Source of the DNA: Hydnum rufescens UP504
Taxonomy: Eukaryota; Basidiomycota; Agaricomycetes; Cantharellales; Hydnaceae
NCBI GenBank assembly: GCA_014904985.1
Contig: MU128927.1
Location: forward strand, 85,107-149,106
Direction: 5' to 3'
DNA length: 64,000 nt
Under the pieces are notes generated by a model. It saw only the letters and a list, made by a program, of their open reading frames with translations. It searched no databases and had not been told where the DNA came from. Below, piece after piece: positions 1-64,000 of this stretch. Positions within the stretch are counted from its first letter, which is position 1. Each line of letters starts with the position of its first letter. A program made the translations under genes and the position numbers.

Positions 1-21
1 CCCCATGTTCACCCGATCGAG

Positions 22-375
22 ATGTCGAACTTGAAGTGGAAGGTGATTGAGTCAGCAGAAGGGGACTCCACTGCGAAGCATGTACAGAAGGAGGGGGAAT
101 CGCCTGCCACCAATGTGGCTTCGGGAGCTGAATCTAGCTCAACTGCTTCAGCTTCTGCAGCAATGCAATTGAGGTTTCTGAAGTTTCAGAAGAAGCCCCG
201 GGCCCCCATGGTTCTGGTTTGGTCTGATGGGGGTGGTGATGCAAACGTGAAGGGCATGATTGATGGTGTCTGCACACATCATCTACCCGACAGTATTTTA
301 TTCCTTGAGCTCAGCCCTTTTAAATTCATGGCCACTTTCTTTCCACCCCTTTTTACCATACCCCCTTTCTTTTAA
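22..375 (+). CDS. hypothetical ORF fragment
   Basis: Open frame of 117 codons beginning at an ATG. The N-terminal 60 residues are Ser/Thr/Ala-rich and hydrophilic; the C-terminal 30 are hydrophobic and Phe/Pro-rich and look like read-through into non-coding DNA. No family is recognised. It lies just upstream of the satellite that precedes KDZ copy 1. It may be an exon fragment of a flanking gene or chance. Confidence 0.2.
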   Translation: MSNLKWKVIESAEGDSTAKHVQKEGESPATNVASGAESSSTASASAAMQLRFLKFQKKPRAPMVLVWSDGGGDANVKGMIDGVCTHHLPDSILFLELSPFKFMATFFPPLFTIPPFF

Positions 376-504
376 TGGCCTTTCTTTTCCCACCTTTGCC
401 ACTTCCCCACCTGCCTGATGTCCTGGTTCTATTGTTCCACTCATTCCTGCGCAAAAATGTAGCATATGGATTTGTCACAAATAGTAATGTTGATGTGACA
501 TCAC

Positions 505-1700
505 TCTCTCAAGGCAACTGGGTAGTGTAACACTGCAGTTTCAACTGCAGTCGCCACTGTCCATGCTATTCACTAACAAACCAGTTCTTTTTTCTGAGCA
601 TTATCTTGCTCACACGTCACCTCATCACCCTCTCTCAAGGCACCGGGTAGTGTCACACCGCAGTTTTGTCTGCAGTCACCACTATCCGTGCCACCTCTTG
701 TGCGAATCAGCTCTTTTTTTATCTCACCCATACATCATCTCATCACCCTCTCTCAATGCATTGGGTAGTGTCACACCACGGTTTTGTCTGCAGTCACCAC
801 TATCCATGCCATCTCTTGAATGAACCAGCTCTTTTTTTCGACTGTTATCTCTCCCATACATCATCTTGTCACCCTCTCTCAAAGCATCAGGTAGTGTCAC
901 ACCACAGTTCTGTCTGCAGTCACCACTATCCATGCTGCCTCTTGTGTGAACCAACCAGCTCTTTTTTATCTCACCCACACATCATCTTGTCACCCTCTCC
1001 CAATGCATTGGGTAGTGTCACACCATGGTTTTGTCTGCAGTCGCCACTATCCATGCCATCTCTTGAGCAAACCAGCTCTTTTTTTTGACTGTTATCTTGC
1101 CCATACATCATCTCGTCACCCTCTCTCAAAGCATCGGGTAGTGTCACACCACAGTTCTGTCTGCAGTCACCACTATCCATGCCACCTCTTGCGTGAACCA
1201 ACCAGCTCTTTTTTATCTCACCCACACATCATCTCATCACCCTCTCCCAATGCATTGGGTAGTGTCACACTGTGGTTTTGTCTGCAGTCACCACTATCCA
1301 TGCCATCTCTTGAGTGAACCAGCTCTTTTTTTTGACTGTTATCTTGCCCATACATCATCTTGTCACCCTCTCTCAAAGCATCAGGTAGTGTCACACTGCA
1401 GTTTCGTCTGCAGTTGCCACTATCCATGCCACCTCTTGTGCGAACTAGCTCTTTTTTCAAGCATTGCCTCACCTGTACATCATCTTGTCACCCTCCCTCA
1501 AAGCATCGGGTAGTGTCACACTGCAGTTTCATCGGCAGTCACCATTATCCATGCCATCTCTTGTGCAAACCAGCTCTTTTTTTGAGTTTTTTCTCCCTCA
1601 CAAGTTACTTTGTCACCATCTCAAAGCATTGGGTAGTGTCACACTGCAGTTTCACCTGCAGTCGCCATTATTCTTGCCAGTCGTGCAGTGCAGTCTCTTG
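505..1700 (+). repeat. 124-bp tandem array (about 246-bp higher-order unit) before KDZ copy 1
   Basis: About nine to ten diverged units. Each contains CCAGCTCTTTTTT, a (T/C)CACCCTCTC(T/C)CAA block, GGTAGTGTCACAC and CTGCAGTCACCACTATCC. The CAGCTCTTTTTT landmarks fall near 707, 827, 955, 1072, 1202, 1318, 1446 and 1571, alternating about 117-120 and 127-130 bp, so units are paired into dimers of about 246 bp. Long open frames on both strands here are products of the repeat, not genes. The array ends about 125 bp before the KDZ start codon. Confidence 0.9.
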
Positions 1701-1824
1701 CATGAATCAGCCATCCATCCATTGTCAAGTTTTTTCTCACCCATGTGCCACCTTCCCTATCATTCGTTCCTATTGTATGGCCTCATCAATACCATTTCCG
1801 AGTTTCTTGCTCTGCTTTCACATA

Positions 1825-4800
1825 ATGTTGGCTGCAGTCATGGCTGCCAAGAAGAGGAGGGAGAAACGAACACAGCAAAAACAAAAACTACCTTCAAGTC
1901 GAGGTAGTGAGCATCCATCCAAAAGGCCTAGGTGCATGATGGCCCCTTCTGTACCTGCATCTGCCCAAGACATTGCCGATTCACCTTTGCCCTCCCTTGA
2001 AGCATTGGTCGTGCCTTGATTCCCTCCTGATCCTCCCCTTACACGTTCTGAGTACTTCAGCTGGGATCATGTGGAGGTGCAATATGCAGCTGAAACGAGC
2101 CAGAGTAAAATACAAGTAATGAAGGACAAACGATCTCAGCATGCACTTCATAAACTTGCTCAAGCAGATAGATGGAACAGAGAGGTGTTACCCAGCCTTA
2201 TCCATCCCTACATGAAGGTTGCTCGGGGGTGCTTCTCAGACCTCTCAGCAGAAGAGCCCCATAGTCCTGCAGTATGTAGATGTGGGGCACCTTGACCCCT
2301 TTGGGTTCTCTGCATTTCCATGGAGCAACTGGAAGAGGTTGTGCTGATGGTCTGTGTATGCCGTCTGGCTGCCATCCAGCTTTTCAAGCACAGTTTCTTC
2401 CCATGTGCACCTCTTTTCCCCACATTGGCAGTCAGTCTCGACATGCTTGAATTTGTGGCCTCCCTATTTCTTCATACAGCACCCAATGAAAGAGCATGGG
2501 CTGCGACTCTGGTCAAGTACCTCAAAGCTTGTGGGTATGAGTTTGCAACAGGAGATTCATTTCAGCGATGCTTTGCGAATGCACTTGTGCACTATCAGGT
2601 GCTTGTTCAGTTGGTCAGGGCAGAGATTACTCAAATTGTGCAGGATGATAAGAGAGGGTTAGTCTCAGAGTTGGATGAGAGAATGCTGGTACATGAGCAG
2701 GGATATCTCAATGTTCAGAGTGATCCGAAGCTCTTTGCAAACTCAACTCCTACAAATGCTTCAGTTAATGCTCCTGCCACCATTCTCACTCATGTGTCTA
2801 CCGATCTGCCTCCTGATGTCTGCCCAAATTTCATTCCTGCCAACAATACCCACCCCAGTGAATACTTGAGGTCGCGATGCCCACTTTGTTTTGGAGGAAA
2901 TCATACAGACACACATAGTATGCCATGAGTAGGCTATTATCTGTGACAAGCTGGGATAATAGTCATTCTAACTGCAATGAAACTTATAGAGTCCAGCTCA
3001 TAGTTTGCATTGATGCAAATTTCCAACTTAAGCGGATCCACAACGAAGACTGACAACATGGTCATGAGGGAGAGACAGGGGCATGTGATCCCCCAGTCAC
3101 TTCACCCAAGACAATCATGTTGTCGAGGGACTATTTGGAGTCCTGGGAAAGGAAAATCCTGGAGACTTGTCCCACAAGGCCAGCATGCATGGGACTGAAA
3201 TGCACAGCCAATGAGGGCACTGATTATTATGCAGATTGCCCGGAGGATGATACGGTGGAACCAGGCCTCCATGCACTGAACTTGACCTATGATGCATGTC
3301 AGCAGTCATTTATTGCTGCAGATGAAGATCGCATGAAGGCATCAACCCAGTATTTTGAAGATACTGGGGTAATAGCTCTACTGTGCCATCATGACATACC
3401 ACTTGCTGTTGCAAGCATGTGGACTGCAGGAGAGAAGCAGTTCTATGTCTTTGTGCTGTTGGACACCATCCTGAAACACGTACCGAGTCACTGGAGAATT
3501 GGGGCCCTGTATGACATTGGCTGTCAGATGGACCAGACTCTGAAAAAGTGGAGATTCATGCTGGAATGGCTGCCTTGCTTGGAGTGGGGGTTTTGATTTT
3601 CCATGCGTATGGTCATCAATGGGCATGCCAGCTCTGGTATCATCCTCGCCAATCAGAGCTCTGGGGACTCTCAGATGGTGAAGGGTGTGAGCAGTTTTGG
3701 AGTGAGCTTTGCAGGCTTATCCCTGGACTGTGGGTGACAGGCTATCACCAGCATCTCTTCATTCTTGACCTCCAGGTGGAGCACATTGATGAAGGGAAGC
3801 ACATGGGAATGGGAAAGTGGCTCCAAGGTTGAATTGATCGGTTGCAGCACTGCCTAGAAGAGGCAGAGATGAAGCTCAGTGACTGCTCTCCCAGTTACTT
3901 AATGGAGCAGTTCAAAGCCCAACGAGAATATCACAGCCGACCTGTTTCATGCCAGTCTCAGACAAAAGGTGCCCAAGCTGTGGAATGGATCATATCTCTG
4001 ATGGCAACCCTTGAGGCTCAGCAAGGGAATCTCAAGGATTTGATTGCTGAGGGGAATGATTTGGTCCAAGATGACATGACTGCAAGCAATGAAGTGCAGG
4101 CTGAGTGGCAGGAAAAAGTCAGGCTGCTGAAGGAGGCCATCCAGTGATTGGAGACCATGATCAACAAGAAGACTGATGAGCTGTGGCTAACTGACCGTGC
4201 GTCTGCATCTGAGTTAAATAGGCTCAAGAAGGATAAATGGGTCAATATTCAGCTCAACCTCCATGCACTTCGTGAGCAACTTCTGAAGAAGCTGAGGGCT
4301 AGGAAGTTTGAGCTTGCCACATTGGACCGCGCAAACTTGAGTCGCATCTTGGACCAGAAGACAAAGGCCCATGTCAAGAAAGCTGTGAAAAACCAATCTG
4401 GTGGGATGATGCTACTGTAAATAAATACAATGCAAGGCTAAAGGAACTGGTTGCACTTAGGGGAAGGGGAGGTATTTGGAGAGATGCATACATTCCGCCG
4501 ATGCTCACAATGGATGGCCTGTACAAGCTGGATGTGGATCAAGATATATGGGAAGATTCTCAAGGTGATATCATGGATTTCCCAGATGGAGTTGTGCCCC
4601 TTGGTTGGCAGATCCCTCAGTCAAAGAATGTATCTGGGTCTCACAGGAGGTGGCCAGCTGCCAGCAGGAGCTTGAGAGGTGCAAGGGTGAGCATGCCAAC
4701 CTTCAGATGTGGTTCCATGAAGAGTATTCAGCTGCAATGGACCTCTTCATGGGATCCAAGGATGAAGATGTCTCGTATTTTGGGCTTCTGCAGGCACACC

Positions 4801-5147
4801 AACTGTATGACTGGATGACAGCTTGGAAAAAGGACATAGTCCAAGTGCCCATTGCTCCTGGTGCTCCAAGTTGGGACTCAGTTCGAATGCCTTTGGCGCT
4901 ACATCAACATTATGGTGTTCGGTCTAACATCCAAGTGCAATTGGAACAAGAATCTTTAGTTGCCACTACAACCCCACCATGCCCGGACCATAATTCTCAA
5001 AGTAGAAGGAATCTTGATGATTTTGATGCAAGTTCAGATGATGACTTGGAGGGTGGTGAGCTGGAGGAGTTCTTTGAGCTGGAGGAAGCTGGTTTGATAG
5101 CTGTAGTGGACCAAGCAATTGTAGAACTAGATTTGGATTCAGAATGA
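1825..5147 (+). pseudogene. KDZ transposase copy 1 (CxC1 type), decayed
   Basis: DNA-transposon transposase of the KDZ class. In order: a basic N-terminus (1825); a CRC..VCVC cysteine cluster with FPCAPLFPTLAVSLDMLEF and NERAW (2265-2500), matching the CxC1 domain that accompanies fungal KDZ; a CPLC knuckle (about 2878); VCIDANFQ (about 3004); YDIGCQMDQ (about 3510); HAYGHQWACQLWYHP (about 3600); GLSDGEGCEQFW (about 3665); then a long coiled-coil and an acidic tail to 5147. Broken by in-frame TGA at 2017, 2293, about 3050, 3830 and 4145, a 1-nt frameshift near 3590 and a further frame break near 4400. It has one intron, 2925-2989, whose donor GT reads AT. Introns present in copy 3 are absent. 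Confidence 0.9.
2925..2989 (+). other. KDZ copy 1 intron with a destroyed donor
   Basis: Aligning with copy 2 (intron 26042-26102) puts the exon end at ATG CC (2924) and the exon restart at A GTC CAG CTC (2990), both phase 2. The first two intron bases are AT where GT is needed (CC|ATGAGT). A CCGTGAGT to CCATGAGT change, a CpG transition, would explain it. The acceptor TATAG is intact. Confidence 0.6.
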
Positions 5148-5159
5148 TATTTCCTTTAA

Positions 5160-5430
5160 CCATGTAAATGCTTTGCATAATAAAATGTCTCATCTGCACC
5201 ACAGTAAAGCATTGCAGAATTCTACAAGTTCCAAAGTTGATCTCAAATTGAGCTCAAACCCGACTCTTTTGCTATCAAATACTCATTTGATCACTTTTTA
5301 ATATCAAACATAATACAAGCTTATCAGGCACTATACAGATATCAAAATGACATACCTTTTAAGGCCCCCAAGAGTGTCTGACCAGCCTGGCCAAATACAG
5401 GGTTAAGACCTACCAAAAATGCTCTGCCCA
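5160..5430. repeat. KDZ 3' flank shared with copy 2
   Basis: This stretch resembles 28222-28530, downstream of KDZ copy 2. Both carry several TTGA..TCAA half-palindromes and end with GACATACCTTTT followed by a GGCTGACCAG-like block. The homology stops near 5410/28530, where the two flanks become unrelated, so this is probably the 3' untranslated or subterminal part of the element. Confidence 0.6.
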
Positions 5431-7455
5431 ACCCCACGATGTCAGCAAGGAACCAGAAAAGGCAGCTGATCCTCTGCAGGCCCCTCAGAAGTCGCAAACA
5501 GGAAGAAGGGGAGGCTCGGATCCAGCAAGGTTTGATGGCATTGTTCTTGAAAGCCCAACCAGGCCCTCCTCTTCCAATGCTTCCATGGGACATCCTCTCC
5601 CTGATGTTAACCCTACACCTATGCCTACCCCCATGCCTACCCCTCATTCCAGCCCTAGCCCCTATTGAAACCCTCATTTCTGACCTATTCCCAATATCCC
5701 CCACATTCCCAAACAAGACCCTGAGGCTGCAGAAGTAGCCGAAGGCCTTGAAGGCCTAGGGGATGAAGGTGACAGCTTCTCTGAGTTTCCTGCTGAACAA
5801 TTTGAAGAGCCCCCAGGCTCTGAGGAGCAAAGGGGGTTGTTGGGCCTCCCTACTGTGTCTGAAACTGAGGTGTTTGGCCCCAATGCCCTGCATAAGGCTT
5901 ATTCAAAGGGCCTGGGGGAGGCCTTGAAGGACACAGGGGCTCCTAGTTCATCTGAATCTGATCACATGGTTCCATCGTTTGAAGACTCCACCACAGAAGG
6001 GGAATATATGTCTGGCCTTGAAGAGGTGATGAACAACGAGAGAAACCCAAAGGACCTAGCTAGGCTAGAGGCTGAAAGGGCAATGAGGCTTGAGTCCTGG
6101 CAAGCCAGGGCTGCAGAATTGGCTGAAGAGCATGCTGAGTGGCATTGCCAGACCAAAGGAAAGGGGAAGGAGACTGTGGTGGAGGCAGATGATGAGGCTG
6201 AAGAAGAGGAATTTGATGAAGCCCATACAAAGCCCTTGGTCTCAAGGCTCACTAAATCCCAGACTGAGCATGTTAAACAGCAGGTGGAGGAAGAAAGGGA
6301 GTGATATGCCACCCTAGCCCAGGAGATGCAGGTCCCCACCGAGCTTGTCCTGCAAACTGCTCATGCTCAAACAGGGAAATCACACAGAGGGCCTTGGAAT
6401 GATTTTACCTGGCTCTACTCTGCAGAGAATCCTGACCATGGTGAGCCTTTTGAATTCAGAGATTTTCTGGGCCTATACCAACTGCTTTGAAGGTTTGGCT
6501 GCAGCAGAGCTCTCAGAGATCTATTGAAAGAGAAGGCAAAAGCCTCCAAGGAGGGAAAGGAGGGCTACAAAATGTGGGCCAGAAATATCTCTATTCGACT
6601 GGAGGAAATCAAAGCCAAAGTAAACTGGAAAACATTTTCAGGCTCCTCAAGGGCCTCCATCCTCAAAAACTGGGAAAAGATTTGAGCGAAAAGGTATGCT
6701 TTAATACTGCCTTATTATCAAAGGGCTTCATTGAGGAAGGGAATTCCTAGTCTCACCAAAACTACAACCTCTATGACTTAGCTGCTGTTGGCTTTGTGAC
6801 TGCCCTGGATTCAACTGACGGTGCTGCCATTGCCAATGCTTCAGTCTTTGCCCCTTCCAAAAAAATTGGGGATATTGTTGAACAAATCTTCTGGATGCCT
6901 GCAAACAAATGGAAGTTTATGTACAGCCTTGGGTGGGGCCATCCTATTGACTGACTGAGGGGGGTATTGCTGATTCCAGGTCTTAGTGCTTTGAATCTTG
7001 CTGAAGCCGTGACATTTGAGCCCTCGATTAAAGGGTGGGAGGCCTATGCAGAGGCCAACCCCCTGGAGGATCTTCACTCCACAGTGTCAGGAAAACTCCT
7101 TGAGATGGCGAGGAAGTACCTGTGCACTGTTAAAGGTCCCCTGTATGGAAGGGCTGATCCTCATTGGGCACCTTTCACAGATAGAGTTCTCAAACAAAAC
7201 AGCATCCTTGAGGGCTGGGCAAAGAAAGGGTGGCCCTATGTTGGGTTAGCAAACATCATCTATGACCTCCTTAACAAGGATAAGGGGGTGTCCTTCCGAA
7301 TTCATAATTGGCCCTCCACATGTGCCATCTCTAAGAAGGCCGAAACCTACATCCAAAGCGAACTGAAATGTGTACTGCAAAGCATAGTTGTTGGCTTTGT
7401 GAAAGGAGCCCAAAGGGTGTCTAATCTGTCTGCCTGGGCTGGGGTTTATGCAGGT
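5430..7455 (+). pseudogene. broken gene of unknown function
   Basis: One coding region can be followed through two frames. It opens with a Pro/Ser-rich stretch (about 5430-5650), then an acidic segment (5750-6300), a GPWNDFTWLYSAENP block (6390-6430), a Lys/Glu-rich helix (6520-6620), YDLAAVGFVTALDSTDG (about 6770), and LLEMARKYL and WPYVGLANIIYDLLN (7100-7280). In-frame stops occur near 5667, 6302, 6490 and 6680, with a frame change near 6740. I do not recognise the family; it has the look of multi-copy mushroom genes tied to mobile DNA. The 3' end is cut off by the hairpin-intron array at about 7455. Confidence 0.5.
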
Positions 7456-7468
7456 TCTGGTTCAGGAT

Positions 7469-7582
7469 CTAGAGAAATTAAAAATGAAACATTAGTTCAA
7501 CAGTAATGCAGTGCAAACAGAGCTGCTTACGCTGCTCTTTTTGCACCACAAGTATAAAAAGAAAAAGAAAAAGAAAACTTAC
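7469..7582 (-). other. intron-like unit 1 with hairpin 7511-7546
   Basis: Minus-strand donor GTAAGT at 7582-7577, acceptor TTTCTCTAG ending at 7469. The central hairpin has two mismatches. Confidence 0.65.
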
Positions 7583-7751
7583 CTTCCCCACACCTGCTGC
7601 AGTGGGTGTGGGGTACTGGGACCCTGTACTCTGGCTTGTATGTATGGCGGGTTGTATGGCCCTCCCTGTGGTTTTCATTTGTGGGGGGGTCATTTGCGGG
7701 TTTCGTTTGTGGGTTTCTGGTCTGGGGTTTGTGCAGCTTCTGGTCCAAGAT

Positions 7752-7858
7752 CTAGAGAAATAATAATAGATTAGTTAAAAATTAATGCAGCACAAAAAGA
7801 GCAGCTCATGCTGCTCTTTTTGTGCCACAAGAATAAGCAAATAAAAAATAAAACTTAC
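7752..7858 (-). other. intron-like unit 2 with perfect hairpin 7790-7825
   Basis: Donor GTAAGT at 7858-7853, acceptor TTTCTCTAG ending at 7752. The hairpin has 16-bp perfect arms and a 4-nt loop. Confidence 0.7.
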
Positions 7859-8045
7859 TTGTAGTACCACACACCCGCTGCAGCGGGTGTGTGGCACTCG
7901 ATCTTGCTGGGGCTGTGTACTTCGCCTTGTGTGTACTCTTGCACAGCCATTTGTACAGGTGCTCCCTGTGTCCCATCATCTGGGTGTCAATACACAGGGT
8001 TACAGGGGTTTTTGTGTCGGTATTCATTCATGCAGGATATAGGAC

Positions 8046-8167
8046 CTACAATGTATGATTAGATGTTAGTTAAAAATTAAAGCCCACACAAAAAGAGCAG
8101 CACAAAAAGAGCAGCTTTCGCTGCTCTTTTTGCACAGCTGCAACTACTGGGGGGGGTGGGGACTCAC
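8046..8167 (-). other. intron-like unit 3 with hairpin 8100-8135
   Basis: Donor GTGAGT at 8167, branch-like TCTAATC, acceptor CATTGTAG ending at 8046. Extra direct copies of ACAAAAAGAGCAG lie beside the stem. Confidence 0.6.
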
Positions 8168-8421
8168 TTTGGATAGTACTACACACCATGGTGGGTGTGG
8201 TTCCTGGGGCCTCATTTGGTGCGTTACCAGTGGTCTCGGCCTCGCTTAGCATGTTGCTGGCAGTCACGTTCTTGCTTGGCATGTTGCTGGTAGTTGCGTC
8301 TTCATTTGGCACATTGCTGTTGGGCGCATTTGATGCACCACTGTTGGGCATGTTGCCATTGGGCATGTTTGGGCCCTCATCGTTTCATGGCTTTTTGTTG
8401 TGCCTTCGACCAGGCTTCAAT

Positions 8422-8526
8422 CTAGAATAATAAAGACTTGTCAGTATAAAAATTCAATGCAGCGCAAAAAGAGCAGCTTTCACTGCTCTTTTTGCACTGT
8501 TGTATCTACTAATCAAAAGAACTTGC
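8422..8526 (-). other. intron-like unit 4 with hairpin 8463-8497 and GC donor
   Basis: Donor GCAAGT (the minor GC-AG class) at 8526, acceptor TTATTCTAG ending at 8422. This unit lies within the left arm of the 8.83-kb palindrome. Confidence 0.6.
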
Positions 8527-9233
8527 CTTGGGACCACACACCTGCAGTGGCAGGTGTGTGGTCATGTGCCTGCCTTTTCAGGCGATTGCCTGTTGTGGTT
8601 GTGGAGATACGAAAGGAAGATGTGGACTCAACACTGGCAATTGCCAGTACTTGAAAAGTGCCCAAGGGGTGGTGCTAGAAGCATGATACATATTAATAGG
8701 ATGTGTCTAAATGTGGATTAAATACTATATAGCAAATATTTGTTTAAAAATGCAAAGAAGAAGATAAAAGTCAGAGCTCAGTAAGGCACGATATGCCTGA
8801 TTGCAAAGTGGATTGGGCCACTTCTATGCATCAGAATTGGCCCAATCCACTTTGCAATCAGGCATATCATGCCTTACTGAGCTCTGACTTTTATCTTCTT
8901 CTTTGCATTTTTAAACAAATATTTGCTATATAGTATTTAATCCACATTTAGACACGTCCTATTAATATGTATCATGCTTGTAGCACCACCCCTTGGGCAC
9001 TTTTCAAGTACTGGCAATTGCTGGTGTTGAATTGCACAACTATGCCCCCCACACAGCAATGCCCAGAAAGGCAAGTACATGACCACACCCGCTGCTGTGG
9101 GTGTGTGGTCATAAGGTGAGTTTTTTTCTTAGAAGATATAGGTGCAAAAAGAGTAGTGACAGCTACTCTTTTTGTGCTCCTTTGAGTGTTCATACTAATG
9201 TTGCTTTTATTATTCCAGATCACAGGTCCAAGG
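8425..9233. repeat. about 800-bp palindrome, centre 8821-8837
   Basis: Sequence left of 8820 is repeated in reverse complement right of 8838. In the core (8640-8820 against 8838-9013) I count about three mismatches; outside it the arms diverge but still include an intron-like unit on each side. The 17-nt spacer is 8821-8837. The array switches from minus to plus orientation exactly here. Confidence 0.9.
9116..9218 (+). other. intron-like unit 5 with hairpin 9142-9177
   Basis: Donor GTGAGT at 9116, branch-like ACTAATG, acceptor TATTCCAG ending at 9218. The arms read GTGCAAAAAGAGTAG and CTACTCTTTTTGTGC, so an inner arm position differs from the consensus on both sides. Confidence 0.65.
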
Positions 9234-9359
9234 CCTGAGATAAAACCCACCACATGACATGGGCCTGAACAACAAGAGCCAAAGCAAAACAAGTGATGGG
9301 CTGCCCAATGAGTGGCCCCAGGAACCACACCCACTGTGGCAGGTGTGGTACTATTTAAG

Positions 9360-9452
9360 GTGTGTCTCCCCCCCCAATAGATATGGTAGCACAAAAAGAG
9401 CAGTGAATGCTGCTCTTTTTGTGCTGCCTTGAATTTTTAAGTTTAACTGATA
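9360..9452 (+). other. intron-like unit 6, 5' part (split by pogo)
   Basis: Donor GTGTGT at 9360, hairpin 9389-9424. The 3' part with acceptor TATTCTAG is at 12324-12337. Without the transposon the segment is 107 bp, like its neighbours. Confidence 0.65.
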
Positions 9453-12321
9453 TACAGTCATCTACTGTCACTTGCATCATATGGGGACTTGCATCAGATC
9501 CCTGTAACTCCTTCAATTCTGCTTTATTTCCCATGCAGTCTTCTTTGTACCATTTGTAGACATGTAGATACTCTAGCTGGAAATTTTGAAGTAAATTGGA
9601 TGAGGGGGTCTTGAGATATGGAGTAATTATGTTAATGAAATGAGAAATTTGGATAGAATTCCAGGCTGATCATCCCCTACTGCACATGTATCCCCCTGCC
9701 TGCCCCGGCAAACTTCAAGGACTTAAAGATTACATATTTGGGATGATGTTTTGTTGTTGGAGTGGAGCATTATTTATTTGTATCAAGGAAGAAAAAGTGA
9801 GGACAAATTAAGGAAAATTTCTTTCCTCGGCGCTTTCCCCTCCTGGAAGACATGGTCGGCAGAGCTGAATCTCAGGCACGTAAGACAGAGAAGGCCTCAC
9901 AGGCACATGACAAAGTGAAAAAGGACCTGCTTGAGGCATACAAAGTTGATGTAGAAAAGGCATGTCAGGAGGGACTCCCAAATCCATCAATTTGTGCATT
10001 CACCTGAAAGAAAGGCCAAGGGCACCTGTACAGCACTATAACAAGACTCTATAATGGTGGCTGCACCCAGCGCGATGCAAATGCCACGTTAGCTCATCTA
10101 ACAAAGGAGCAGGAGGAGACCCTATGCGAGTTTATCATGTCCATGGCTGACCAAGGCTTCCCTCTCACACATGAGCTCATGGAGGGCTATGCTCTGGAAC
10201 TAATTCATGTGAACAAACCCCACATACAGAATCTTGGGAAGAGATGGCTTGACCATTACCTCACCTGATATGGGCCCAGATCTCAATGACATGGGGTGCA
10301 CCACTGGACACTGTCTGAGCAAATGCTGTTAATCCCACCACAATAGAAGGATGGTTTGCTCTTTTGGATAAGACTGTCAAGGAGTACAACATTGAACCCA
10401 AACATACATATGGTTTTGATGAGACTGGATTCCCCATCGGTGAAGGTCAGCCACCCCAAGTAGCAGCTCGCAAGCATACCAAGACACAGCACTCCACGTG
10501 TGGAGGCGGCCGTGAGAATATCACCGTTCTTAATACCTTCTGTGCTGATGGCTCCTGCCTCACACCCATTGTCATCTTCAAAGCAAAACAACTCAGCGTG
10601 GGCTGGATGCAAGACAATCCTCTAAAAGCATCGTATGTACCATTAACAAAAGAGGATGGGAGCCACACTTACCTCACCTCCATAGTATCTCGTGTACCCC
10701 AAAAGGCTGGACAGAGAACCGCCTTGCAGTCAGCTACCTCAAAGACTTTGATAGTCAGACCAAATCAAAACTTGCTCACCCTGATGAGTATCGACTCCTA
10801 ATCCTCGACGGACATGTGTCTCACTATTCAAAAGAATTCATTGAAGAGGCACGACACCATCACATTGTTGTGATGTGCTACCCACCGCATACAACCCATG
10901 TTCTTCAAGGGCTTGATGTTGTTATCTTTGCCGTTGTCAAAGCAGCATGGTCCAGAGCGCTGGACAAGTGGGAACGACAAACAGGGGATAATGTTATGAA
11001 GGATGTCTTCCTCCACATATATGCAAAAGCTCACCTCAAGGCTTCACACAATCAAACATCTGTCAGGCATTCAAAAAGACTGGTGTATATCCCATCAACA
11101 AAGATGCAATCACTGTAATGCAGATGGCTCCAGCTCTAGAGCACTCGATTACTGGTTCACTTGTCATTCCAGTCAGTACACTGGTCAAGTGTCTTATTGG
11201 CACATTTCGCGAGATTCTGGACGAGAATTCTCAAGAAACAGGGCCTCACGCACCCGAGGATGGAAGCCCTAGGAGTCCGTCAGCCCCCAATGGCCTTATA
11301 ATTGACCCTGTGCTACTCACACCTTCGACACCACAGCGTCTCCACATCACGTTGATGGGATCATCTGTCAGCTTCCTTGTTCACTCTTCCCCAATGTCAG
11401 CTTCATCATCACTCCTGCCTTTTGTGTATCAAAAACATAAATATTTGCCAAAAATTGATTGGACATGCACCAAAACACCTTCTCCAAGCCGTGCTCATCG
11501 CCGCATCTTGAGTGCCAAGGTTGAACAATTGTGCTCTGACCTTCGTGGGGCAAAGTGCCGCATTGATGCTCTAGAGGATGCACAGGATGTCAACAATGGC
11601 CAACTGGCACTGGTGTCCTTTCAGGTGGAAAGGTCCCGCTGCCAACTCGCTCACTATGAGAAGAAACAAAAATCAACTCACCACCTCAAGCTCGCAGTTG
11701 AAGGGGAGGTCGTAACACATGATGACTTCCTTGACCGTGTTAATAGGGCAGAAGCAGTGAAAATGGCGAAGGAGGCTCAAAAGGTGGCCAACAAGGACCG
11801 TCGCGTGCAGGGGAAAAGGGTTGCTGCAGCAAAGGGCGCCTCAGCAACCCATCGGACACAAGCATGGGAAGCGGCAAAACAGCAGAATGATGCTGCCGAG
11901 TTGCATTGGAAGGGCGAGTCTGCATGTTGTCTGAAAGAAGGCCGTGTGTTGCCAAAGAAACTGGAACCTTTGAAGCGAAAAGACATCTGGGCTGCATTGG
12001 GGAGTGCTGGCAGCATACCAGGCATGGATGGAGGGTCAGGACCAACACTGGATAACAAGGGATCATCAGAAAGCAGTGATGAGGACAACGTATAGGCTGT
12101 GGGAAAGGTTGATGCAAGTGCTGATAAATCCAAAATATGCCCTGCTTCATCCCTTTTCAAAATTCTCATGCATCTTATTATGAAACAACTCGCCGTATCA
12201 CCAGTGCTATCTTGAGTAGCCCCCCTATATACACAAGACTATAAAACTACAAAAAAGTGACCGAACACGGACTTATGAATGAATTTGTAACTTCTGATGC
12301 AAGCAATGGTAGATGACTGTA
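9453..12321 (+). mobile_element. pogo/Fot1-like DNA transposon
   Basis: The 5' end at 9453-9479 (TACAGTCATCTAC...TTGCATCA) is repeated inverted at 12293-12321, with about six mismatches clustered mid-way over 30 bp. A TA target duplication flanks it at 9451-9452 and 12322-12323. It encodes a pogo-type transposase (DDD catalytic class) now full of stops. It sits inside an intron-like unit of the hairpin array, so it is younger than that array. Confidence 0.9.
9852..12095 (+). pseudogene. pogo transposase (CENP-B HTH plus DDE_1), decayed
   Basis: N-terminal helix-turn-helix region (9852-10270: ITRLYNGG, LTKEQEETLCEFI, NLGKRWLDHYLT), then a DDE_1 domain: TYGFDETGFPIG (first Asp, about 10410), LLILDGHVSHYS (second, about 10797), HTTHVLQGLDVVIF (third, about 10893), KTGVYPINKDA (about 11080). 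An unbroken frame from 11118 to 12095 gives a charged coiled-coil tail ending in an acidic SSDEDNV. Breaks: TGA near 10008, 10266 and 10282 and frameshifts near 10320, 10700 and 11040. The TGA at 10266 stands where relatives have Arg (RY), fitting CGA decay. Confidence 0.85.
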
Positions 12322-12440
12322 TATGTTCATATTCTAGGTCACAACATCCGCACGAACATGCCACCAGACGATAAACAATGCAAACCAGACACCCGCCACA
12401 GCAGGTGTCTGGTTCTATATTTAAGTATTTAATATTTAAG

Positions 12441-12540
12441 GTATGTAATTTTCATGTACCCAACAGCACAAAAAGAGCAGCGAAAGCTGCTCTTTTTGTG
12501 CTGCTTTCAATGTCTCTACTGACTGCTTTAATTTTTCTAG
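12441..12540 (+). other. intron-like unit 7 with perfect hairpin 12466-12501
   Basis: Donor AAG|GTATGT at 12441, branch-like ACTGAC, acceptor TTTTTCTAG ending at 12540. The hairpin has 16-bp perfect arms with a GAAA loop. Confidence 0.7.
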
Positions 12541-12808
12541 GTGATGGCCTGGTCCCAGGCCCCAAACAAGACCATGCCAAATGATGAGACCCAACTGGTG
12601 GGGCCCAAACAGCAACACATGAACCCAAAACACACCAAACACAAACCCATGCCAAATGAACCCACACCAAACAAAACAGCGCCAAACAAAACCAAGCCAA
12701 GCAAAAACCCAATGCGACACAAACGCAAGAGGTGGCTATGTGCCGAATGAGTGGCCACACAAACCACACACCCACCGCAGCTGCAGTGGGTGTGTGGTTT
12801 TATATAAG

Positions 12809-12900
12809 GTAAGTGTACCCTGAACGGCACAAAAAGAGCAGCAGATGCTGCTCTTTTTGCACTGATTTCAATTTTTAGCTAACATTATTTATTATTCTAG
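12809..12900 (+). other. intron-like unit 8 with hairpin 12827-12862
   Basis: Consensus donor AAG|GTAAGT at 12809, branch-like GCTAAC at 12878, acceptor TTATTCTAG ending at 12900. This is the best match in the array to fungal splice signals. A CACACACCCACCGCAG palindrome lies directly upstream. Confidence 0.7.
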
Positions 12901-13507
12901 GCTATCGTCTGAACCACAAACAGCAACATGAAGACCCACTGAATGAATGCTCCCCCCCCCCCCAGAAATGACAATGCCCCCCCAAAACAAGTGTGAATGA
13001 AACCCGCCAATGACGACCAGCCAAGGAACACAGCAGACAAAACCCAGGAACAAAAACCCATGACACAAGCAAGACCACGGGACCCCCAGACAAAGCACAC
13101 ACCCACTTTGGTGGGTGTATGCTGATTTTAAGGTACAAGGCATCAAAGGCACAACCCACCATGTTAGGCTTGAGGAATGAAGCTAGATGGGAGGTTGGTC
13201 TACCTCAGGTTTTTTTTTTTCCTTTTTTACTAACATTTTCGTCTGAACCCACAACCCCCACCAACCCCTAATCAAGAGCCACGACCCTGCCAAACAAACC
13301 CATGAATGGTAATGAATTGAAAACATGATGCAGAACCGCAGAGTTCCAACAGAACTCACCACACCCAACCAGTGAACTGGTGAAAGAGAACAGGCCAGAC
13401 CACACCTGCGAAACACACCAGTTGCTGACCAGCCCCATATGCAAATGATGTGACCACGCCAAAATGAGTACCCCACACCTGCCTTGGCGGGTGTGGGATA
13501 CCACAAG

Positions 13508-13614
13508 GTATTTTTTTAAAATTTTCTATATGTACAGTGATGCAAAAGGAGCAGTGCAAGCTGCTCCTTTTGCATCATTTCAAACTTTTTTACTAACATA
13601 AGTTATTATTCTAG
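13508..13614 (+). other. intron-like unit 9 with compensated hairpin 13539-13576
   Basis: Donor GTATTT at 13508, branch ACTAAC at 13592, acceptor TTATTCTAG ending at 13614. Arms read GATGCAAAAGGAGCAG and CTGCTCCTTTTGCATC: an A to G and an A to T change relative to other units, both matched on the opposite arm. Confidence 0.7.
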
Positions 13615-14189
13615 GATGCAATTTGAAGATCCCAAAATGATGACACCCCAATGGACACCCACAATCCGTCCAAATGACCTGCCTAACAGTGAACTGCCAA
13701 GGCACGCCCCCCCCCAAAACGGTGGCTGGTGAGCTGGCCAAATCCCGGTCCAAGCCCCCAAGGCAGCAATGCCTGGTACCACACCTGCTGAGGGGGGTGT
13801 GGTACAAAGGTGTGTCTTTTTTTTAATTCTAGGTTATCATACAATAGATACTGCCCGCAACATCCCCCCCCTTCGAAAACTGGCCGAACCCCCGATGAAG
13901 CAAGGGAAGGTACCACACACCTGCCCAAGTGGGTGTGGTGCTACTAGATATATATATATGTATTTAAATTTCTATGGATGGTAACCACACCTGCCCAAGT
14001 GGCTGTGGTGTTTTTTTTTGTTTTTTTTTGGATTTCTATGGACAGTACCACACACCTGCTAGAGCGGGTGTGTGGTGCTACCATTTTTAAATAAATAAAC
14101 AAGTCATGAAACACAGGACTGCTGAATGAAACCCCATTGACCCTGGGTAGCCTATGCATAATATAGTGATAATAAATAAATAATTATAA

Positions 14190-14460
14190 ATGGATCACAT
14201 TATCCCTGATAAGCCCATATGGCCCACTGCAAGTCTGAGATTCTCCAAGTCCCAGTTTCAGCCAATTTTCGGCCATTTTGGCCAATTCTGGGCCAGGAGG
14301 TGAAATCATAAAAATGGCCATTTTGGCCGAAATAGTGATGGGACCTACTTAGGTACCATTATCTGCCCCAGAAGTGGTACCTAACTAGGTAGGCTTAGAT
14401 GACTGACCAAGGTGCATCCTTGGTGGAATCATAATTCTGAGAGAGATGTCTCTCATTATA
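14190..14460. repeat. array end block, shared (inverted) with 35750-35980 and partly 29370-29490
   Basis: Contains ATTATCCCTGATAAGCCC, a run of GGCCATTTTGGCC-like short inverted motifs, then CCTACTTAGGTACC and GGTACCTAACTAGG, which pair as a 14-bp stem (14344-14357 with 14377-14390, one mismatch). Both the 14-kb and 36-kb copies adjoin hairpin-intron sequence on the same side, so this looks like the outer end of that repeat family. Confidence 0.7.
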
Positions 14461-15179
14461 AATGTCTTCCCCATCTATGGACCAGTGTCCAAAGAATTGG
14501 AAGTGTCATTGGCTATTGGTGAACACGAGAGTCCACTTCTTGTACATGAAGAAGTGTGCAACACTCTTGTTGGCTAAACAAGAAAACATTGGTTCATTCC
14601 TCATAAACCACATGTAGAAATACTGACATACCACTTGTTTTGGACAACTGGTAATTCAAAGCCCTCTCAAGACTCTCACAAGTGTCAAAGTGAGGAATAG
14701 AGATCCCAGCAAGAGAGTAGTGGAGGGTCAATAACTGGGGAGAGGGTATGAGGTCACCAGCTTCATTTTCCCACATCATTGGAATGCTTGAACCACTGGA
14801 AGGCAGACAGCTAGCCTCACTACTGAGAGTGGGGGTGGAAGTCAGGCCTTACCCAGCACCAGCCAGTCCACCACTCTCACTGCGGTTTGTGGCAAGAGGG
14901 GTGGACTTTGCATGGTGTGCACTGCAGTGCTCATGTCGATGAGTGGGGGGAAGATGACTGGAAGATGAAGGTGTAATATGCATCTGGTCTGCTGGCAGAT
15001 TATGTCACTGGAACTATATTACCCCTCATCCAGATCTGAAGAGTCTAATATACAGTACTCTGGGCCAGAAGTATGCCAACAAAGTTATTAAGTTGCGAAT
15101 GAGATCAAAAGAATTATATACATATTAAGCATTATCAGCACATAAACAACTTAAAATTCAGGTCTGGACAAAATCACAG
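14461..15179. other. no recognisable feature
   Basis: AT-rich DNA with only short open frames. A minus-strand stretch at 14594-14779 (ESLERALNYQL) faintly resembles the SLEDALNCIV segment of the next gene relic and could be a detached piece of it. Confidence 0.3.
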
Positions 15180-16220
15180 AGAGGCAATGGATGCATGCAA
15201 GCAAAATCAATAGGGTCCTTGGGGTCAATATCCATAGGCCCAGTTGGATCTGAAATTTCTGGAGGCTGGTCATTTGTCTGGGGTCATTTGGTGGAAGTAG
15301 ATGTCAAGCCATCTCCGGGTAGTGCACATTTTAGGGAGGTGGAAGTATTGAGTGAGGAGTTGGATGTTGCACTTGAGAAGGCAGGTGTCCCCTTCTTGGT
15401 AAATTTGGGATATACTTGGGCCAATGATCCAGTAGTCCCTGACAATCCAGTAGTCCCCGATGATCCAGTGGTCCCCGATGATCCAGTGGTCCCTGACAAT
15501 CCAGCAGTCTCCGACAATCCAATGGTGCCTGATGATCTAGCAGTACCTTAAGGCCCAGTAGTACCCAACAACCCAGTGGTGCCCAATGATATAGTAGTCC
15601 CCAATGATCCAGAAGGAATTAGAGGACCTGAGGTGGAAGTGGCAGGTGATGCCCACATTAGCCATAGATCCTTGCAGGTAGAAGGTGGCTTCAAAACAGG
15701 GATAGGTTGTTTGAGGACCTTGGGAAAATGACCAAAAGCTTCAGTGAAGAATGTGCATTCTTCTGGTGCCTTCACGATTTCACCCAGAGACTTCAACACA
15801 TACATTCCCCATGTGGTCATCATAAAAAATTTCTGTACTTTCTGATGGTTTAATTGTTTAAAAGCTGTGTGGCTTGAGCATCAGTAAGATGGAAAATGTG
15901 TGTAGCATAAATAATGTACCCCAGGAGTCCAGTACAGCCTCATCCTTGGGAAAGACTCAACAGATGGCTAGGGAGTTGCCCTTGTTCACATTTGTTATGC
16001 CAGCAGGGATGGTAGGATATAATCCAACAATGCAGTTCAAAGCATCCTCAAGTGAATCGTCTGTGACCTCAATGATGATCGCAGCAGTCTTCCAGGTTAC
16101 AACCCTCAGTGTTGATTCAAAACAGAAAACTGGAAGAAATAGCTCACAGATTGGTGAGACCAAACCAAGGCCAGTTGGACATTGGCTAACATGAAGAATG
16201 TGACTAAATTAATGAATCCT
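15180..16220 (-). pseudogene. minus-strand gene relic with GTTGS repeats, interrupted by an LTR element
   Basis: Minus-strand coding can be followed from 16220 (GFINLVTFFMLANVQLALVS, TDDSLEDALNCIVGLYP) through 15823-15548 (AFGHFPKVLKQPIPVL) into a repeat of five-residue units GTTGS/GTTGL (15620-15420) and a Thr/Ser-rich end. At least one in-frame stop (about 15548) and a frame change near 15900. If the LTR element at 16226-22691 and one CTGCT copy are removed, the frame runs on into 22697-22750, so the element probably entered an exon. Family not recognised. Confidence 0.4.
15418..15625. repeat. 15-bp minisatellite
   Basis: About 13 units of roughly GATCCAGTAGTCCCC. They code GTTG(S/L) on the minus strand and PVVPD(N/D) on the plus; the minus reading joins the flanking coding frame better. 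Confidence 0.8.
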
Positions 16221-16225
16221 CTGCT
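16221..16225 (+). repeat. 5' target-site duplication CTGCT
   Basis: CTGCT directly precedes the 5' LTR and is repeated directly after the 3' LTR at 22692-22696. Confidence 0.9.
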
Positions 16226-16776
16226 TGTAATATAGTGTATTACATAATTAAGTTAGGACTCAAAAGTCATGTATATACGGCAGTTGCCAAGATGAATCAA
16301 GCTAACCTTTGCCCGGACCTCTATGCCTTGCAAGAACTGTGAACCCTCTTGTCTCTGTCTTTGGCCTGCCTATCTGGCTATCTGGTTGGCTTGCTAGTAG
16401 CCATTAATCACTAGCTGGGTCCTTCCTCTGGCCCCTGCAGTTGTCTGTCCCTGGACAACCTGCACAGCAGTAAGTAGAGCATCTTCTCTACTTGCTGACC
16501 CCTCCTTCTCCTTAGGTAGTGACTGTGCCACTTGGCCAGTCACTACTTCTTTATGCCCTTCAACATTCCTCCCACTCCTTCACAACCTTTTTTCCTGTGT
16601 CCAGGGCAAAGCCAGTGCTTAGCCCTGTTTGCAGCTCCCCCACCTGAAGCCAGTGCTAAGGGTGGTGTGATTACCCCTTCTCCTATTCTCCCTATTCCTA
16701 CTCCCTCCCCTGTCAACTCCACTTTGTCCAAGTACGACAACAGGTGCCCTCCTGAACTGGGAGGCACTTTGTTACA
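16226..16776 (+). repeat. 5' LTR, 551 bp
   Basis: Starts TG, ends CA. Contains a hairpin AAGTAGAG/CTCTACTT (about 16472-16493) and a second one GTAGTGACTG/CAGTCACTAC (16516-16547). The interval from GTAAGT (about 16470) to CTTAG (16515) has intron-like ends. Confidence 0.9.
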
Positions 16777-16944
16777 CTGGTTCCCTCTAGCCGACAAAGT
16801 GGTCGAACCAACACTCTCCCCTCCATACACTTCCTCTGCTGTCTACTCTGTCAGGAAGTGGGGGCCTAGCCAGCCCAGGAGCTCTCCTCTCTCCTTCTCT
16901 GCACCATCCCAGGAGACTGTCATCTATCATCCCACAACCCACGA

Positions 16945-17835
16945 GTGTACCTTCATCCCTCCCCACCTCTGCTCTCCACACACCAGTTCCAGGAGATCCT
17001 CAGGCATCTAGATCAGCCTAGGGATGGGTACTCCCCCTTATCCTCAGGGCCTCCCCTCACGACATATCAGTTCCTTGTCACCTGGGCCAGCCCCATACTC
17101 AGGGAGTGCCCCTCCTCTTACTTCCTATTTGATGAGGACCTGGGTGGATGGTATATGGATAGAAGGTGGATGGTTGCTGTTCAGCTGGCTTTAGAGAAGC
17201 TCCAGGCAGTCATTAGGGATACTCTAGCCCTTGTATCCCCAGATGGCCCAGGATTCCTAATAGATCCTAATTTGGAATTATCTGAGAAGCTATGGAGGGC
17301 TAGAGATTTAAGGGAACTAAGGACAGCTGACAAGCTGCTCAAGCTTCAAGTTCAGTTGGCCTTTGCCCGCCTTGAGAAGCTGGAGAGGCTGCATAAGGGT
17401 CTCAGTTGGGCTTCTCCCCTGGTCCCCAAGAGCTCTTTCGTCCTCCCCTTGGAGCCATGTGGAAGTCTACAGGTGGCCTGGAAAGCCCCAGCTCAGGAAC
17501 GTTCACCTAGGAGCAGACTATGCCCCCTCAGACTGGTGCAAGGTGGCAAGCAGCTAGGGACTACTCCTAGTGGAGGAATTCCTGAGCCACCTGGACCAGC
17601 AGGAAGGTTCCCTGGACCCCCAATTCCCCTGGCATGTCTCCTCCTCCCTATTCTGCAGCCCCTATGCACAAGGATCCCCCCTCCCATCATCAATATCATC
17701 CAGGAATCCACACAGCTGCAGGATCTTGGAGGACAGCCATCTCCTTCTCTTCCTCACCCCAGTCATTTGGGAGCCTCCATATTCTGCCTCATCATCATTC
17801 TCCCCAGAATACCCCTAACAGAGGCTCCCCCATGA
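16945..17835 (+). CDS. gag-position ORF of the LTR element
   Basis: 296-codon open frame from an ATG, after a Pro-rich lead in another frame within the LTR. The central part (residues about 55-150) is a well-formed charged helical region (LELSEKLWRARDLRELR, LQVQLAFARLEKLERL); the C-terminal half is Pro/Gly-rich. It has no zinc knuckle and I cannot match it to a known Gag. Its place just inside the 5' LTR suggests a structural protein, or a captured host fragment. Confidence 0.4.
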   Translation: MYLHPSPPLLSTHQFQEILRHLDQPRDGYSPLSSGPPLTTYQFLVTWASPILRECPSSYFLFDEDLGGWYMDRRWMVAVQLALEKLQAVIRDTLALVSPDGPGFLIDPNLELSEKLWRARDLRELRTADKLLKLQVQLAFARLEKLERLHKGLSWASPLVPKSSFVLPLEPCGSLQVAWKAPAQERSPRSRLCPLRLVQGGKQLGTTPSGGIPEPPGPAGRFPGPPIPLACLLLPILQPLCTRIPPPIINIIQESTQLQDLGGQPSPSLPHPSHLGASIFCLIIILPRIPLTEAPP

Positions 17836-18400
17836 CCCCAAGCACAAGTGGATTGGATGAGTATTGCAGGCCTAGTGGTCATGCCCTCCTCATCCCTTTC
17901 CAATATGGCCTTTCCCATTCCCCTTCCTGGAAATGGCCTCTAATTGCCCCAGTAGTGCATCCAGAATGTGCCCCTGCACCTCATGATCACCAGGAGGGCC
18001 TTTTCTGGACAATCTGGCAAGAATTACCAGCCCAGCAGGTGCATGACCCTGGGGGGCCCTGAAATCCATTCCCCCTTCTCCCAGTGAATTCTCTGCATAT
18101 CCCCTTGCCTTCATACTTGATTGGAAACCCCCAATTGTGGCCTTCCAATAGCCCACTTTCAAGATGATTGGCTGGAGATTACAGGAGAACTCATCATTTT
18201 ACTGGAAGTCCTTGCACCCCCTCCTCATCCCCTTGTATATGGGCCCCACTCCTCTCTCCATCACTATTGTACATTCAACAGAAATATACAGTCTTCCAAC
18301 AAGCCCAAGTACATTGGCCAAATCTTTGAGGATAAGCCTGCATCCATTCTGGAATTGAGTTCGGTTTCCAGAGTGACCCCAAGGAGGGCACTTCTGCAAG

Positions 18401-18672
18401 TCTAGATCACATGATTCCAGAAGCAAATGCGGCAATTTGCACAGTACTCACAGTGGTGCTCTGAGGAGTCTAGGACATGTGACCCCGGAAGCAAATGCGG
18501 CAGCTTGCACAACATTGTCAGTGTCACTCTGAGGAGTCTTGATTACATAATTCCAGAAGCAAATGTGGCAATTTGTGCGGTACTCACAGTGCCGCTCTGA
18601 AGACTCTTGATTACATAATTCCAGAACTGTAACCTCGCTCTGCAGTCCAAATCACTTGATCCTGGAATCAAA
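18401..18672 (+). repeat. 68-bp tandem repeat, three full copies plus a partial
   Basis: Units start at 18401, 18469, 18537 and 18605. Each reads TCT(A/T)GA..CA(T/C) followed by CCAGAAGCAAATG(C/T)GG and GCTCTGAGGAG. Non-coding, inside the LTR element. Confidence 0.85.
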
Positions 18673-18739
18673 TTGGACTACTTCCTCAAGGGATGAACTA
18701 CATAATGCAACAACACATACATTCCTAATCTATGGAGCA

Positions 18740-19640
18740 CATTTCTACAAGGCTTCCAATTTCATGCCCTCTGTCCATATTCCTTCCATTGTAAACATCT
18801 CTCTTGGCAAACCATGGGGACCCCTTCCATTCCTTCACTCAATTCTCCCTGAGTTCTCCACCTATTGCCATGCAATTATATCCCACAGAAAGCTATGCTT
18901 TCCATCTTCGCATTTGGCCTATCTCCAGGTTGATGGGACAAATATTGAGAGCTTGGCAGTGCATATTTAAATGGGTCTCCTTTGGGCACTAGTCTTCCCA
19001 TATCTCCTCCAATTCATGGCCAATTTGGGTGATCTCAGATATCATGGATATGCGAAATTTGGGCCTTCCATAATCAATTTATTTTGGAGATTTTGGCCCA
19101 GCCATTGTGGAGTAAAGAAGCACTCTTCTCCTCACCAAAGCACATTGGAAGCCCCCTGCCAATTTGCCTGTATCCACCTCAATTCCTAATGGATTTAGAT
19201 GATTTAAATTTCCATGGAAGTGTCAAATCAAAGGCTTCCATAATTGATTTTGATCTTGGAATTTGGAGCTCCCATTGCGGAATAGTGGGACATTTTCCCC
19301 TCACTTTAGGCTCAATTGGACTCCCCCACCAGTTCTGCCATATCTTCTTCAATTCTGGCCCAATTTACATGTTTTCAATTTTCATGGGTACATCTGCTTC
19401 ATCTCCACATATGTCCATATAGGCGAAGGCTTTGGTGCAGCTATTGGAACAATGTTGAACATTCTCTCCACCACCTCTCCTCCCTTTGCCCAAATCCTAT
19501 TCCCCTTCCATCTCTACCAAATTTTAATGGATTTTTCTCATTCCAAAAGCAAAATATGGTCATTCCCTTTCCCAAAAGAACTTTTTTTCTTTCTTTTCTT
19601 CCCCCTTTGGCCATCCCCAATTCTTGGACTGTCAAGCTAG
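18740..19640 (+). repeat. diverged long repeat (about 171 bp) in the LTR element
   Basis: CTTCCATAAT(C/T) recurs at 19064 and 19235 (171 bp apart), with shared CCATTG(T/C)GGA(A/G)TA, CTCCTC and CCATGG blocks downstream; a weaker copy may lie near 18782. Pyrimidine-rich, with no credible protein. Confidence 0.45.
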
Positions 19641-20417
19641 TGCTTCAGTCCATGAATTTCAAAATCCCTCCTCTAGATCTCTTTCCCCAGGTCTACCCCT
19701 ATACCACATCACTCCCAAATGGTCTTATCCAATTCCTCAACACCCCCACTTCATTAGGCCCCCCCAAATCATATTCCACCCACCAAACCCCAGAAATATG
19801 CCCCTATCCCAGCATTATGGATACTCTGGGAAAGATTTCTTTTGGTGTGGAAGGAAATCAACACCAAAAAAAATGGGGGGCAGTAGGGGGTACCTAGTAG
19901 TATGAGGGGCCAAGGGAAAGGAAGGAATTGTCCTATGCACCTCCAGGATGGGAATACAACTACAGGCCCCTGGCTGTAAGGCAGACTTAGGCAGGATGGG
20001 ACATCCTGCAATAGGCAAGCTTCCCAGGAATGGAAGCTATCTCCCAGGTGTGGGCCTCTTCAGGGAATGTGGCCCCAGCCTCAGGGACCTCTCCTGTGGC
20101 CATGGCCATGGCCTCAGCACTAGCCCTTGCCAGAGCCTCACCTCAGCTGTGGCTGCCACCTCTGTATCACTGTGGCCCTTGCAGCCCATCACTATGTCAG
20201 GCACAGCTGCTTCTAGGGCCACAGCCACCTCCACCAGATACAGTGGCAGGCCAGCCCCCTTGATGCTACAGCTAGCCCCAGGCTATGGACTGCAGCCTAA
20301 CCCCCCTTATGCAGTCCAGCCTGTATGGCATCTTGGCCCTCCTCCCTGGCCTTGCCCTGTGGCCCAACCCATCCTTATCGCCTGGCCAGGATGTGGTGCC
20401 TACCTATGTGGCCCCTA

Positions 20418-20640
20418 GCATAGCCTTGCTCCTTGTGACCTTGCCTTTGCCATGGCCTGGCCTCTTGCCATGGCCTTTCCCCTTGCCATGGCCTGGCCTC
20501 TCACTATGGCCTTGCCTCCTGCTATGGCCTGGCCTCCTGCTACAGCCTTGCCCCTCACCATAGCCCTGTCCCTTGCCATGGCCTTCCTCCCTGTGGCTTC
20601 ACCCTTCCCTGTGGCCTTGCCCTTCCCCATGGCCTAGTCC
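20418..20640 (+). repeat. 18-bp minisatellite
   Basis: About twelve units of the type GCCATGGCCTGGCCTCTT. Open on both strands in frames giving MAWPLA-like or ATGKGE-like peptides, which I do not regard as genes. Confidence 0.85.
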
Positions 20641-20717
20641 TCCCTAAGGCCTTGCCTGACCCAGCCTTCCTCTGCACATGGGCTGTGGGACTGCACAGCA
20701 TGGTAATCCTTAGTCCC

Positions 20718-20755
20718 ACCAAAGACTTTGCCCACCCACCCACCCAGTCTTTGGT
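20718..20755. other. 10-bp hairpin before the Tc1 relic
   Basis: ACCAAAGACT at 20718-20727 pairs perfectly with AGTCTTTGGT at 20746-20755 round an 18-nt loop of CCCA repeats. Confidence 0.6.
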
Positions 20756-20834
20756 GTTCTATCCATGACTATCCAATGCCATCAAGCCTGGGGGGCAGCA
20801 GCCATGGTTTATAAGGATTGCCCCCCAATCAACC

Positions 20835-21851
20835 ATGCATGCTTTATCAAATGCACAACTTGACAATGTCCTTCATCTCATTGACTCCAAGCACTCTGCC
20901 CACAAAATCTCCTCCATTACTGGTCTTCACACTTCTACTATCACCCGTGTCTGGTCCAAACACTGCCCCCATGTTTCCAAGTCCTCTGGTGGTTGTCCAT
21001 CAAAGCTTTCCCCCACTGATGTCCACCATGCCATCCATCTTATCCACACTGGGAAGGCTACCACTGCCACCCATGTTGCCCATTCCCTCCAATCCATCAC
21101 CAACCAGTCACTCTCCAATGAAACAGTCTGCCACCATCTGAAGAGTGCTGGTTTAAAGGCTGTGGTGAAGAAGAAATGTCCCCTGCTCTCCCAGTGCCAC
21201 AAGCATGAGAGACTGGACTTCACCCTAAGCCATAAGGACTGGACTGTGGATGACTGGAAGTGTGTTGTGTGGTCTGATGAGACCAAAATTAATCACCTGG
21301 GCTCTGATGGGCTCTGATGGGTGTGGAAAAAGGCTGGGGAGGGCCTCTCTGATCGTCTGGTGGAAGGGACTCTGAAGTTTGGTGGTGGTTCCTTGATGAT
21401 GTGGGGGTGTATGACATGGGAGGGGCCTGGATACACATGCAAGATCGATGGCAAGATGGATGCCAACCTCTACTGCCAAATTCTGGAGGACAAACTCCAA
21501 GGATCCCTCGAATTTTACAACAAATCACCTGGCAATGTGGTTTTCCAGCAGGACAATGACCCCAAATGCACCAGAAAAAGGGCCCAAGCCTGGTTCAAAG
21601 ACCATGGTTTCAATGTCATGAAGTGGCCTGCCCAGTCCTCAGACCTCAATCCAATTGAACACCTCTGGCATCACATAAAAACAAAGCTTGGAGGGTATGA
21701 AGAACCCCCCAAAGGCATCCATGAGCTATGGGAGTGAGTAGAGGCAGAGTGGGAGAAGATTGAAGCAGGGGTGTGTCAAAATTTGATAGAAAGTATGCCT
21801 AGGAGGGTGGAAGCAGTGTGGAAGGCAAAGGGGGGGTACACAAAATACTGA
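20835..21851 (+). pseudogene. Tc1-like transposase (DD34E), nearly complete
   Basis: N-terminal paired-like HTH pair (20835-21110: HKISSITGLHTSTITRV; SNETVCHHLKSAGL), then the DDE domain: VVWSDETKIN (first Asp, about 21275), FQQDNDPKCT (second, about 21550), SDLNPIEHLWHHIK (Glu, about 21655). There are 34 residues between the second Asp and the Glu, the Tc1 spacing. A 10-bp duplication (GGGCTCTGAT, about 21299-21318) creates a stop, and a TGA at about 21735 cuts off the C-terminus, which resumes to a TGA near 21850. Confidence 0.9.
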
Positions 21852-21879
21852 ACTGTAATGATTTGTGTCACAATTTCAT

Positions 21880-22092
21880 GTGCCACAAAACTGTTGCAAT
21901 GATATAGGTGGCTTGTTAAGGGCATATCTCTGTCAAATATTGATGGATTGCTATGAAATTTGGCACATGTGTAGACAAGAAGCATATACATCTTTAACAT
22001 ATTTTTTCAAATTTTTTAAATGGCTGGCTGGGGAGGTATAAACAAAGAGAGTCAAAAGTGGCAAACATTGCAACAGTTTTGTGGGTCACTGT
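21880..22092. repeat. Tc1 right-end inverted repeats
   Basis: TGCCACAAAACTGTTGCAATG (about 21881-21901) is repeated inverted at about 22063-22085, followed by GTCACTGTA. This fits a Tc1 right end with an internal and a terminal repeat. No matching left end was found, so the copy looks 5'-truncated. Confidence 0.5.
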
Positions 22093-22140
22093 ATGTCCAG
22101 GTGCTCAGTTGAGACTTTTGGAGTCCAAACTGGGGGGCAC

Positions 22141-22691
22141 TGTAATATAGTGTATTACGTAATTAAGTTAGGACTCAAAAGTCATGTATATATGGCAGTT
22201 GCCAAGATGAATCAAGCTAACCTTTGCCCGGACCTCTATGCCTTGCAAGAACTGTGAACCCTCTTGTCTCTGTCTTTGGCCTGCCTATCTGGCTATCTGG
22301 TTGGCTTGCTAGTAGCCATTAATCACTAGCTGGGTCCTCCCTCTGGCCCCTGCAGTTGTCTGTCCCTGGACAATCTGCACAGCAGTAAGTAGAGCATCTT
22401 CTCTACTTGCTGACCCCTCCTTCTCCTTAGGTAGTGACTGTGCCACTTGGCCAGTCACTACTTCTTTATGCCCTTCACCATTCCTCCCACTCCTTCACAA
22501 CCTTTTCTCCTGTGTCCAGGGCAAAGCCAGTGCTTAGCCCTGTTTGCAGCTCCCCCACCTGAAGCCAGTGCTAAGGGTGGTGTGATTACCCCTTCTCCTA
22601 TTCTCCCTATTCCTACTCCCTCCCCTGTCAACTCCACTTTGTCCAAGTACGACAACAGGTGCCCTCCTGAACTGGGAGGCACTTTGTTACA
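22141..22691 (+). repeat. 3' LTR, 551 bp
   Basis: Same length as the 5' LTR, with six substitutions, five of them transitions. Followed by the target duplication CTGCT. Confidence 0.9.
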
Positions 22692-22696
22692 CTGCT

Positions 22697-23750
22697 GAGC
22701 AAGGTCATCTGGTTGTTGACCCAGTTGGACAGTTGCCATCACTCAGAGGTGTAAGGAATTCCTGAGAGCATGAAGCATCTGCTCATGTTGACAGGAGGTG
22801 GGGACATTGCAGAGTTGGCAGGTTAAGTCCAACAACAGAAAATCAAGGGGAGGATAAATCTCTATCTTTGCATTCAAAAATCCACAAAGTCAAGATGAAA
22901 AAGAGATATGGAGTGCAAGCTCATATCCAATCTTTGATCTTGGATTGGTGGATGCCAATTCCAAGATTCTGAGAAAGCTTGTATTTCAACTTTGGAGTCA
23001 CTTTGCCAATATGGGACTTGGAATTTGGATATGATGTCATCCTCCAAAATACAGTAAATTTGTGTGGAGGATTTCTCCTCAATAATGCACTGTAGTGACA
23101 AGGGGGTTGTTTAATCACCTCCCCTAGTTGCCTCCTAGGGCTGCCTTTTAGGCCATTTACAATATCTGTAAAAATGGACATTCACATTTTTGTAGCATCA
23201 TCGTGCCAGAATGGCTGTGCCATTTGGTCCCACTTTTAAATACAGGATGACAGACCCCAGCCAATTCAAAGGAAGAACCATTTTCATACATAGTCCTTAT
23301 TCCTGCACAAGTTTGTATGTTTACTTACTAGTACAAGACCACCCTCAGTGCCTACCAGCAGCCAGATGTGGTATATAAACAAGATTTTCCCTCCTGTTTT
23401 TAAATATGTTGATAATTCCCCAGGTCCACCTATCAGTTTGGGAGGCTCTGAGTGAGCCCCAGGGGTGTGAAATGTTGATGATTGAATCTCCACCATCATA
23501 AATTTAATGTATTTAATGAATTTCTTCATGCCTGTCATTCAGCTGCCACCAAATATGTGCCATTCAAAGCAGCAGAAAGGCAGTGCCAGTCCAAAGAAAA
23601 ACAACACCTTTGAGAGGATTTGGACCTCACCACCAGATGGTTAGTGGAGAGGCCCCTGCAATTTAGACCTGTGCTTTTGGGCTCTTATTACAATTAAATA
23701 TGACAAAGAGTTTATTGTTCTATCCAGGGAGGTTACATGAATGAGAGTGG
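22697..23750. other. gene-relic flank and uncharacterised DNA
   Basis: 22697-22850 on the minus strand reads as continuing coding sequence (CQLCNVP, MLHALRNSL) of the gene interrupted by the LTR element, with a stop. 22860-23750 has only short open frames and no recognised feature. Confidence 0.3.
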
Positions 23751-23751
23751 G

Positions 23752-24260
23752 CTAGACAGTGTCAAGGATATCCTGCAAATGATCCTTCAAGTCTTCCAGT
23801 TTGGACTCTGCTTTGTCCTTCCATCTCATGGCTACAGTTAGCTCCTGCTCTTTCTCCTGAAGATGCATTGTCAAAGTGGCGATCTTATTATGCATCTCTT
23901 CACAAGACATCGAGGAAGACAGCAGAGAGGTAGAGGGAGAGAGGGAGAGGGGTGTCATTGGAGAGGTGGGTATACAATAGGGTGATGCCAGTTGTGATGA
24001 TGATGTTGATGGGTGTGGGATCAGATCAGAGTTGATGGATGTTTCAGCAGTATCACCAGTATTTGGAGGTGCAACAATTCTGGACCCAAGCTAAAGATAA
24101 AAGAAAGTATTTAGAGGAGAGATATGAACAAATCAAATTGAAATTTACCCCAGAATGCACACTTCTGGACAGTACCAGAGCATGAGTAGAAGCCCTGGCC
24201 ATGAGTGTGCAATGTTTTTGAGAACAAATGTTGGGCTAATCCAATCTTTCAACAATTGAG
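23752..24260 (-). pseudogene. GRF-like zinc-finger plus coiled-coil gene relic (near KDZ copy 2)
   Basis: Minus strand. The upstream exon (about 24260-24149) reads HGQGFYSC..KCAFWG, the core of a GRF-type zinc finger (G-x-F-Y-x-C ... C-x-F). A 58-bp intron follows (donor GTAAAT at 24148, acceptor ATCTTTAG ending 24091), then an exon 24090-23752: Ser/Thr/Pro-rich linker and a C-terminal coiled coil (EEMHNKIATLTMHLQEKEQE) ending in a stop. The predicted splice does not keep frame, so it is probably decayed. It has the same order as the gene at 42.0-42.6 kb beside KDZ copy 3. Confidence 0.5.
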
Positions 24261-24419
24261 AATCCAAAAAAAGAAGATGCTTTCTATGCACCTTCTATAT
24301 CCACATGAGTGCAATGGCAGAGAACTTTGCCATTCATGCAGTGTATGTACAATTTGGGCCAAGGGGGAGGTTGGGACATTGTCATGAGATATTGGGAATT
24401 GCCGATAGTCTTTCATTCA

Positions 24420-24930
24420 GCTCTCTTGCTAAACAGACACTGCAGCTTGTCTCCAGTGTACATTTTCTTGAGATCCTGGGCACTTTGAAGATCTTCCTCC
24501 ACTCCTACCTGTCTCACCAAATGGACTCTGTAGCTTGTCTTCAGTGCACATTTTCGAGACTCATCATTCATCATTCTCAAGACTTATCATTCATTGTTCT
24601 CAAGACTTATCTTCTCATGATCTGACATTATTCTCTCAATCTGCCACCTTCTATCCTCTTAAGGACTTACGCCCCCTATCTCTTGTTAAATGGACATTGC
24701 AGCTCATCTCCAGTGCATGTTTTCTTGGGACATTCTTGGTCTTTTCTTGAGGATCTCATCCCACTCCCACCAGTCTTGCTGAATGGACTCTGCAGCTTGT
24801 CTCCAGTGCATGTTTTCTAGACTTGGCTTCTCTTAATTTGCCATCATCTTTCCTCTTGAGGACTTAGGTGCCATCAATTGCTATCTCTTGTTAAATGCAC
24901 ACTGCAGGTTGCCTCTAGTGCACATTTCTT
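24420..24930 (+). repeat. degenerate tandem array before KDZ copy 2
   Basis: A block of about 45 bp, CTTG(C/T)T(A/G)AA..GGACTCTGCAGCTTGTCTCCAG then TGCA(T/C)..TTTTCT, recurs near 24430, 24518, 24681, 24778 and 24888, with CTTGAG(G)A-type sequence between. Like the array before copy 1 it is CTGCAG-containing, pyrimidine-rich and ends just before the KDZ start. Confidence 0.7.
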
Positions 24931-25009
24931 GAGGATCTACCCCTACTAGTCTTGTTCATCCTCACCGTATGTTTCCTTGATCTGGGCTGTCTACATAATG
25001 ATATCAAGC

Positions 25010-28000
25010 ATGCTGGCCAGCCAAAAGAGGAGAAGGCAATGGGGGGCGAAAAAGTCTCAAGTTGAGGCAGCAGGAAGGGAACACACTGATGAGCTGGCAG
25101 AGCCATCATCATGGGCTTGTAAAACACAATGTACAAATTGCTCTTCACATACTGGCTCCTCTGTTGGGGAGACCAATTCTGCACTCAACATGGATTCTCC
25201 TGGCTTTGGCTTAGATCTGTCTGCATTATCTCTTGCTTCTGGTTCACCATCCCCCTTACTGCCACCTCATGCTGAGCGGTCTGAGTTCCTCAGTCATCAG
25301 CCTCTTGACATCATTTATGAGCCTGATCATCTCACAGCCAAAATACAGCTATTGGATGATAGGCAATCTCACCATGCTTGTCATAGACATGCTCAAGCAC
25401 AGCAGTGGAACAATGAGGTGCTCCCATCCCTAATTTGCCCATTCATGAAGGCAACATGGAAATGATTTTCAGCAGCCTCTGGGAGTTGGACACCATGTAA
25501 ATGTAGTGGAAAGGTTTCTCATCTTGGGGTGTTGTGTGTCTCCATGGAATGGCTAGAGGACAATGTCCTAGAGGTGTGTGCATGCCATTCTGCTGCTGTC
25601 CAGCTCATTGAGCATGGGTACTCCCCATGCACACCTCTTCACCCTACACTGGCTGTCAGCCTTGATATGCTGGAATTTGCTGCCACTCTACTTCTTCACA
25701 TAGCCCCCAATGAAAGGGCATGGGCAGAAACCATAGTTGTGTACCTTAAGGCTTGTGGGCATGAATTTGCCACTGGGGACTCATTTTGCTGATGCTTTGC
25801 AAATGCGCCTGCTTACTATCAGCTGGTTGTTCACTTGGTTAATGGGGGAGATGCCAACAGTCTTGGATGAGGCAATGCCTGTCAATGAGTGAGCATACCC
25901 TAGTGCTAATGCAGAGGCACCAAACAATTGTATGGCTGCCTGGCATAGTGCTTCTGATAGCATATCATGACCACATGAATACTTAAGATCAAGGTGTCCC
26001 CTTTGTTTTGGAGGGAATCATACAGACTCTTCTAACAGGATGTAAGTAGAGGAGTGCTTCTTAGTCCCTTTGTTTTTGCTTCTAACTAGCTTAATCATAC
26101 AGTGTGCAGCTAATAGTCTGTATTGATGGAAATTTCCAGCTGAAACAAATGCATGATGAAGACTGGAGATGTGGCCATGAGGGGGAGACTGGGACATGCA
26201 ATCCTGCTGTTATGTCACCAACATCAATCATCTTGTTGAGGGAATATCTCAAGGAATGGGAGAAGAGAATACTGCATGTCCAGGAACTGAAATCATTGCA
26301 CTCTGGGCAGAAATGCAGGGCTAAAGAGTCTGTTGAGGATGACACAGGAGACCCTCAAGAAGCTGATGAAGTGGAGCAGGGACTATATGGCCCCAACTTG
26401 ACATATGATGCATGCCAAGAATCATTTATTGCAGCTGATGAAGATCATATAAAGGCATCTATGCAATACTTTGAAGATACTGGCATGATGGCTCTCCTGT
26501 CATCATGATATGCCACTTTTTTCAGCAAGCATGTGGACTGCAGGAGAAAGCAGTTCTATGTGTTCGCACTGATGCAGAGACTATTGGATTACCTCCCCAG
26601 TCACTGGAGAGTTGGCACCTTGTATGATATCAGTTGTCAAATGGATCAGTCTCTCAAAAAGTGGAATTTTATGCCAGAATGGCAGCCATGTCTTGAGTGG
26701 GGTGTATCTATATTCCATGCCTATGGCCATCAATGGGGCTGTCAGCTCTGGTACCATCCACAAAAGTCCGAGCTCTGGGGTCTGTCAGATGGTGAAGGTT
26801 GTGAGAGATTTTGGAGCAAGCTTTGGAAACTCATCCCAGGCTTGCAGGTGATGGGCTATCACCATCATATGTTCATCTTGGACCTTCAAGTTGAACATAT
26901 TGATGGAGGCAAGCAAATGGGAATGGGCAAGTGGCTGCAAGATTGTGTTGACCATGCACAGATGCACCTAGAAGAAGCTGAAAAGAAGCTTGGTGATTGT
27001 TGTTCAAGCTACCTACTTGACCAGTTCAAGGCCCAATGAGAATATCACAGTCAGCCCATCTCACAACAATCTCAGACAAAGGGAGCACATGCCATTGACC
27101 AAATCATGTCCCTGAATGCAACTCTTGATGCTCAGAGAGAAAATCTGAAGGATGTCATTGCAGAGGGGAATGGTTTAGTACAAGATGATTCCTCTGTGAG
27201 TATATTGGTGCAGGTGGAGTGGCAGGAGAAAGTAAGGGCCCTGAAGGGTACTATCCAATGTCTAGAGAATGTGATCACAAAGAAGACAGAGGAGCTACGG
27301 TTGTCTGATTGAGCCTCTGCTGCCAAGTTGACAAAGCTCAAGAAAGATAAATGGGTCAATCTACAACTTAACCTCCATGTGTTGTGTGAGCAGCTTCTCC
27401 GGAAGCTATGAGCTAGAAATTTTGAGCTTGTGACATTGGATCGTGCTAACTCAAGTCGTATACTGGACCAGAAGACCAAGGCCCATGTTGAGAAGGCAGT
27501 CAAGGGACAGTCAGGTGGAATTGAGGCAACTGTGAAGAAGTACAACAGATGGCTGAAGGAACTAGCAGGACTGCGAGGAAAAGGGGGGATCTGCAAAGAT
27601 GCCTACATTCCCCCATTGCTCTCTATGGAGGGCCTGTATAAACTTGATGTAGATCAAGATATCTGGGAAGACTCTAGGGGTGATATGGCAGATTTCCCTG
27701 ATGGAGTTGTGCCCCCATGGCTAGCCAACCCCTCAGTGAAAGAAGGTATCTGACTTTCTCAGGAGGTGGCCAGCTGTCATGAGGAATTGGAGTGATGCAA
27801 GGCTGAGCATGCAAATCTTTGGATGTGGTTTGCAGAGGAATATTCAGCAGCAAATAATGTGTTCATGGGGTCTGAGGATGAAGAGGTTTCCTATTTTGCT
27901 CTTATCAGGGTGCACCAGCTATATGATTGGATGATGGCATGGAAAAAGTACATGGTCCATGTCCCAACTGTGTCTGGAATGTCTGTCCCCAATATGTGTG

Positions 28001-28221
28001 CACCTTTGCCACTGCAACAGCACTGCCAAATCTGTGACTGTGTTCTGGCCCTTGAGTTTCAGGATGTTCTACAGTTGTGCAGTTGCCAATCCAGAGGATC
28101 AGATGACCCCAATGCAAGCTCTGATGATTCAGAGACTGGAGAGTTAGAGGAATTTTTTGAAGTTGAAGAGGTGGGTTTCATTGCTGCTATAGACCAAGCT
28201 ATATTAGAGGATGAAGAATGA
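25010..28221 (+). pseudogene. KDZ transposase copy 2 (CxC1 type), decayed
   Basis: Same order as copy 1: basic N-terminus (25010), CKC..VCACH cysteine cluster with SLDMLEF and NERAW (25500-25720), a CPLC knuckle (about 25998), VCIDGNFQ (about 26118), YDISCQMDQ (about 26620), HAYGHQWGCQLWYHP (26718-26762), GLSDGEGCERFW (about 26778), coiled-coil and acidic C-terminus. In-frame TGA at 25463, 25790-25792, 27037-27039, 27310, 27409, 27751 and 27794, mostly where copies 1 or 3 have an Arg codon. A frame break lies near 26510. One clean intron, 26042-26102. Confidence 0.9.
26042..26102 (+). other. KDZ copy 2 intron, 61 bp
   Basis: GTAAGT donor and CATACAG acceptor. Joining AGG AT with T GTG CAG restores R-I-V-Q-L-I-V-C-I-D. 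Copy 3 has no intron at this site. Confidence 0.8.
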
Positions 28222-28530
28222 TACTTCACTAATGTTTAACCTTAAATAAATTAACACATCCTTTGAGATTGGCATTAAAAATATCCTCAAGTTTGAAATT
28301 ATGAGAAGTCTCTAGTGATACTAGGCCTTGTGAAAATATGGGAGTTCACTACTTTGATCTCAAATTGACATCAAAAATCCTCAAATGTGGCTTGTATGGT
28401 CATCAAATGCCCTTTTGATCAATATTTGATGTCAAACAGTTTTCTGCCCTACTAGGTACCATATTGACATCAATTTGACATACCTTTTGAGGTCTACCCA
28501 AGTGGCTGACCAGGCTGGTAGTGGCAGGAG
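28222..28530. repeat. KDZ copy 2 3' flank, homologous to 5160-5430
   Basis: Several TTGA..TCAA half-palindromes (28352-28480), CCTACTAGGTACC at 28449, then GACATACCTTTTGAGG. See the copy 1 counterpart. Confidence 0.6.
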
Positions 28531-28863
28531 CAGGAGGAACTTCAATGATGAGAGCAGGAAGGTTCTCAACAACAGCCTTGGAGATCACCTCGACTTCAGC
28601 CATCAGGGTTTCATGAGATGAGGCATTAGTCTGAAGGCAAGTCACTAGGTTCTGGAGTATAATGTTCTGTTGCTCCAACTGCTCATACCATTGTTGTTGT
28701 GCCTCCATCATTTGATGAAGGCCTACTCCAGCATTGCCAAAGACAGAGAAAGCATCAGCAGGGATTTCATCCATGAGGAGAGGAGGTAGAAGGGATAAGG
28801 AAGATGTTTGTGGGGTCAAGGAGATGAGTTTTGATCTTCTGTCAGGGCAACACTGCCATCAAA
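28403..28863 (-). CDS. hypothetical coiled-coil fragment beyond KDZ copy 2
   Basis: Minus-strand open frame with Met at 28819: Pro/Leu-rich start, then a glutamine-rich helical segment (MMEAQQQWYEQLEQQN) and an Ala/Val-rich end. It overlaps the 3' flank of KDZ copy 2 in the opposite direction. No family recognised; it may be a C-terminal exon of a second element-borne gene or of a neighbour. Confidence 0.3.
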
Positions 28864-28869
28864 GCCACA

Positions 28870-29364
28870 AACAGAAAGAGGAAAGAGATTAATTAACCAC
28901 ATGCTATTGCAGTGGAATCCTGAGTATACACCACACAACAAGGGACACACAAGTCTTGCTCCTATCACAGTGGGAATCCTGAGAGATCAAAACTGGTGAT
29001 CCCCCAACTGTGAAGGGCTATAAGTACTACTTCCTGCACACAGCCACCACAGCCCATCAGTCAGCCTCCACAGCCACCATCACTAAGCCTCACTAAGCTG
29101 ATGCAGCCATGTTATGTGCACCTCCACATGGCTCTCCCCTAACTTCCATATGCATCCACCTTGGTCAGCCACTTGGGCTGACCTTAATAGGCAGGATAAA
29201 TCCCTCATCTAGTCAGCCTAAGAGGCCTGTTTTTTCTTTGATGTCAATTGACAATCCTCAAATGGACCTTACAGGAAATTGGATGGGACCTAATATCAAT
29301 GCTACATGGATCACTGAATGGCTGATCGGGAAGGTGTTGGAAAACCCGGAGGATGCCATTTAGA
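28870..29364. other. no recognisable gene
   Basis: Intergenic sequence with a TATA-like GGCTATAAGTACT (about 29017). The 84-codon frame at 29109-29363 looks like chance. Confidence 0.3.
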
Positions 29365-29640
29365 GGGTCAGTGGGCAATATGGGATTATCGGTGATAGTC
29401 ACAATTATGTATAATGCACCTCGGTCAGCCGGTTATGACACCTACCTTAGGTCAAAAAATGAGGCATTTTTAATACCTAACTAGGTCCCAAGCAATATGG
29501 AACATAATTGGGTCCAACTCAGGGTCTTTGATACCCGGTGGCTTACAGTCTTTGGGCCAACTGTGCCCAACTTGGGCCCATTTGTGGCTACCTTGGGCCC
29601 AACTTGGGGAACTTGCACACTTGAACGGCAGATCCTTAAA
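29365..29640. repeat. TTGGGCCCAA-type palindrome cluster, 3' end of the 29.5-33.1 kb cluster
   Basis: Contains several TTGGGCC(C)AA and TGGGCCC palindromes between 29545 and 29610, ACCTAACTAGGT at 29482 and a block inversely related to 14337-14450. Similar TTGGGCCCAA palindromes lie downstream of KDZ copy 3 (46810-46975). Confidence 0.6.
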
Positions 29641-29791
29641 CCTCACTAGAAACCTAACATTCATGTTGAAAACTTAGAACACTATTAACGATGACAAGAG
29701 CAATGTATTATGATAGGAATGGAATGATATGGACATGAGTAGTCTCGTATCTACAAGAGCCCAGCACCATTTCCTGCCCAAGTAGCAAAGC

Positions 29792-31745
29792 TCATTTGAA
29801 GTGCATCAAAGTCTGCAGCACTGAGATGAACCTGCGCACTGGGCAGTGAAAATGAGGCTGCAAGGGTCCATTCGGGTGAGTGCTCATCATGTCAGGACCA
29901 GAGTTGGGAGTGGAAGATGATGCTGAGCTATCCCTAAGAACTTGTATAGGTGGAGACGTAGACGTAGGGAAATTATCCAAGGGTGTCGAGGCCCCTGAGT
30001 TCGTCGAATATGTTGGCATCCTATGTAGTTGCGCGACCTGGCTGTTGACCAAAGGTACTGTGGCTCCCACATGGCTTGATGCAGAAGTTGTCGCGAGAAA
30101 AGGTGGAGGGCTCTGGTTAGCCTGAGCACGGATGAGCGAGTTGGGAGAAAGAGGAGTTGGCGACTTGTCGAGTTCGTCTGGAATTGTAGATGTCGATCTT
30201 CTTGGGAGTCGTAACTTCCTTCTCCTTCTCACTGGCCTCTCATCCTCCTCTACGTCACTGTCATGCTCCCCAGCATCCTCAGCCGCATGACCAGGCCCAA
30301 TTCCTGTAGAGTCCCGACTTCTACCCAATTCACTATACTTCCATTTCCCCATTGTGCTCTCCACATTCTCCTCCCGGACTTCATCCAGAACTGGACTGTT
30401 GATTCCTTCTCCCCCCAGCGTGGCACCCCCAGACCAGTCGTTCGAAGCTCTAGCACGATCTACACTCCCGATGGTATGCTGGACTCGCCCACGGTGATCG
30501 ATCATGACCGGCAACATGGACTCATCGGAGTCGAGAGGAGACTCTGGGAGTTCTTCTAGGCGGATCTGACGATCTTCAGGATGAGTAAAGGCCTCGTACA
30601 TCTTGTTCCAGTGGGACGTTCGGTACTTATCGGCTATCCAACTCCCTAAGAGTGGGAATTCATCCACAGTAGGAAGCCCCTCCAACCGAAGTCAATTAAG
30701 CCTCAACAACTTTGGTATCTCCATCCACTTCATTACTTTGACCTTCGCTGGCATATAGGGGCCCAGGAGCTTGTGCATTCTCTGTGCACAAGCAGCTTTC
30801 GTATGGTGCATGTCTTGTGTTTCCATTATATGCCGCCGGTGTGACTCTCCTTCTTCCAAAGCCTCAACCTCCTTCGACCATAGTTGCTGAGCAAGAATGT
30901 ATTTGTAGACGTCACCAATGTGCTGGGTGGGGTCAAAGTGAGACTTGTACCACGATTCCATTTGGGGTGAGTTCATAGAGGAGGTATTCTGACTATGAGC
31001 AGCCGACGAAGACGCCATATCGGAGACCATCATGTAGAAGGTATGGATGCAGTGTTCAGCAAAGTTTTGCCATCCACATTCCACCGGCGCTGTGTCTGTT
31101 CCATGAGCTTCGCCACATCCCCTCCTGATTCTCCTTTCTTCTTTCCTACCGCAGTCTTCCTCCCACGAAGTTCAGACGTCAAACACTCCGTCTCTGCCAC
31201 CCAGGCTTCAGTATCACTGCCACCCATATCGTTTTTGAGTTTTGCATATGAGTTGCACGCTTCTGACTTCGACACAAACTCATCTTTCTCTATGTTCCAG
31301 AGATCAGAATGAGAAACGAAGGGAAATTGTGACATCAAGATCACGAACCTTTGAGAAGGTTGAGGTATGCGTTCCAAGGATTCCCGCGCTGTTGGCACTC
31401 ACTCGTATTCAGCGACCATTTCCCAATTCTCATCAAGTGTGTGACGGTACAACCCAGGCGCTGGGCACATGGTTTAACTTTCGTCTCTTCAAACTGGCGG
31501 AACATTTCTACAACTTCGTCCATTTCGTCATTCCAGAATTTGCGCCTTCGACATTGTATGTCTGCAGTATCATCTCCATCCTCGCCGTCTTCATCACTAT
31601 GATCATCATCCTCATCGCAATCATCAAGGGAATCATCAAATGACACCGTTTGGCATTGAGATTTTTGAGACTGGGAAGGGGGCGATTGCCAACCAGGGTT
31701 CGATTCATCAGAATCATGGTCTCGATGTCCTCCAGAGTCTTTCAC
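29792..31745 (-). pseudogene. minus-strand multi-exon gene of unknown function
   Basis: From 31745: an acidic Asp/Glu-rich N-terminus, then FWNDEMDEVVEMFRQFEET and GNPWNAYLNLLK. A 59-bp intron (31348-31290, donor GTTCGT, acceptor ACATAG) rejoins LLK with EKDEFVSKSEACN. The coding region then continues (TQRRWNVDGK), shifts frame near 31050, and runs on as SWYKSHFDPTQHIGDVYKY and MHKLLGPYMPAKVK. A TGA at 30692 separates it from LEGLPTVDEFPLLGSWIADK and a long Ser/Pro/Asp-rich tail with RRRRK. The GNPWN block resembles GPWNDF in the 5.4-7.4 kb gene. Function unknown. Confidence 0.5.
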
Positions 31746-31960
31746 CCTAGGGCAGTCAGGGGGTTCCAGCGATGGTCAGTGAATGGGGACGGAGTGGTTG
31801 ACTGGGGACTCAGGGGACCATCCATCCCGCAAACCGAAACCCGGACCAGAGGGTGGGGTGACTTCCCAAGCCATGATTTTATCACTCGTCGCATTGGTGG
31901 TCTCTAGTCTGGAGTACCGGATAATAAGCAACAGTGTAGATATAATCTCCAATAAACTAC

Positions 31961-32787
31961 TCACTTAATTCGCACTTCCAGGGCCTCCACAAGACATTGT
32001 AACTTGGTTCCAAAGTAGACTGGATTCAAGCTACGCTTTTCAACAAAGAAGGCGAGCCCTTCTACAATCCCGAGAGTACCACTGGATCCTCTCCTGATGC
32101 CTTTCACAAGTACATCCATTGGTACGTCCACATGGAGCACACGATTAAGAACTGGATCCAGATTCTCCCAGTCCTCATCACGGTCTTCGCCACCACCTGC
32201 GAAGGACAAAGGTATAGTCTCCGGGTGTCTCACATCCCAGAGACATGTAGCCCTATTGTCCTTCTGATCCCATTCAGGGACATTCAGAGGAAGTTGGTGG
32301 GATAGTTTCCGGCCTTGATCAAGCAACGCTAATACATCAGCAGATGTGAGGGCACGGTCTTTCTTTGTGGATGTAATATCCAGGGGATTTGGCAAGTTGG
32401 CAAAGATGAGGGTAGAATACGCTGGACAGAGGATGTGGAGACCTTTCGAGGGTGGGTTCGTGGAGATACGAGAATGAATGTCGACAGAGACGAGTGTTTG
32501 TCTGCTGGTAGATGCAAACGTCGGAGCCTTGGCAACAGCCGTAGAGGATCCGAGGCCTTGGATGGTACCACTGGGGAGGAAGAGGCTGGTGCATTCGAAG
32601 CTGTCTTTGCACTAGAGGAAGCTGGTGTTCCTTTGGATGAAAGAACTTTCGCTTTCGATAGAGGGCGTTTAGCTTTAGGCGAGGGTGGCTTTGGATTAGA
32701 TGAGGAACCTTTCATAGAGGGGCGTGGGCGCTTGGTGGATGATTGTGATGAATCTAATGATTCAGGGTGGGCCCGTGTTCTAACCAT
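31961..32787 (-). CDS. hypothetical protein with basic Ser/Lys/Pro-rich N-terminus
   Basis: Minus strand, ATG at 32787: MVRTRAHPESLDSSQ followed by a Ser/Lys/Pro-rich basic region. From about 32420 the better frame is the one ending at 31961 (KKDRALTSADVLALLDQG, NRATCLWDVRHPETIP), so an undetected short intron or frameshift joins the two. The start lies just downstream of a hairpin repeat unit (32797-32862) like those before KDZ copy 3. No family recognised. Confidence 0.45.
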
Positions 32788-32794
32788 GTTGACG

Positions 32795-33130
32795 GATACT
32801 GTCGGACAGGATACCAGAGGTCAGAGAATGCCGACCTCCAGCACTGAGCTCAACAAGGATGGTTTTCCTGAGGGATGCCAGACAGGAGACTGGACGTCTG
32901 AATGTGTCGATGACCAGTACTGGAGTGGATGAAAGTTTGATACAGAAAGCACCATAAGGTCATTAGAGTGACATTTGGAACTGGATTCAACTGACTTTAA
33001 CTTACGAATATGTGAATGAGATGAAATTGATGCTCGTGGTAGCAATGGGGCCACAAGACTGCTCCACAAGGATGCAAGAGAGGACACCGAACGTCAGTGA
33101 AGCCGAACGTTCAGCACTGGACTCAAGGTG
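32795..33130 (-). repeat. two copies of the KDZ copy 3 5' hairpin repeat
   Basis: On the minus strand, TCAGTGCTG followed by GAGGTC..GACCTC (arms 32833-32838 and 32817-32822) and CTCTGGTATCCTGTCCGAC lies right before the ATG at 32787. A more distant copy has arms GAACGT/ACGTTC at 33089-33112. Confidence 0.7.
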
Positions 33131-33244
33131 CGTTCCGTGTGGGAAGGAAGTGAGAAAAAAACACGTCTGGAATTGGGCGTCAAGAAAGTCGATCGGTAAT
33201 ATCCGAAACCATTACATTTTCAGAGTACAAACCGCACAAGAAAA

Positions 33245-33994
33245 TCAATAAATGGTAGTGTGGGGTATGGTTTTTGAATGAATAATACCAGGAACTGTTT
33301 CCTCTCGTGGATCTTTCAAGAAAAAGGGTTCAGGTAAATCCATCTCGGGGTTCAGAGCCACGTTCCCGATCGTGATAGGAGCACATGCTGCCTTGGGCCA
33401 AGTTCGGGTGGAATAGACCGGAGGGTTCGAAGCGTCTGGAAGTGCCCTGGACCAGTTGCTGTATTTGCTTGGCGGGTTGTAGGCTTGGGAGCTGAAGATA
33501 GTAACAGAGGGACATGGGAGCATCAGCTGCGAAGAATTGAGCTCAGAAGAATTGGTGGGGAACCCTGGGACGATGAGAGTGATGGGAAGGGGAGGCCAGA
33601 TCGAGAATGGGAATGAGGAATAGGGATGGGTTGAGGACGGTTGGTTTGATTGGGGCGGAGGATGAGAATCTGGCGGAGGCGGGGGAATGGGCCATGGGCA
33701 CGAGAATGAGAATGGGGACAGGAACGGAGATGGGAATGGGAACAGGGATGGGAATGGGAAGCAGGGGCATTGGGAATCGGGAACAGGAATGGGAATGGGA
33801 ACGGGCCATGTGGATGGAAATGAAACAAGAATGAGAATGGGAATGGGAATAGGAATGGGAATGAGAATAAGGATCAAGGGAATCATGGGGGAGAGAATGA
33901 GAATTGGAGAAAAATAGTTGAGGAAGGTAAAGAAGCCATATGATTGATTGGGACCAGCGGAGAAAAGCATGCTGAGGTCATGATTTATGGCCAT
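33245..33994 (-). CDS. proline/isoleucine-rich ORF with a repeat-expanded middle
   Basis: Minus-strand open frame of 249 codons. The N-terminal two-thirds is encoded by the GGAATG-type simple repeat and may be an artefact; the C-terminal 85 residues (QAYNPPSKYSNWSRALPD, WPKAACAPITIGN) are not repetitive and recur, diverged, at 35742-35539. The duplication suggests that this end is real sequence of a gene or element. Confidence 0.35.
   Translation of the reverse strand: MAINHDLSMLFSAGPNQSYGFFTFLNYFSPILILSPMIPLILILIPIPIPIPILILVSFPSTWPVPIPIPVPDSQCPCFPFPSLFPFPSPFLSPFSFSCPWPIPPPPPDSHPPPQSNQPSSTHPYSSFPFSIWPPLPITLIVPGFPTNSSELNSSQLMLPCPSVTIFSSQAYNPPSKYSNWSRALPDASNPPVYSTRTWPKAACAPITIGNVALNPEMDLPEPFFLKDPREETVPGIIHSKTIPHTTIY
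33550..33915 (+). repeat. GGAATG/GGGAATG hexamer-like simple repeat
   Basis: A strongly purine-biased strand made of GGAATGGGAA, GAGAATGGG and related words. It is open in several frames on both strands. Confidence 0.85.
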
Positions 33995-34391
33995 GGGTCA
34001 CCCATTTCACGCATCACAGATCTGTTGGAGGAGGACTGGGTTGTGAGGGGGAGAATGAGCAGGTGCGGGGGTTGGGTGCCTGTATCTGCACCTGATCCCA
34101 GAGCCAGGCGACGATTGCATTCGTTTCCTGGGGCATCTCCTGCTGGGTCTTCACTAGCCTGGCCTGAGGCATTCACCCTCGCAATCTCTTCAGTTTGGCC
34201 AGCATAATTCTCTTTTCACGCTTCCGATTGTTTGATTCACGTTGTCCATGTTTATGAAATGTTGCCTGCAAATAGACTCTCCGGGACTCGCAGTGGCTTG
34301 CTCATTCTCCGAGCCCACCCCAGTCTGGTTTGCCAGCTCAGCAGTTGATCCTCCGAATAAGCTCAGCTTGGCTTCCGCTCACCCTTTCTGT

Positions 34392-34416
34392 NNNNNNNNN
34401 NNNNNNNNNNNNNNNN
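34392..34416. other. assembly gap (25 N)
   Basis: 25 consecutive N. The true length and content are unknown; a feature crossing this point could be missed. Confidence 1.
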
Positions 34417-35538
34417 CTCAAAGTGTCAAATCTCCAACATTTATGGAGAGTGAATCAAGTGTCTCCAAAGCTCCAAAACGGTTCTCGCCCTGTTTCAATC
34501 CATCAGTTTCTGCCCCCTCCAATCTGGCGGATGATGGTGTGACTTGCCGGTGTTTTGGCCAGATTGGAGCAATGAATGCCTGCTTGAATCCAGTGTGCAC
34601 ATGGGATATGGAAAGATTTCCAGCTGCTTGAGGTCAATAGAACGTCATGGATTTGTTCTATCCTGTTCATGAGCCATACAGTTGTGAATCAATCATTTGC
34701 ATATCCCGTTTTCGAGCAGGAAAATTTGCAGGAGGATATTGAGTGATGGCTTCAGGTAGACAGTGAGGATGGTCGGACATAATCAGAACTCCATTTTAAA
34801 GTCCTCTGGAGTCTTATAGGTGAGGGCCACAAGCAAGGAAGCATCGCTTCCAGCTTGCTACCAGCGCATCATAAACCTTGTCAACATAAAACAGGTCCAC
34901 TGGGCAATTATGGGTGTGCTACGCATTGGCTGTGGATGTCTTCAGATTCTTGACCTGTTCTTGTTCATCTCCTGTGAGAGTCGGCACGAAAACACTGTCC
35001 CTCTTCGATTCCTCTTGAAATACAAGGAGCAAAGGTAGGGCTGACCCGTGATGCATTTTCTTCTCCATACAGTGGATCCCAAGGACTCCTCATGGGTAAA
35101 CTCTCATCATGAGGCCATTCGCAATATCTTTGATGTTGCTCTGGCCCAACATCAGCGGCCCCCACTTCGATGTAGAACCATTGACCCAATGGAACCCGTT
35201 CAAATGGCTCGGCAGATGACACATGGGGTGCTCTACTGGGGGAGCCGTAGAGTTTGATGCTTTCCAGGGAAGGGCAGCGTAATCAATGTCCCCACAGCAG
35301 ATGGGACTGGTAGAGACTTCTTAAAGTTCAGGGAAGTTTGCCCCCCTCTTCCGGTAATGAGGGGTATTCAAGGGTGATGTACCCAGGGGATTCCCTAAGC
35401 CATTATTAAATGCCTATGACCTATAGAGCTGTTAATACTCACTCTAACTCTATAGGGATCATGATAACCCTCACCATTTTGATTTTCATAGGCATAGAAG
35501 TCGCTTTCAGAGGCTTCTCCAGTAGTTAATTCCTTGGA
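34417..35538. other. no recognisable gene
   Basis: Short frames only, none with a recognisable motif. Possibly degenerate intergenic DNA. Confidence 0.3.
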
Positions 35539-35742
35539 CTAGATGTTTCTAGGCTCCTGGTAGCTTGTGGGTTCAGTCGAGGCCAAGTTCCGATCGTCGA
35601 TAGGAGCCATTGTGCCTTGGGCCAAGTTGGTGGAATAGACCGAGGGTTCGAAGGGTCTGGAAGTGCCCTGGGACCAGTTGGTATTGGCTTGCGGGTTGTA
35701 GCTTGGAGCTGAAGATAGTAACAGAGGGACTGGGAGCATCAC
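35539..35742 (-). pseudogene. truncated duplicate of the 33.25-33.52 kb sequence
   Basis: Peptide LLLSSAPSYNPQANTNWS and TSRPFEPSVYSTNLAQG parallel the 33.4-kb copy, and the DNA matches in the same orientation with scattered indels. It stops at about 35745, exactly where the inverted copy of the 14-kb array end block begins, so an insertion probably cut it. Confidence 0.6.
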
Positions 35743-35745
35743 ACC

Positions 35746-36600
35746 ATTGTCATCATCTAAGCCCTACCTAGCTATGTACCCACTTTTGCAGATAATGGTA
35801 CTCTAAGTAGGCCCAATCACTATTCCGGAACCGAATATGGCCATTTCATGGTACTCACCTTTGGCTCAGAAGGCCAAAATGGCCGAAAATTGGCGAAAAT
35901 TGGCCGAAACTGTGACCTTTAGAGAGCATTCAGACTTGCAAGGACAGTGGGCCATGGGTCTTATCGGGGATAATCCACCGGTTAATTTTATTATATTCCC
36001 CTCTGGTGTTTCATATATTATTATTTTATTTCATTATCACTCACCCCAGGTGGGGGTGTTTTCATTTGGCCAGTCTCATGTTTTTTTATCAACTAATGTA
36101 TTTATTATTTTAAAAAATTCAATTAAAAACATACCACACCCGCTAGGGCAGTGTGGTACCAGCCGTTGCTTCCTCTGAACTTGAACAGTGGGGTCGTCCG
36201 CGTGGTCAGATGCAGGTTCAGGGACGCATGTTGCTTTGAGGTGCGGGCAGCAAAATAATTAAAGTAAAAAACAGACATTTTGTCCACACCTGCTGAGGGG
36301 GGATTTGGTACTGGCATTGCTGCCTTGGGGCTTGGATGGGGGTTCGCTTGTCGGTTGGCATTTGGCGTTGGCTTGGCTTGCGTTTCACCATTGTGCGGCT
36401 ATTGGGGGTCGCAGCTGTCTGTGTCTTCTTTCAGAGTTCAAATTCAATCCTAGGAATTTATATGATAACGAACATAGTAAATAAAAATTCAAAGTGTACG
36501 CGAAGGGGCAGCTTTGCTGCTCCCTTTGGCGTTCGACTGTAGATGGTTAGAGTTTTTAAAAAAAAACCTTGTAGTACCCACACACCCGCATTGGCGGGGT
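35746..36600 (-). repeat. second, inverted copy of the hairpin-intron repeat with its end block
   Basis: 35750-35980 is the reverse complement of 14190-14410. Then 36118-36160, 36280-36310 and 36450-36600 carry the CACACC/GGTGTG palindromes and one hairpin-bearing intron-like segment, all on the minus strand. Confidence 0.75.
36450..36567 (-). other. intron-like unit 10 with hairpin about 36500-36531
   Basis: Donor AAG|GTTTTT at 36567, acceptor AATTCCTAG ending at 36450. The hairpin is GGGGCAGC..GCTGCTCCC with changes on both sides of the usual AAAAAGAGCAGC arm, so the stem survives although the sequence differs. Confidence 0.6.
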
Positions 36601-36803
36601 GGGTACTCGTTGTCCAGGTCGCGGTTACCTTCGACGCCGGTTTCATATCTCTCTCATTGCCTTGGAAAGCAGCTGGGCGGCTTCGTTGATTGCCTCAGCT
36701 TCTACTCGTTTCTGCTTTCATCTCTCTCCTATCTTGGCCACCCTAGCGGACTTGGACCACAGCGTCACTGGGAGTCGAATCATATGATGATATGTCAGAG
36801 TAA

Positions 36804-38504
36804 TCATCGATAAGGTAGGCCCTCAGAGGACTGATCCCAGAATTTGGCATATAGATCCTCTGTGTCGTTCACCGAATCATTGATTGGTACAGAAGGAATG
36901 TGTGTGGAAGGATTGCTATCTTCGAGGGATAACCGATCAATTTGAGAAGCGATTTCCACTTCAGTCGCGCTTCGGAGGAAATGGACCACTTCCCAGGATA
37001 CATCGGATTGTCGCGATCATTCTGGGGTCCAGCTTCACTGATGTGGGGTCAGGAAAGAGTTCGTGGAGGAGGCATTGTTCCAAAGGCTCGTGACTTCCTG
37101 GAAGTCTATTTCCAGGATATCCGCTGGGGGGTCGAGCTCGCCAGGGTTCGGGATGCAGGATATGCGCCAGACGGTGTTCAACACGGACAATATGCCGACT
37201 AGTAGGGAGGACTCTGCCTTCTGGAGCAGCCACCTGCACCCCTTCTGGCAACTCTTTGATGCTCCTAACCCCTGATTGCATTGGACCTTCGACTACACCA
37301 AAGGTCGGGACCCCATCCTCCAGTAATTCCTCTAACCACTGCAAATCGGCCTGCGACACTGGATACGCGAAAATGGTGCCAATAAGGGTTTCATCCATGC
37401 CCATTTTGGGGGGTGATGCTCCAAATGTACGGGCGACTTGCCGCACACATCGGCGAGCCAGTAAATGGGCGTAGCCTCCAAATTCATACTGCGCATCGGA
37501 GATTATCATAAACAGCTTGTGTGTGATGCACAGACGAAGAATGGGGAGTATCAAGGGAAGCACTGGATGGGGGTAGACGAGGCACGAAGTCTTTGCCGAC
37601 GGGGATACCGAGTGACTCAGCAACTAATTTCCAATCCATGTACAGAGCTCTGTTTTTCTCCAGGAAATATGTAACATTCTCGTGGTAAGGTGATGATAGG
37701 AGGTAGCCACTAGAAGTTTTGAGCGCAAGCTCTGTTGAAAAGGGCTTGGGATCACTGGGCAGTCGTTGGATGTAAGGTCGGTATGGAGCAGATTTATTGT
37801 AAGTCGTGGGGATGCGGGTGAAGTCCTGGGGCATCACGCCAGGAGGTTCTTTAAGTACGGTGTCTTCAGGGCCATACTGCGCCAGCATGTACATATCATC
37901 GGTAGTCCTCCCATGTTCCCAATGACCAAAGAACTGGAATGGACGGCGACTGTTTGTATATGCTAATGACCATTCATATCTATCGAAACTATGCACCCGA
38001 TTCCCTCGACCTGGAACGGAAATCAGCATGAATGCAGAGCAGTGAGATGCAAAAATCAGTATACACACGCATATTCTGAATCACACGCCTCGAGAGCTCA
38101 TCCTTGTGGAGGGAGGCCCAGTCTACCAGTCCAGTCGGTGATGGAGATGGCATAAGAACACCATTTTCATCCCATGTCATGGCTTGACCTTCTCCAGCGA
38201 GGCAACAAAATGACCCTACGGCGGAGTCACCCTGACTGCCCTCGAGCTGGCTGCCAAACCCCTGACATGTCTCAGGACGATCCACTCCACCAGGGGAATC
38301 ACACAGTGCACCATTGGACTGGCCAGTAGTCACCATCGAAACAGCAGGATTGGAGTATTTTCGGCAGACCCCAAGAACCCTTTCTACATGTCGATCAAAA
38401 GCTCTAACAACGAGTTTAGATCTTGCTGGTACTGTCTTTGTCGATTGTTGGTTGCACAGGCCCCGACTACCTTCATAATCGAAATCTAACCAACCATTAA
38501 GCAT
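36804..38504 (-). pseudogene. multi-exon hypothetical gene
   Basis: Minus strand from 38504 (MLNGWLDFDYEGSRGL). An intron with donor GTGTGTAT and acceptor TTCCGTTCCAG (about 38071-37998) joins NMR with RGNRVHSFDRYEWSLAY; then FQFFGHWEHGRTTDDMYML, PTTYNKSAPYRPYIQRLP, ENVTYFLEKNRALYMDW and, after a frame change near 37520, YEFGGYAHLLARRCVRQVARTF and LIGTIFAYPVSQADLQWLEEL to about 36961. A further frame change leads to the end at 36804. It looks like a long soluble protein of a multi-copy mushroom family; I cannot name a function. Confidence 0.5.
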
Positions 38505-38609
38505 CTTTCTTTTTCAAAACGTTTATCTGTGTCCTAACAATTAGACCTACAGTGCCAAACCTTGATACTTCCACTAAATTTTCACGGTCAATCATTCCCG
38601 CAGTGCGTC

Positions 38610-39701
38610 ATGTCAACCATACAACACAAGTATATTGTAACATCGGGAATACTCGGTGTCGATCCTGGATTCAAGGCCTTGAATTGGCATGGTGACATAG
38701 ATACTATGTTCAGCATTGGGATCATCCACCTTCTCGCTTGGTTCGCAGCCACCCAAGTACACGTCACAGATATTTACGCTCGAGCTGATGTATGTGAACG
38801 TCTCATTGTATCGCAAAAAAACATTGACTGATACAAACTAGAATCCCTACATTGTCGCCCTCATCGCTGATGAAGATATCGAACACGCCATGGACACCCT
38901 TGTCGGCAAACACGAACTTACTGTCCGAGGAAGGGAAAGCATGGTTCATGTTTCCATATGCTGTGCTACCAGTACTGAGGAAGTCGAGACTCTAGGTAAG
39001 TCATGATCTATTGTAGTTTTAGCCTTCCTACGAGCTTACATCCCCCAGGCTTTCAAAAACTACCAAGAAATTCGGTTTGGTCTCGTTGGTCTGATCATCG
39101 ACGGAAGCGCAAAACCTCGTTTGACTACGTCAGTGTCCCAGAGAGGAGGAGAGATCTCGTGAGAAGCCTCTCTGACCTTCCGAACCCTTTCCCCCAGCCT
39201 ATCGCAAACCAACCGCTGCAAGGCCTTCGGTGGTATTGTTGGATGGGCGGATCTGGTGGGAAACGTAAAGAAGCTGAGTCTGATGTGTTAGACGAAGCTA
39301 GGCTGTGCGACAATCTGCATTCGTACAAATGCGCCCGAACAGAGGGAGGTAGTGACTTCATGGACACTTCTCCTACCTCCCCAACCTGCATTGCCCAGCT
39401 GAGTCATGCTGCCACCCCTCTACCGGCGGATGATGGAATGGATGGAATGGACGTCGACGAACTGCCAATGCCCGGAACTAGGGACACCAACGAGGCTCAT
39501 GAAGACACTGCGGACAAGCTTCCCGCCTCGCCAACCCGTGCCCCTGACCCTCCACCTGCGGATGATGGAATGCACATCGATGAACCCCCGGTATCTGGAT
39601 CTGGGGATGTGGGCAAGGCTCACGACACTGCGGTGATTCCAAATTATTTCTGTCCCCCATGTCCACATATTATTGAGGACTGGGTATTCTTCGAGTGCTA
39701 G
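38610..39701 (+). CDS. intact three-exon hypothetical protein, 328 aa
   Basis: Exons 38610-38789, 38842-38995 and 39049-39701 join in frame. Introns are 52 and 53 bp with GTATGT..ACTAG and GTAAGT..CCCAG. The N-terminal 110 residues look globular (SGILGVDPGFKALNWHG, LLAWFAATQVHVTD, PYIVALIADEDIEHAMDTL); the C-terminal two-thirds is basic, then Asp/Pro/Thr-rich with two related segments (PADDGMDGMDVDELP, PADDGMHIDEPP). It is one of the few unbroken genes here. No family recognised. A further in-frame ATG lies at 38562. Confidence 0.65.
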
Positions 39702-39814
39702 GATACCCATGTATAATTCTAGTGGTTTAATACATTTCAGTTTAGGCTATTGCATGGGGTCCCACGGGGGATTTTTTGACCTCCCCCACGGGTTCAAAAA
39801 CCACTGAGTAGAAT

Positions 39815-39863
39815 CCTGTGACCTGTGACCGAACCTGTGGTAGGTTCAGTCACAGGTCACAGG
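39815..39863. other. 22-bp inverted repeat (hairpin) 3' of the three-exon gene
   Basis: CCTGTGACCTGTGACC... at 39815-39836 pairs with its complement at 39842-39863 with one mismatch, round a 5-nt loop. Confidence 0.8.
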
Positions 39864-39929
39864 GGCGCTCGTGAACTGAACCCCAGGCATGGTGTCACGC
39901 GTCATGGATCCTGGCAAACTATGAAAAGG

Positions 39930-40110
39930 CTCCCTTTGAAATAGCCAAGTCGAGCCAAGTCTTTTGTTGAAAGGACTTGATCCGGATTCAGCCTAATTCA
40001 TGGTATAAAATATACAAGTCGTTGGCTCGAGTCGAGTTAACCCAAGTCAAGTCAACTTTGGCAGTCGAGCCAACCACATCATTTTCGGCAATTAGCATGA
40101 CCCCACTGGG
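39930..40110. repeat. degenerate AAGTCGAGCC/GAGTCAAG low-complexity tract
   Basis: Short words such as CAAGTCGAGCCAAGTC and CGAGTCGAGTTAACC recur. A similar tract is at 63760-63830. Confidence 0.5.
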
Positions 40111-40223
40111 GTCGCTTCGCACGTCCCAGTTTCGTTACAGATCCAAATTTATCCACAGGCGTTATCACACTGGGGAGCACACCAATCATACTATGTAATA
40201 TCTAATTATCTATTGTTGAATTA

Positions 40224-40330
40224 GGGTCTTTCACGATAACAAAAATGAGGCAAAAATGTGCACAAAACCAATTCAGTTGGCCTCGAAAATGCTGTTTTTG
40301 GGTTCATTTGAGTTCTATCGTGAAACACCC
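40224..40330. mobile_element. 107-bp MITE, TA target duplication
   Basis: GGGTCTTTCACGATA (40224-40238) faces TATCGTGAAACACCC (40316-40330), a 15-bp terminal inverted repeat with one mismatch, flanked by TA on both sides (40222-40223, 40331-40332). There is no coding capacity. Size, structure and TA target fit a Tc1/mariner-type MITE. Confidence 0.8.
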
Positions 40331-40568
40331 TATTATTATCACAACTTATTTAGAGTACACACTCCTGCTTGCCTAAGGGGCTCACCCGCGCACGCACCAC
40401 CGTGCAGGTTTTTGGCACATTATTGGAACATCTTACTCCATTGTCACATTGTGCGGGTTGTTGGGGGCCACCATTGGTGCAGGCGATCATGTGGCTTTCA
40501 CACGACTGGCTCTAGCAATGATCTGATTATATAGCTCGCAAACTGGCTGGTAAAAGTCAAATCTAGTT

Positions 40569-41495
40569 CTAAGCGCCGAGGAAGTTGACACCCTTCTCGA
40601 TGTTTTTCTTCAATTCGGGGAGAGCAGCCTGGATACGTTTCTCCTCCTCGGCGGAAAGCTAGCCCAACAGGTGAATCTTGGTGAGTCCTTCTGGCTGCAA
40701 GTAGGGAAGAAATAATAATAAAAATCAAAAACGTAGGTTGCAAATAGGGGCTAGTGGACCGCTTACACTCATTGCTAGGGAAGCACGTGACACCCTCGCT
40801 CTCGTAAAGAGGAGACTTGACAAAGGACGGTGTGATCACTCCCTTGTCGCCACCAGAGTAGACAAGAAGGCGAACGACACCAAGAGTGGTGATACCACAC
40901 CTTTGCGGGGTTGAACTTGCTTGCCTTCTTCAGGACTTCAGTGACGATCGAGACGGTGGAGTTCACGGGATCTATGTATATAAAAATTGACAGAGGGATC
41001 AAGTATAGTGCAAGAGAGAGGACGAACCGGAGGTGATGAGAATATGTGCCTCAGGGGCGTCCTCGCCGATGGCCTGAGCGAGGTCCCGGATGATACGCGC
41101 ATTGGTGTTGAATAAATCGACCCGCGCAATGTTTGGCTTCCGTGGGACGCCAGCAGCAATGACGACGATCTTGGTTCCCTGGAGTGCATTGCCAAGCTTC
41201 TCCGATATATACCCATTGACTTCTCCAGCAGTAGCAACATGGCTCATATCGGCAGCGATGCCGGGAGCCCCACTAATATCGTACAGACTAAGGGAGTGTG
41301 TCGTACTCAGCCAGTCGTTGTTTGGCATATTCTCATTCCGCGGATTGTTGTTTGGGGCGTTCATTTCCCGGTTCCGGTTCAGGCAATGACCTAGGATAAT
41401 GTCAGTTAAAGCATAAACTAATGCAAAAAGAGTCTTTTTGCTGTGGATGTATCTAGAGGATAATACTTACCAGTGAACGGTAACGCCATTGTCAT
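40569..41495 (-). pseudogene. malate dehydrogenase pseudogene
   Basis: Minus strand. Recognisable MDH blocks: LSLYDISGAPGIAADMSHV (about 41290), KIVVIAAGVPRKPNIARVDLFNTNARIIRDLAQ (about 41180-41080), NSTVSIVTEVLKKASKFNPAKV (about 40960-40895) after a 40-60 bp intron near 40980-41027, GVITPSFVKSPLYESEGV (about 40840-40790) and, after another intron, LSAEEEKRIQAALPELKKNIEKG to a TAG at 40569. Missing: the N-terminal GAAGGIGQ nucleotide-binding loop and the middle of the C-terminal domain, including the catalytic His region. There is an in-frame TAG just before LSAEEE and a frame change near 40870. Its 5' end is a hairpin intron plus Asn/Pro-rich codons. Confidence 0.85.
41391..41470 (-). other. 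hairpin intron in the MDH pseudogene, 80 bp
   Basis: Donor GTAAGT at 41470, branch-like ACTGACATTATCCTAG ending at 41391. The central palindrome GCAAAAAGA/TCTTTTTGC (41423-41441) looks like the GCACAAAAAGAGCAGC stem of the 7.4-14 kb units with its inner part deleted. The following exon starts with Met/Asn/Pro-rich codons (NAPNNNPRNENMPNN), like the spacer peptides of the array. Confidence 0.75.
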
Positions 41496-41730
41496 GCTAA
41501 CTGCCGAAATTCTTCCCACACTTGAGTGGCATCGAGCTTATGGAGTCCGGCAATTAGCATAGGTACGCTGTACCTCTGCGGTGAGTTAATCGGGAATATC
41601 CGTGCCTTTTGTCTGCAACCGTACGATTTGAGAGATGCAACAAACAAAAAATGGGAACTGGAGGGTTGGCACAGCACCAACCTCTGGACCTCCTTAAGAC
41701 TGTAACCGCGTCTCTATACGCCGTTTGCTG

Positions 41731-41790
41731 CTCAGTACTGAACGCCGGTCTCACTGGCGTTCGGTGTCCTGTCATCGCAACACACGTGTT
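41731..41790 (+). repeat. hairpin repeat unit before the GRF-like gene
   Basis: CTCAGTACT, then GAACGCC (41740-41746) and GGCGTTC (41756-41762), then GGTGTCCTGTC. The same unit type occurs before KDZ copy 3 (42953-43235) and at 32.8-33.1 kb. Confidence 0.7.
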
Positions 41791-41984
41791 CTGTAGGGAT
41801 CCCGCTTTTGCTGGCGTTCGAAGCATCCCTGACCCATGGAGCTGGATACCACATAGATACTTACCTTCGCGACAAAAATGCCAAACGACTGGCCCTATTT
41901 TGTGGAGGGAGGTTTGTCTGTTACTGTGGTAACTCTCATAAGTACTAAAGGTTGTATCATCCCCAAGCATTAATCTTTCCTTCC

Positions 41985-42608
41985 GTCATTAGCTCTTTTG
42001 CTTCGTTCGTGGACTCACCAAAACATGGGGCAATGGTTTTGGAAGTGCGAAAACGGGGGATGTCGCTTCTGGCATACGTATCACTATGAATCATTGTGAA
42101 GTATAGATTACAACTAATCTACGTTGTTTCTTTAGGCTGGTCCAATCATTGTGGCGCGTCTGAACCCCCCACCCCCCAGCCTGAAGACTTTCAGATGAGG
42201 GGAACTCCCCAATCGTCCGTCCCCCAGTCGTCTGTCCCCCAGTCGTTCGTCCCCCAGTCGTCCGTCCCCAAATCGGCATTGCCACAATCGTCGTTACTGC
42301 AGTCGTCGTTCTCTCCATCGTCGTTCCCTCAATCGCTGTTCCCGCAATCATCATTCCCGCAATCATCATTCCCCCAAGCGTCGTTCCCGCAATCGACCTC
42401 TCTCCCCTTGGCGCAACCGTCCCCCCATCCTTCCGTCTCTAGCACCGTGCTATCGAATCGAATCGTTTCTTTGGAGATAGAGCTCCAGGAGGTCACAGAG
42501 GCGCTAGAGGCGATGACCCAGTCGAGGGATGAAGCGCACCTTGCACTTGGAAATATTTTGGCGGCCCTGAATACCATTGTAGAAAACACACAGCTTGGTG
42601 GCACCTAG
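41985..42608 (+). pseudogene. GRF-like zinc-finger plus coiled-coil gene relic (near KDZ copy 3)
   Basis: The first exon includes QNMGQWFWKC..GGCRFW (about 42020-42075), a GRF-like zinc-finger core. After a probable short intron ending TTTCTTTAG (about 42135), the second exon carries PTPQPEDF, a repeated PQSSV linker and a C-terminal coiled coil (IVSLEIELQEVTEALEAM) to a stop at 42608. The frames of the two exons do not join under the simplest splice. Order and layout match the relic at 23.75-24.26 kb. Confidence 0.5.
42207..42400 (+). repeat. 15-bp minisatellite in the GRF-like gene
   Basis: About 13 units of (C/T)CCCAGTCGTC(C/T)GTC, in frame, coding PQSSV/PQSSF. Confidence 0.8.
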
Positions 42609-42952
42609 TTTCTCATTGTCATTCGTCTTGCCTTCCGCTCAAAAAAAATGCTTTGTATATATCATGTACGCAATAATGATTTCGTTTGATATGCCCTCTC
42701 AAAAAAAAGAAGATAACCTGGGACCCATAGCACAGGTCATTGCCATGAAGCGCCTCCCAAGTTGGACAGCTTTGAGCCACCCAACGGTAAATTCCGTATC
42801 TCGTGCTTTTTTGCCCTCCCTGTCGCTCACTGCGGTGACCTGTTTTGTCCTCCCTGAATCCACGTGTCTTTCACGAATCAGTAAGTGTAGAAGTTCAATC
42901 AAGTTTCGTCACTATAGCGTTTTTATTGTACCAATGCAGAACTCTCACCATG

Positions 42953-43235
42953 TTCAGTATCAGACGTCGGCACTCTCTGACGTCTGATCCTGTTCGGCAT
43001 CACTCTTAGCCTAGGAAGGCATTTGTCAAGTTCAGTGCCAGATGTCGATTTTCTTTCGCGTCTGGTATCTTGTCTGGCAGTATACAAAAGGCATTTGCTA
43101 AGTTCAGTGCTAGACGTTGACTTTCTCTCGCGCCTGGTATTTTGTCTGGCACTATACAAGGCACTCGTCAAGTTCAGTGCTAGACGTTGACTTTCTCTCG
43201 TGTCTGGTATTCTGTCTGACTCTTTGCGTTGATTT
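42953..43235 (+). repeat. 70-78 bp tandem hairpin array before KDZ copy 3
   Basis: Four units whose TTCAGT marks fall at 42953, 43031, 43103 and 43173. Each is TTCAGTGC(T/C), an arm, a CT-rich loop, the opposite arm and GGTAT.CTGTCTGGCA. The first unit has perfect 8-bp arms, CAGACGTC (42961-42968) and GACGTCTG (42979-42986). The array ends within 15 bp of the transposase ATG (43248). Confidence 0.85.
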
Positions 43236-43247
43236 TGCCTCCCGTCT

Positions 43248-46200
43248 ATGGCCAACAAAGGAAAGAGAGGAGGACCAAGCCAGCCGACTACACCATCCCT
43301 CCCATCCCCCATCACCCTGCCAGTAAAGTCTTCAGGTCCATCTGCTAAATCCAGTAAACGTCCCAGTCGAGCATGATTTCCAAAGGCCGAAATTATTGGT
43401 CAAGGCCCCTCAGGACCCATATATACAGGGGATTGTAGTGTATCTACATGAGGTACTCCACAATCCGAGGATCTCCACCATGCCGTTCCTTCCGATTTCA
43501 CAGCAATGTACCCACTGAATCTGGACTATGATCCCTATTTGGTCCCCGAGACGCACACGCACTATCTAGCAAAAGAGTCGAGGCATGCGAGACGCAAACA
43601 TGTGCAAGCTGCTCGCTGGAGCCAAACCGTCCTTCCTGCTCTCATTAGACCCTTCATGCAGTGGAAGCGCGAGCAAATGTTGTCATGACAGACACCTGCC
43701 TCGCAAAGGGGGACTGATAATAGCATGTGCTCCTGCTCCAGTCGTCACCAGCCTCTGAAGGTTGTGTGTGTATCGATTGAAGGTGTGCTCACTCTCCATT
43801 ACTTATAGCTGACGCCTGTTTGTTTATGCTTACGACTTCAATCTAGCTCTTTGTGATGTTGATATCGCTGTCTGCACCTGCCGCCCAGCCCCACAACAGC
43901 TGGTGCAGATGGGGTACTTCCCTTGCTCACCAGTCTATCCCACACTTGCTGTGAGCCTGGACATGCTTGAGCTTGTCTCTACCCTTTTCGTCCTTGCTGC
44001 GCCTAATGAAAGAGCATGGGCCACTACAATAACGAAATACCTCAAGAACTGTGGCCATGAATTTGCTACCGGAGATGCTCTGCGACATCGATTTTCATCC
44101 GCCCTTTCCCAGTATCAAGTTCTGATGCAACTGGTGGATGGGGAGATGGGTAAAATCATTGATGATGCAAGGGAGAAGACTACTGTGACGTTCAGGGCTC
44201 TCGATGATGAGATACCTGTTCATGGGTGAGAGTATGCAAATGTGCAGATGTTGGCTGGTCGCATTCAAATTGCACGCGATGATATCAGTCACCCATCAAC
44301 CCCTCCACCTTGAGAAAGACCCAGCACCAATCTCCGCGATGCCTGCCCCCTTTGCTTTGGTGGTGATCTGGATATAGTAATACCTGGAGTCCATCTCATT
44401 GTGTGCCTCGACACCAACTTCCAGTTGAAGAGGAACAGGGACAAAGATAGAAGAAAGGAGTTTGCGGGCCTACCAGGATCTTTGGATCCTAAAGTCGTCT
44501 CACTGAGAACAATCTTCCTCAGTGAAGTGCAGATCCAGGAGTGGGAAGAGAGGGTCAAGGTTTTGCGACCATCCAAACCAAAGACGGGTCATAAGCGGAA
44601 AGCTGGCAAGATGGAGGAGACTGAGGGTGATTTGATGGGTGGAGGATGGCCTGACGAGATTGAACCGGGCATGAACTTACCCAATGCGACTTATGATGCC
44701 TGTAGAGACTCCTTTGTGGCTGCCGATGGTGACCATATCAAGGCATTGTCCACGTATTTTGACTCAACTGGTGTGATGGCCTTGCTCTGTCATCATGATC
44801 ATCCCCTGGTACTGGCGAACCTGAAAACAGCTGGCGAAAAACAGTTCTATGCCCTTGCTCTCATATCCGCCTTGATGGAGTCAATTCCTAACCATTGGAG
44901 AGTTGGAGTTCTCTACGATATTGGGTGTCAGATGCATAGGACACTTCAAAAATGGGACCTCATGCCTGAATATCTGCATCGACTCAAATTCGCCATCTCA
45001 ATATTCCATGCCTATGGACACCAATGGGCATGCCAATTGTGGTATCACCCTCAGAAGGCTGCGATGTGGGGTTTATCTGATGGAGAGGGGTGTGAGCGCT
45101 TCTGGAGTGATCTTCGGAAGCTTATCCCAGGTCTCCGTGTCGCAGGTGTGAGTTGGAGTTGGTGATTGCATTTGAATGTTACCTGTATTCCTTACCAAGT
45201 TTTTCTTCTAGCATCACCGTCGTCTTTTCATTCTTGATCACCAAGCTGAGCACATCCTTGAGACGAAACATGAGGGGATGGGAAGGTGGTTGTGTGACCG
45301 GATCCGTCGAGCTGATGAGCAGCTTGGTGAAGCCTTGATGGCTGTGGGGAAGCGTCCCCATGGGTTGGATGTGGAAGGGCTCCTTGTGCAGTTCAATGAA
45401 CAGTGGGAGTTCCAAACCAAGTCCGTCGATTGTGAGTAGATTATTTGTGTATGCTTTATCATGATAGTAATCATTGGCTGTCTTAGGGCAATCAAAAACA
45501 AAGGGAACACGAGCGATAGAGCAAATTCTATCCCTTGAGACGACGGTCCAATCCCAACATGCAATACTTGTACACCTCTCGAAGGAATTAGGGAGTTTGG
45601 CAGTGGATGATAGTGTTGGGGGCAGGCTTTACGTGAGGAGTGGAAGGAGAGGGTGAAGATGGCCCAAGACACTATATCGCAACTTGAAGACAATATTGCA
45701 AGGAAAACCAAGGCACTTCGACTTGAAGACCGTGCGTCGGCAGACCGTCTTGCCAACCTCAAGAAGGACAAATGGATCAACCTACAACTCAATATCCGTG
45801 TCCTTTGTGACCAGCTAATCACAAAACTCCATGCTCGCAAATTTGAGCTTGCTAACTTAGAGCGTGCACATGCAAGTCGGGCCATGGGTATGTGTGCAAA
45901 ATTTTACATCCGATTTCATGCCTATAATTGATCGGACTCCAGATCAGAAAACCAAGAGCCATGTTGAAAAGGCGGTTAAACAGTGTGCCCCAGGAATCGA
46001 GGCTACAGTCCACAAATACAATGCCAAGCGGAAGGAAATGCTGAAGGAGCGAGGGAAGAATGGTGTACAGAGGGATGCATATGTTCCACCGGAGCTTGTG
46101 ATGGAGGGATTATTCAATTTGGACATCGATCAGGACATTTGGGAGAATGCCGACATGGTGGACTTCAAGGGGGGGGAGATTCCTTTGTGGCTTGCTAATA

Positions 46201-46762
46201 AGGAGGTTTGGGATGGAATTAGGGCAGCCCAGGAGGTCAAAAGTTGTCAAGAAGAGCTTCGCCGATGTGATGTTGAGTATTCAAACCTTCACGCTTGGTT
46301 TGTTGAGGAATATGAAGCAGTCCACAACGTATTCAAGTTCGGCAATGGTGTGAGTCTTCAATACTCTTTCCTGATTTGGAAGCTTATTATAATGTCCACA
46401 AAGATGATGATGTAGTGTTCTTTGCATTGCTTTGCTTACATGTTCTCTTTAACAGGATGAAGACATGGGAATGCAGCCTTGCTACAATTACTATTCCTGT
46501 GGGCGCAGTAGATTGGAGTCGGATTTCAATGCCACCACCTGTCAATCATCCTTGGACATGCAGGAAAGCCCTACAAGGCATCCCACAGCTGGGGGAAAGA
46601 GATGAGGATGGGGACACGAGCTCTGATGATGATGATGGGGTTGAGCTAGAGCCGGTTGCAGAGTTAGAGGATGTCGGATTTCTAGGCGACTTGGATCGTC
46701 TGATTGGTGAGGGTGATTGGTCTGAGGGAGAGGGACAAGACAATGTAATGGTAGATTTATAG
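43248..46762 (+). pseudogene. KDZ transposase copy 3 (CxC1 type), best preserved, with introns
   Basis: ATG at 43248. CxC1 cysteine cluster (CSCSS.., VCTCRP, FPCSPVYPTLAVSLDMLEL, NERAW), a CPLC knuckle (about 44347), VCLDTNFQ (44403), NATYDACRDSFVAADGDHIKA, YDIGCQMHR (44915), HAYGHQWACQLWYHP (45008), GLSDGEGCERFWSDL (45070), coiled coil and acidic tail to 46762. Introns: 43783-43846, 45148-45211, 45432-45486, 45888-45942, 46348-46403; four restore frames found in copies 1 and 2, and the fifth (43783-43846) joins IEG with LCDVDIAVC. Damage is slight: TGA at 43373, 44227 and about 44311 (each from CGA by comparison or context), one or two uncertain joins near 43440 and a frameshift near 45625. 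Confidence 0.9.
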
Positions 46763-46804
46763 ACTTCATCCTCAGTGTTATGCGCAAGTTCAGAATTCTG
46801 CTAA

Positions 46805-47015
46805 GTGCTCTGAGTTGGGCCCAAGTCTTCCTTGTGTTCAGCAAAACCCGGGAAGTCACCTATTTGGGGCCAGTTGAGTCCAGTTGAGCCCAGTTAAGCC
46901 CACTTGGGCCCAGATTTGGGCGCAACATTGTTCTCCGTACCATCATCAATCAATTTTGGGTGCACATTGGGCCCAACTATATATTGATCTCCATAGGTAC
47001 CTATTCTGCCACAGT
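46805..47015. repeat. KDZ copy 3 3' palindrome cluster
   Basis: TTGGGCCCAA at about 46814 and 46966 with a TTGGGCCCA variant between, a run of CCAGTTGAGCCCAG-like 11-bp words (46860-46910), and ATAGGTACCTAT at 47001. It parallels the 29.4-29.6 kb cluster. Confidence 0.65.
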
Positions 47016-47139
47016 TTTGTGCCTTAGATTGATGTAAAATATGGCTGACCAGCCTGTGTTTTACACCAAATTATTTTAGTGGTTTGGACTTCTGTATGGT
47101 TTTCAGTCAATAAATTAATGTGAACTTCGCCTGACCATT

Positions 47140-49480
47140 ATTGGTCTCTTGATATAGAACACTGATGGACCTGTTCACATTGACCTTGATGTTGGAACAG
47201 AGTGGCCCATTCTGAAACTGCACCAACACCTGGGTGCAATACTGGATGCTGGGATCGTACTTCCAGACAAACAGATTGGACTCTGGCACCCTACTTTCAA
47301 TGAGTGGTGATGGCAGTCAATTTCTACCATGGAGATAAGTGTCAAAGATACAAAGAGGGTTCTTGCTCATCTCTCTACTGTCCAGACCATAGATGATGTG
47401 GTTTTTGCAGATGAGAGGCAGAAGTTAGAGCTGGCCTCCCAATTACCAATTTTGAAACAGCCTCCTAGCCCTGTAGTCAACCAGCATCCCACCAAAATAC
47501 CCCAAAATTCTCTCAGCTCTACCTATCCTGCCCAATTTTGTCATTACACATCAATTGGAGATCACACAAGTTTGCTTGGAGATCACATGAGTTCAGCTGG
47601 AGATCATGCCAGTTCAGTTGGAGATCGCATGAGTTTGGTTGGAGATCGCATGGGTTTGGTTGGAGATCGCATGGGTTTGGTTGGAGATCGCATGGGTTTG
47701 GTTGGAGATCGCATGGGTTTGGTTGGAGATCGCATGGGTTTGGTTGGAGATCGCATGAGTTCAGTTGGAGATCGCACAGGTTCGGTTGGAGATCGCATGG
47801 GTTCAGTTGGAGATCGCACGGGTTTGGTTGGAGATCACACAGGTTTGGTTGGAGATCGCACAGGTTTGGTTGGAGATCATGCAGGTTCGGTTGGAGATCA
47901 CGCGAGTTTGGTTGGAGATTGTGCGAGTTCAGTTGGAGATCACCCAAGTTTGTTCCAAGGGCACACGAGTGCATTTGGAGATCACAGAGACCATCAGCTG
48001 CCTCATACTCTGGTCTTTGTCACAACAGATGTCTTTCCAACCACCTATGTGGCTGACATGGCAGTCTTTATGGCAGCAGCTCTTTCTCTGAAGCACCCAA
48101 ATGAGGGCCAAATTGATTCACTGATGAGAGTGCATTACCCCTCGACTAGTAGATTCCCAAGGACAAAGTATTATGAGATCCAAAGAACTGGGTGTTTCCA
48201 TTAACCATGGTTTTCTTCAAACCTTTATTGATGCTGGGCACACCAATTCAGGTACATACACAAGGCTGAGTCATGCTGTGAAGGCTGCCAAGGAACAAGG
48301 TATGGAATTATCTCTATCATATGAGTATCATACACTAAATCATTACAGAGCTGAAAAGTGGCACCTCTCAGGGAAAGATTGTTCCTTCCCAGACACAAGG
48401 GGCCATGAGTACTCACATGCATGATCTCTGACTGTATACAATTGACTCAGACACACCCTGCATCCCTGCCCCTTCACAATACAGTGATGAGAGTTTCCAA
48501 GTTACTTTTGTGACCAATGGCATCTCCATGACTGGAACAGACAAGAATTTGGTTCTAGTGAGTTATGAAACCCTATCATCCTGTATGTTTTGTTGACACC
48601 ATGAATGTGACATGGCTAGTTGAAGTATGAATGATTTGGACATCCATAGAACAAATTGGAAAGTTCTACAAGCCACCTCTCCATGGTACAGACCCTCGAG
48701 CATTCTGGGACTCTGAAGTCAATTCAATGTTGTGGGATCTTATCATGTTTTCAAAATTTCAAGCACTCATAGAAGTCTTTGACCGGCATGCAAAACACTA
48801 TCTTGTGGACATTCTCCATCATATGTTAAAACATTGTCACATTCTTATACTGTGGGCTCATTTTACTTCATCCAGCAATCAGCTGTGTTGAAACTGCCCT
48901 TTTTACACCACTTTCAGGGTCAATGAGCATGGAATTCCCACCTATCTCTTGCAGAATGCAATCCCTGGAGATGACATGGCAAGGCCATATAAATTTACTG
49001 GGACAGAGCAAGATACCACCTTCCTTGCTCACACAATTGCTGCACTCATTCATCTTTCTTTTTCCTCGGCACTTGTGGAGTACATGGACCTTGATGATTA
49101 TGAAGATCCAGAAAATGAACACCTGGTTCATTTCCACATGGTCTTTTTACTGACATCCAAGGTTAGTGCTTTTTGTAATTTCTCTTTACTGTCTTGCCTC
49201 ATTGTGGTATTTGGATATAGGTGTATATGTTCCTGGCCAAGGCTTCTCTGTCTTTGATGTTATAGCTCATAGTGCTGGAAGGTGAGTTTTGAACCTCTAT
49301 CCATATTTCAAGGGACTGGCTAAAGCCATGGTTACAGTTATCCCAGTCCAAATAATCGTATCACTGGGAATCATCTCGGGACCAAGGACCAAGGGCATAT
49401 GAGCACTTTGCCAAAAACCATGTGTGTAATGGGATTTGCCAAGGACTTCAGCTCCCTATTGTGTCCAACCCAGTAACAGG
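47140..49480 (+). pseudogene. alpha-kinase-like gene relic with heptad-coded repeat
   Basis: A leading segment (HIDLDVGTEWPILKLHQHLGA, LWHPTFNEW; stop at about 47310), then the 291-codon frame 47329-48204 carrying VGDRMGL repeats, GVSINHGFLQTFIDAGHTNSG (about 48190), RAFWDSEVNSMLWDL (about 48690), YKFTGTEQDTTFLAHTIAALIHLSF (48985-49060) and LVEYMDLDDYE. An intron (49160-49220) is followed by VPGQGFSVFDVIAHSAG and, later, HFAKNHVCNGICQGLQLP (about 49415-49460). The order F(T/S)GTEQ, a hydrophobic helix, FDV..H and a C-terminal NHVCN..C recalls fungal alpha-type kinases. Catalytic residues cannot be assigned. Several stops and frame changes. Confidence 0.45.
47556..47985 (+). repeat. 21-bp minisatellite, about 19 units
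   Basis: Unit GGTTGGAGATCGCATGGGTTT with variants; codes VGDRMGL on the plus strand. Five adjacent units near 47640-47745 are identical at the protein level, pointing to recent homogenisation. Confidence 0.9.
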
Positions 49481-49499
49481 GGATTGAAGGACTACTCCA

Positions 49500-50442
49500 A
49501 TATGTATTCAGACAAATAAAATTACAAGTTATGTTATGGCCTTAGCAATACTGTTAGTCTGGGCATATCTGGACTCATTGACATGTTCATAACAGCTAGG
49601 GGCAGGGGTTCTGGTCCAGGCTTGAGATTGTAATCTGTGGGAGGAGGGTTGTGTAGACTCTAAGACAGGATAATTAGCTTTGAGTCAAGAGACCTCTTGA
49701 TGGCTGAAATGGGTCAAGGACTTCAGAGGACCAGTGGAAGCAATAGTATTCATAAGTCTGGGTCTCACAGTGCCTAGGGTGCAGTGTGCAGTTCAGCACA
49801 CTGCAACAGGTGCAAGTTCTGAACAAAAAGAAGATGACATTTGGGTACAGCCATGGCTAGTCTAATTAGTCTACTTATGTAATAAGAGATGATCTAACTA
49901 AAGCTGGGGCAGCACCAAACTCCAGTGGAGAAGCTTTCCACTGGTTGAGTTCAAGAGAAAGAATAAAGGAAGAAAGGAGGATGGGTGATACAATGAGAGG
50001 GCTATCTGATGGTTGATAGGGCCAAGTGCCTGCTGGGCTCCCACACCACTAACAAATACCATATGATTTTCAATAGATAGGTGCAATATAGCATGATATT
50101 ACATACATGCTCTGTGTGACTAAGTCTGGATAAGTCTGACTAAGTCTGGGTACATCTGGGTGAGAGAAAGAGAGATGGAAGAGAAGGCAGAGAGAGACAA
50201 GTTCTGCAGCCCATAGTAGGTCTAGGCAGAGACAGAGTGTGCTAGTCTTTAACTTGGGGCTCACACTAAAGAGTTCTTGGAACTGTAGTCCAGAGTAGTA
50301 GTGGAATCATGAGTATATATGAGAGAGGTAGAGGAATACATGGAACAAACCAGTAGTCTGGAGTTGCAGTGGAAATCCTGAGAAACCAAAGCTAATGTCT
50401 CTGGTCTTCATTCTCAGACTACTTTTACAGAATGGCTATACT
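49500..50442. other. no recognisable gene
   Basis: Unique-looking, moderately AT-rich DNA with scattered short frames. A CTGGATAAGTCTGACTAAG repeat lies at 50120-50150. Confidence 0.3.
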
Positions 50443-50870
50443 TGTTGAGACAGATATACACATGATTACATAATGTCTATACTTCATGACTCTCTTCTAC
50501 ATGTGCATATAGCTTCTGCCAAGCACTGTTGCTCATCAGGTTATGGGCCCATGTGGCATTGTAGGAGGCAGCAGTAAAAACCACAGCAGCAGGAAAAACT
50601 GCCTAAAATCCTCACTCAAGACATGAGGTCTTCCAGTGAAAAGTAGCATGGCAGTAAAAACTGCACCTAGATGCTTGAGCCAGTAAAAAGCCCAAACCTC
50701 CTGCCAGTAAAAAGTGGCATGGCAATAAAAACTGCATCTAGACACTTGTGCCAGTAAAAAGCCAAGGTCTTCTCCTTCTGGGCCAGTAAAAAGCTCAGAT
50801 CCCCATCTCCACCACCTCCTGTTGTCTTGAGCCAGTAAAAAGCCAAACCTGACTCTCCTGTAAATTTGGT
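50443..50870 (+). mobile_element. copia 5' fragment: 96-bp LTR, primer site and leader repeats
   Basis: LTR 50443-50538 (TGTTGAGACA ... GCTCATCA) aligns with the 96-bp LTRs at 56723-56818 and 62899-62994. It is followed by GGTTATGGGCCCATG, a good match to the copia-type primer site that pairs with an internal part of initiator tRNA-Met. Then come GCCAGTAAAAAGC and GGCAGTAAAAACTGC repeats to about 50870. The element ends there without gag. Confidence 0.8.
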
Positions 50871-51141
50871 TGTGTCCAAATTAGGTTCAGTCAAGGTAGG
50901 CACCCAGGGAGGAGGTTCCAGATTGGGCTTCAACCTGAAGGAGTCTTGAGTTAGAGAAGGAGTCAGTTCAAGAGAAGGAAGTAGCTCATTGGATCCATCT
51001 TGAGAATGACAGTCATGCTGACTTGAGAGATCCATAGTTCCAGAGGAATAAGCTAGTCAGGTCACTCTCTGACAGGCATAAAAGGAGGGGGAATCTTAGG
51101 TAGAAAACCAAGAAATTCAGAGGCAGCTCCCCAGCAATCTC

Positions 51142-51540
51142 TGTTGGAGCGAGCGGATACAGAAGTGACTGGATATGACGTCGGAGACAAGCATGACCCC
51201 TAGGGGGCTATGCAAACAGCACTGACCTCGATTATCTAGGATCTTGTAGATAGGTTTCACCAGCAATCTTTTCCTTGCCACCATCATTGGACTTTTACTT
51301 CATCTTTACCCCATATTTTACCCCATCTTATGTGTTTCTGTGCCTCATGTAAATAGTATAAAGGATGGGCTTGAGCGCACATAAATCTCAAGGACTTTTC
51401 TCTGTGTGTGTTCTTCCTGCCACCTGCTTAATTCACCTGGGCGACTCGAGTCTTGCCAGTCTACTGAATTCGTCCTCACCCGCTTAGTAATCAGGGGGAG
51501 TTCTTCTTGCACAAATACCATAACTCTCACTAATCTCTCT
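51142..51540 (+). mobile_element. possible solo LTR
   Basis: Starts TGTTGGAGCGAG, has a TATA-like AGTATAAAGG (about 51356), and ends near TAACTCTCACT. AATCTC occurs at both edges (51136-51141 and about 51531) as a possible target duplication. A 28-bp similar stretch flanks it too. The end point is uncertain. Confidence 0.4.
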
Positions 51541-51544
51541 ATTC

Positions 51545-52148
51545 TTCACACACCCAGAAGAAATTCAGAGGTAGCCCTCAGCAGTCTCTCTATTCTTCAC
51601 ACATCCAGATCACCTTAGACACACTAGACTAAGCTCTACAGTAGAAAAAGGAGAAATCTGACTTCACAAGTATTGGAAGACCAAGCCCTCAATAGCTTAA
51701 GCCTAGCATAAATAAGTCTAGCACAGCTTATCAAGAGGAAGATCTTCAGTACACTTGGAGAGGATTTAAGGCCCTTAGTAACCTGTAACAAGTCTTACCT
51801 AAGTTCTTGATTGACTTTACACCCTTCTCATGCTTTAGCCCCTATTCATCAACCTTTCAACCTTCCACCTCTTTCATCCAAACCCTCCACACACTCTCTC
51901 TACCCCTATATCCAGCCCTTGATTCTTATGCCTATCTCAGTAATAAGAACCAGTTCCTTGTCATTTACTTAAGACTAAGTCTAGACTCTGTCATTTGACT
52001 TGCTCTTGTTTTCTTCTGAACACTGGGAGAAAACCCCTACAACCATCATTTACCAGGAAAGCAGACAAACTGACACCTTCTTCATATTGTCTGATACTTT
52101 TGGTTCAGTGAGCCCCAGACCATAAGAATGTTCTCATTAACATAAGTA
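51545..52148. other. no recognisable gene
   Basis: Begins with two copies of CTCTCTATTCTTCACACA 52 bp apart (51533 and 51585). The rest is pyrimidine-rich DNA without motifs, 3' of the gene on the minus strand. Confidence 0.3.
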
Positions 52149-54357
52149 TTACAGGAGTGCATTACGGTTGATTTGCCAGGGATTGTGGCCCTTCCTCTCC
52201 AGCTCCTCAACCATGAACCGATTCCGTCGCTTGATCATTTCATCAAGGAAGAAGTTATAATATGTGACTTCCATCTGACGCACCATTGCCTGGAATCCTC
52301 CAATCCATGCATTTGTCTGTTCAGCAACAGATGTATTGAAACGCCACTTGCCATCAGGCAATATAAGCTCGGGGAAGCCTGCAGGGTTAACATTTTGTTG
52401 ACAGTAAGTATCCCCTGGGCCATGTTTCCGATCATGGTGGAAGACATCTGCTGGTGTTGCTGTATAGGCCCAGTGAGGATCATCCTGGATGAGACGATGG
52501 AGATGGCATGCATCATCAAAGAAGAGGTACTCTGGCATAGATGGTGTGGTTGGGAATGTTTGCTCACAGAACAGCTACAGAGAATCCCATTAGCACACAA
52601 GCCCAAAGAGGAAATCCACCCCTGAGAAATACCTTCACTGCTGAAATTGCCTCTGCACCATAGAATGTTGCACGGATAATATAACACCACAAGGCGAACT
52701 AGAAGTTGTTCATTATGGGTGCGGCAACGCCCAAATGTGGCTCGCAGGCTCCGGTTCCCAGATTCGGACTTCCCATCATGGAGTGGCTTGTCTTGATCTG
52801 GTTCGTTGGGCTCCACTGGAATGAGGTCTGGATCATCTGCGGTATCTGCTGAACTGTCACTGGGAATATGGACACCAGCTTGTTTCAGTCGATGGTGCAA
52901 TTGGAACATAGCCTTCCCTCGGGCCACAAAATTGGATTCCATCACCTGATGGCCAGAATCTGCACAAGTGCGAGATCCAGGTTCACAGGTGGCAGAGCAT
53001 CCACGTACTCGGCAAATCTTGTCATAGTGTGCATGGTCAATGCAGAATACGTGAAGAGGTGAAGGAAGTGGTTTTTGGCAGTGCAGCTCCGCAGCACAGC
53101 GAGGATGTCCTATGGAGACACCATCTGTAACAGCAGCTTGAATTTTCCCTATTGTAATGTATGTCAGTGTGAAGTTGAAAATGATAGCAGAGTAAATTTA
53201 CGCATTTCCCCATTATTCTCCAGCAAAATACAGCATTTGTCACAGGCATGATCCCAGTATTCCTGTCCTGTTCCCTCCATTGCCTTGTTTCGAGCCTCCA
53301 TGGCAGGCTGGACTCGCAGTCGCTGACTTCCAACGTCATGAGGGAGAACCAGGATCTCCTTCTGCTCAGCAGAGTCAAGGAGGAGAGAATAGAGTATAAA
53401 ACCACCAGAAACATGCTCAGGTGTCATAGATGCTGGGGTGGCAGAATGGGGGGTTGGACTATCCAATGGAAATGAGGAGTATGCCTGCAGATTGTTCAAT
53501 ATATGGGCAGATTTGTTACTGAGAGTGTGATTGTAAACACGAGAGCAATTCTCAGCTGAAACCCTGAAAAAATGGTCAGGCTCCATCCCAAAATTGGAGG
53601 GACAATTGGGTAACTACCATGCAAAAGCCATTTGTGTTGCAAAAAATTCCAGCAATGCACTTTCTGCAAAGTAATAGGTTGCTAGTTGAATGATTTCAGG
53701 AACCCCAGGATAGTATGTCCTAGTTGAGGTTTCCTTGTGAACTACATAGTTGTGGTAATAGCTGCTGGTGGCAGTCTGGGGAAAAAACACTTAGCCATAC
53801 TTTGATAGGAAGCAGAAAAACACATACTATGGCAATATACTGAAGTACTGAAGATTGGAAGAGCACCTTCTTGTAGTGTGAATAGAACAGCTTTGTGGCA
53901 CATATGGTCTCCAAGCTGTTGGCCATTGCAAAGGGGCATGGTACAGATTCTTGTGGGTGGATACACATCCCAGTAGCCTGAGAAACCATATTTACTAGAT
54001 GGAATTACCCTAGTTCAGGTGATACTTACTGATTTCATTCTCAACACCATATACCCTGAATGCTTCAAGATCCCTTGAGGTAGGGGCAACAGGAGCAGTG
54101 TTCATTGCATGAGGCCCAATAATATCCCATAAAGTCTGGATGTGTGCAATATTGGCTTTTAATGCATGAGCCAAGAAATCCAGTACATTGTGCGGAAGGT
54201 CTCCTTTGCAACTGCATTCTCCAGGTGCAAATTGTATGGGGTTTTTGAGATGTGGAATCAAGTGAAGAAATTGGGAGAAGGTATCCAAAGAGATATTCTC
54301 CAATGACTCAGCAGCCATGCATGACAATACTGAGGATAGAGACATTCTCATATTCAT
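52149..54357 (-). pseudogene. CxC5/CxC6-type KDZ-associated protein, six exons, two frameshifts
   Basis: Minus-strand exons 54357-54030, 53977-53828, 53775-53618, 53563-53202, 53148-52633 and 52574-52149, with five 52-58 bp introns that all have GT..AG ends. Domain order: helical N-terminus (TFSQFLHLIPHL); a cysteine cluster YPPTRICTMPLC..VYCHNCH (CxC5); YYPGVPEIIQLATYYFAES; NCSRVYNHTLSN; QAAVTDGVSIGHPRC, HVFCIDHAHYDKICRVRGC (CxC6); FGRCRTHNEQ; IIRATFYGAEAISAVK; then EYLFFDDACHLHRLI, DVFHHDRKH, FNTSVAEQTNAWIGGF and YNFFLDEMIKRRNRF. About 645 codons, near full length. One-base frame errors lie near 53765 and 52690. Family known as KDZ-linked in mushrooms; role inferred as transposase or accessory. 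Confidence 0.85.
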
Positions 54358-54359
54358 GT

Positions 54360-54990
54360 CAATCAGGAATTGCCGATTTGCCAGACTGGATATATCCAAC
54401 CGGAAATACACAATTCACCCGGTGCTGGGAGCATCTTTCAGCTGTTGATATGAGGCCAAGGCCATTATATAAGTAGAATTAGGTCTTTTATTCAGACTGG
54501 TATGTGTCAATCCTGGAAAATTTTCCATAATAAAGGCTGTTTTGTGAACTTCCCCTGCTAGAGATGCTGCTGACAAGGAATTTGTCATCACAATGGCAAA
54601 ACAAGCCATCATGCCACCAGTGGGACAGATTCCCTCAACACACCCAATACAATTGACTAGGGGGACCTAGAATAAGGCAATTTACTCTATATGGGCATGG
54701 GCCCCAGTGTTGAGTTTGGTAGTGTTGAATCATGGAAGGGCATGACTGAAATGAAACCTCACCTCAGTTGGTAATTATGGCCGAATCCTAATCCCAATCC
54801 TGTTCCTAATCCAGCTCCCAGCCAATCATGCTTTCTGGTGGACTTGGCCTCCTTCACCCCCTTGTCCTTCTCCTTTTTCTCCTTCTTCTTTTGTCAAGGG
54901 CCCTGTCCCTCTTTTCCTTCCCCTTTCACCCAACATTGATCCCTCATGTGGCTGGGCTTCGAGCAATTCGAGGACATGGCCCTGGGAGTC
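54360..54990. other. no recognisable gene; pyrimidine-rich tract
   Basis: Upstream of the CxC5/CxC6 gene. 54855-54935 is CT-rich. A minus-strand frame (54612-54415, AFIMENFPGLTHTSLN) ends just before the start codon and could be an unrecognised first exon. Confidence 0.3.
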
Positions 54991-55906
54991 TGCAGTCATT
55001 TGCCCCTGTTCAGGGCTAATTTTGCAATCTCAGTAGACTGTGATTTGTTGTGGTGACAGTGATCTTCATCTAGAATCATTGTAATTAATTCTTCTGATTT
55101 GATCTCTGATTCACTCATTTTGGATCTGAAATAAGATGACTCGAATGAACTCCATGAGCTCGGTAATGTGGAAATTAATAATATTGTGAATTCTACATCC
55201 AGAAGCAGATAGCCCAATATCATGAGGTTTTCCTTGGCTTTTTGGAATACAGCAATATGTTCTATTATTGGTGTAGATTCGGATGGAATTATTTGTAATA
55301 ATTTTTGCCTTTCTGTGACTACTCCAAAAATGCCCTTGGGCTCCTTGGTGTCATGTAATTGCATCCACATTTGGGCCATGGTCTGAGCGCCGCTTAAATG
55401 GATGAGTTCTGCATCTCCCATGGTCAATTGGAGTAAGGATCAAGTTTGGAGATCTCAAGTCTCCCATTCTTTGATCAGGGACTCATCACTGGGACATGGG
55501 TAACTGCTGTCAATATATCTCATTAGATTGGCTATCATGAGTAATGCTGTGACCCTGGTTTTCCATGGAAGCCAGTTGTCCCCTTTCAATTGATCAATCT
55601 GGTAAAAACCATTGAGGGTGTTCTTGTCTATTGGGGCAACGTTGGGCATAACGAGTGTCTTTGTTTTTAAGTGACTGGTGCTGATAACATGTTAAGATAT
55701 AAGTCTTTTAGAGAAAACAACACTATGATTTACCAAGTAAAATCTTGGTATTTATATATGAATACATGTTTCTACAGGGTTCGAGTATATATGGGAATAA
55801 CAGATGTAGATGGGCCTATATGGTCCTGGATGGTTTTAGATCCTTCTGGAAGGTTCTGGGTTTATTCCCATATCGGGATGTATTCATTCCAATAAATCAT
55901 CTGTCA
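54990..55906 (-). mobile_element. copia fragment of a second family: LTR plus gag
   Basis: Minus strand. A likely 5' LTR of 217 bp runs from TGACAGATGA (55906) to TTAACA (55690) and holds a TATA-like TATATATAAATACC. It is followed at once by TGTTATCAGCACC, a primer site of the tRNA-Met type. Gag starts at 55649 and the copy is cut off at about 54990, before any zinc knuckle. Confidence 0.6.
54996..55649 (-). pseudogene. Ty1/copia Gag (truncated)
   Basis: The first codons give FYQIDQLKGDNWLPWKTRV, the typical Gag start (DNW..W). After a TGA near 55455: LIHLSGAQTMAQMWMQLHD, GIFGVVTERQKLLQI, LGYLLLDVEFTILLISTLP. These are the core helices of copia Gag. The zinc knuckle and all of pol are absent. 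Confidence 0.75.
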
Positions 55907-55969
55907 GCTCAATCAGGAGCTCAGCAATTGCATGGCCCCCATGTACTTTTCCACTCTCAGTAAGGTCTC

Positions 55970-56580
55970 CAAAAACAATTTCAGTCAATCTCAACCAAGA
56001 CAAAATGGGCCAGTCTGTGAACCCTTCTAATGTCACAATCCAATCTGCCAAAGCCCTCTCTATTTTCTCAGATGGCAACAAATTGCCATACATTGTTGCT
56101 GTACATTATTATGCCTTAACAGATGAGCAAAGTATGACTGTTGCAGAGCCAAGTGGTCATGATCTCCAAAGCCAAAAGGATGATAAGGAGGCCCCTTGTT
56201 ACCAAATTGATTTCCATGGGCTTAGTGCATATGGAGGTATCACTGAGGACATCAAAATGGCAATTCAAAGGATGATTGACCACTCAAAGAACACTATATT
56301 CAACAATCATTCTCGGCCATATGGCATCCCTTTGGTGCGGCAGATGCTGCCCCTGATGACCAAAGATACAGTTTGTACAGAATGGTTTGGGGGGCTTGAG
56401 GAAGCAGATATATGGAATAAGGCTATGGGGACTCCAACTATGGGGCTTGGGAAGTAGGATTTGGGGTATGACATTGACATTGACACTTTCCTAGTTAATG
56501 TAGTGGCAATGTTGTACTTCATGTATAGTAAAGATGAATGCACCCCCAAGCATGTGGGAAGCCTCAATTGCTCAGGTGAA
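55970..56580 (+). CDS. hypothetical fragment
   Basis: Open frame 56005-56457 (LPYIVAVHYYALTDEQ; GLSAYGGITEDIKMAIQRMI; MTKDTVCTEWFGGLEEADIWN), continuing after one TAG with VNVVAMLYFMYSKDE. It reads like a conserved enzyme or effector fragment, but I cannot place it. It lies between two copia copies, so it may be an old host gene end or part of another element. Confidence 0.35.
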
Positions 56581-56722
56581 TAGAGGCCATGACAGGAAGG
56601 ATAGAAAGAAGTCCTTGTTATTTGGCAAGCCTAAGTCTGTCTTTTTATAGTATTTACAAGAGGTTAGAAAATACACAAAAATGGGGTAGAGCAAAGAAAA
56701 GATGTCCAACTGCTGGTGAAAA

Positions 56723-56818
56723 TGATGAGCAACATTGCTCAGTGGAAGCTATACGCACATGTAGGAGAGAAACACAAAGTATATACATTAGGTAAGCAAG
56801 TGTATATTCGTCCCAACA
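56723..56818 (-). repeat. 3' LTR (96 bp)
   Basis: Minus strand TGTTGGGACG ... GCTCATCA; GAAAA follows at 56722-56718. Confidence 0.9.
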
Positions 56819-56879
56819 CCCTCCCTCAACCTGCATAGTGACTCTAGAAAGCATGCGGGCTGCCTTCATATATACGATT

Positions 56880-57695
56880 ATCATCTTTGATTATAGCTGT
56901 GTGGGCTGAGAGTTTGGTTTCTGGGAGTGACAACTGTAATTCCATGAGTTTGGCATTGAGCTCATGGATCTTTCCCTCCATTCCTCCTGAGTCTCCCTGG
57001 GCAGATGGACAGTCCTTTTGGAAGTGGCCTTTCCCATTGCATCCTCAACAGATGATTGTGGACATGTCAAAACCACCTCATTTGGCTGCATTTAGGGCTG
57101 AGTGCAAGTTTTCTTTTGCAAGATCTTGTGATGCAGATTGGGTTTCTTCATTGACAAGGTGTTCGATAACATAATCAATGGTGCAGATTTTGTCTGGGAC
57201 AGAGTCAAGGGCAATGATGAGGAAGTCATAATGGGGGTCTAGCCCACCTGTGAGTGCAAGGATGACTTCATCATCATGGAGTGTGGACCCTAGGTCCTTG
57301 AGAACTCAGATTTGGTGTTGGATGGATGTAATCCATGTGCGCATGGGCTGGTCACTGGACTTGTGCATTCCATACAGTTTTCAAAGTTCGGCCATGTGAG
57401 TGCCAAGGCCCTTGGAATGGTAGACAGTTTCGAGGTTCCTCCATATTTTCGAGGGGTCCTCGTCAGCAAAATGAGTGAATTGCGAGGGGTCAACAGTGAG
57501 GATTAAGTGTGTGCGAGCCTGTGCCTGGAGACAGATGTGCACAGCAGCTTCTTTCTCAGTAGAAGGGGATGAGTGGGTGCCTAGTGTGACTTCCCAGAGG
57601 TCATAGTTTTTAGTGATTAAATGGGATTTAGCATATTCTCACCACTCAGAGTAGTTGTCTCCATTGAGTTTTAGGATTTTGGAAGTGTCAGACAT
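56880..57695 (-). pseudogene. Ty1/copia Gag with zinc knuckle
   Basis: Minus strand, ATG at 57695: ILKLNGDNYSEW, an in-frame TGA, then HLITKNYDLWEVTLGTHSS, THLILTVDPSQFTHFADE, IWRNLETVYHSKGLGTHMAEL, ALTGGLDPHYDFLIIALDS, and a CCHC knuckle (C..C.GKGHFQKDC, about 57055-57010). Its first spacing holds a TGA where relatives have Arg. At least four TGA stops. It is of the usual fungal copia Gag length. Confidence 0.85.
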
Positions 57696-57699
57696 GGAA

Positions 57700-57996
57700 A
57701 AGAAGGTCTTGTGTACAGGGAGGAGGGAGTTAATGGAGAGTCAAGCTTTTTACTGGCTTGAGCAACAAGGGTAGGAATAGGATCTGGACTTTTTGCTGGT
57801 CCAGAGGGAGGAGATCTTGGCTTTTTACTGGCACAAGCATCTAGATGTGGTTTTTACTGCCACGCTGCTTTTTACTGGCAGAAGGTTCAGGCTTTTTACT
57901 GGCCTGGGGTCAGGCCTTGGCTTTTTACTGGCACAAGTGCCTGGGTGCAGTTTTTACTGCCATGCTGCTTTTTACTGGCAAACCTCATGTCTTGAG
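57700..57996 (-). repeat. copia leader repeats GCCAGTAAAAAGC / GGCAGTAAAAACTGC
   Basis: Nine to ten copies of (C/G)CAGTAAAAA, arranged as two about 110-bp blocks. They pair with nearby GGCTTTTTACTGGC-like sense only after inversion, so they are direct rather than hairpin repeats. The same leader is at 50560-50860. Confidence 0.8.
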
Positions 57997-58048
57997 TTGC
58001 CGGAGTCTGAGAACAAGGCACGAGTATCAGACTCACAGTTAGATAAGT

Positions 58049-58101
58049 GAGTGGTTTGAGTCACACTTCTCTGCTTCAACTTCTGAGACTCAAACCACTC
58101 A
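58049..58101. other. 14-bp perfect hairpin near the YR element 5' end
   Basis: GAGTGGTTTGAGTC and GACTCAAACCACTC flank about 24 nt. It lies about 50 bp inside the element and about 25 bp before the first ORF. Confidence 0.75.
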
Positions 58102-58125
58102 AGCAAGAATCCTATCATCTTAAGC

Positions 58126-59415
58126 ATGGTTTCTCCTGGCATTCTTAACCCTGTTACAAGCCCATTGACTGCTGCAGTGTCTGGTGAAGGAGGAGGTCTT
58201 GATGTAGCCGGGGCTAGCCCTGCCAGTATCTCAGAGCTGACAGTTCAACCTCAGAACAATGTGAATGTTGGTGGCCAGAATGAGGCATGCAAGATGTTCA
58301 CTCAGCTTGTCACAGCTAGGAACATCCACCTCAATCAAGTGATGTCTGAGATGGAGGTCACCAATGCCATTAATGATTCACTTGTCAATTGGGATCTCGC
58401 CAAAGGGTTAACTCATGCACCCGACAATCAGCCATCCTCTCCACCCTCCATAACTCTTCCCGGCAAGTCCAGTACTGCTAAACAGAGCACCACTGAGGTT
58501 GGGAGCACTGTCCTAACTTCAAGTGAGGTGGTGATCCAACCAGGCCAGAGTTTTGATGCCTTGCTGGCTAGTGGGGAGTATGCTGCCCCAGACCTTGTCT
58601 GGCATGTTCATAACTTGCAGTATGCACCTCTCCCCATGTTTGCTGTCAAGGAGATGTGTGAACGCCACCTGTCGAATATTGCCTGCCCCACAAAAATCAA
58701 GGTTGACATCATAACCTCAAAGAAGAAGACTGTTATCAACACTGATGACTTTGCCACAATGGAACGATCTATCACCCATGATGAATTCATTGAATGCTAC
58801 AAAGGTTTCACTCATGTTCATCAGGAAGTCTTTCCAACAGAGGTGCACAGTGACTTTTGTTGATACCAGCGATGCCTTTTCCTTCATGAATTCTTCGACT
58901 GCCCTGGTTTGTTCAGTGTCATCTCATGCTTTGATGCCTACATGCGTTTGACCTGGATACAACCACATGGCCACTTTGCAATGGATAGCAATGACACCTT
59001 TCGAGTCCTGGAGTGATTTGATTGGGAGGTCCATGAGGAATGTGAGGCCAACACATGTAGGCAGCTGGATTCCATGGATTGCCCATCTGGTAGTCATAGG
59101 GAGGATGCACATGGGGGTTCTCAGAGGTGCAGTGCCTCCCCTGGCCCGCAGTTTTGTACAGGCAATGAGCATGCTCCCTCCTCTGCTCATTGTGTCCTCT
59201 GTGCAAAGGTGGGACATTTGGCACCAACATGCACTGTCCATTCCTCCAAGTGCACCTTCAAGAATGGGGCCCTCACTTCCAAAGCTGACAATTGCCATGT
59301 CTGTTTCTTATTCAACACTGCCAAAGGGTGCATTAAAGGTCATGAGAACAACCATGTCTGCTCCATCTGCCTTGCCTCCACACACTCGGCTCAGAAGTGC
59401 TCTGTTGCACTCTGA
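58126..59415 (+). pseudogene. gag-like protein of the YR element
   Basis: First frame 58126-58863: Ser/Thr/Pro-rich start, then a globular part (MFTQLVTARNIHLNQVMSEM; QSFDALLASGEYAAPDLVWH; LPMFAVKEMCERHLSN; MERSITHDEFIECYKGF). After frame breaks, 59190-59415 reads CVLCAKVGHLAPTC, CHVCFLFNTAKGC and HVCSICLASTHSAQKC, a cysteine/histidine-rich tail like that of fungal YR-element Gag proteins. Confidence 0.75.
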
Positions 59416-59419
59416 GTCC

Positions 59420-61320
59420 CCTATAACTCCTCTGTGTGCAGATGCCTTTGCTTCTGCCCTTGACCATGCTCACTTATCCCTTCGTTATCCCACTCTCATT
59501 CATAACATTATTCATGGTTTCCCAATTGGGTTGGATATGCCTCCCATTTCTGTCACATTCCTTTCCCCCAATCACTACAAAACCTCTGAGGAAGATCAGA
59601 TTATACAGGCCAAACTGGACAAGGAAGTGGCACTTGGTTGCATGTCTGGCCCTTTCACTGTTCAGCAGGCTGAACAATTCTATGGGGGTTCTTTCCAGAC
59701 TGCTCCTCTGGCCATTGTCCCAAAACCAGGTGATGGTCCAGATTGCTGGCGGATGGTCCAAAATCTCTCCTTCCAGGATCAGTTTGGCATGTCTGTCAAT
59801 GACTTTATTGATTCTGATGATTTCCCCACCACTTGGGGGACAGCTCAGATTATGGCTGACTGGGTGAGTGTCCTGTCTTTTATCTTTTGGTGTTTGCCTT
59901 TGGCACACCCAACATGTCCTTTTTGGAATGTTGTCCTTTAAGGCATTGTCTTTGGCATGCCCGGCATTGTCTTTGGCACATTGGCCTTGGGGTGTTAGTC
60001 TCTGGCTCACCTCACATTCCTTGAATGCATTGTCTTTTGGGCATGCCTGACATGGCCTCTGTCATCCTGTCCGTGGTTTTGGGCCTTTCCAACTTGCCTT
60101 CCTTGGTGCTTACTGCGCCTGCTCAATAGGTGGCTTCTTGCCCTCCTGGGGTCCAAGCTGCTCAGCTTGATTTTGCTGCTGCCTATCATCAGATGGCTGT
60201 TTTGCATGCACACCAGCCTTTTCTTGCTGTTATGACCTCTCTGGGGATTTTCCTTGATCACTGAAATCCCTTTGGCCTCTCCTCTGCTGCAGGGACCCTT
60301 GGTGTTGCCACAGATGCCACTCTCAATATTGTTCAGACCAACCTTCCAGTTCCTTTCTTCATCAAGTGGGTGGATGACCTCTTACCAACCTGCATACCAG
60401 TATCCAAATCCCCCCCTGGGGTCTACCAATACTCATATGAGCTCATCGACATCATCACAATTGTAAAGTCCCTCAGTTGGCTAGTCAATGATATCAAGAC
60501 CAAAGATTTTGCTTCAACTGTTGTCTATGTAGGGTTTCAATGGGACCTTGCAAACAAGCATGTCTCACTGCCTGAAAAGAAGCGGTTGAAGCATCTCAAG
60601 AAGCTGTTGGATGTTTTGTCCATTATTGATACTACTCATCACTTGTGGCTTGAACCATTGGTCAATCTCCAAGGTTCCCTTGCACATATCTGTTTTGTCT
60701 ATCGCAACGGTCGCTCCAGAATGCCATCTCTTCACCATTTCATTGCATCTTTCAGCACCAATGTTTTCATCTCTCGCTTCCCCCCCCCATGCCTCATCAC
60801 TGATTTGACTTGGTGGCAGGTGGCCTTGGAGTCCCCCAACTTTTTGTGCCCTATTGGATTCCAACCAACTGTCAATCTTGACATCTATGTTGATGCCTCC
60901 ACCTCTTGGGGTATCAGTCTGGTTGTTGGGTTCCTTTGGCATGCCTGGCAGCTCCTCCCAGGCTGGCAGGCTGAGGGTTGCAAAATTGGATGGGCAGAGA
61001 GCATTGCCTTGGAATTTGCTGTCATGGAGGCAGCAGCATGCAGCTTACACGATGTTTGTATTCTTGTTCACAGTGACAATAAAGGTTCCATTGGTCAATA
61101 CATCCATGGCTGGAGCCACAATCCCTTCATCAATGAATCCATCATACACACTTCCTCAATCACAAGGGATGCAAACTTTGATATCCTCCTTGAATATGTC
61201 AAATCATCAGAGAATCGCACTGATGCAGCCTCACGTGGGGTGCTGCTGGACGATGCCTCTCATCTGCCTTGCATCTTCCAGATCCCGGAAGCTTTAACAT
61301 GCTTCTTACATGATGTTTAA
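59420..61320 (+). pseudogene. reverse transcriptase and RNase H of the YR element
   Basis: RT: FQTAPLAIVPKPGDGPDCWR, VQNLSFQDQFGMSVNDFID (about 59695-59820), intron, AAQLDFAAAYHQMAV (catalytic Asp, about 60165), SSAAGTLGVATDATL, KWVDDLLP (60365), DFASTVVYVGFQWDL and VSLPEKKRLKHL. RNase H: DIYVDASTSWGISLV (60880), WAESIALEFAVMEA (60990), VHSDNKGSIGQY (61060), SENRTDAASRG (61205). One TGA at about 60261 (DH*NPFG, from CGA). Otherwise the frame is open after splicing. Confidence 0.9.
59864..60129 (+). other. 266-bp intron inside the RT domain
   Basis: Donor TGG|GTGAGTG at 59864, acceptor CTCAATAG ending at 60129. Joining gives IMADW-VASCPPG, which restores the RT core. It is four to five times longer than other introns here and made of GGCATTGTCTTTGGCA-like words (59940-60050). 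Confidence 0.8.
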
Positions 61321-61425
61321 TAGTGAACATGACATGCCAGTCACATCTGGCAGCTCTGCATCTCAAGACAGTCCCCCTTGCTCCTCAACCATGACCATTG
61401 CGGAACTGTATCCACACCTTGATTT

Positions 61426-62490
61426 GTGGCCCAAAGGTTGAAACCCCATGCTTCTGCCCCCCCTCTCCTTCCCCATCCTCATCATCCTAATGTCCAGGGA
61501 TATGATCGCTTAGCATTCTGGACATCTCCTGCTGCCCATTCCCACCATGAGAAACTTCACATGTCAGCCACTGTGGCTGATCGACTTGCTCTTGATTCCC
61601 TTCTTGAAAACTCCCTTTCCAAAGGGACTCTCTCCACCTATGGCTCTGGCCTTGCACACTGGCAGTCCTGGTGTGATAGCAGACACATCCCTGAGGATGA
61701 TCGTCTGCCTGCTTCTTCCACCAACTTAGCCCTCTTCCTTGCCTCACTTTCTCACACCAGCCAGCCCAGGATTTCCAATGCCATGAGTGCCCTCCATCAT
61801 TGGCATGACCTCAATGGTCAGCCCTGGCATGGCAATGATCCCTTCATTCTTAAAATATGGCATGCTGCTTCAGCCTTTGTTCCACCCCCAGTATTGTGGC
61901 CCACAAGGCCCCCCATGTTACCTCAGCACCTTATGGCCTTGCATAACATGCTCAATTTCAATGATACCTTCGACTCTGCTGTGTTTTCATTAGCTACATG
62001 TGCCTTCTGGGGTGTCTGCCACCTTGGTGAGCTCACTGTTCCAGGCACTGCAGCATTCAACCCCAAGCAGCATGTTACCTGGGCTTCCACAGCCATCTTC
62101 TCCTCCTATGGTGGTCCACCCATTCGATCTGCAAAGTTCCACCTGCCATGGACCAAAACTGAAAAGTTTCATAGTGCCAATATCTCCCTCACTGCCATAG
62201 CTGGCCCCCTATGTCCCATTGTTGCCTTGGAACATCACCTCTTATCCAATGCTGGTTTACCCAACTCAGCTCAATTCTTTGCATACCAGACCCCTGTGGG
62301 GCATCTCCCCATGGTCAAAGCCACCTTCTTGGCTCAGTGTGCTGAGATTTTTGTTGCTGCTGGGCTTCCACCTATCAATGGCCACAGTTTTCACATTGGG
62401 GGTGCCACTGAACACCTCCACCATGGCCTGTCTATTGACCTGTTGAAGATACAGGGCCGTTGGAAGTCTGATGCATTTCAGTGATACCTG
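61426..62490 (+). pseudogene. tyrosine recombinase of the YR element, catalytic Arg codons mutated
   Basis: N-terminal SAM-like core-binding part (TLSTYGSGLAHWQSWCD, TNLALFLASLSHT) and catalytic part. GVCHLGEL (His codon 62020-62022) stands where the family has R in GxRxGEL; GHSFHIGGAT (His codon 62392-62394) stands where it has HxxR; GRWKSDAFQ is followed by TGA (62482-62484) and then the nucleophile Tyr codon (62485-62487). All three changes fit CpG to TpG/CpA. Confidence 0.9.
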
Positions 62491-62559
62491 CAGAAGACAG
62501 ATGAGATTTTGTCATTCAATATCAACCGCCAGGATGTTCAACATCATCTCCAGGTTCAT

Positions 62560-62822
62560 CATTGAGGGCAATAGTTCCTTTCCTTGTAAAATGGACTAAA
62601 TGGACTAAATGTACTTATATCTGCCTCTCTTCTGCTATTCATTCTGTGTCTTGTCTGCTAGATGGGTTTCATAGTCACAGTGCCACATGACTCTGGGTGT
62701 GCCCTTGGCCACCTTTGGGTCTCACAGTCATGTGCCCTGCATTTCACACTCCAAGGTTCCAGCCCAATAGGTCTGGTTCCCTTCCCCCATCTAGCTGTGA
62801 CCAGGAATGAGCTATTATCTAA
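62560..62822. repeat. YR element 3' region with inverted repeats
   Basis: GCTAGATGGG (62657-62666) is repeated inverted as CCCATCTAGC (62786-62795); nested inside, CCACATGACT is inversely related to AGTCATGTG. GGACTAAAT is duplicated at 62592-62609. No copy of the 5' end was found. Confidence 0.5.
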
Positions 62823-62898
62823 TGAGGGTTTTAGGCAGTTTTTCCTGCCGCTGCAGTTTTTACTGCCGCCTCCTACAATGCCGCATGGGCCCATAACC

Positions 62899-62994
62899 TG
62901 ATGAGCGACATTGCTCAGTGGAAGCTATACACACATGTAGGAGAGAAACACAAAGTATATACATTAGGTAAGCAAGCATATATTTGTCCCAACA
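62899..62994 (-). repeat. 5' LTR (96 bp) of the copia element
   Basis: Minus strand TGTTGGGACA ... GCTCATCA, preceded by GAAAA (62999-62995) and followed by the primer site. Confidence 0.9.
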
Positions 62995-63060
62995 GAAAAG
63001 AATAAAATAGTGAAACATAGCTGCAAGATCCAAGGTAGATTGGTGATTGGCAAGCCTCAT

Positions 63061-63495
63061 TAGTCTCATAACCAGACCAGAGCTACGCTCAGTCTGGTGG
63101 AAAGGGGAGTTCCAAAGTTGCGGGCATGAAGCTTCCGCTCCAGCCAATCACAAGACGTTTTCACCGGCGTTTGCCGCGACCTCCAGTTGGGTACATGCTC
63201 TCCACTCAGTATCCATGCCCTGATAGGAACTTCATGAGATGGATATCTCCCAGCCAAAAAATGACCAAGAGCCTATTTGGTCACCCAGTGTCTCTGCAGC
63301 CCATCCTGCATTAGCCTCTCTGATAGGAACCAGGAAATCAAAATTAGTTGAAATAATATTCCCATCTCAGAAACAACTGGGAGCCACGGCAAGCGCCGGT
63401 CAAAACCTCTTGTGATTGGCTAGACCGGAAGCTTCATGCCCGCGCCTTCGGAACTCCCCATTTTCCCAGTAAGCTTGGTCTGGTTACGAGACTAG
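63061..63495. mobile_element. 435-bp long-inverted-repeat MITE, 8-bp target duplication
   Basis: The left arm from TAGTCTCATAACCAGACC (63061) matches the reverse complement of the right arm ending GGTTACGAGACTAG (63495) over about 125 bp; shared inner blocks are GGGGAGTTCC, GGGCATGAAGCTTCC and CCAATCACAAGA. AGCCTCAT flanks it (63053-63060 and 63496-63503). No ORF. The 8-bp duplication points to a hAT- or KDZ-type transposase. Confidence 0.85.
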
Positions 63496-63503
63496 AGCCT
63501 CAT

Positions 63504-64000
63504 AGGGGTCGTGCCTCGCACCCAGCCATTGCCATAACGGTTTGCCACAGAAAGTGGACAAATCCTCTAGCTACCAAGTCCACATAGGCCCTGTTGTCCG
63601 AGCCTGGACTGAGTTTGAGAGATCTGCTCTGTCGCCCCCATCTCACACCCCTTCGCAGTGAAAGTGGGCGACCCTGTACACTGTATTCTGTTCAGGAGAG
63701 TTTATGGCCATTCTGCATATGTAGAAATCGGAAAAGACCGTCAATAGGACTTGCTCTCTCCCACTTCAAGTGACTTGACTCGACTCCGGAACGACTCGAC
63801 TTGCGACTTGAGTCAACCTTGAGTCCCCAGTTGTGGAAACACTAGCTGAATCTGCTCCGCTCTTCAGGGGAACCCCGGCTGTGCGCGCGTGTTTTCATGA
63901 GGGAGATTCTCGCCATTGGAGAGTGGGAATGGTAAAAGACCGCCCGCGTACAGGCTCAATGGACGGGCTGGCATCAAAAAATCAACAATCGCAAAAACCT
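63504..64000. other. no recognisable gene; GACTCGACTTG low-complexity tract at 63760-63830
   Basis: Higher GC than the elements. No convincing ORF. The tract resembles that at 39.9-40.1 kb. Confidence 0.3.

Follow-up and report, generated by a model that had tools for sequence, protein, structure and literature searches.

The window analysed here, a 64,000-nucleotide stretch of contig MU128927.1 from Hydnum rufescens UP504, contains an incomplete copy of an array-bearing transposon at positions 7441–14414 (no strand assigned), which retains its right terminal end at 14414 (...GCTTAGATGACTGACCAAGGTG) and lacks the left one: likeness to other copies of the element begins at 7441, with nothing of the left part beyond. 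Nine intron-like units between 7469 and 13614, mapped to the base, each carry a donor, a hairpin, a branch-like motif and an acceptor in intron order, as the initial annotation had proposed. Units 1 to 4 are on the minus strand, at 7469–7582 (GTAAGT...TCTCTAG, 114 nt, with hairpin), 7752–7858 (GTAAGT...TCTCTAG, 107 nt), 8046–8167 (GTGAGT...TTGTAG, 122 nt) and 8422–8526 (GCAAGT...ATTCTAG, 105 nt), the last having the single GC donor already pointed out in that annotation. Beyond a central palindrome at 8628–9030 (no strand assigned; two arms of 198 nt, 97% complementary, separated by a 7-nt spacer), units 5 to 9 occupy the plus strand, at 9116–9218 (GTGAGT...ATTCCAG, 103 nt), 9360–12337 (GTGTGT...ATTCTAG), 12441–12540 (GTATGT...TTTCTAG, 100 nt), 12809–12900 (GTAAGT...ATTCTAG, 92 nt) and 13508–13614 (GTATTT...ATTCTAG, 107 nt). 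Unit 6 is split by a nested Tc1/mariner-pogo-type transposon (9455–12319, plus strand; inverted ends CAGTCATCTAC / GTAGATGACTG, TA duplication), whose DDE_1 transposase is degraded and which is foreign to the array element; minus this insert and one TA, the unit measures about 111 nt. The previously reported span of 92–122 nt is true of all eight uninterrupted units, and the GC palindrome said to precede each donor is present throughout the array; the cluster had been called tandem, whereas it is divergent, since units 1 to 4 are minus-strand and units 5 to 9 plus-strand. The initial annotation had also passed over the nested pogo-type insertion, the right end at 14414 and the loss of the left part.

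A degenerate unit recognized by eye at 13095–13250 (plus strand) has the palindrome, a donor-like GTACAA and a branch-like ACTAAC without a hairpin; another, at 13778–13840 (plus strand), has palindrome, donor and acceptor, again without a hairpin. The interval 13910–14081 (no strand assigned) contains GC palindromes without introns, at 13913–13940 and 14048–14075, followed by A/T-rich DNA, and the copy closes with the right terminal inverted repeat at 14340–14414 (plus strand).

The mobile entity is the whole transposon with its own ends, not the ~100-bp unit. Array elements measure about 3.5–9 kb, have inverted ends CAGGCTGG...CCAAGGTG and carry 5–12 intron units in the nine elements scored; genome-wide there are 323 left ends (at most two changes) and 316 exact right ends, array membership having been checked for part of each set. 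Both marks of a DNA cut-and-paste transposon are found, terminal inverted repeats and target-site duplications: the latter, of 7–8 bp with at most one change, flank 15 of 20 sampled copies (12 exactly), drawn from 34 end pairs matched by eye among the first end positions listed, with a shuffle control that covered 7-bp matches only. In another sample, consisting of copies bounded by both ends in large loci, a duplication was seen by eye in one of eight (L010), which suggests that copies are often rearranged or that ends were mispaired. The copy numbers of the ends and the duplications support the earlier suggestion that the units are part of a multiplied mobile element. Copies differ in how many of their introns are intact and in the extent of CpG decay. 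A search of the genome for TET/JBP cargo gave no match above the cut-off and one below it.

Each of the nine elements examined has its units directed away from the centre, with 35 minus-strand units all to its left and 44 plus-strand units all to its right; orientation was scored in loci whose ends were paired and not nested. The half-centres of other copies are conserved, and 15 of 18 centres have TATA-like strings to the left and to the right of the midpoint, the remaining three lacking them on one or both sides.

Introns of the U2 type have GT..AG ends, a GTRNGT donor and a CTRAY-type branch shortly before YAG, and the units as a group show these features. Ordered spliceosomal-intron signals are present far above chance in a set of 198 hairpins whose strand was set by the GC palindrome alone, leaving out 63 of 261 that could not be oriented. 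An exact donor hexamer (GTAAGT, GTGAGT or GTATGT) accompanies 140 of these hairpins versus 7 on the wrong strand; GT[AG]NGT lies between palindrome and hairpin in 146 (mean 16.7 and maximum 24 in 50 shuffles); and branch and acceptor follow in order in 178 (shuffle mean 53.7, maximum 69, 50 shuffles) or, by a slightly different rule, in 177 in sense versus 26 in antisense. Genome-wide, GTAAGT stands 15–45 nt ahead of a hairpin arm 645 times (326 and 319 by strand), its reverse complement ACTTAC in the same position 0 times. Introns could be called at 138 of the 198 hairpins, by a rule that itself demands GT or GC, branch and AG; they are 86–122 nt long (median 104), with a median of 21 nt from branch A to the end of the AG (5–95% range 17–33). 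Some splice sites have decayed: in one locus (L026) this is true of one donor and of two out of seven acceptors in the right arm. As a source of host introns for comparison, the KDZ gene of the window proved too decayed, yielding one candidate with all three signals. Reverse-transcribed, intron-less copies, sought as proof of splicing with the spliced-junction sequence, did not occur among the 40 of 667 candidates scored; their absence there is expected of a DNA transposon and does not amount to positive proof of splicing.

A scan of 63.2 Mb gave 2251 exact-stem hairpins and 528 of a G-C variant, against 0 matches to the reversed control patterns. Stem pairing is kept at 853 of 913 cells, double changes included, in 51 introns chosen for diversity, a count that leans toward the hairpin because the pattern by which they were selected tolerated two changes per arm. 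The hairpin takes up about 36 nt of a donor-to-branch distance with a median of 83 nt. Its pattern gave 0 matches in the viral contigs and 30 in 257 billion bases of prokaryote genome contigs, which we take to be unrelated hairpins because they are so few.

As to the enzyme that moves the element, 12 terminal bases (CAGGCTGGTCAG) are common to its left end and to five elements with KDZ transposases, namely the one in the window and four others, all of which end in ...GACCAGCCTG. Passages of PMC12730594 describe CA..TG ends with 7-bp duplications for Kyakuja and 8-bp duplications for Zisupton, and the array element likewise has CA..TG ends and duplications of 7–8 bp. Two published Laccaria families of Kyakuja are said to be without terminal inverted repeats, and unlike those families the array element carries inverted ends. 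It also differs from KDZ elements in that its body consists of intron-exon arrays, with no transposase found inside. When the KDZ and pogo protein pieces of the window were compared with 20 large loci, only one locus (L028) matched, away from its array, and bounded array copies contained no KDZ transposase matching the window's KDZ pieces, so the element could be at most a non-autonomous KDZ member. Judged by the 12 terminal bases and the duplication length, it is most likely KDZ-like.

The initial annotation had read the ~100-bp hairpin unit as a repeat that can be spliced out, perhaps an introner-type or splice-masked element. As an introner, the unit would be a mobile intron inserting into genes, with arrays as landing hot spots. 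Ordered intron signals and the high copy number of the hairpin speak for this, as do introners derived from DNA transposons in other eukaryotes, some families of which have duplications and inverted ends according to passages of PMC9860276; like the introners treated there, the array element is multiplied, mobile and equipped with splice signals. Its introns, unlike introners, are internal to a larger element, to which the duplications and mobile ends belong; these ends are not at or near splice sites, the units keep their outward order in all nine elements, and the exon palindrome travels with the unit in most cases. Isolated copies, which that annotation proposed to seek throughout the genome, were looked for among 29 isolated-looking units chosen by eye from the hairpin and donor matches listed: none was flanked by non-array sequence on both sides and two (L036 and L127) were on one side only, so that this sample, taken without gene models, contains no unit creating an intron in a host gene and consists of clusters, the outcome that had been named as counting against an introner. 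We therefore reject the introner on the copies sampled and hold it to be extremely unlikely. It is very doubtful, too, that the arms represent a true protein-coding gene with many repeated exons, decayed in most copies. Some open frames are long (up to 220 codons), and an open-frame exon found at seven places, one of which (C156) has a 376-codon frame, directly adjoins the array donor in both checkable ones; against this, exons that passed a 60–330 nt filter (133–321 nt long, others being left out) have lengths out of phase (residues 0/1/2 modulo 3 in 14/28/13 exons) and are uneven within one arm (229, 140, 165, 174, 163 and 160 nt), while open frames, in 21 of 55 exons, do not clearly exceed shuffles (mean 15.8, maximum 21) and the longest open run of one spliced arm was equalled by 18.5% of shuffles. 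Coding exons were rejected on these grounds, and the want of a consistent reading frame suggests that the products are probably non-coding.

Subterminal repeats arrayed as inverted sets are a usual feature of DNA transposons, and the units might be transposase binding sites of this kind, or cruciform DNA repeats, their splice-like motifs being by-products and RNA irrelevant. The strong conservation of hairpin and GC palindrome and the existence of right-end palindromes without introns fit such a role, which for the palindrome can be compatible with introns; the order, spacing and strand of donor, branch and acceptor (645 versus 0; 140 versus 7 of 198) would nevertheless go unexplained, and we regard this alternative as unlikely. 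Quite improbable as well is that outward promoters and splice sites join the element to host exons, making insertions in genes tolerated or driving host transcripts: the units are indeed oriented outward, and at C15 and C4 an array donor directly follows the open-frame exon, but that exon may be a captured gene fragment. Foldback elements, whose long inverted arms are themselves the mobile termini, resemble the array element in having long inverted arms, repeated units and a common centre; here, however, short, defined terminal repeats lie outside the arms, and the units follow a strict strand order with intron signals.

In summary, the array is probably the interior of a non-autonomous, KDZ-mobilized transposon with inverted ends, whose divergent arms are predicted to be spliced and probably non-coding. 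Its anatomy and ends, its copy number and target-site duplications, the outward orientation of its units and the enrichment of splice signals are established; how it may work is inferred. The conserved central palindrome would act as a bidirectional promoter driving a divergent pair of transcription units; each arm, read outward, would alternate exons, typically ending in the GC palindrome, with introns of about 104 nt, which the host spliceosome would remove. By looping out about 36 nt, the hairpin could shorten the donor-to-branch distance (median 83 nt) to about 47 nt. The products of the arms are probably non-coding RNAs, and a KDZ-superfamily (Kyakuja/Zisupton-like) transposase supplied by other elements of the genome most likely moves the array in trans. 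The transposon might gain if transcription and splicing held chromatin active or made its RNA host-like. We tentatively entertain the further possibility of a protein-less transposon selected as a spliceosome substrate, with a divergent promoter and two long non-coding RNAs, whose hairpin-bearing introns are kept since splicing protects it (for example through host-like RNA) or keeps chromatin open for the trans-acting transposase.

Intron content and splicing can determine the treatment of mobile DNA by its host genome, as passages of PMC8770142 show for HUSH in human cells; SCANR of Cryptococcus is a further case of intron- or splicing-dependent surveillance. Both are host systems, unlike the array element, and the likeness is that intron content matters. 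No comparable element is described in the titles and abstracts found among open-licence PMC papers. Hairpins within its intron-like units have been retained across much divergence, and the array element could be a store of ready-made introns, a stage before introners. If its arms are spliced, the element, with over 300 left and over 300 right ends in one genome, would be a natural multi-copy test of introns shielding mobile DNA from silencing.

Intron signals and KDZ transposases point to a fungus of the mushroom type. Positions 7469–13614 of the window (part of contig C19 in the searched genome of 63.2 Mb and 539 contigs) contain nine hairpin units, and alignment on their own strands reveals a common GC palindrome, donor, GCACAAAAAGAGCAGC-type stem, CTAAY/CTGAY-type branch motif and TTATTCTAG-type acceptor; in two further units of the array the hairpin is gone. 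All the parts that the initial annotation assigned to the unit are present, but its description of the cluster as tandem is wrong, since the minus strand carries four units and the plus strand five. A pogo-type transposon (9455–12319), with a TA duplication and a degraded DDE_1 transposase (Pfam DDE_1, E 7.1e-16), interrupts unit 6.

The splice signals of the units were compared with chance in 261 hairpins, taken from positions 7001–15000 of the window and from two sets of loci, 20 measuring at most 9.9 kb and 18 measuring 1.9 kb. The palindrome by itself sufficed to orient 198 of these hairpins, which underlie the donor and branch/acceptor counts. Between palindrome and hairpin, an exact GTAAGT, GTGAGT or GTATGT is found on the sense strand in 140/198 cases and with one change in 54 more, versus 7/198 and 107/198, respectively, in equal-length stretches of the opposite strand; the distance from palindrome to donor is mostly 8–14 nt (173 of 194 sampled units whose donor has at most one change). 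A branch motif and an acceptor follow in order in 178/198 hairpins (shuffle mean 53.7), and genome-wide GTAAGT occurs 15–45 nt before a hairpin arm 326 times in forward and 319 times in reverse orientation, with no occurrence of ACTTAC in that position. Introns of 86–122 nt (median 104) are called in 138/198, most commonly with borders AAG/GTAAGT and TATTCTAG/GT (slashes marking the junctions), the calling rule itself requiring a GT or GC start, a branch motif and a final AG, which leaves only the remaining letters and the length free. Stems are paired in 853 of 913 cells among 51 introns chosen for diversity, whose pairwise identity averages 0.66, with double changes from A-T to G-C and from C-G to T-A; stem pairing alone is no proof of a role in RNA, because palindrome correction at the DNA level could also match the arms. 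Judged from sequence, splicing of the units is very likely.

In the nine elements scored for orientation at a cut-off of 40 (eight bounded copies, L009, L010, L011, L014, L021, L023, L026 and L027, fetched from the same genome, plus that of the window), the 35 minus units are without exception left of the centre, and the 44 plus units without exception to its right. In the window the centre is a 198-nt inverted repeat. An alignment of 36 half-centres, taken from 18 centres, shows long conserved blocks, including AAATATTTATTATATAGTATTTATTCCA, and TATA-like strings flank the middle on either side in 15/18; such a centre would act as a divergent promoter for two multi-exon transcription units. 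Beyond its last unit, L026 continues with intron-less palindromes and AATAAA-rich DNA. In the same copy, a CAG-type trinucleotide run (L026:3840–3915) closely precedes the first unit of the right arm.

Most other copies extend left beyond the position matching 7441 and have the left end CAGGCTGGTCAGTCACATAGGGGACCTAAT or a close variant of it, and the right end is GCTTAGATGACTGACCAAGGTG, found at 14414 in the window. Genome-wide there are 323 left ends (at most two changes) and 316 exact right ends, array membership having been checked for part of them. Twenty paired ends include 12 exact duplications (7 bp long in six pairs, 8 bp in the other six) and three with one change; at least six of seven bases match in 7/20 pairs, versus a mean of 0.14 and a maximum of 3 for shuffled pairings. 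By eye, a duplication (AACTACA) is seen only in L010 among the eight bounded copies. In the window, the left part of the copy is missing; there it adjoins 2 kb of DNA followed by a KDZ (Kyakuja/Zisupton) element that ends at 5389. The array element is a non-autonomous, probably KDZ-moved transposon whose body is made of intron-exon units, and the finding as a whole is real, strong and out of the ordinary. Observed/expected CpG is 0.33 in the window copy (7441–14414, pogo insert included) versus 0.91 in L009 and 0.85 in L026, a strong difference in CpG decay among copies, as longer cytosine methylation on some would give.

The initial annotation had proposed that the units may be introner-like, that is, multiplied introns. 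Two sets of units that appear isolated (18 and 11) were fetched from the first places listed in genome searches. Further units are located at most 1.9 kb away from 17 of the first 18, the other (L036) being a single cut-off unit with unrelated upstream sequence; in the second set, an array-type exon is recognized by eye on at least one side in 11/11, and the strict palindrome pattern is found in 5/11. None of the 29 units has foreign sequence on both sides, and on this sample the introner reading does not hold. L127 (C15:301900–302400) offers the closest approximation to an array donor being used by a host-like exon: the exon upstream of the unit is a 79-codon open frame that is not array sequence and replaces the GC palindrome. 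This frame occurs at seven places (contigs C15, C4, C268, C266, C28, C35 and C156), the six other copies having 85–94% protein identity; it contains one TGA in C268 and sits inside a 376-codon frame in C156. It abuts the array donor in C15 and at C4:84730–84966, and in the remaining copies DNA similarity stops 6 or 7 bases short of the donor position. The frame may be a gene exon captured by the transposon and joined to the array.

The KDZ transposase element of the window (2296–5389) has a CxC1-like cysteine cluster just under the Pfam cut-off, and shares the terminus GACCAGCCTG with four fetched KDZ elements of 94–95% identity to it; further KDZ matches lie at 26173–26703 and 44467–44991, and at least 150 (416 candidates) are found in the genome. 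Twelve bases, CAGGCTGGTCAG, are common to the ends of these five KDZ elements and the left end of the array element. Two families of Kyakuja in the literature carry CA..TG ends and make duplications of 7 bp, and Zisupton duplications measure 8 bp (PMC12730594). From these shared and published features, we infer that a KDZ transposase would move the array element in trans. The same two families are described there as lacking inverted ends (PMC12730594), whereas the array element has them, which counts against a close match. KDZ and TET/JBP are portrayed in that account as frequent companions in fungi (PMC12730594); Tet_JBP gives no match above cut-off in the whole genome. Other repeats of the window are a tandem array at 504–1679 (with a period of ~126/247 bp, the shorter one being repeated 9.5 times), 15-bp-type arrays at 42207–42395 and a 21-bp tandem repeat of 18.4 copies at 47555–47941.

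The lengths of 55 exons (133–321 nt, after a 60–330 nt filter) fall into residues 0, 1 and 2 in 14, 28 and 13 cases, and 21 of the exons have an open frame (shuffle mean 15.8, range 9–21). When the right arm of L026 is spliced in silico, the longest open run is 158 codons, a length reached by 18.5% of shuffles; protein pieces of the window's KDZ and pogo elements match none of 20 large loci except L028, where the match is away from the array. These sequences do not support a coding role of the arms, which are probably non-coding.

The median donor-to-branch distance is 83 nt with the hairpin and ~47 nt without it (n = 142 introns). In Cryptococcus, RNAi is fed by stalled spliceosomes. In human cells, introns protect DNA against silencing by HUSH (PMC8770142). 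Either HUSH-like shielding or RNAi from stalled spliceosomes could favour the retention of good introns in such an element.
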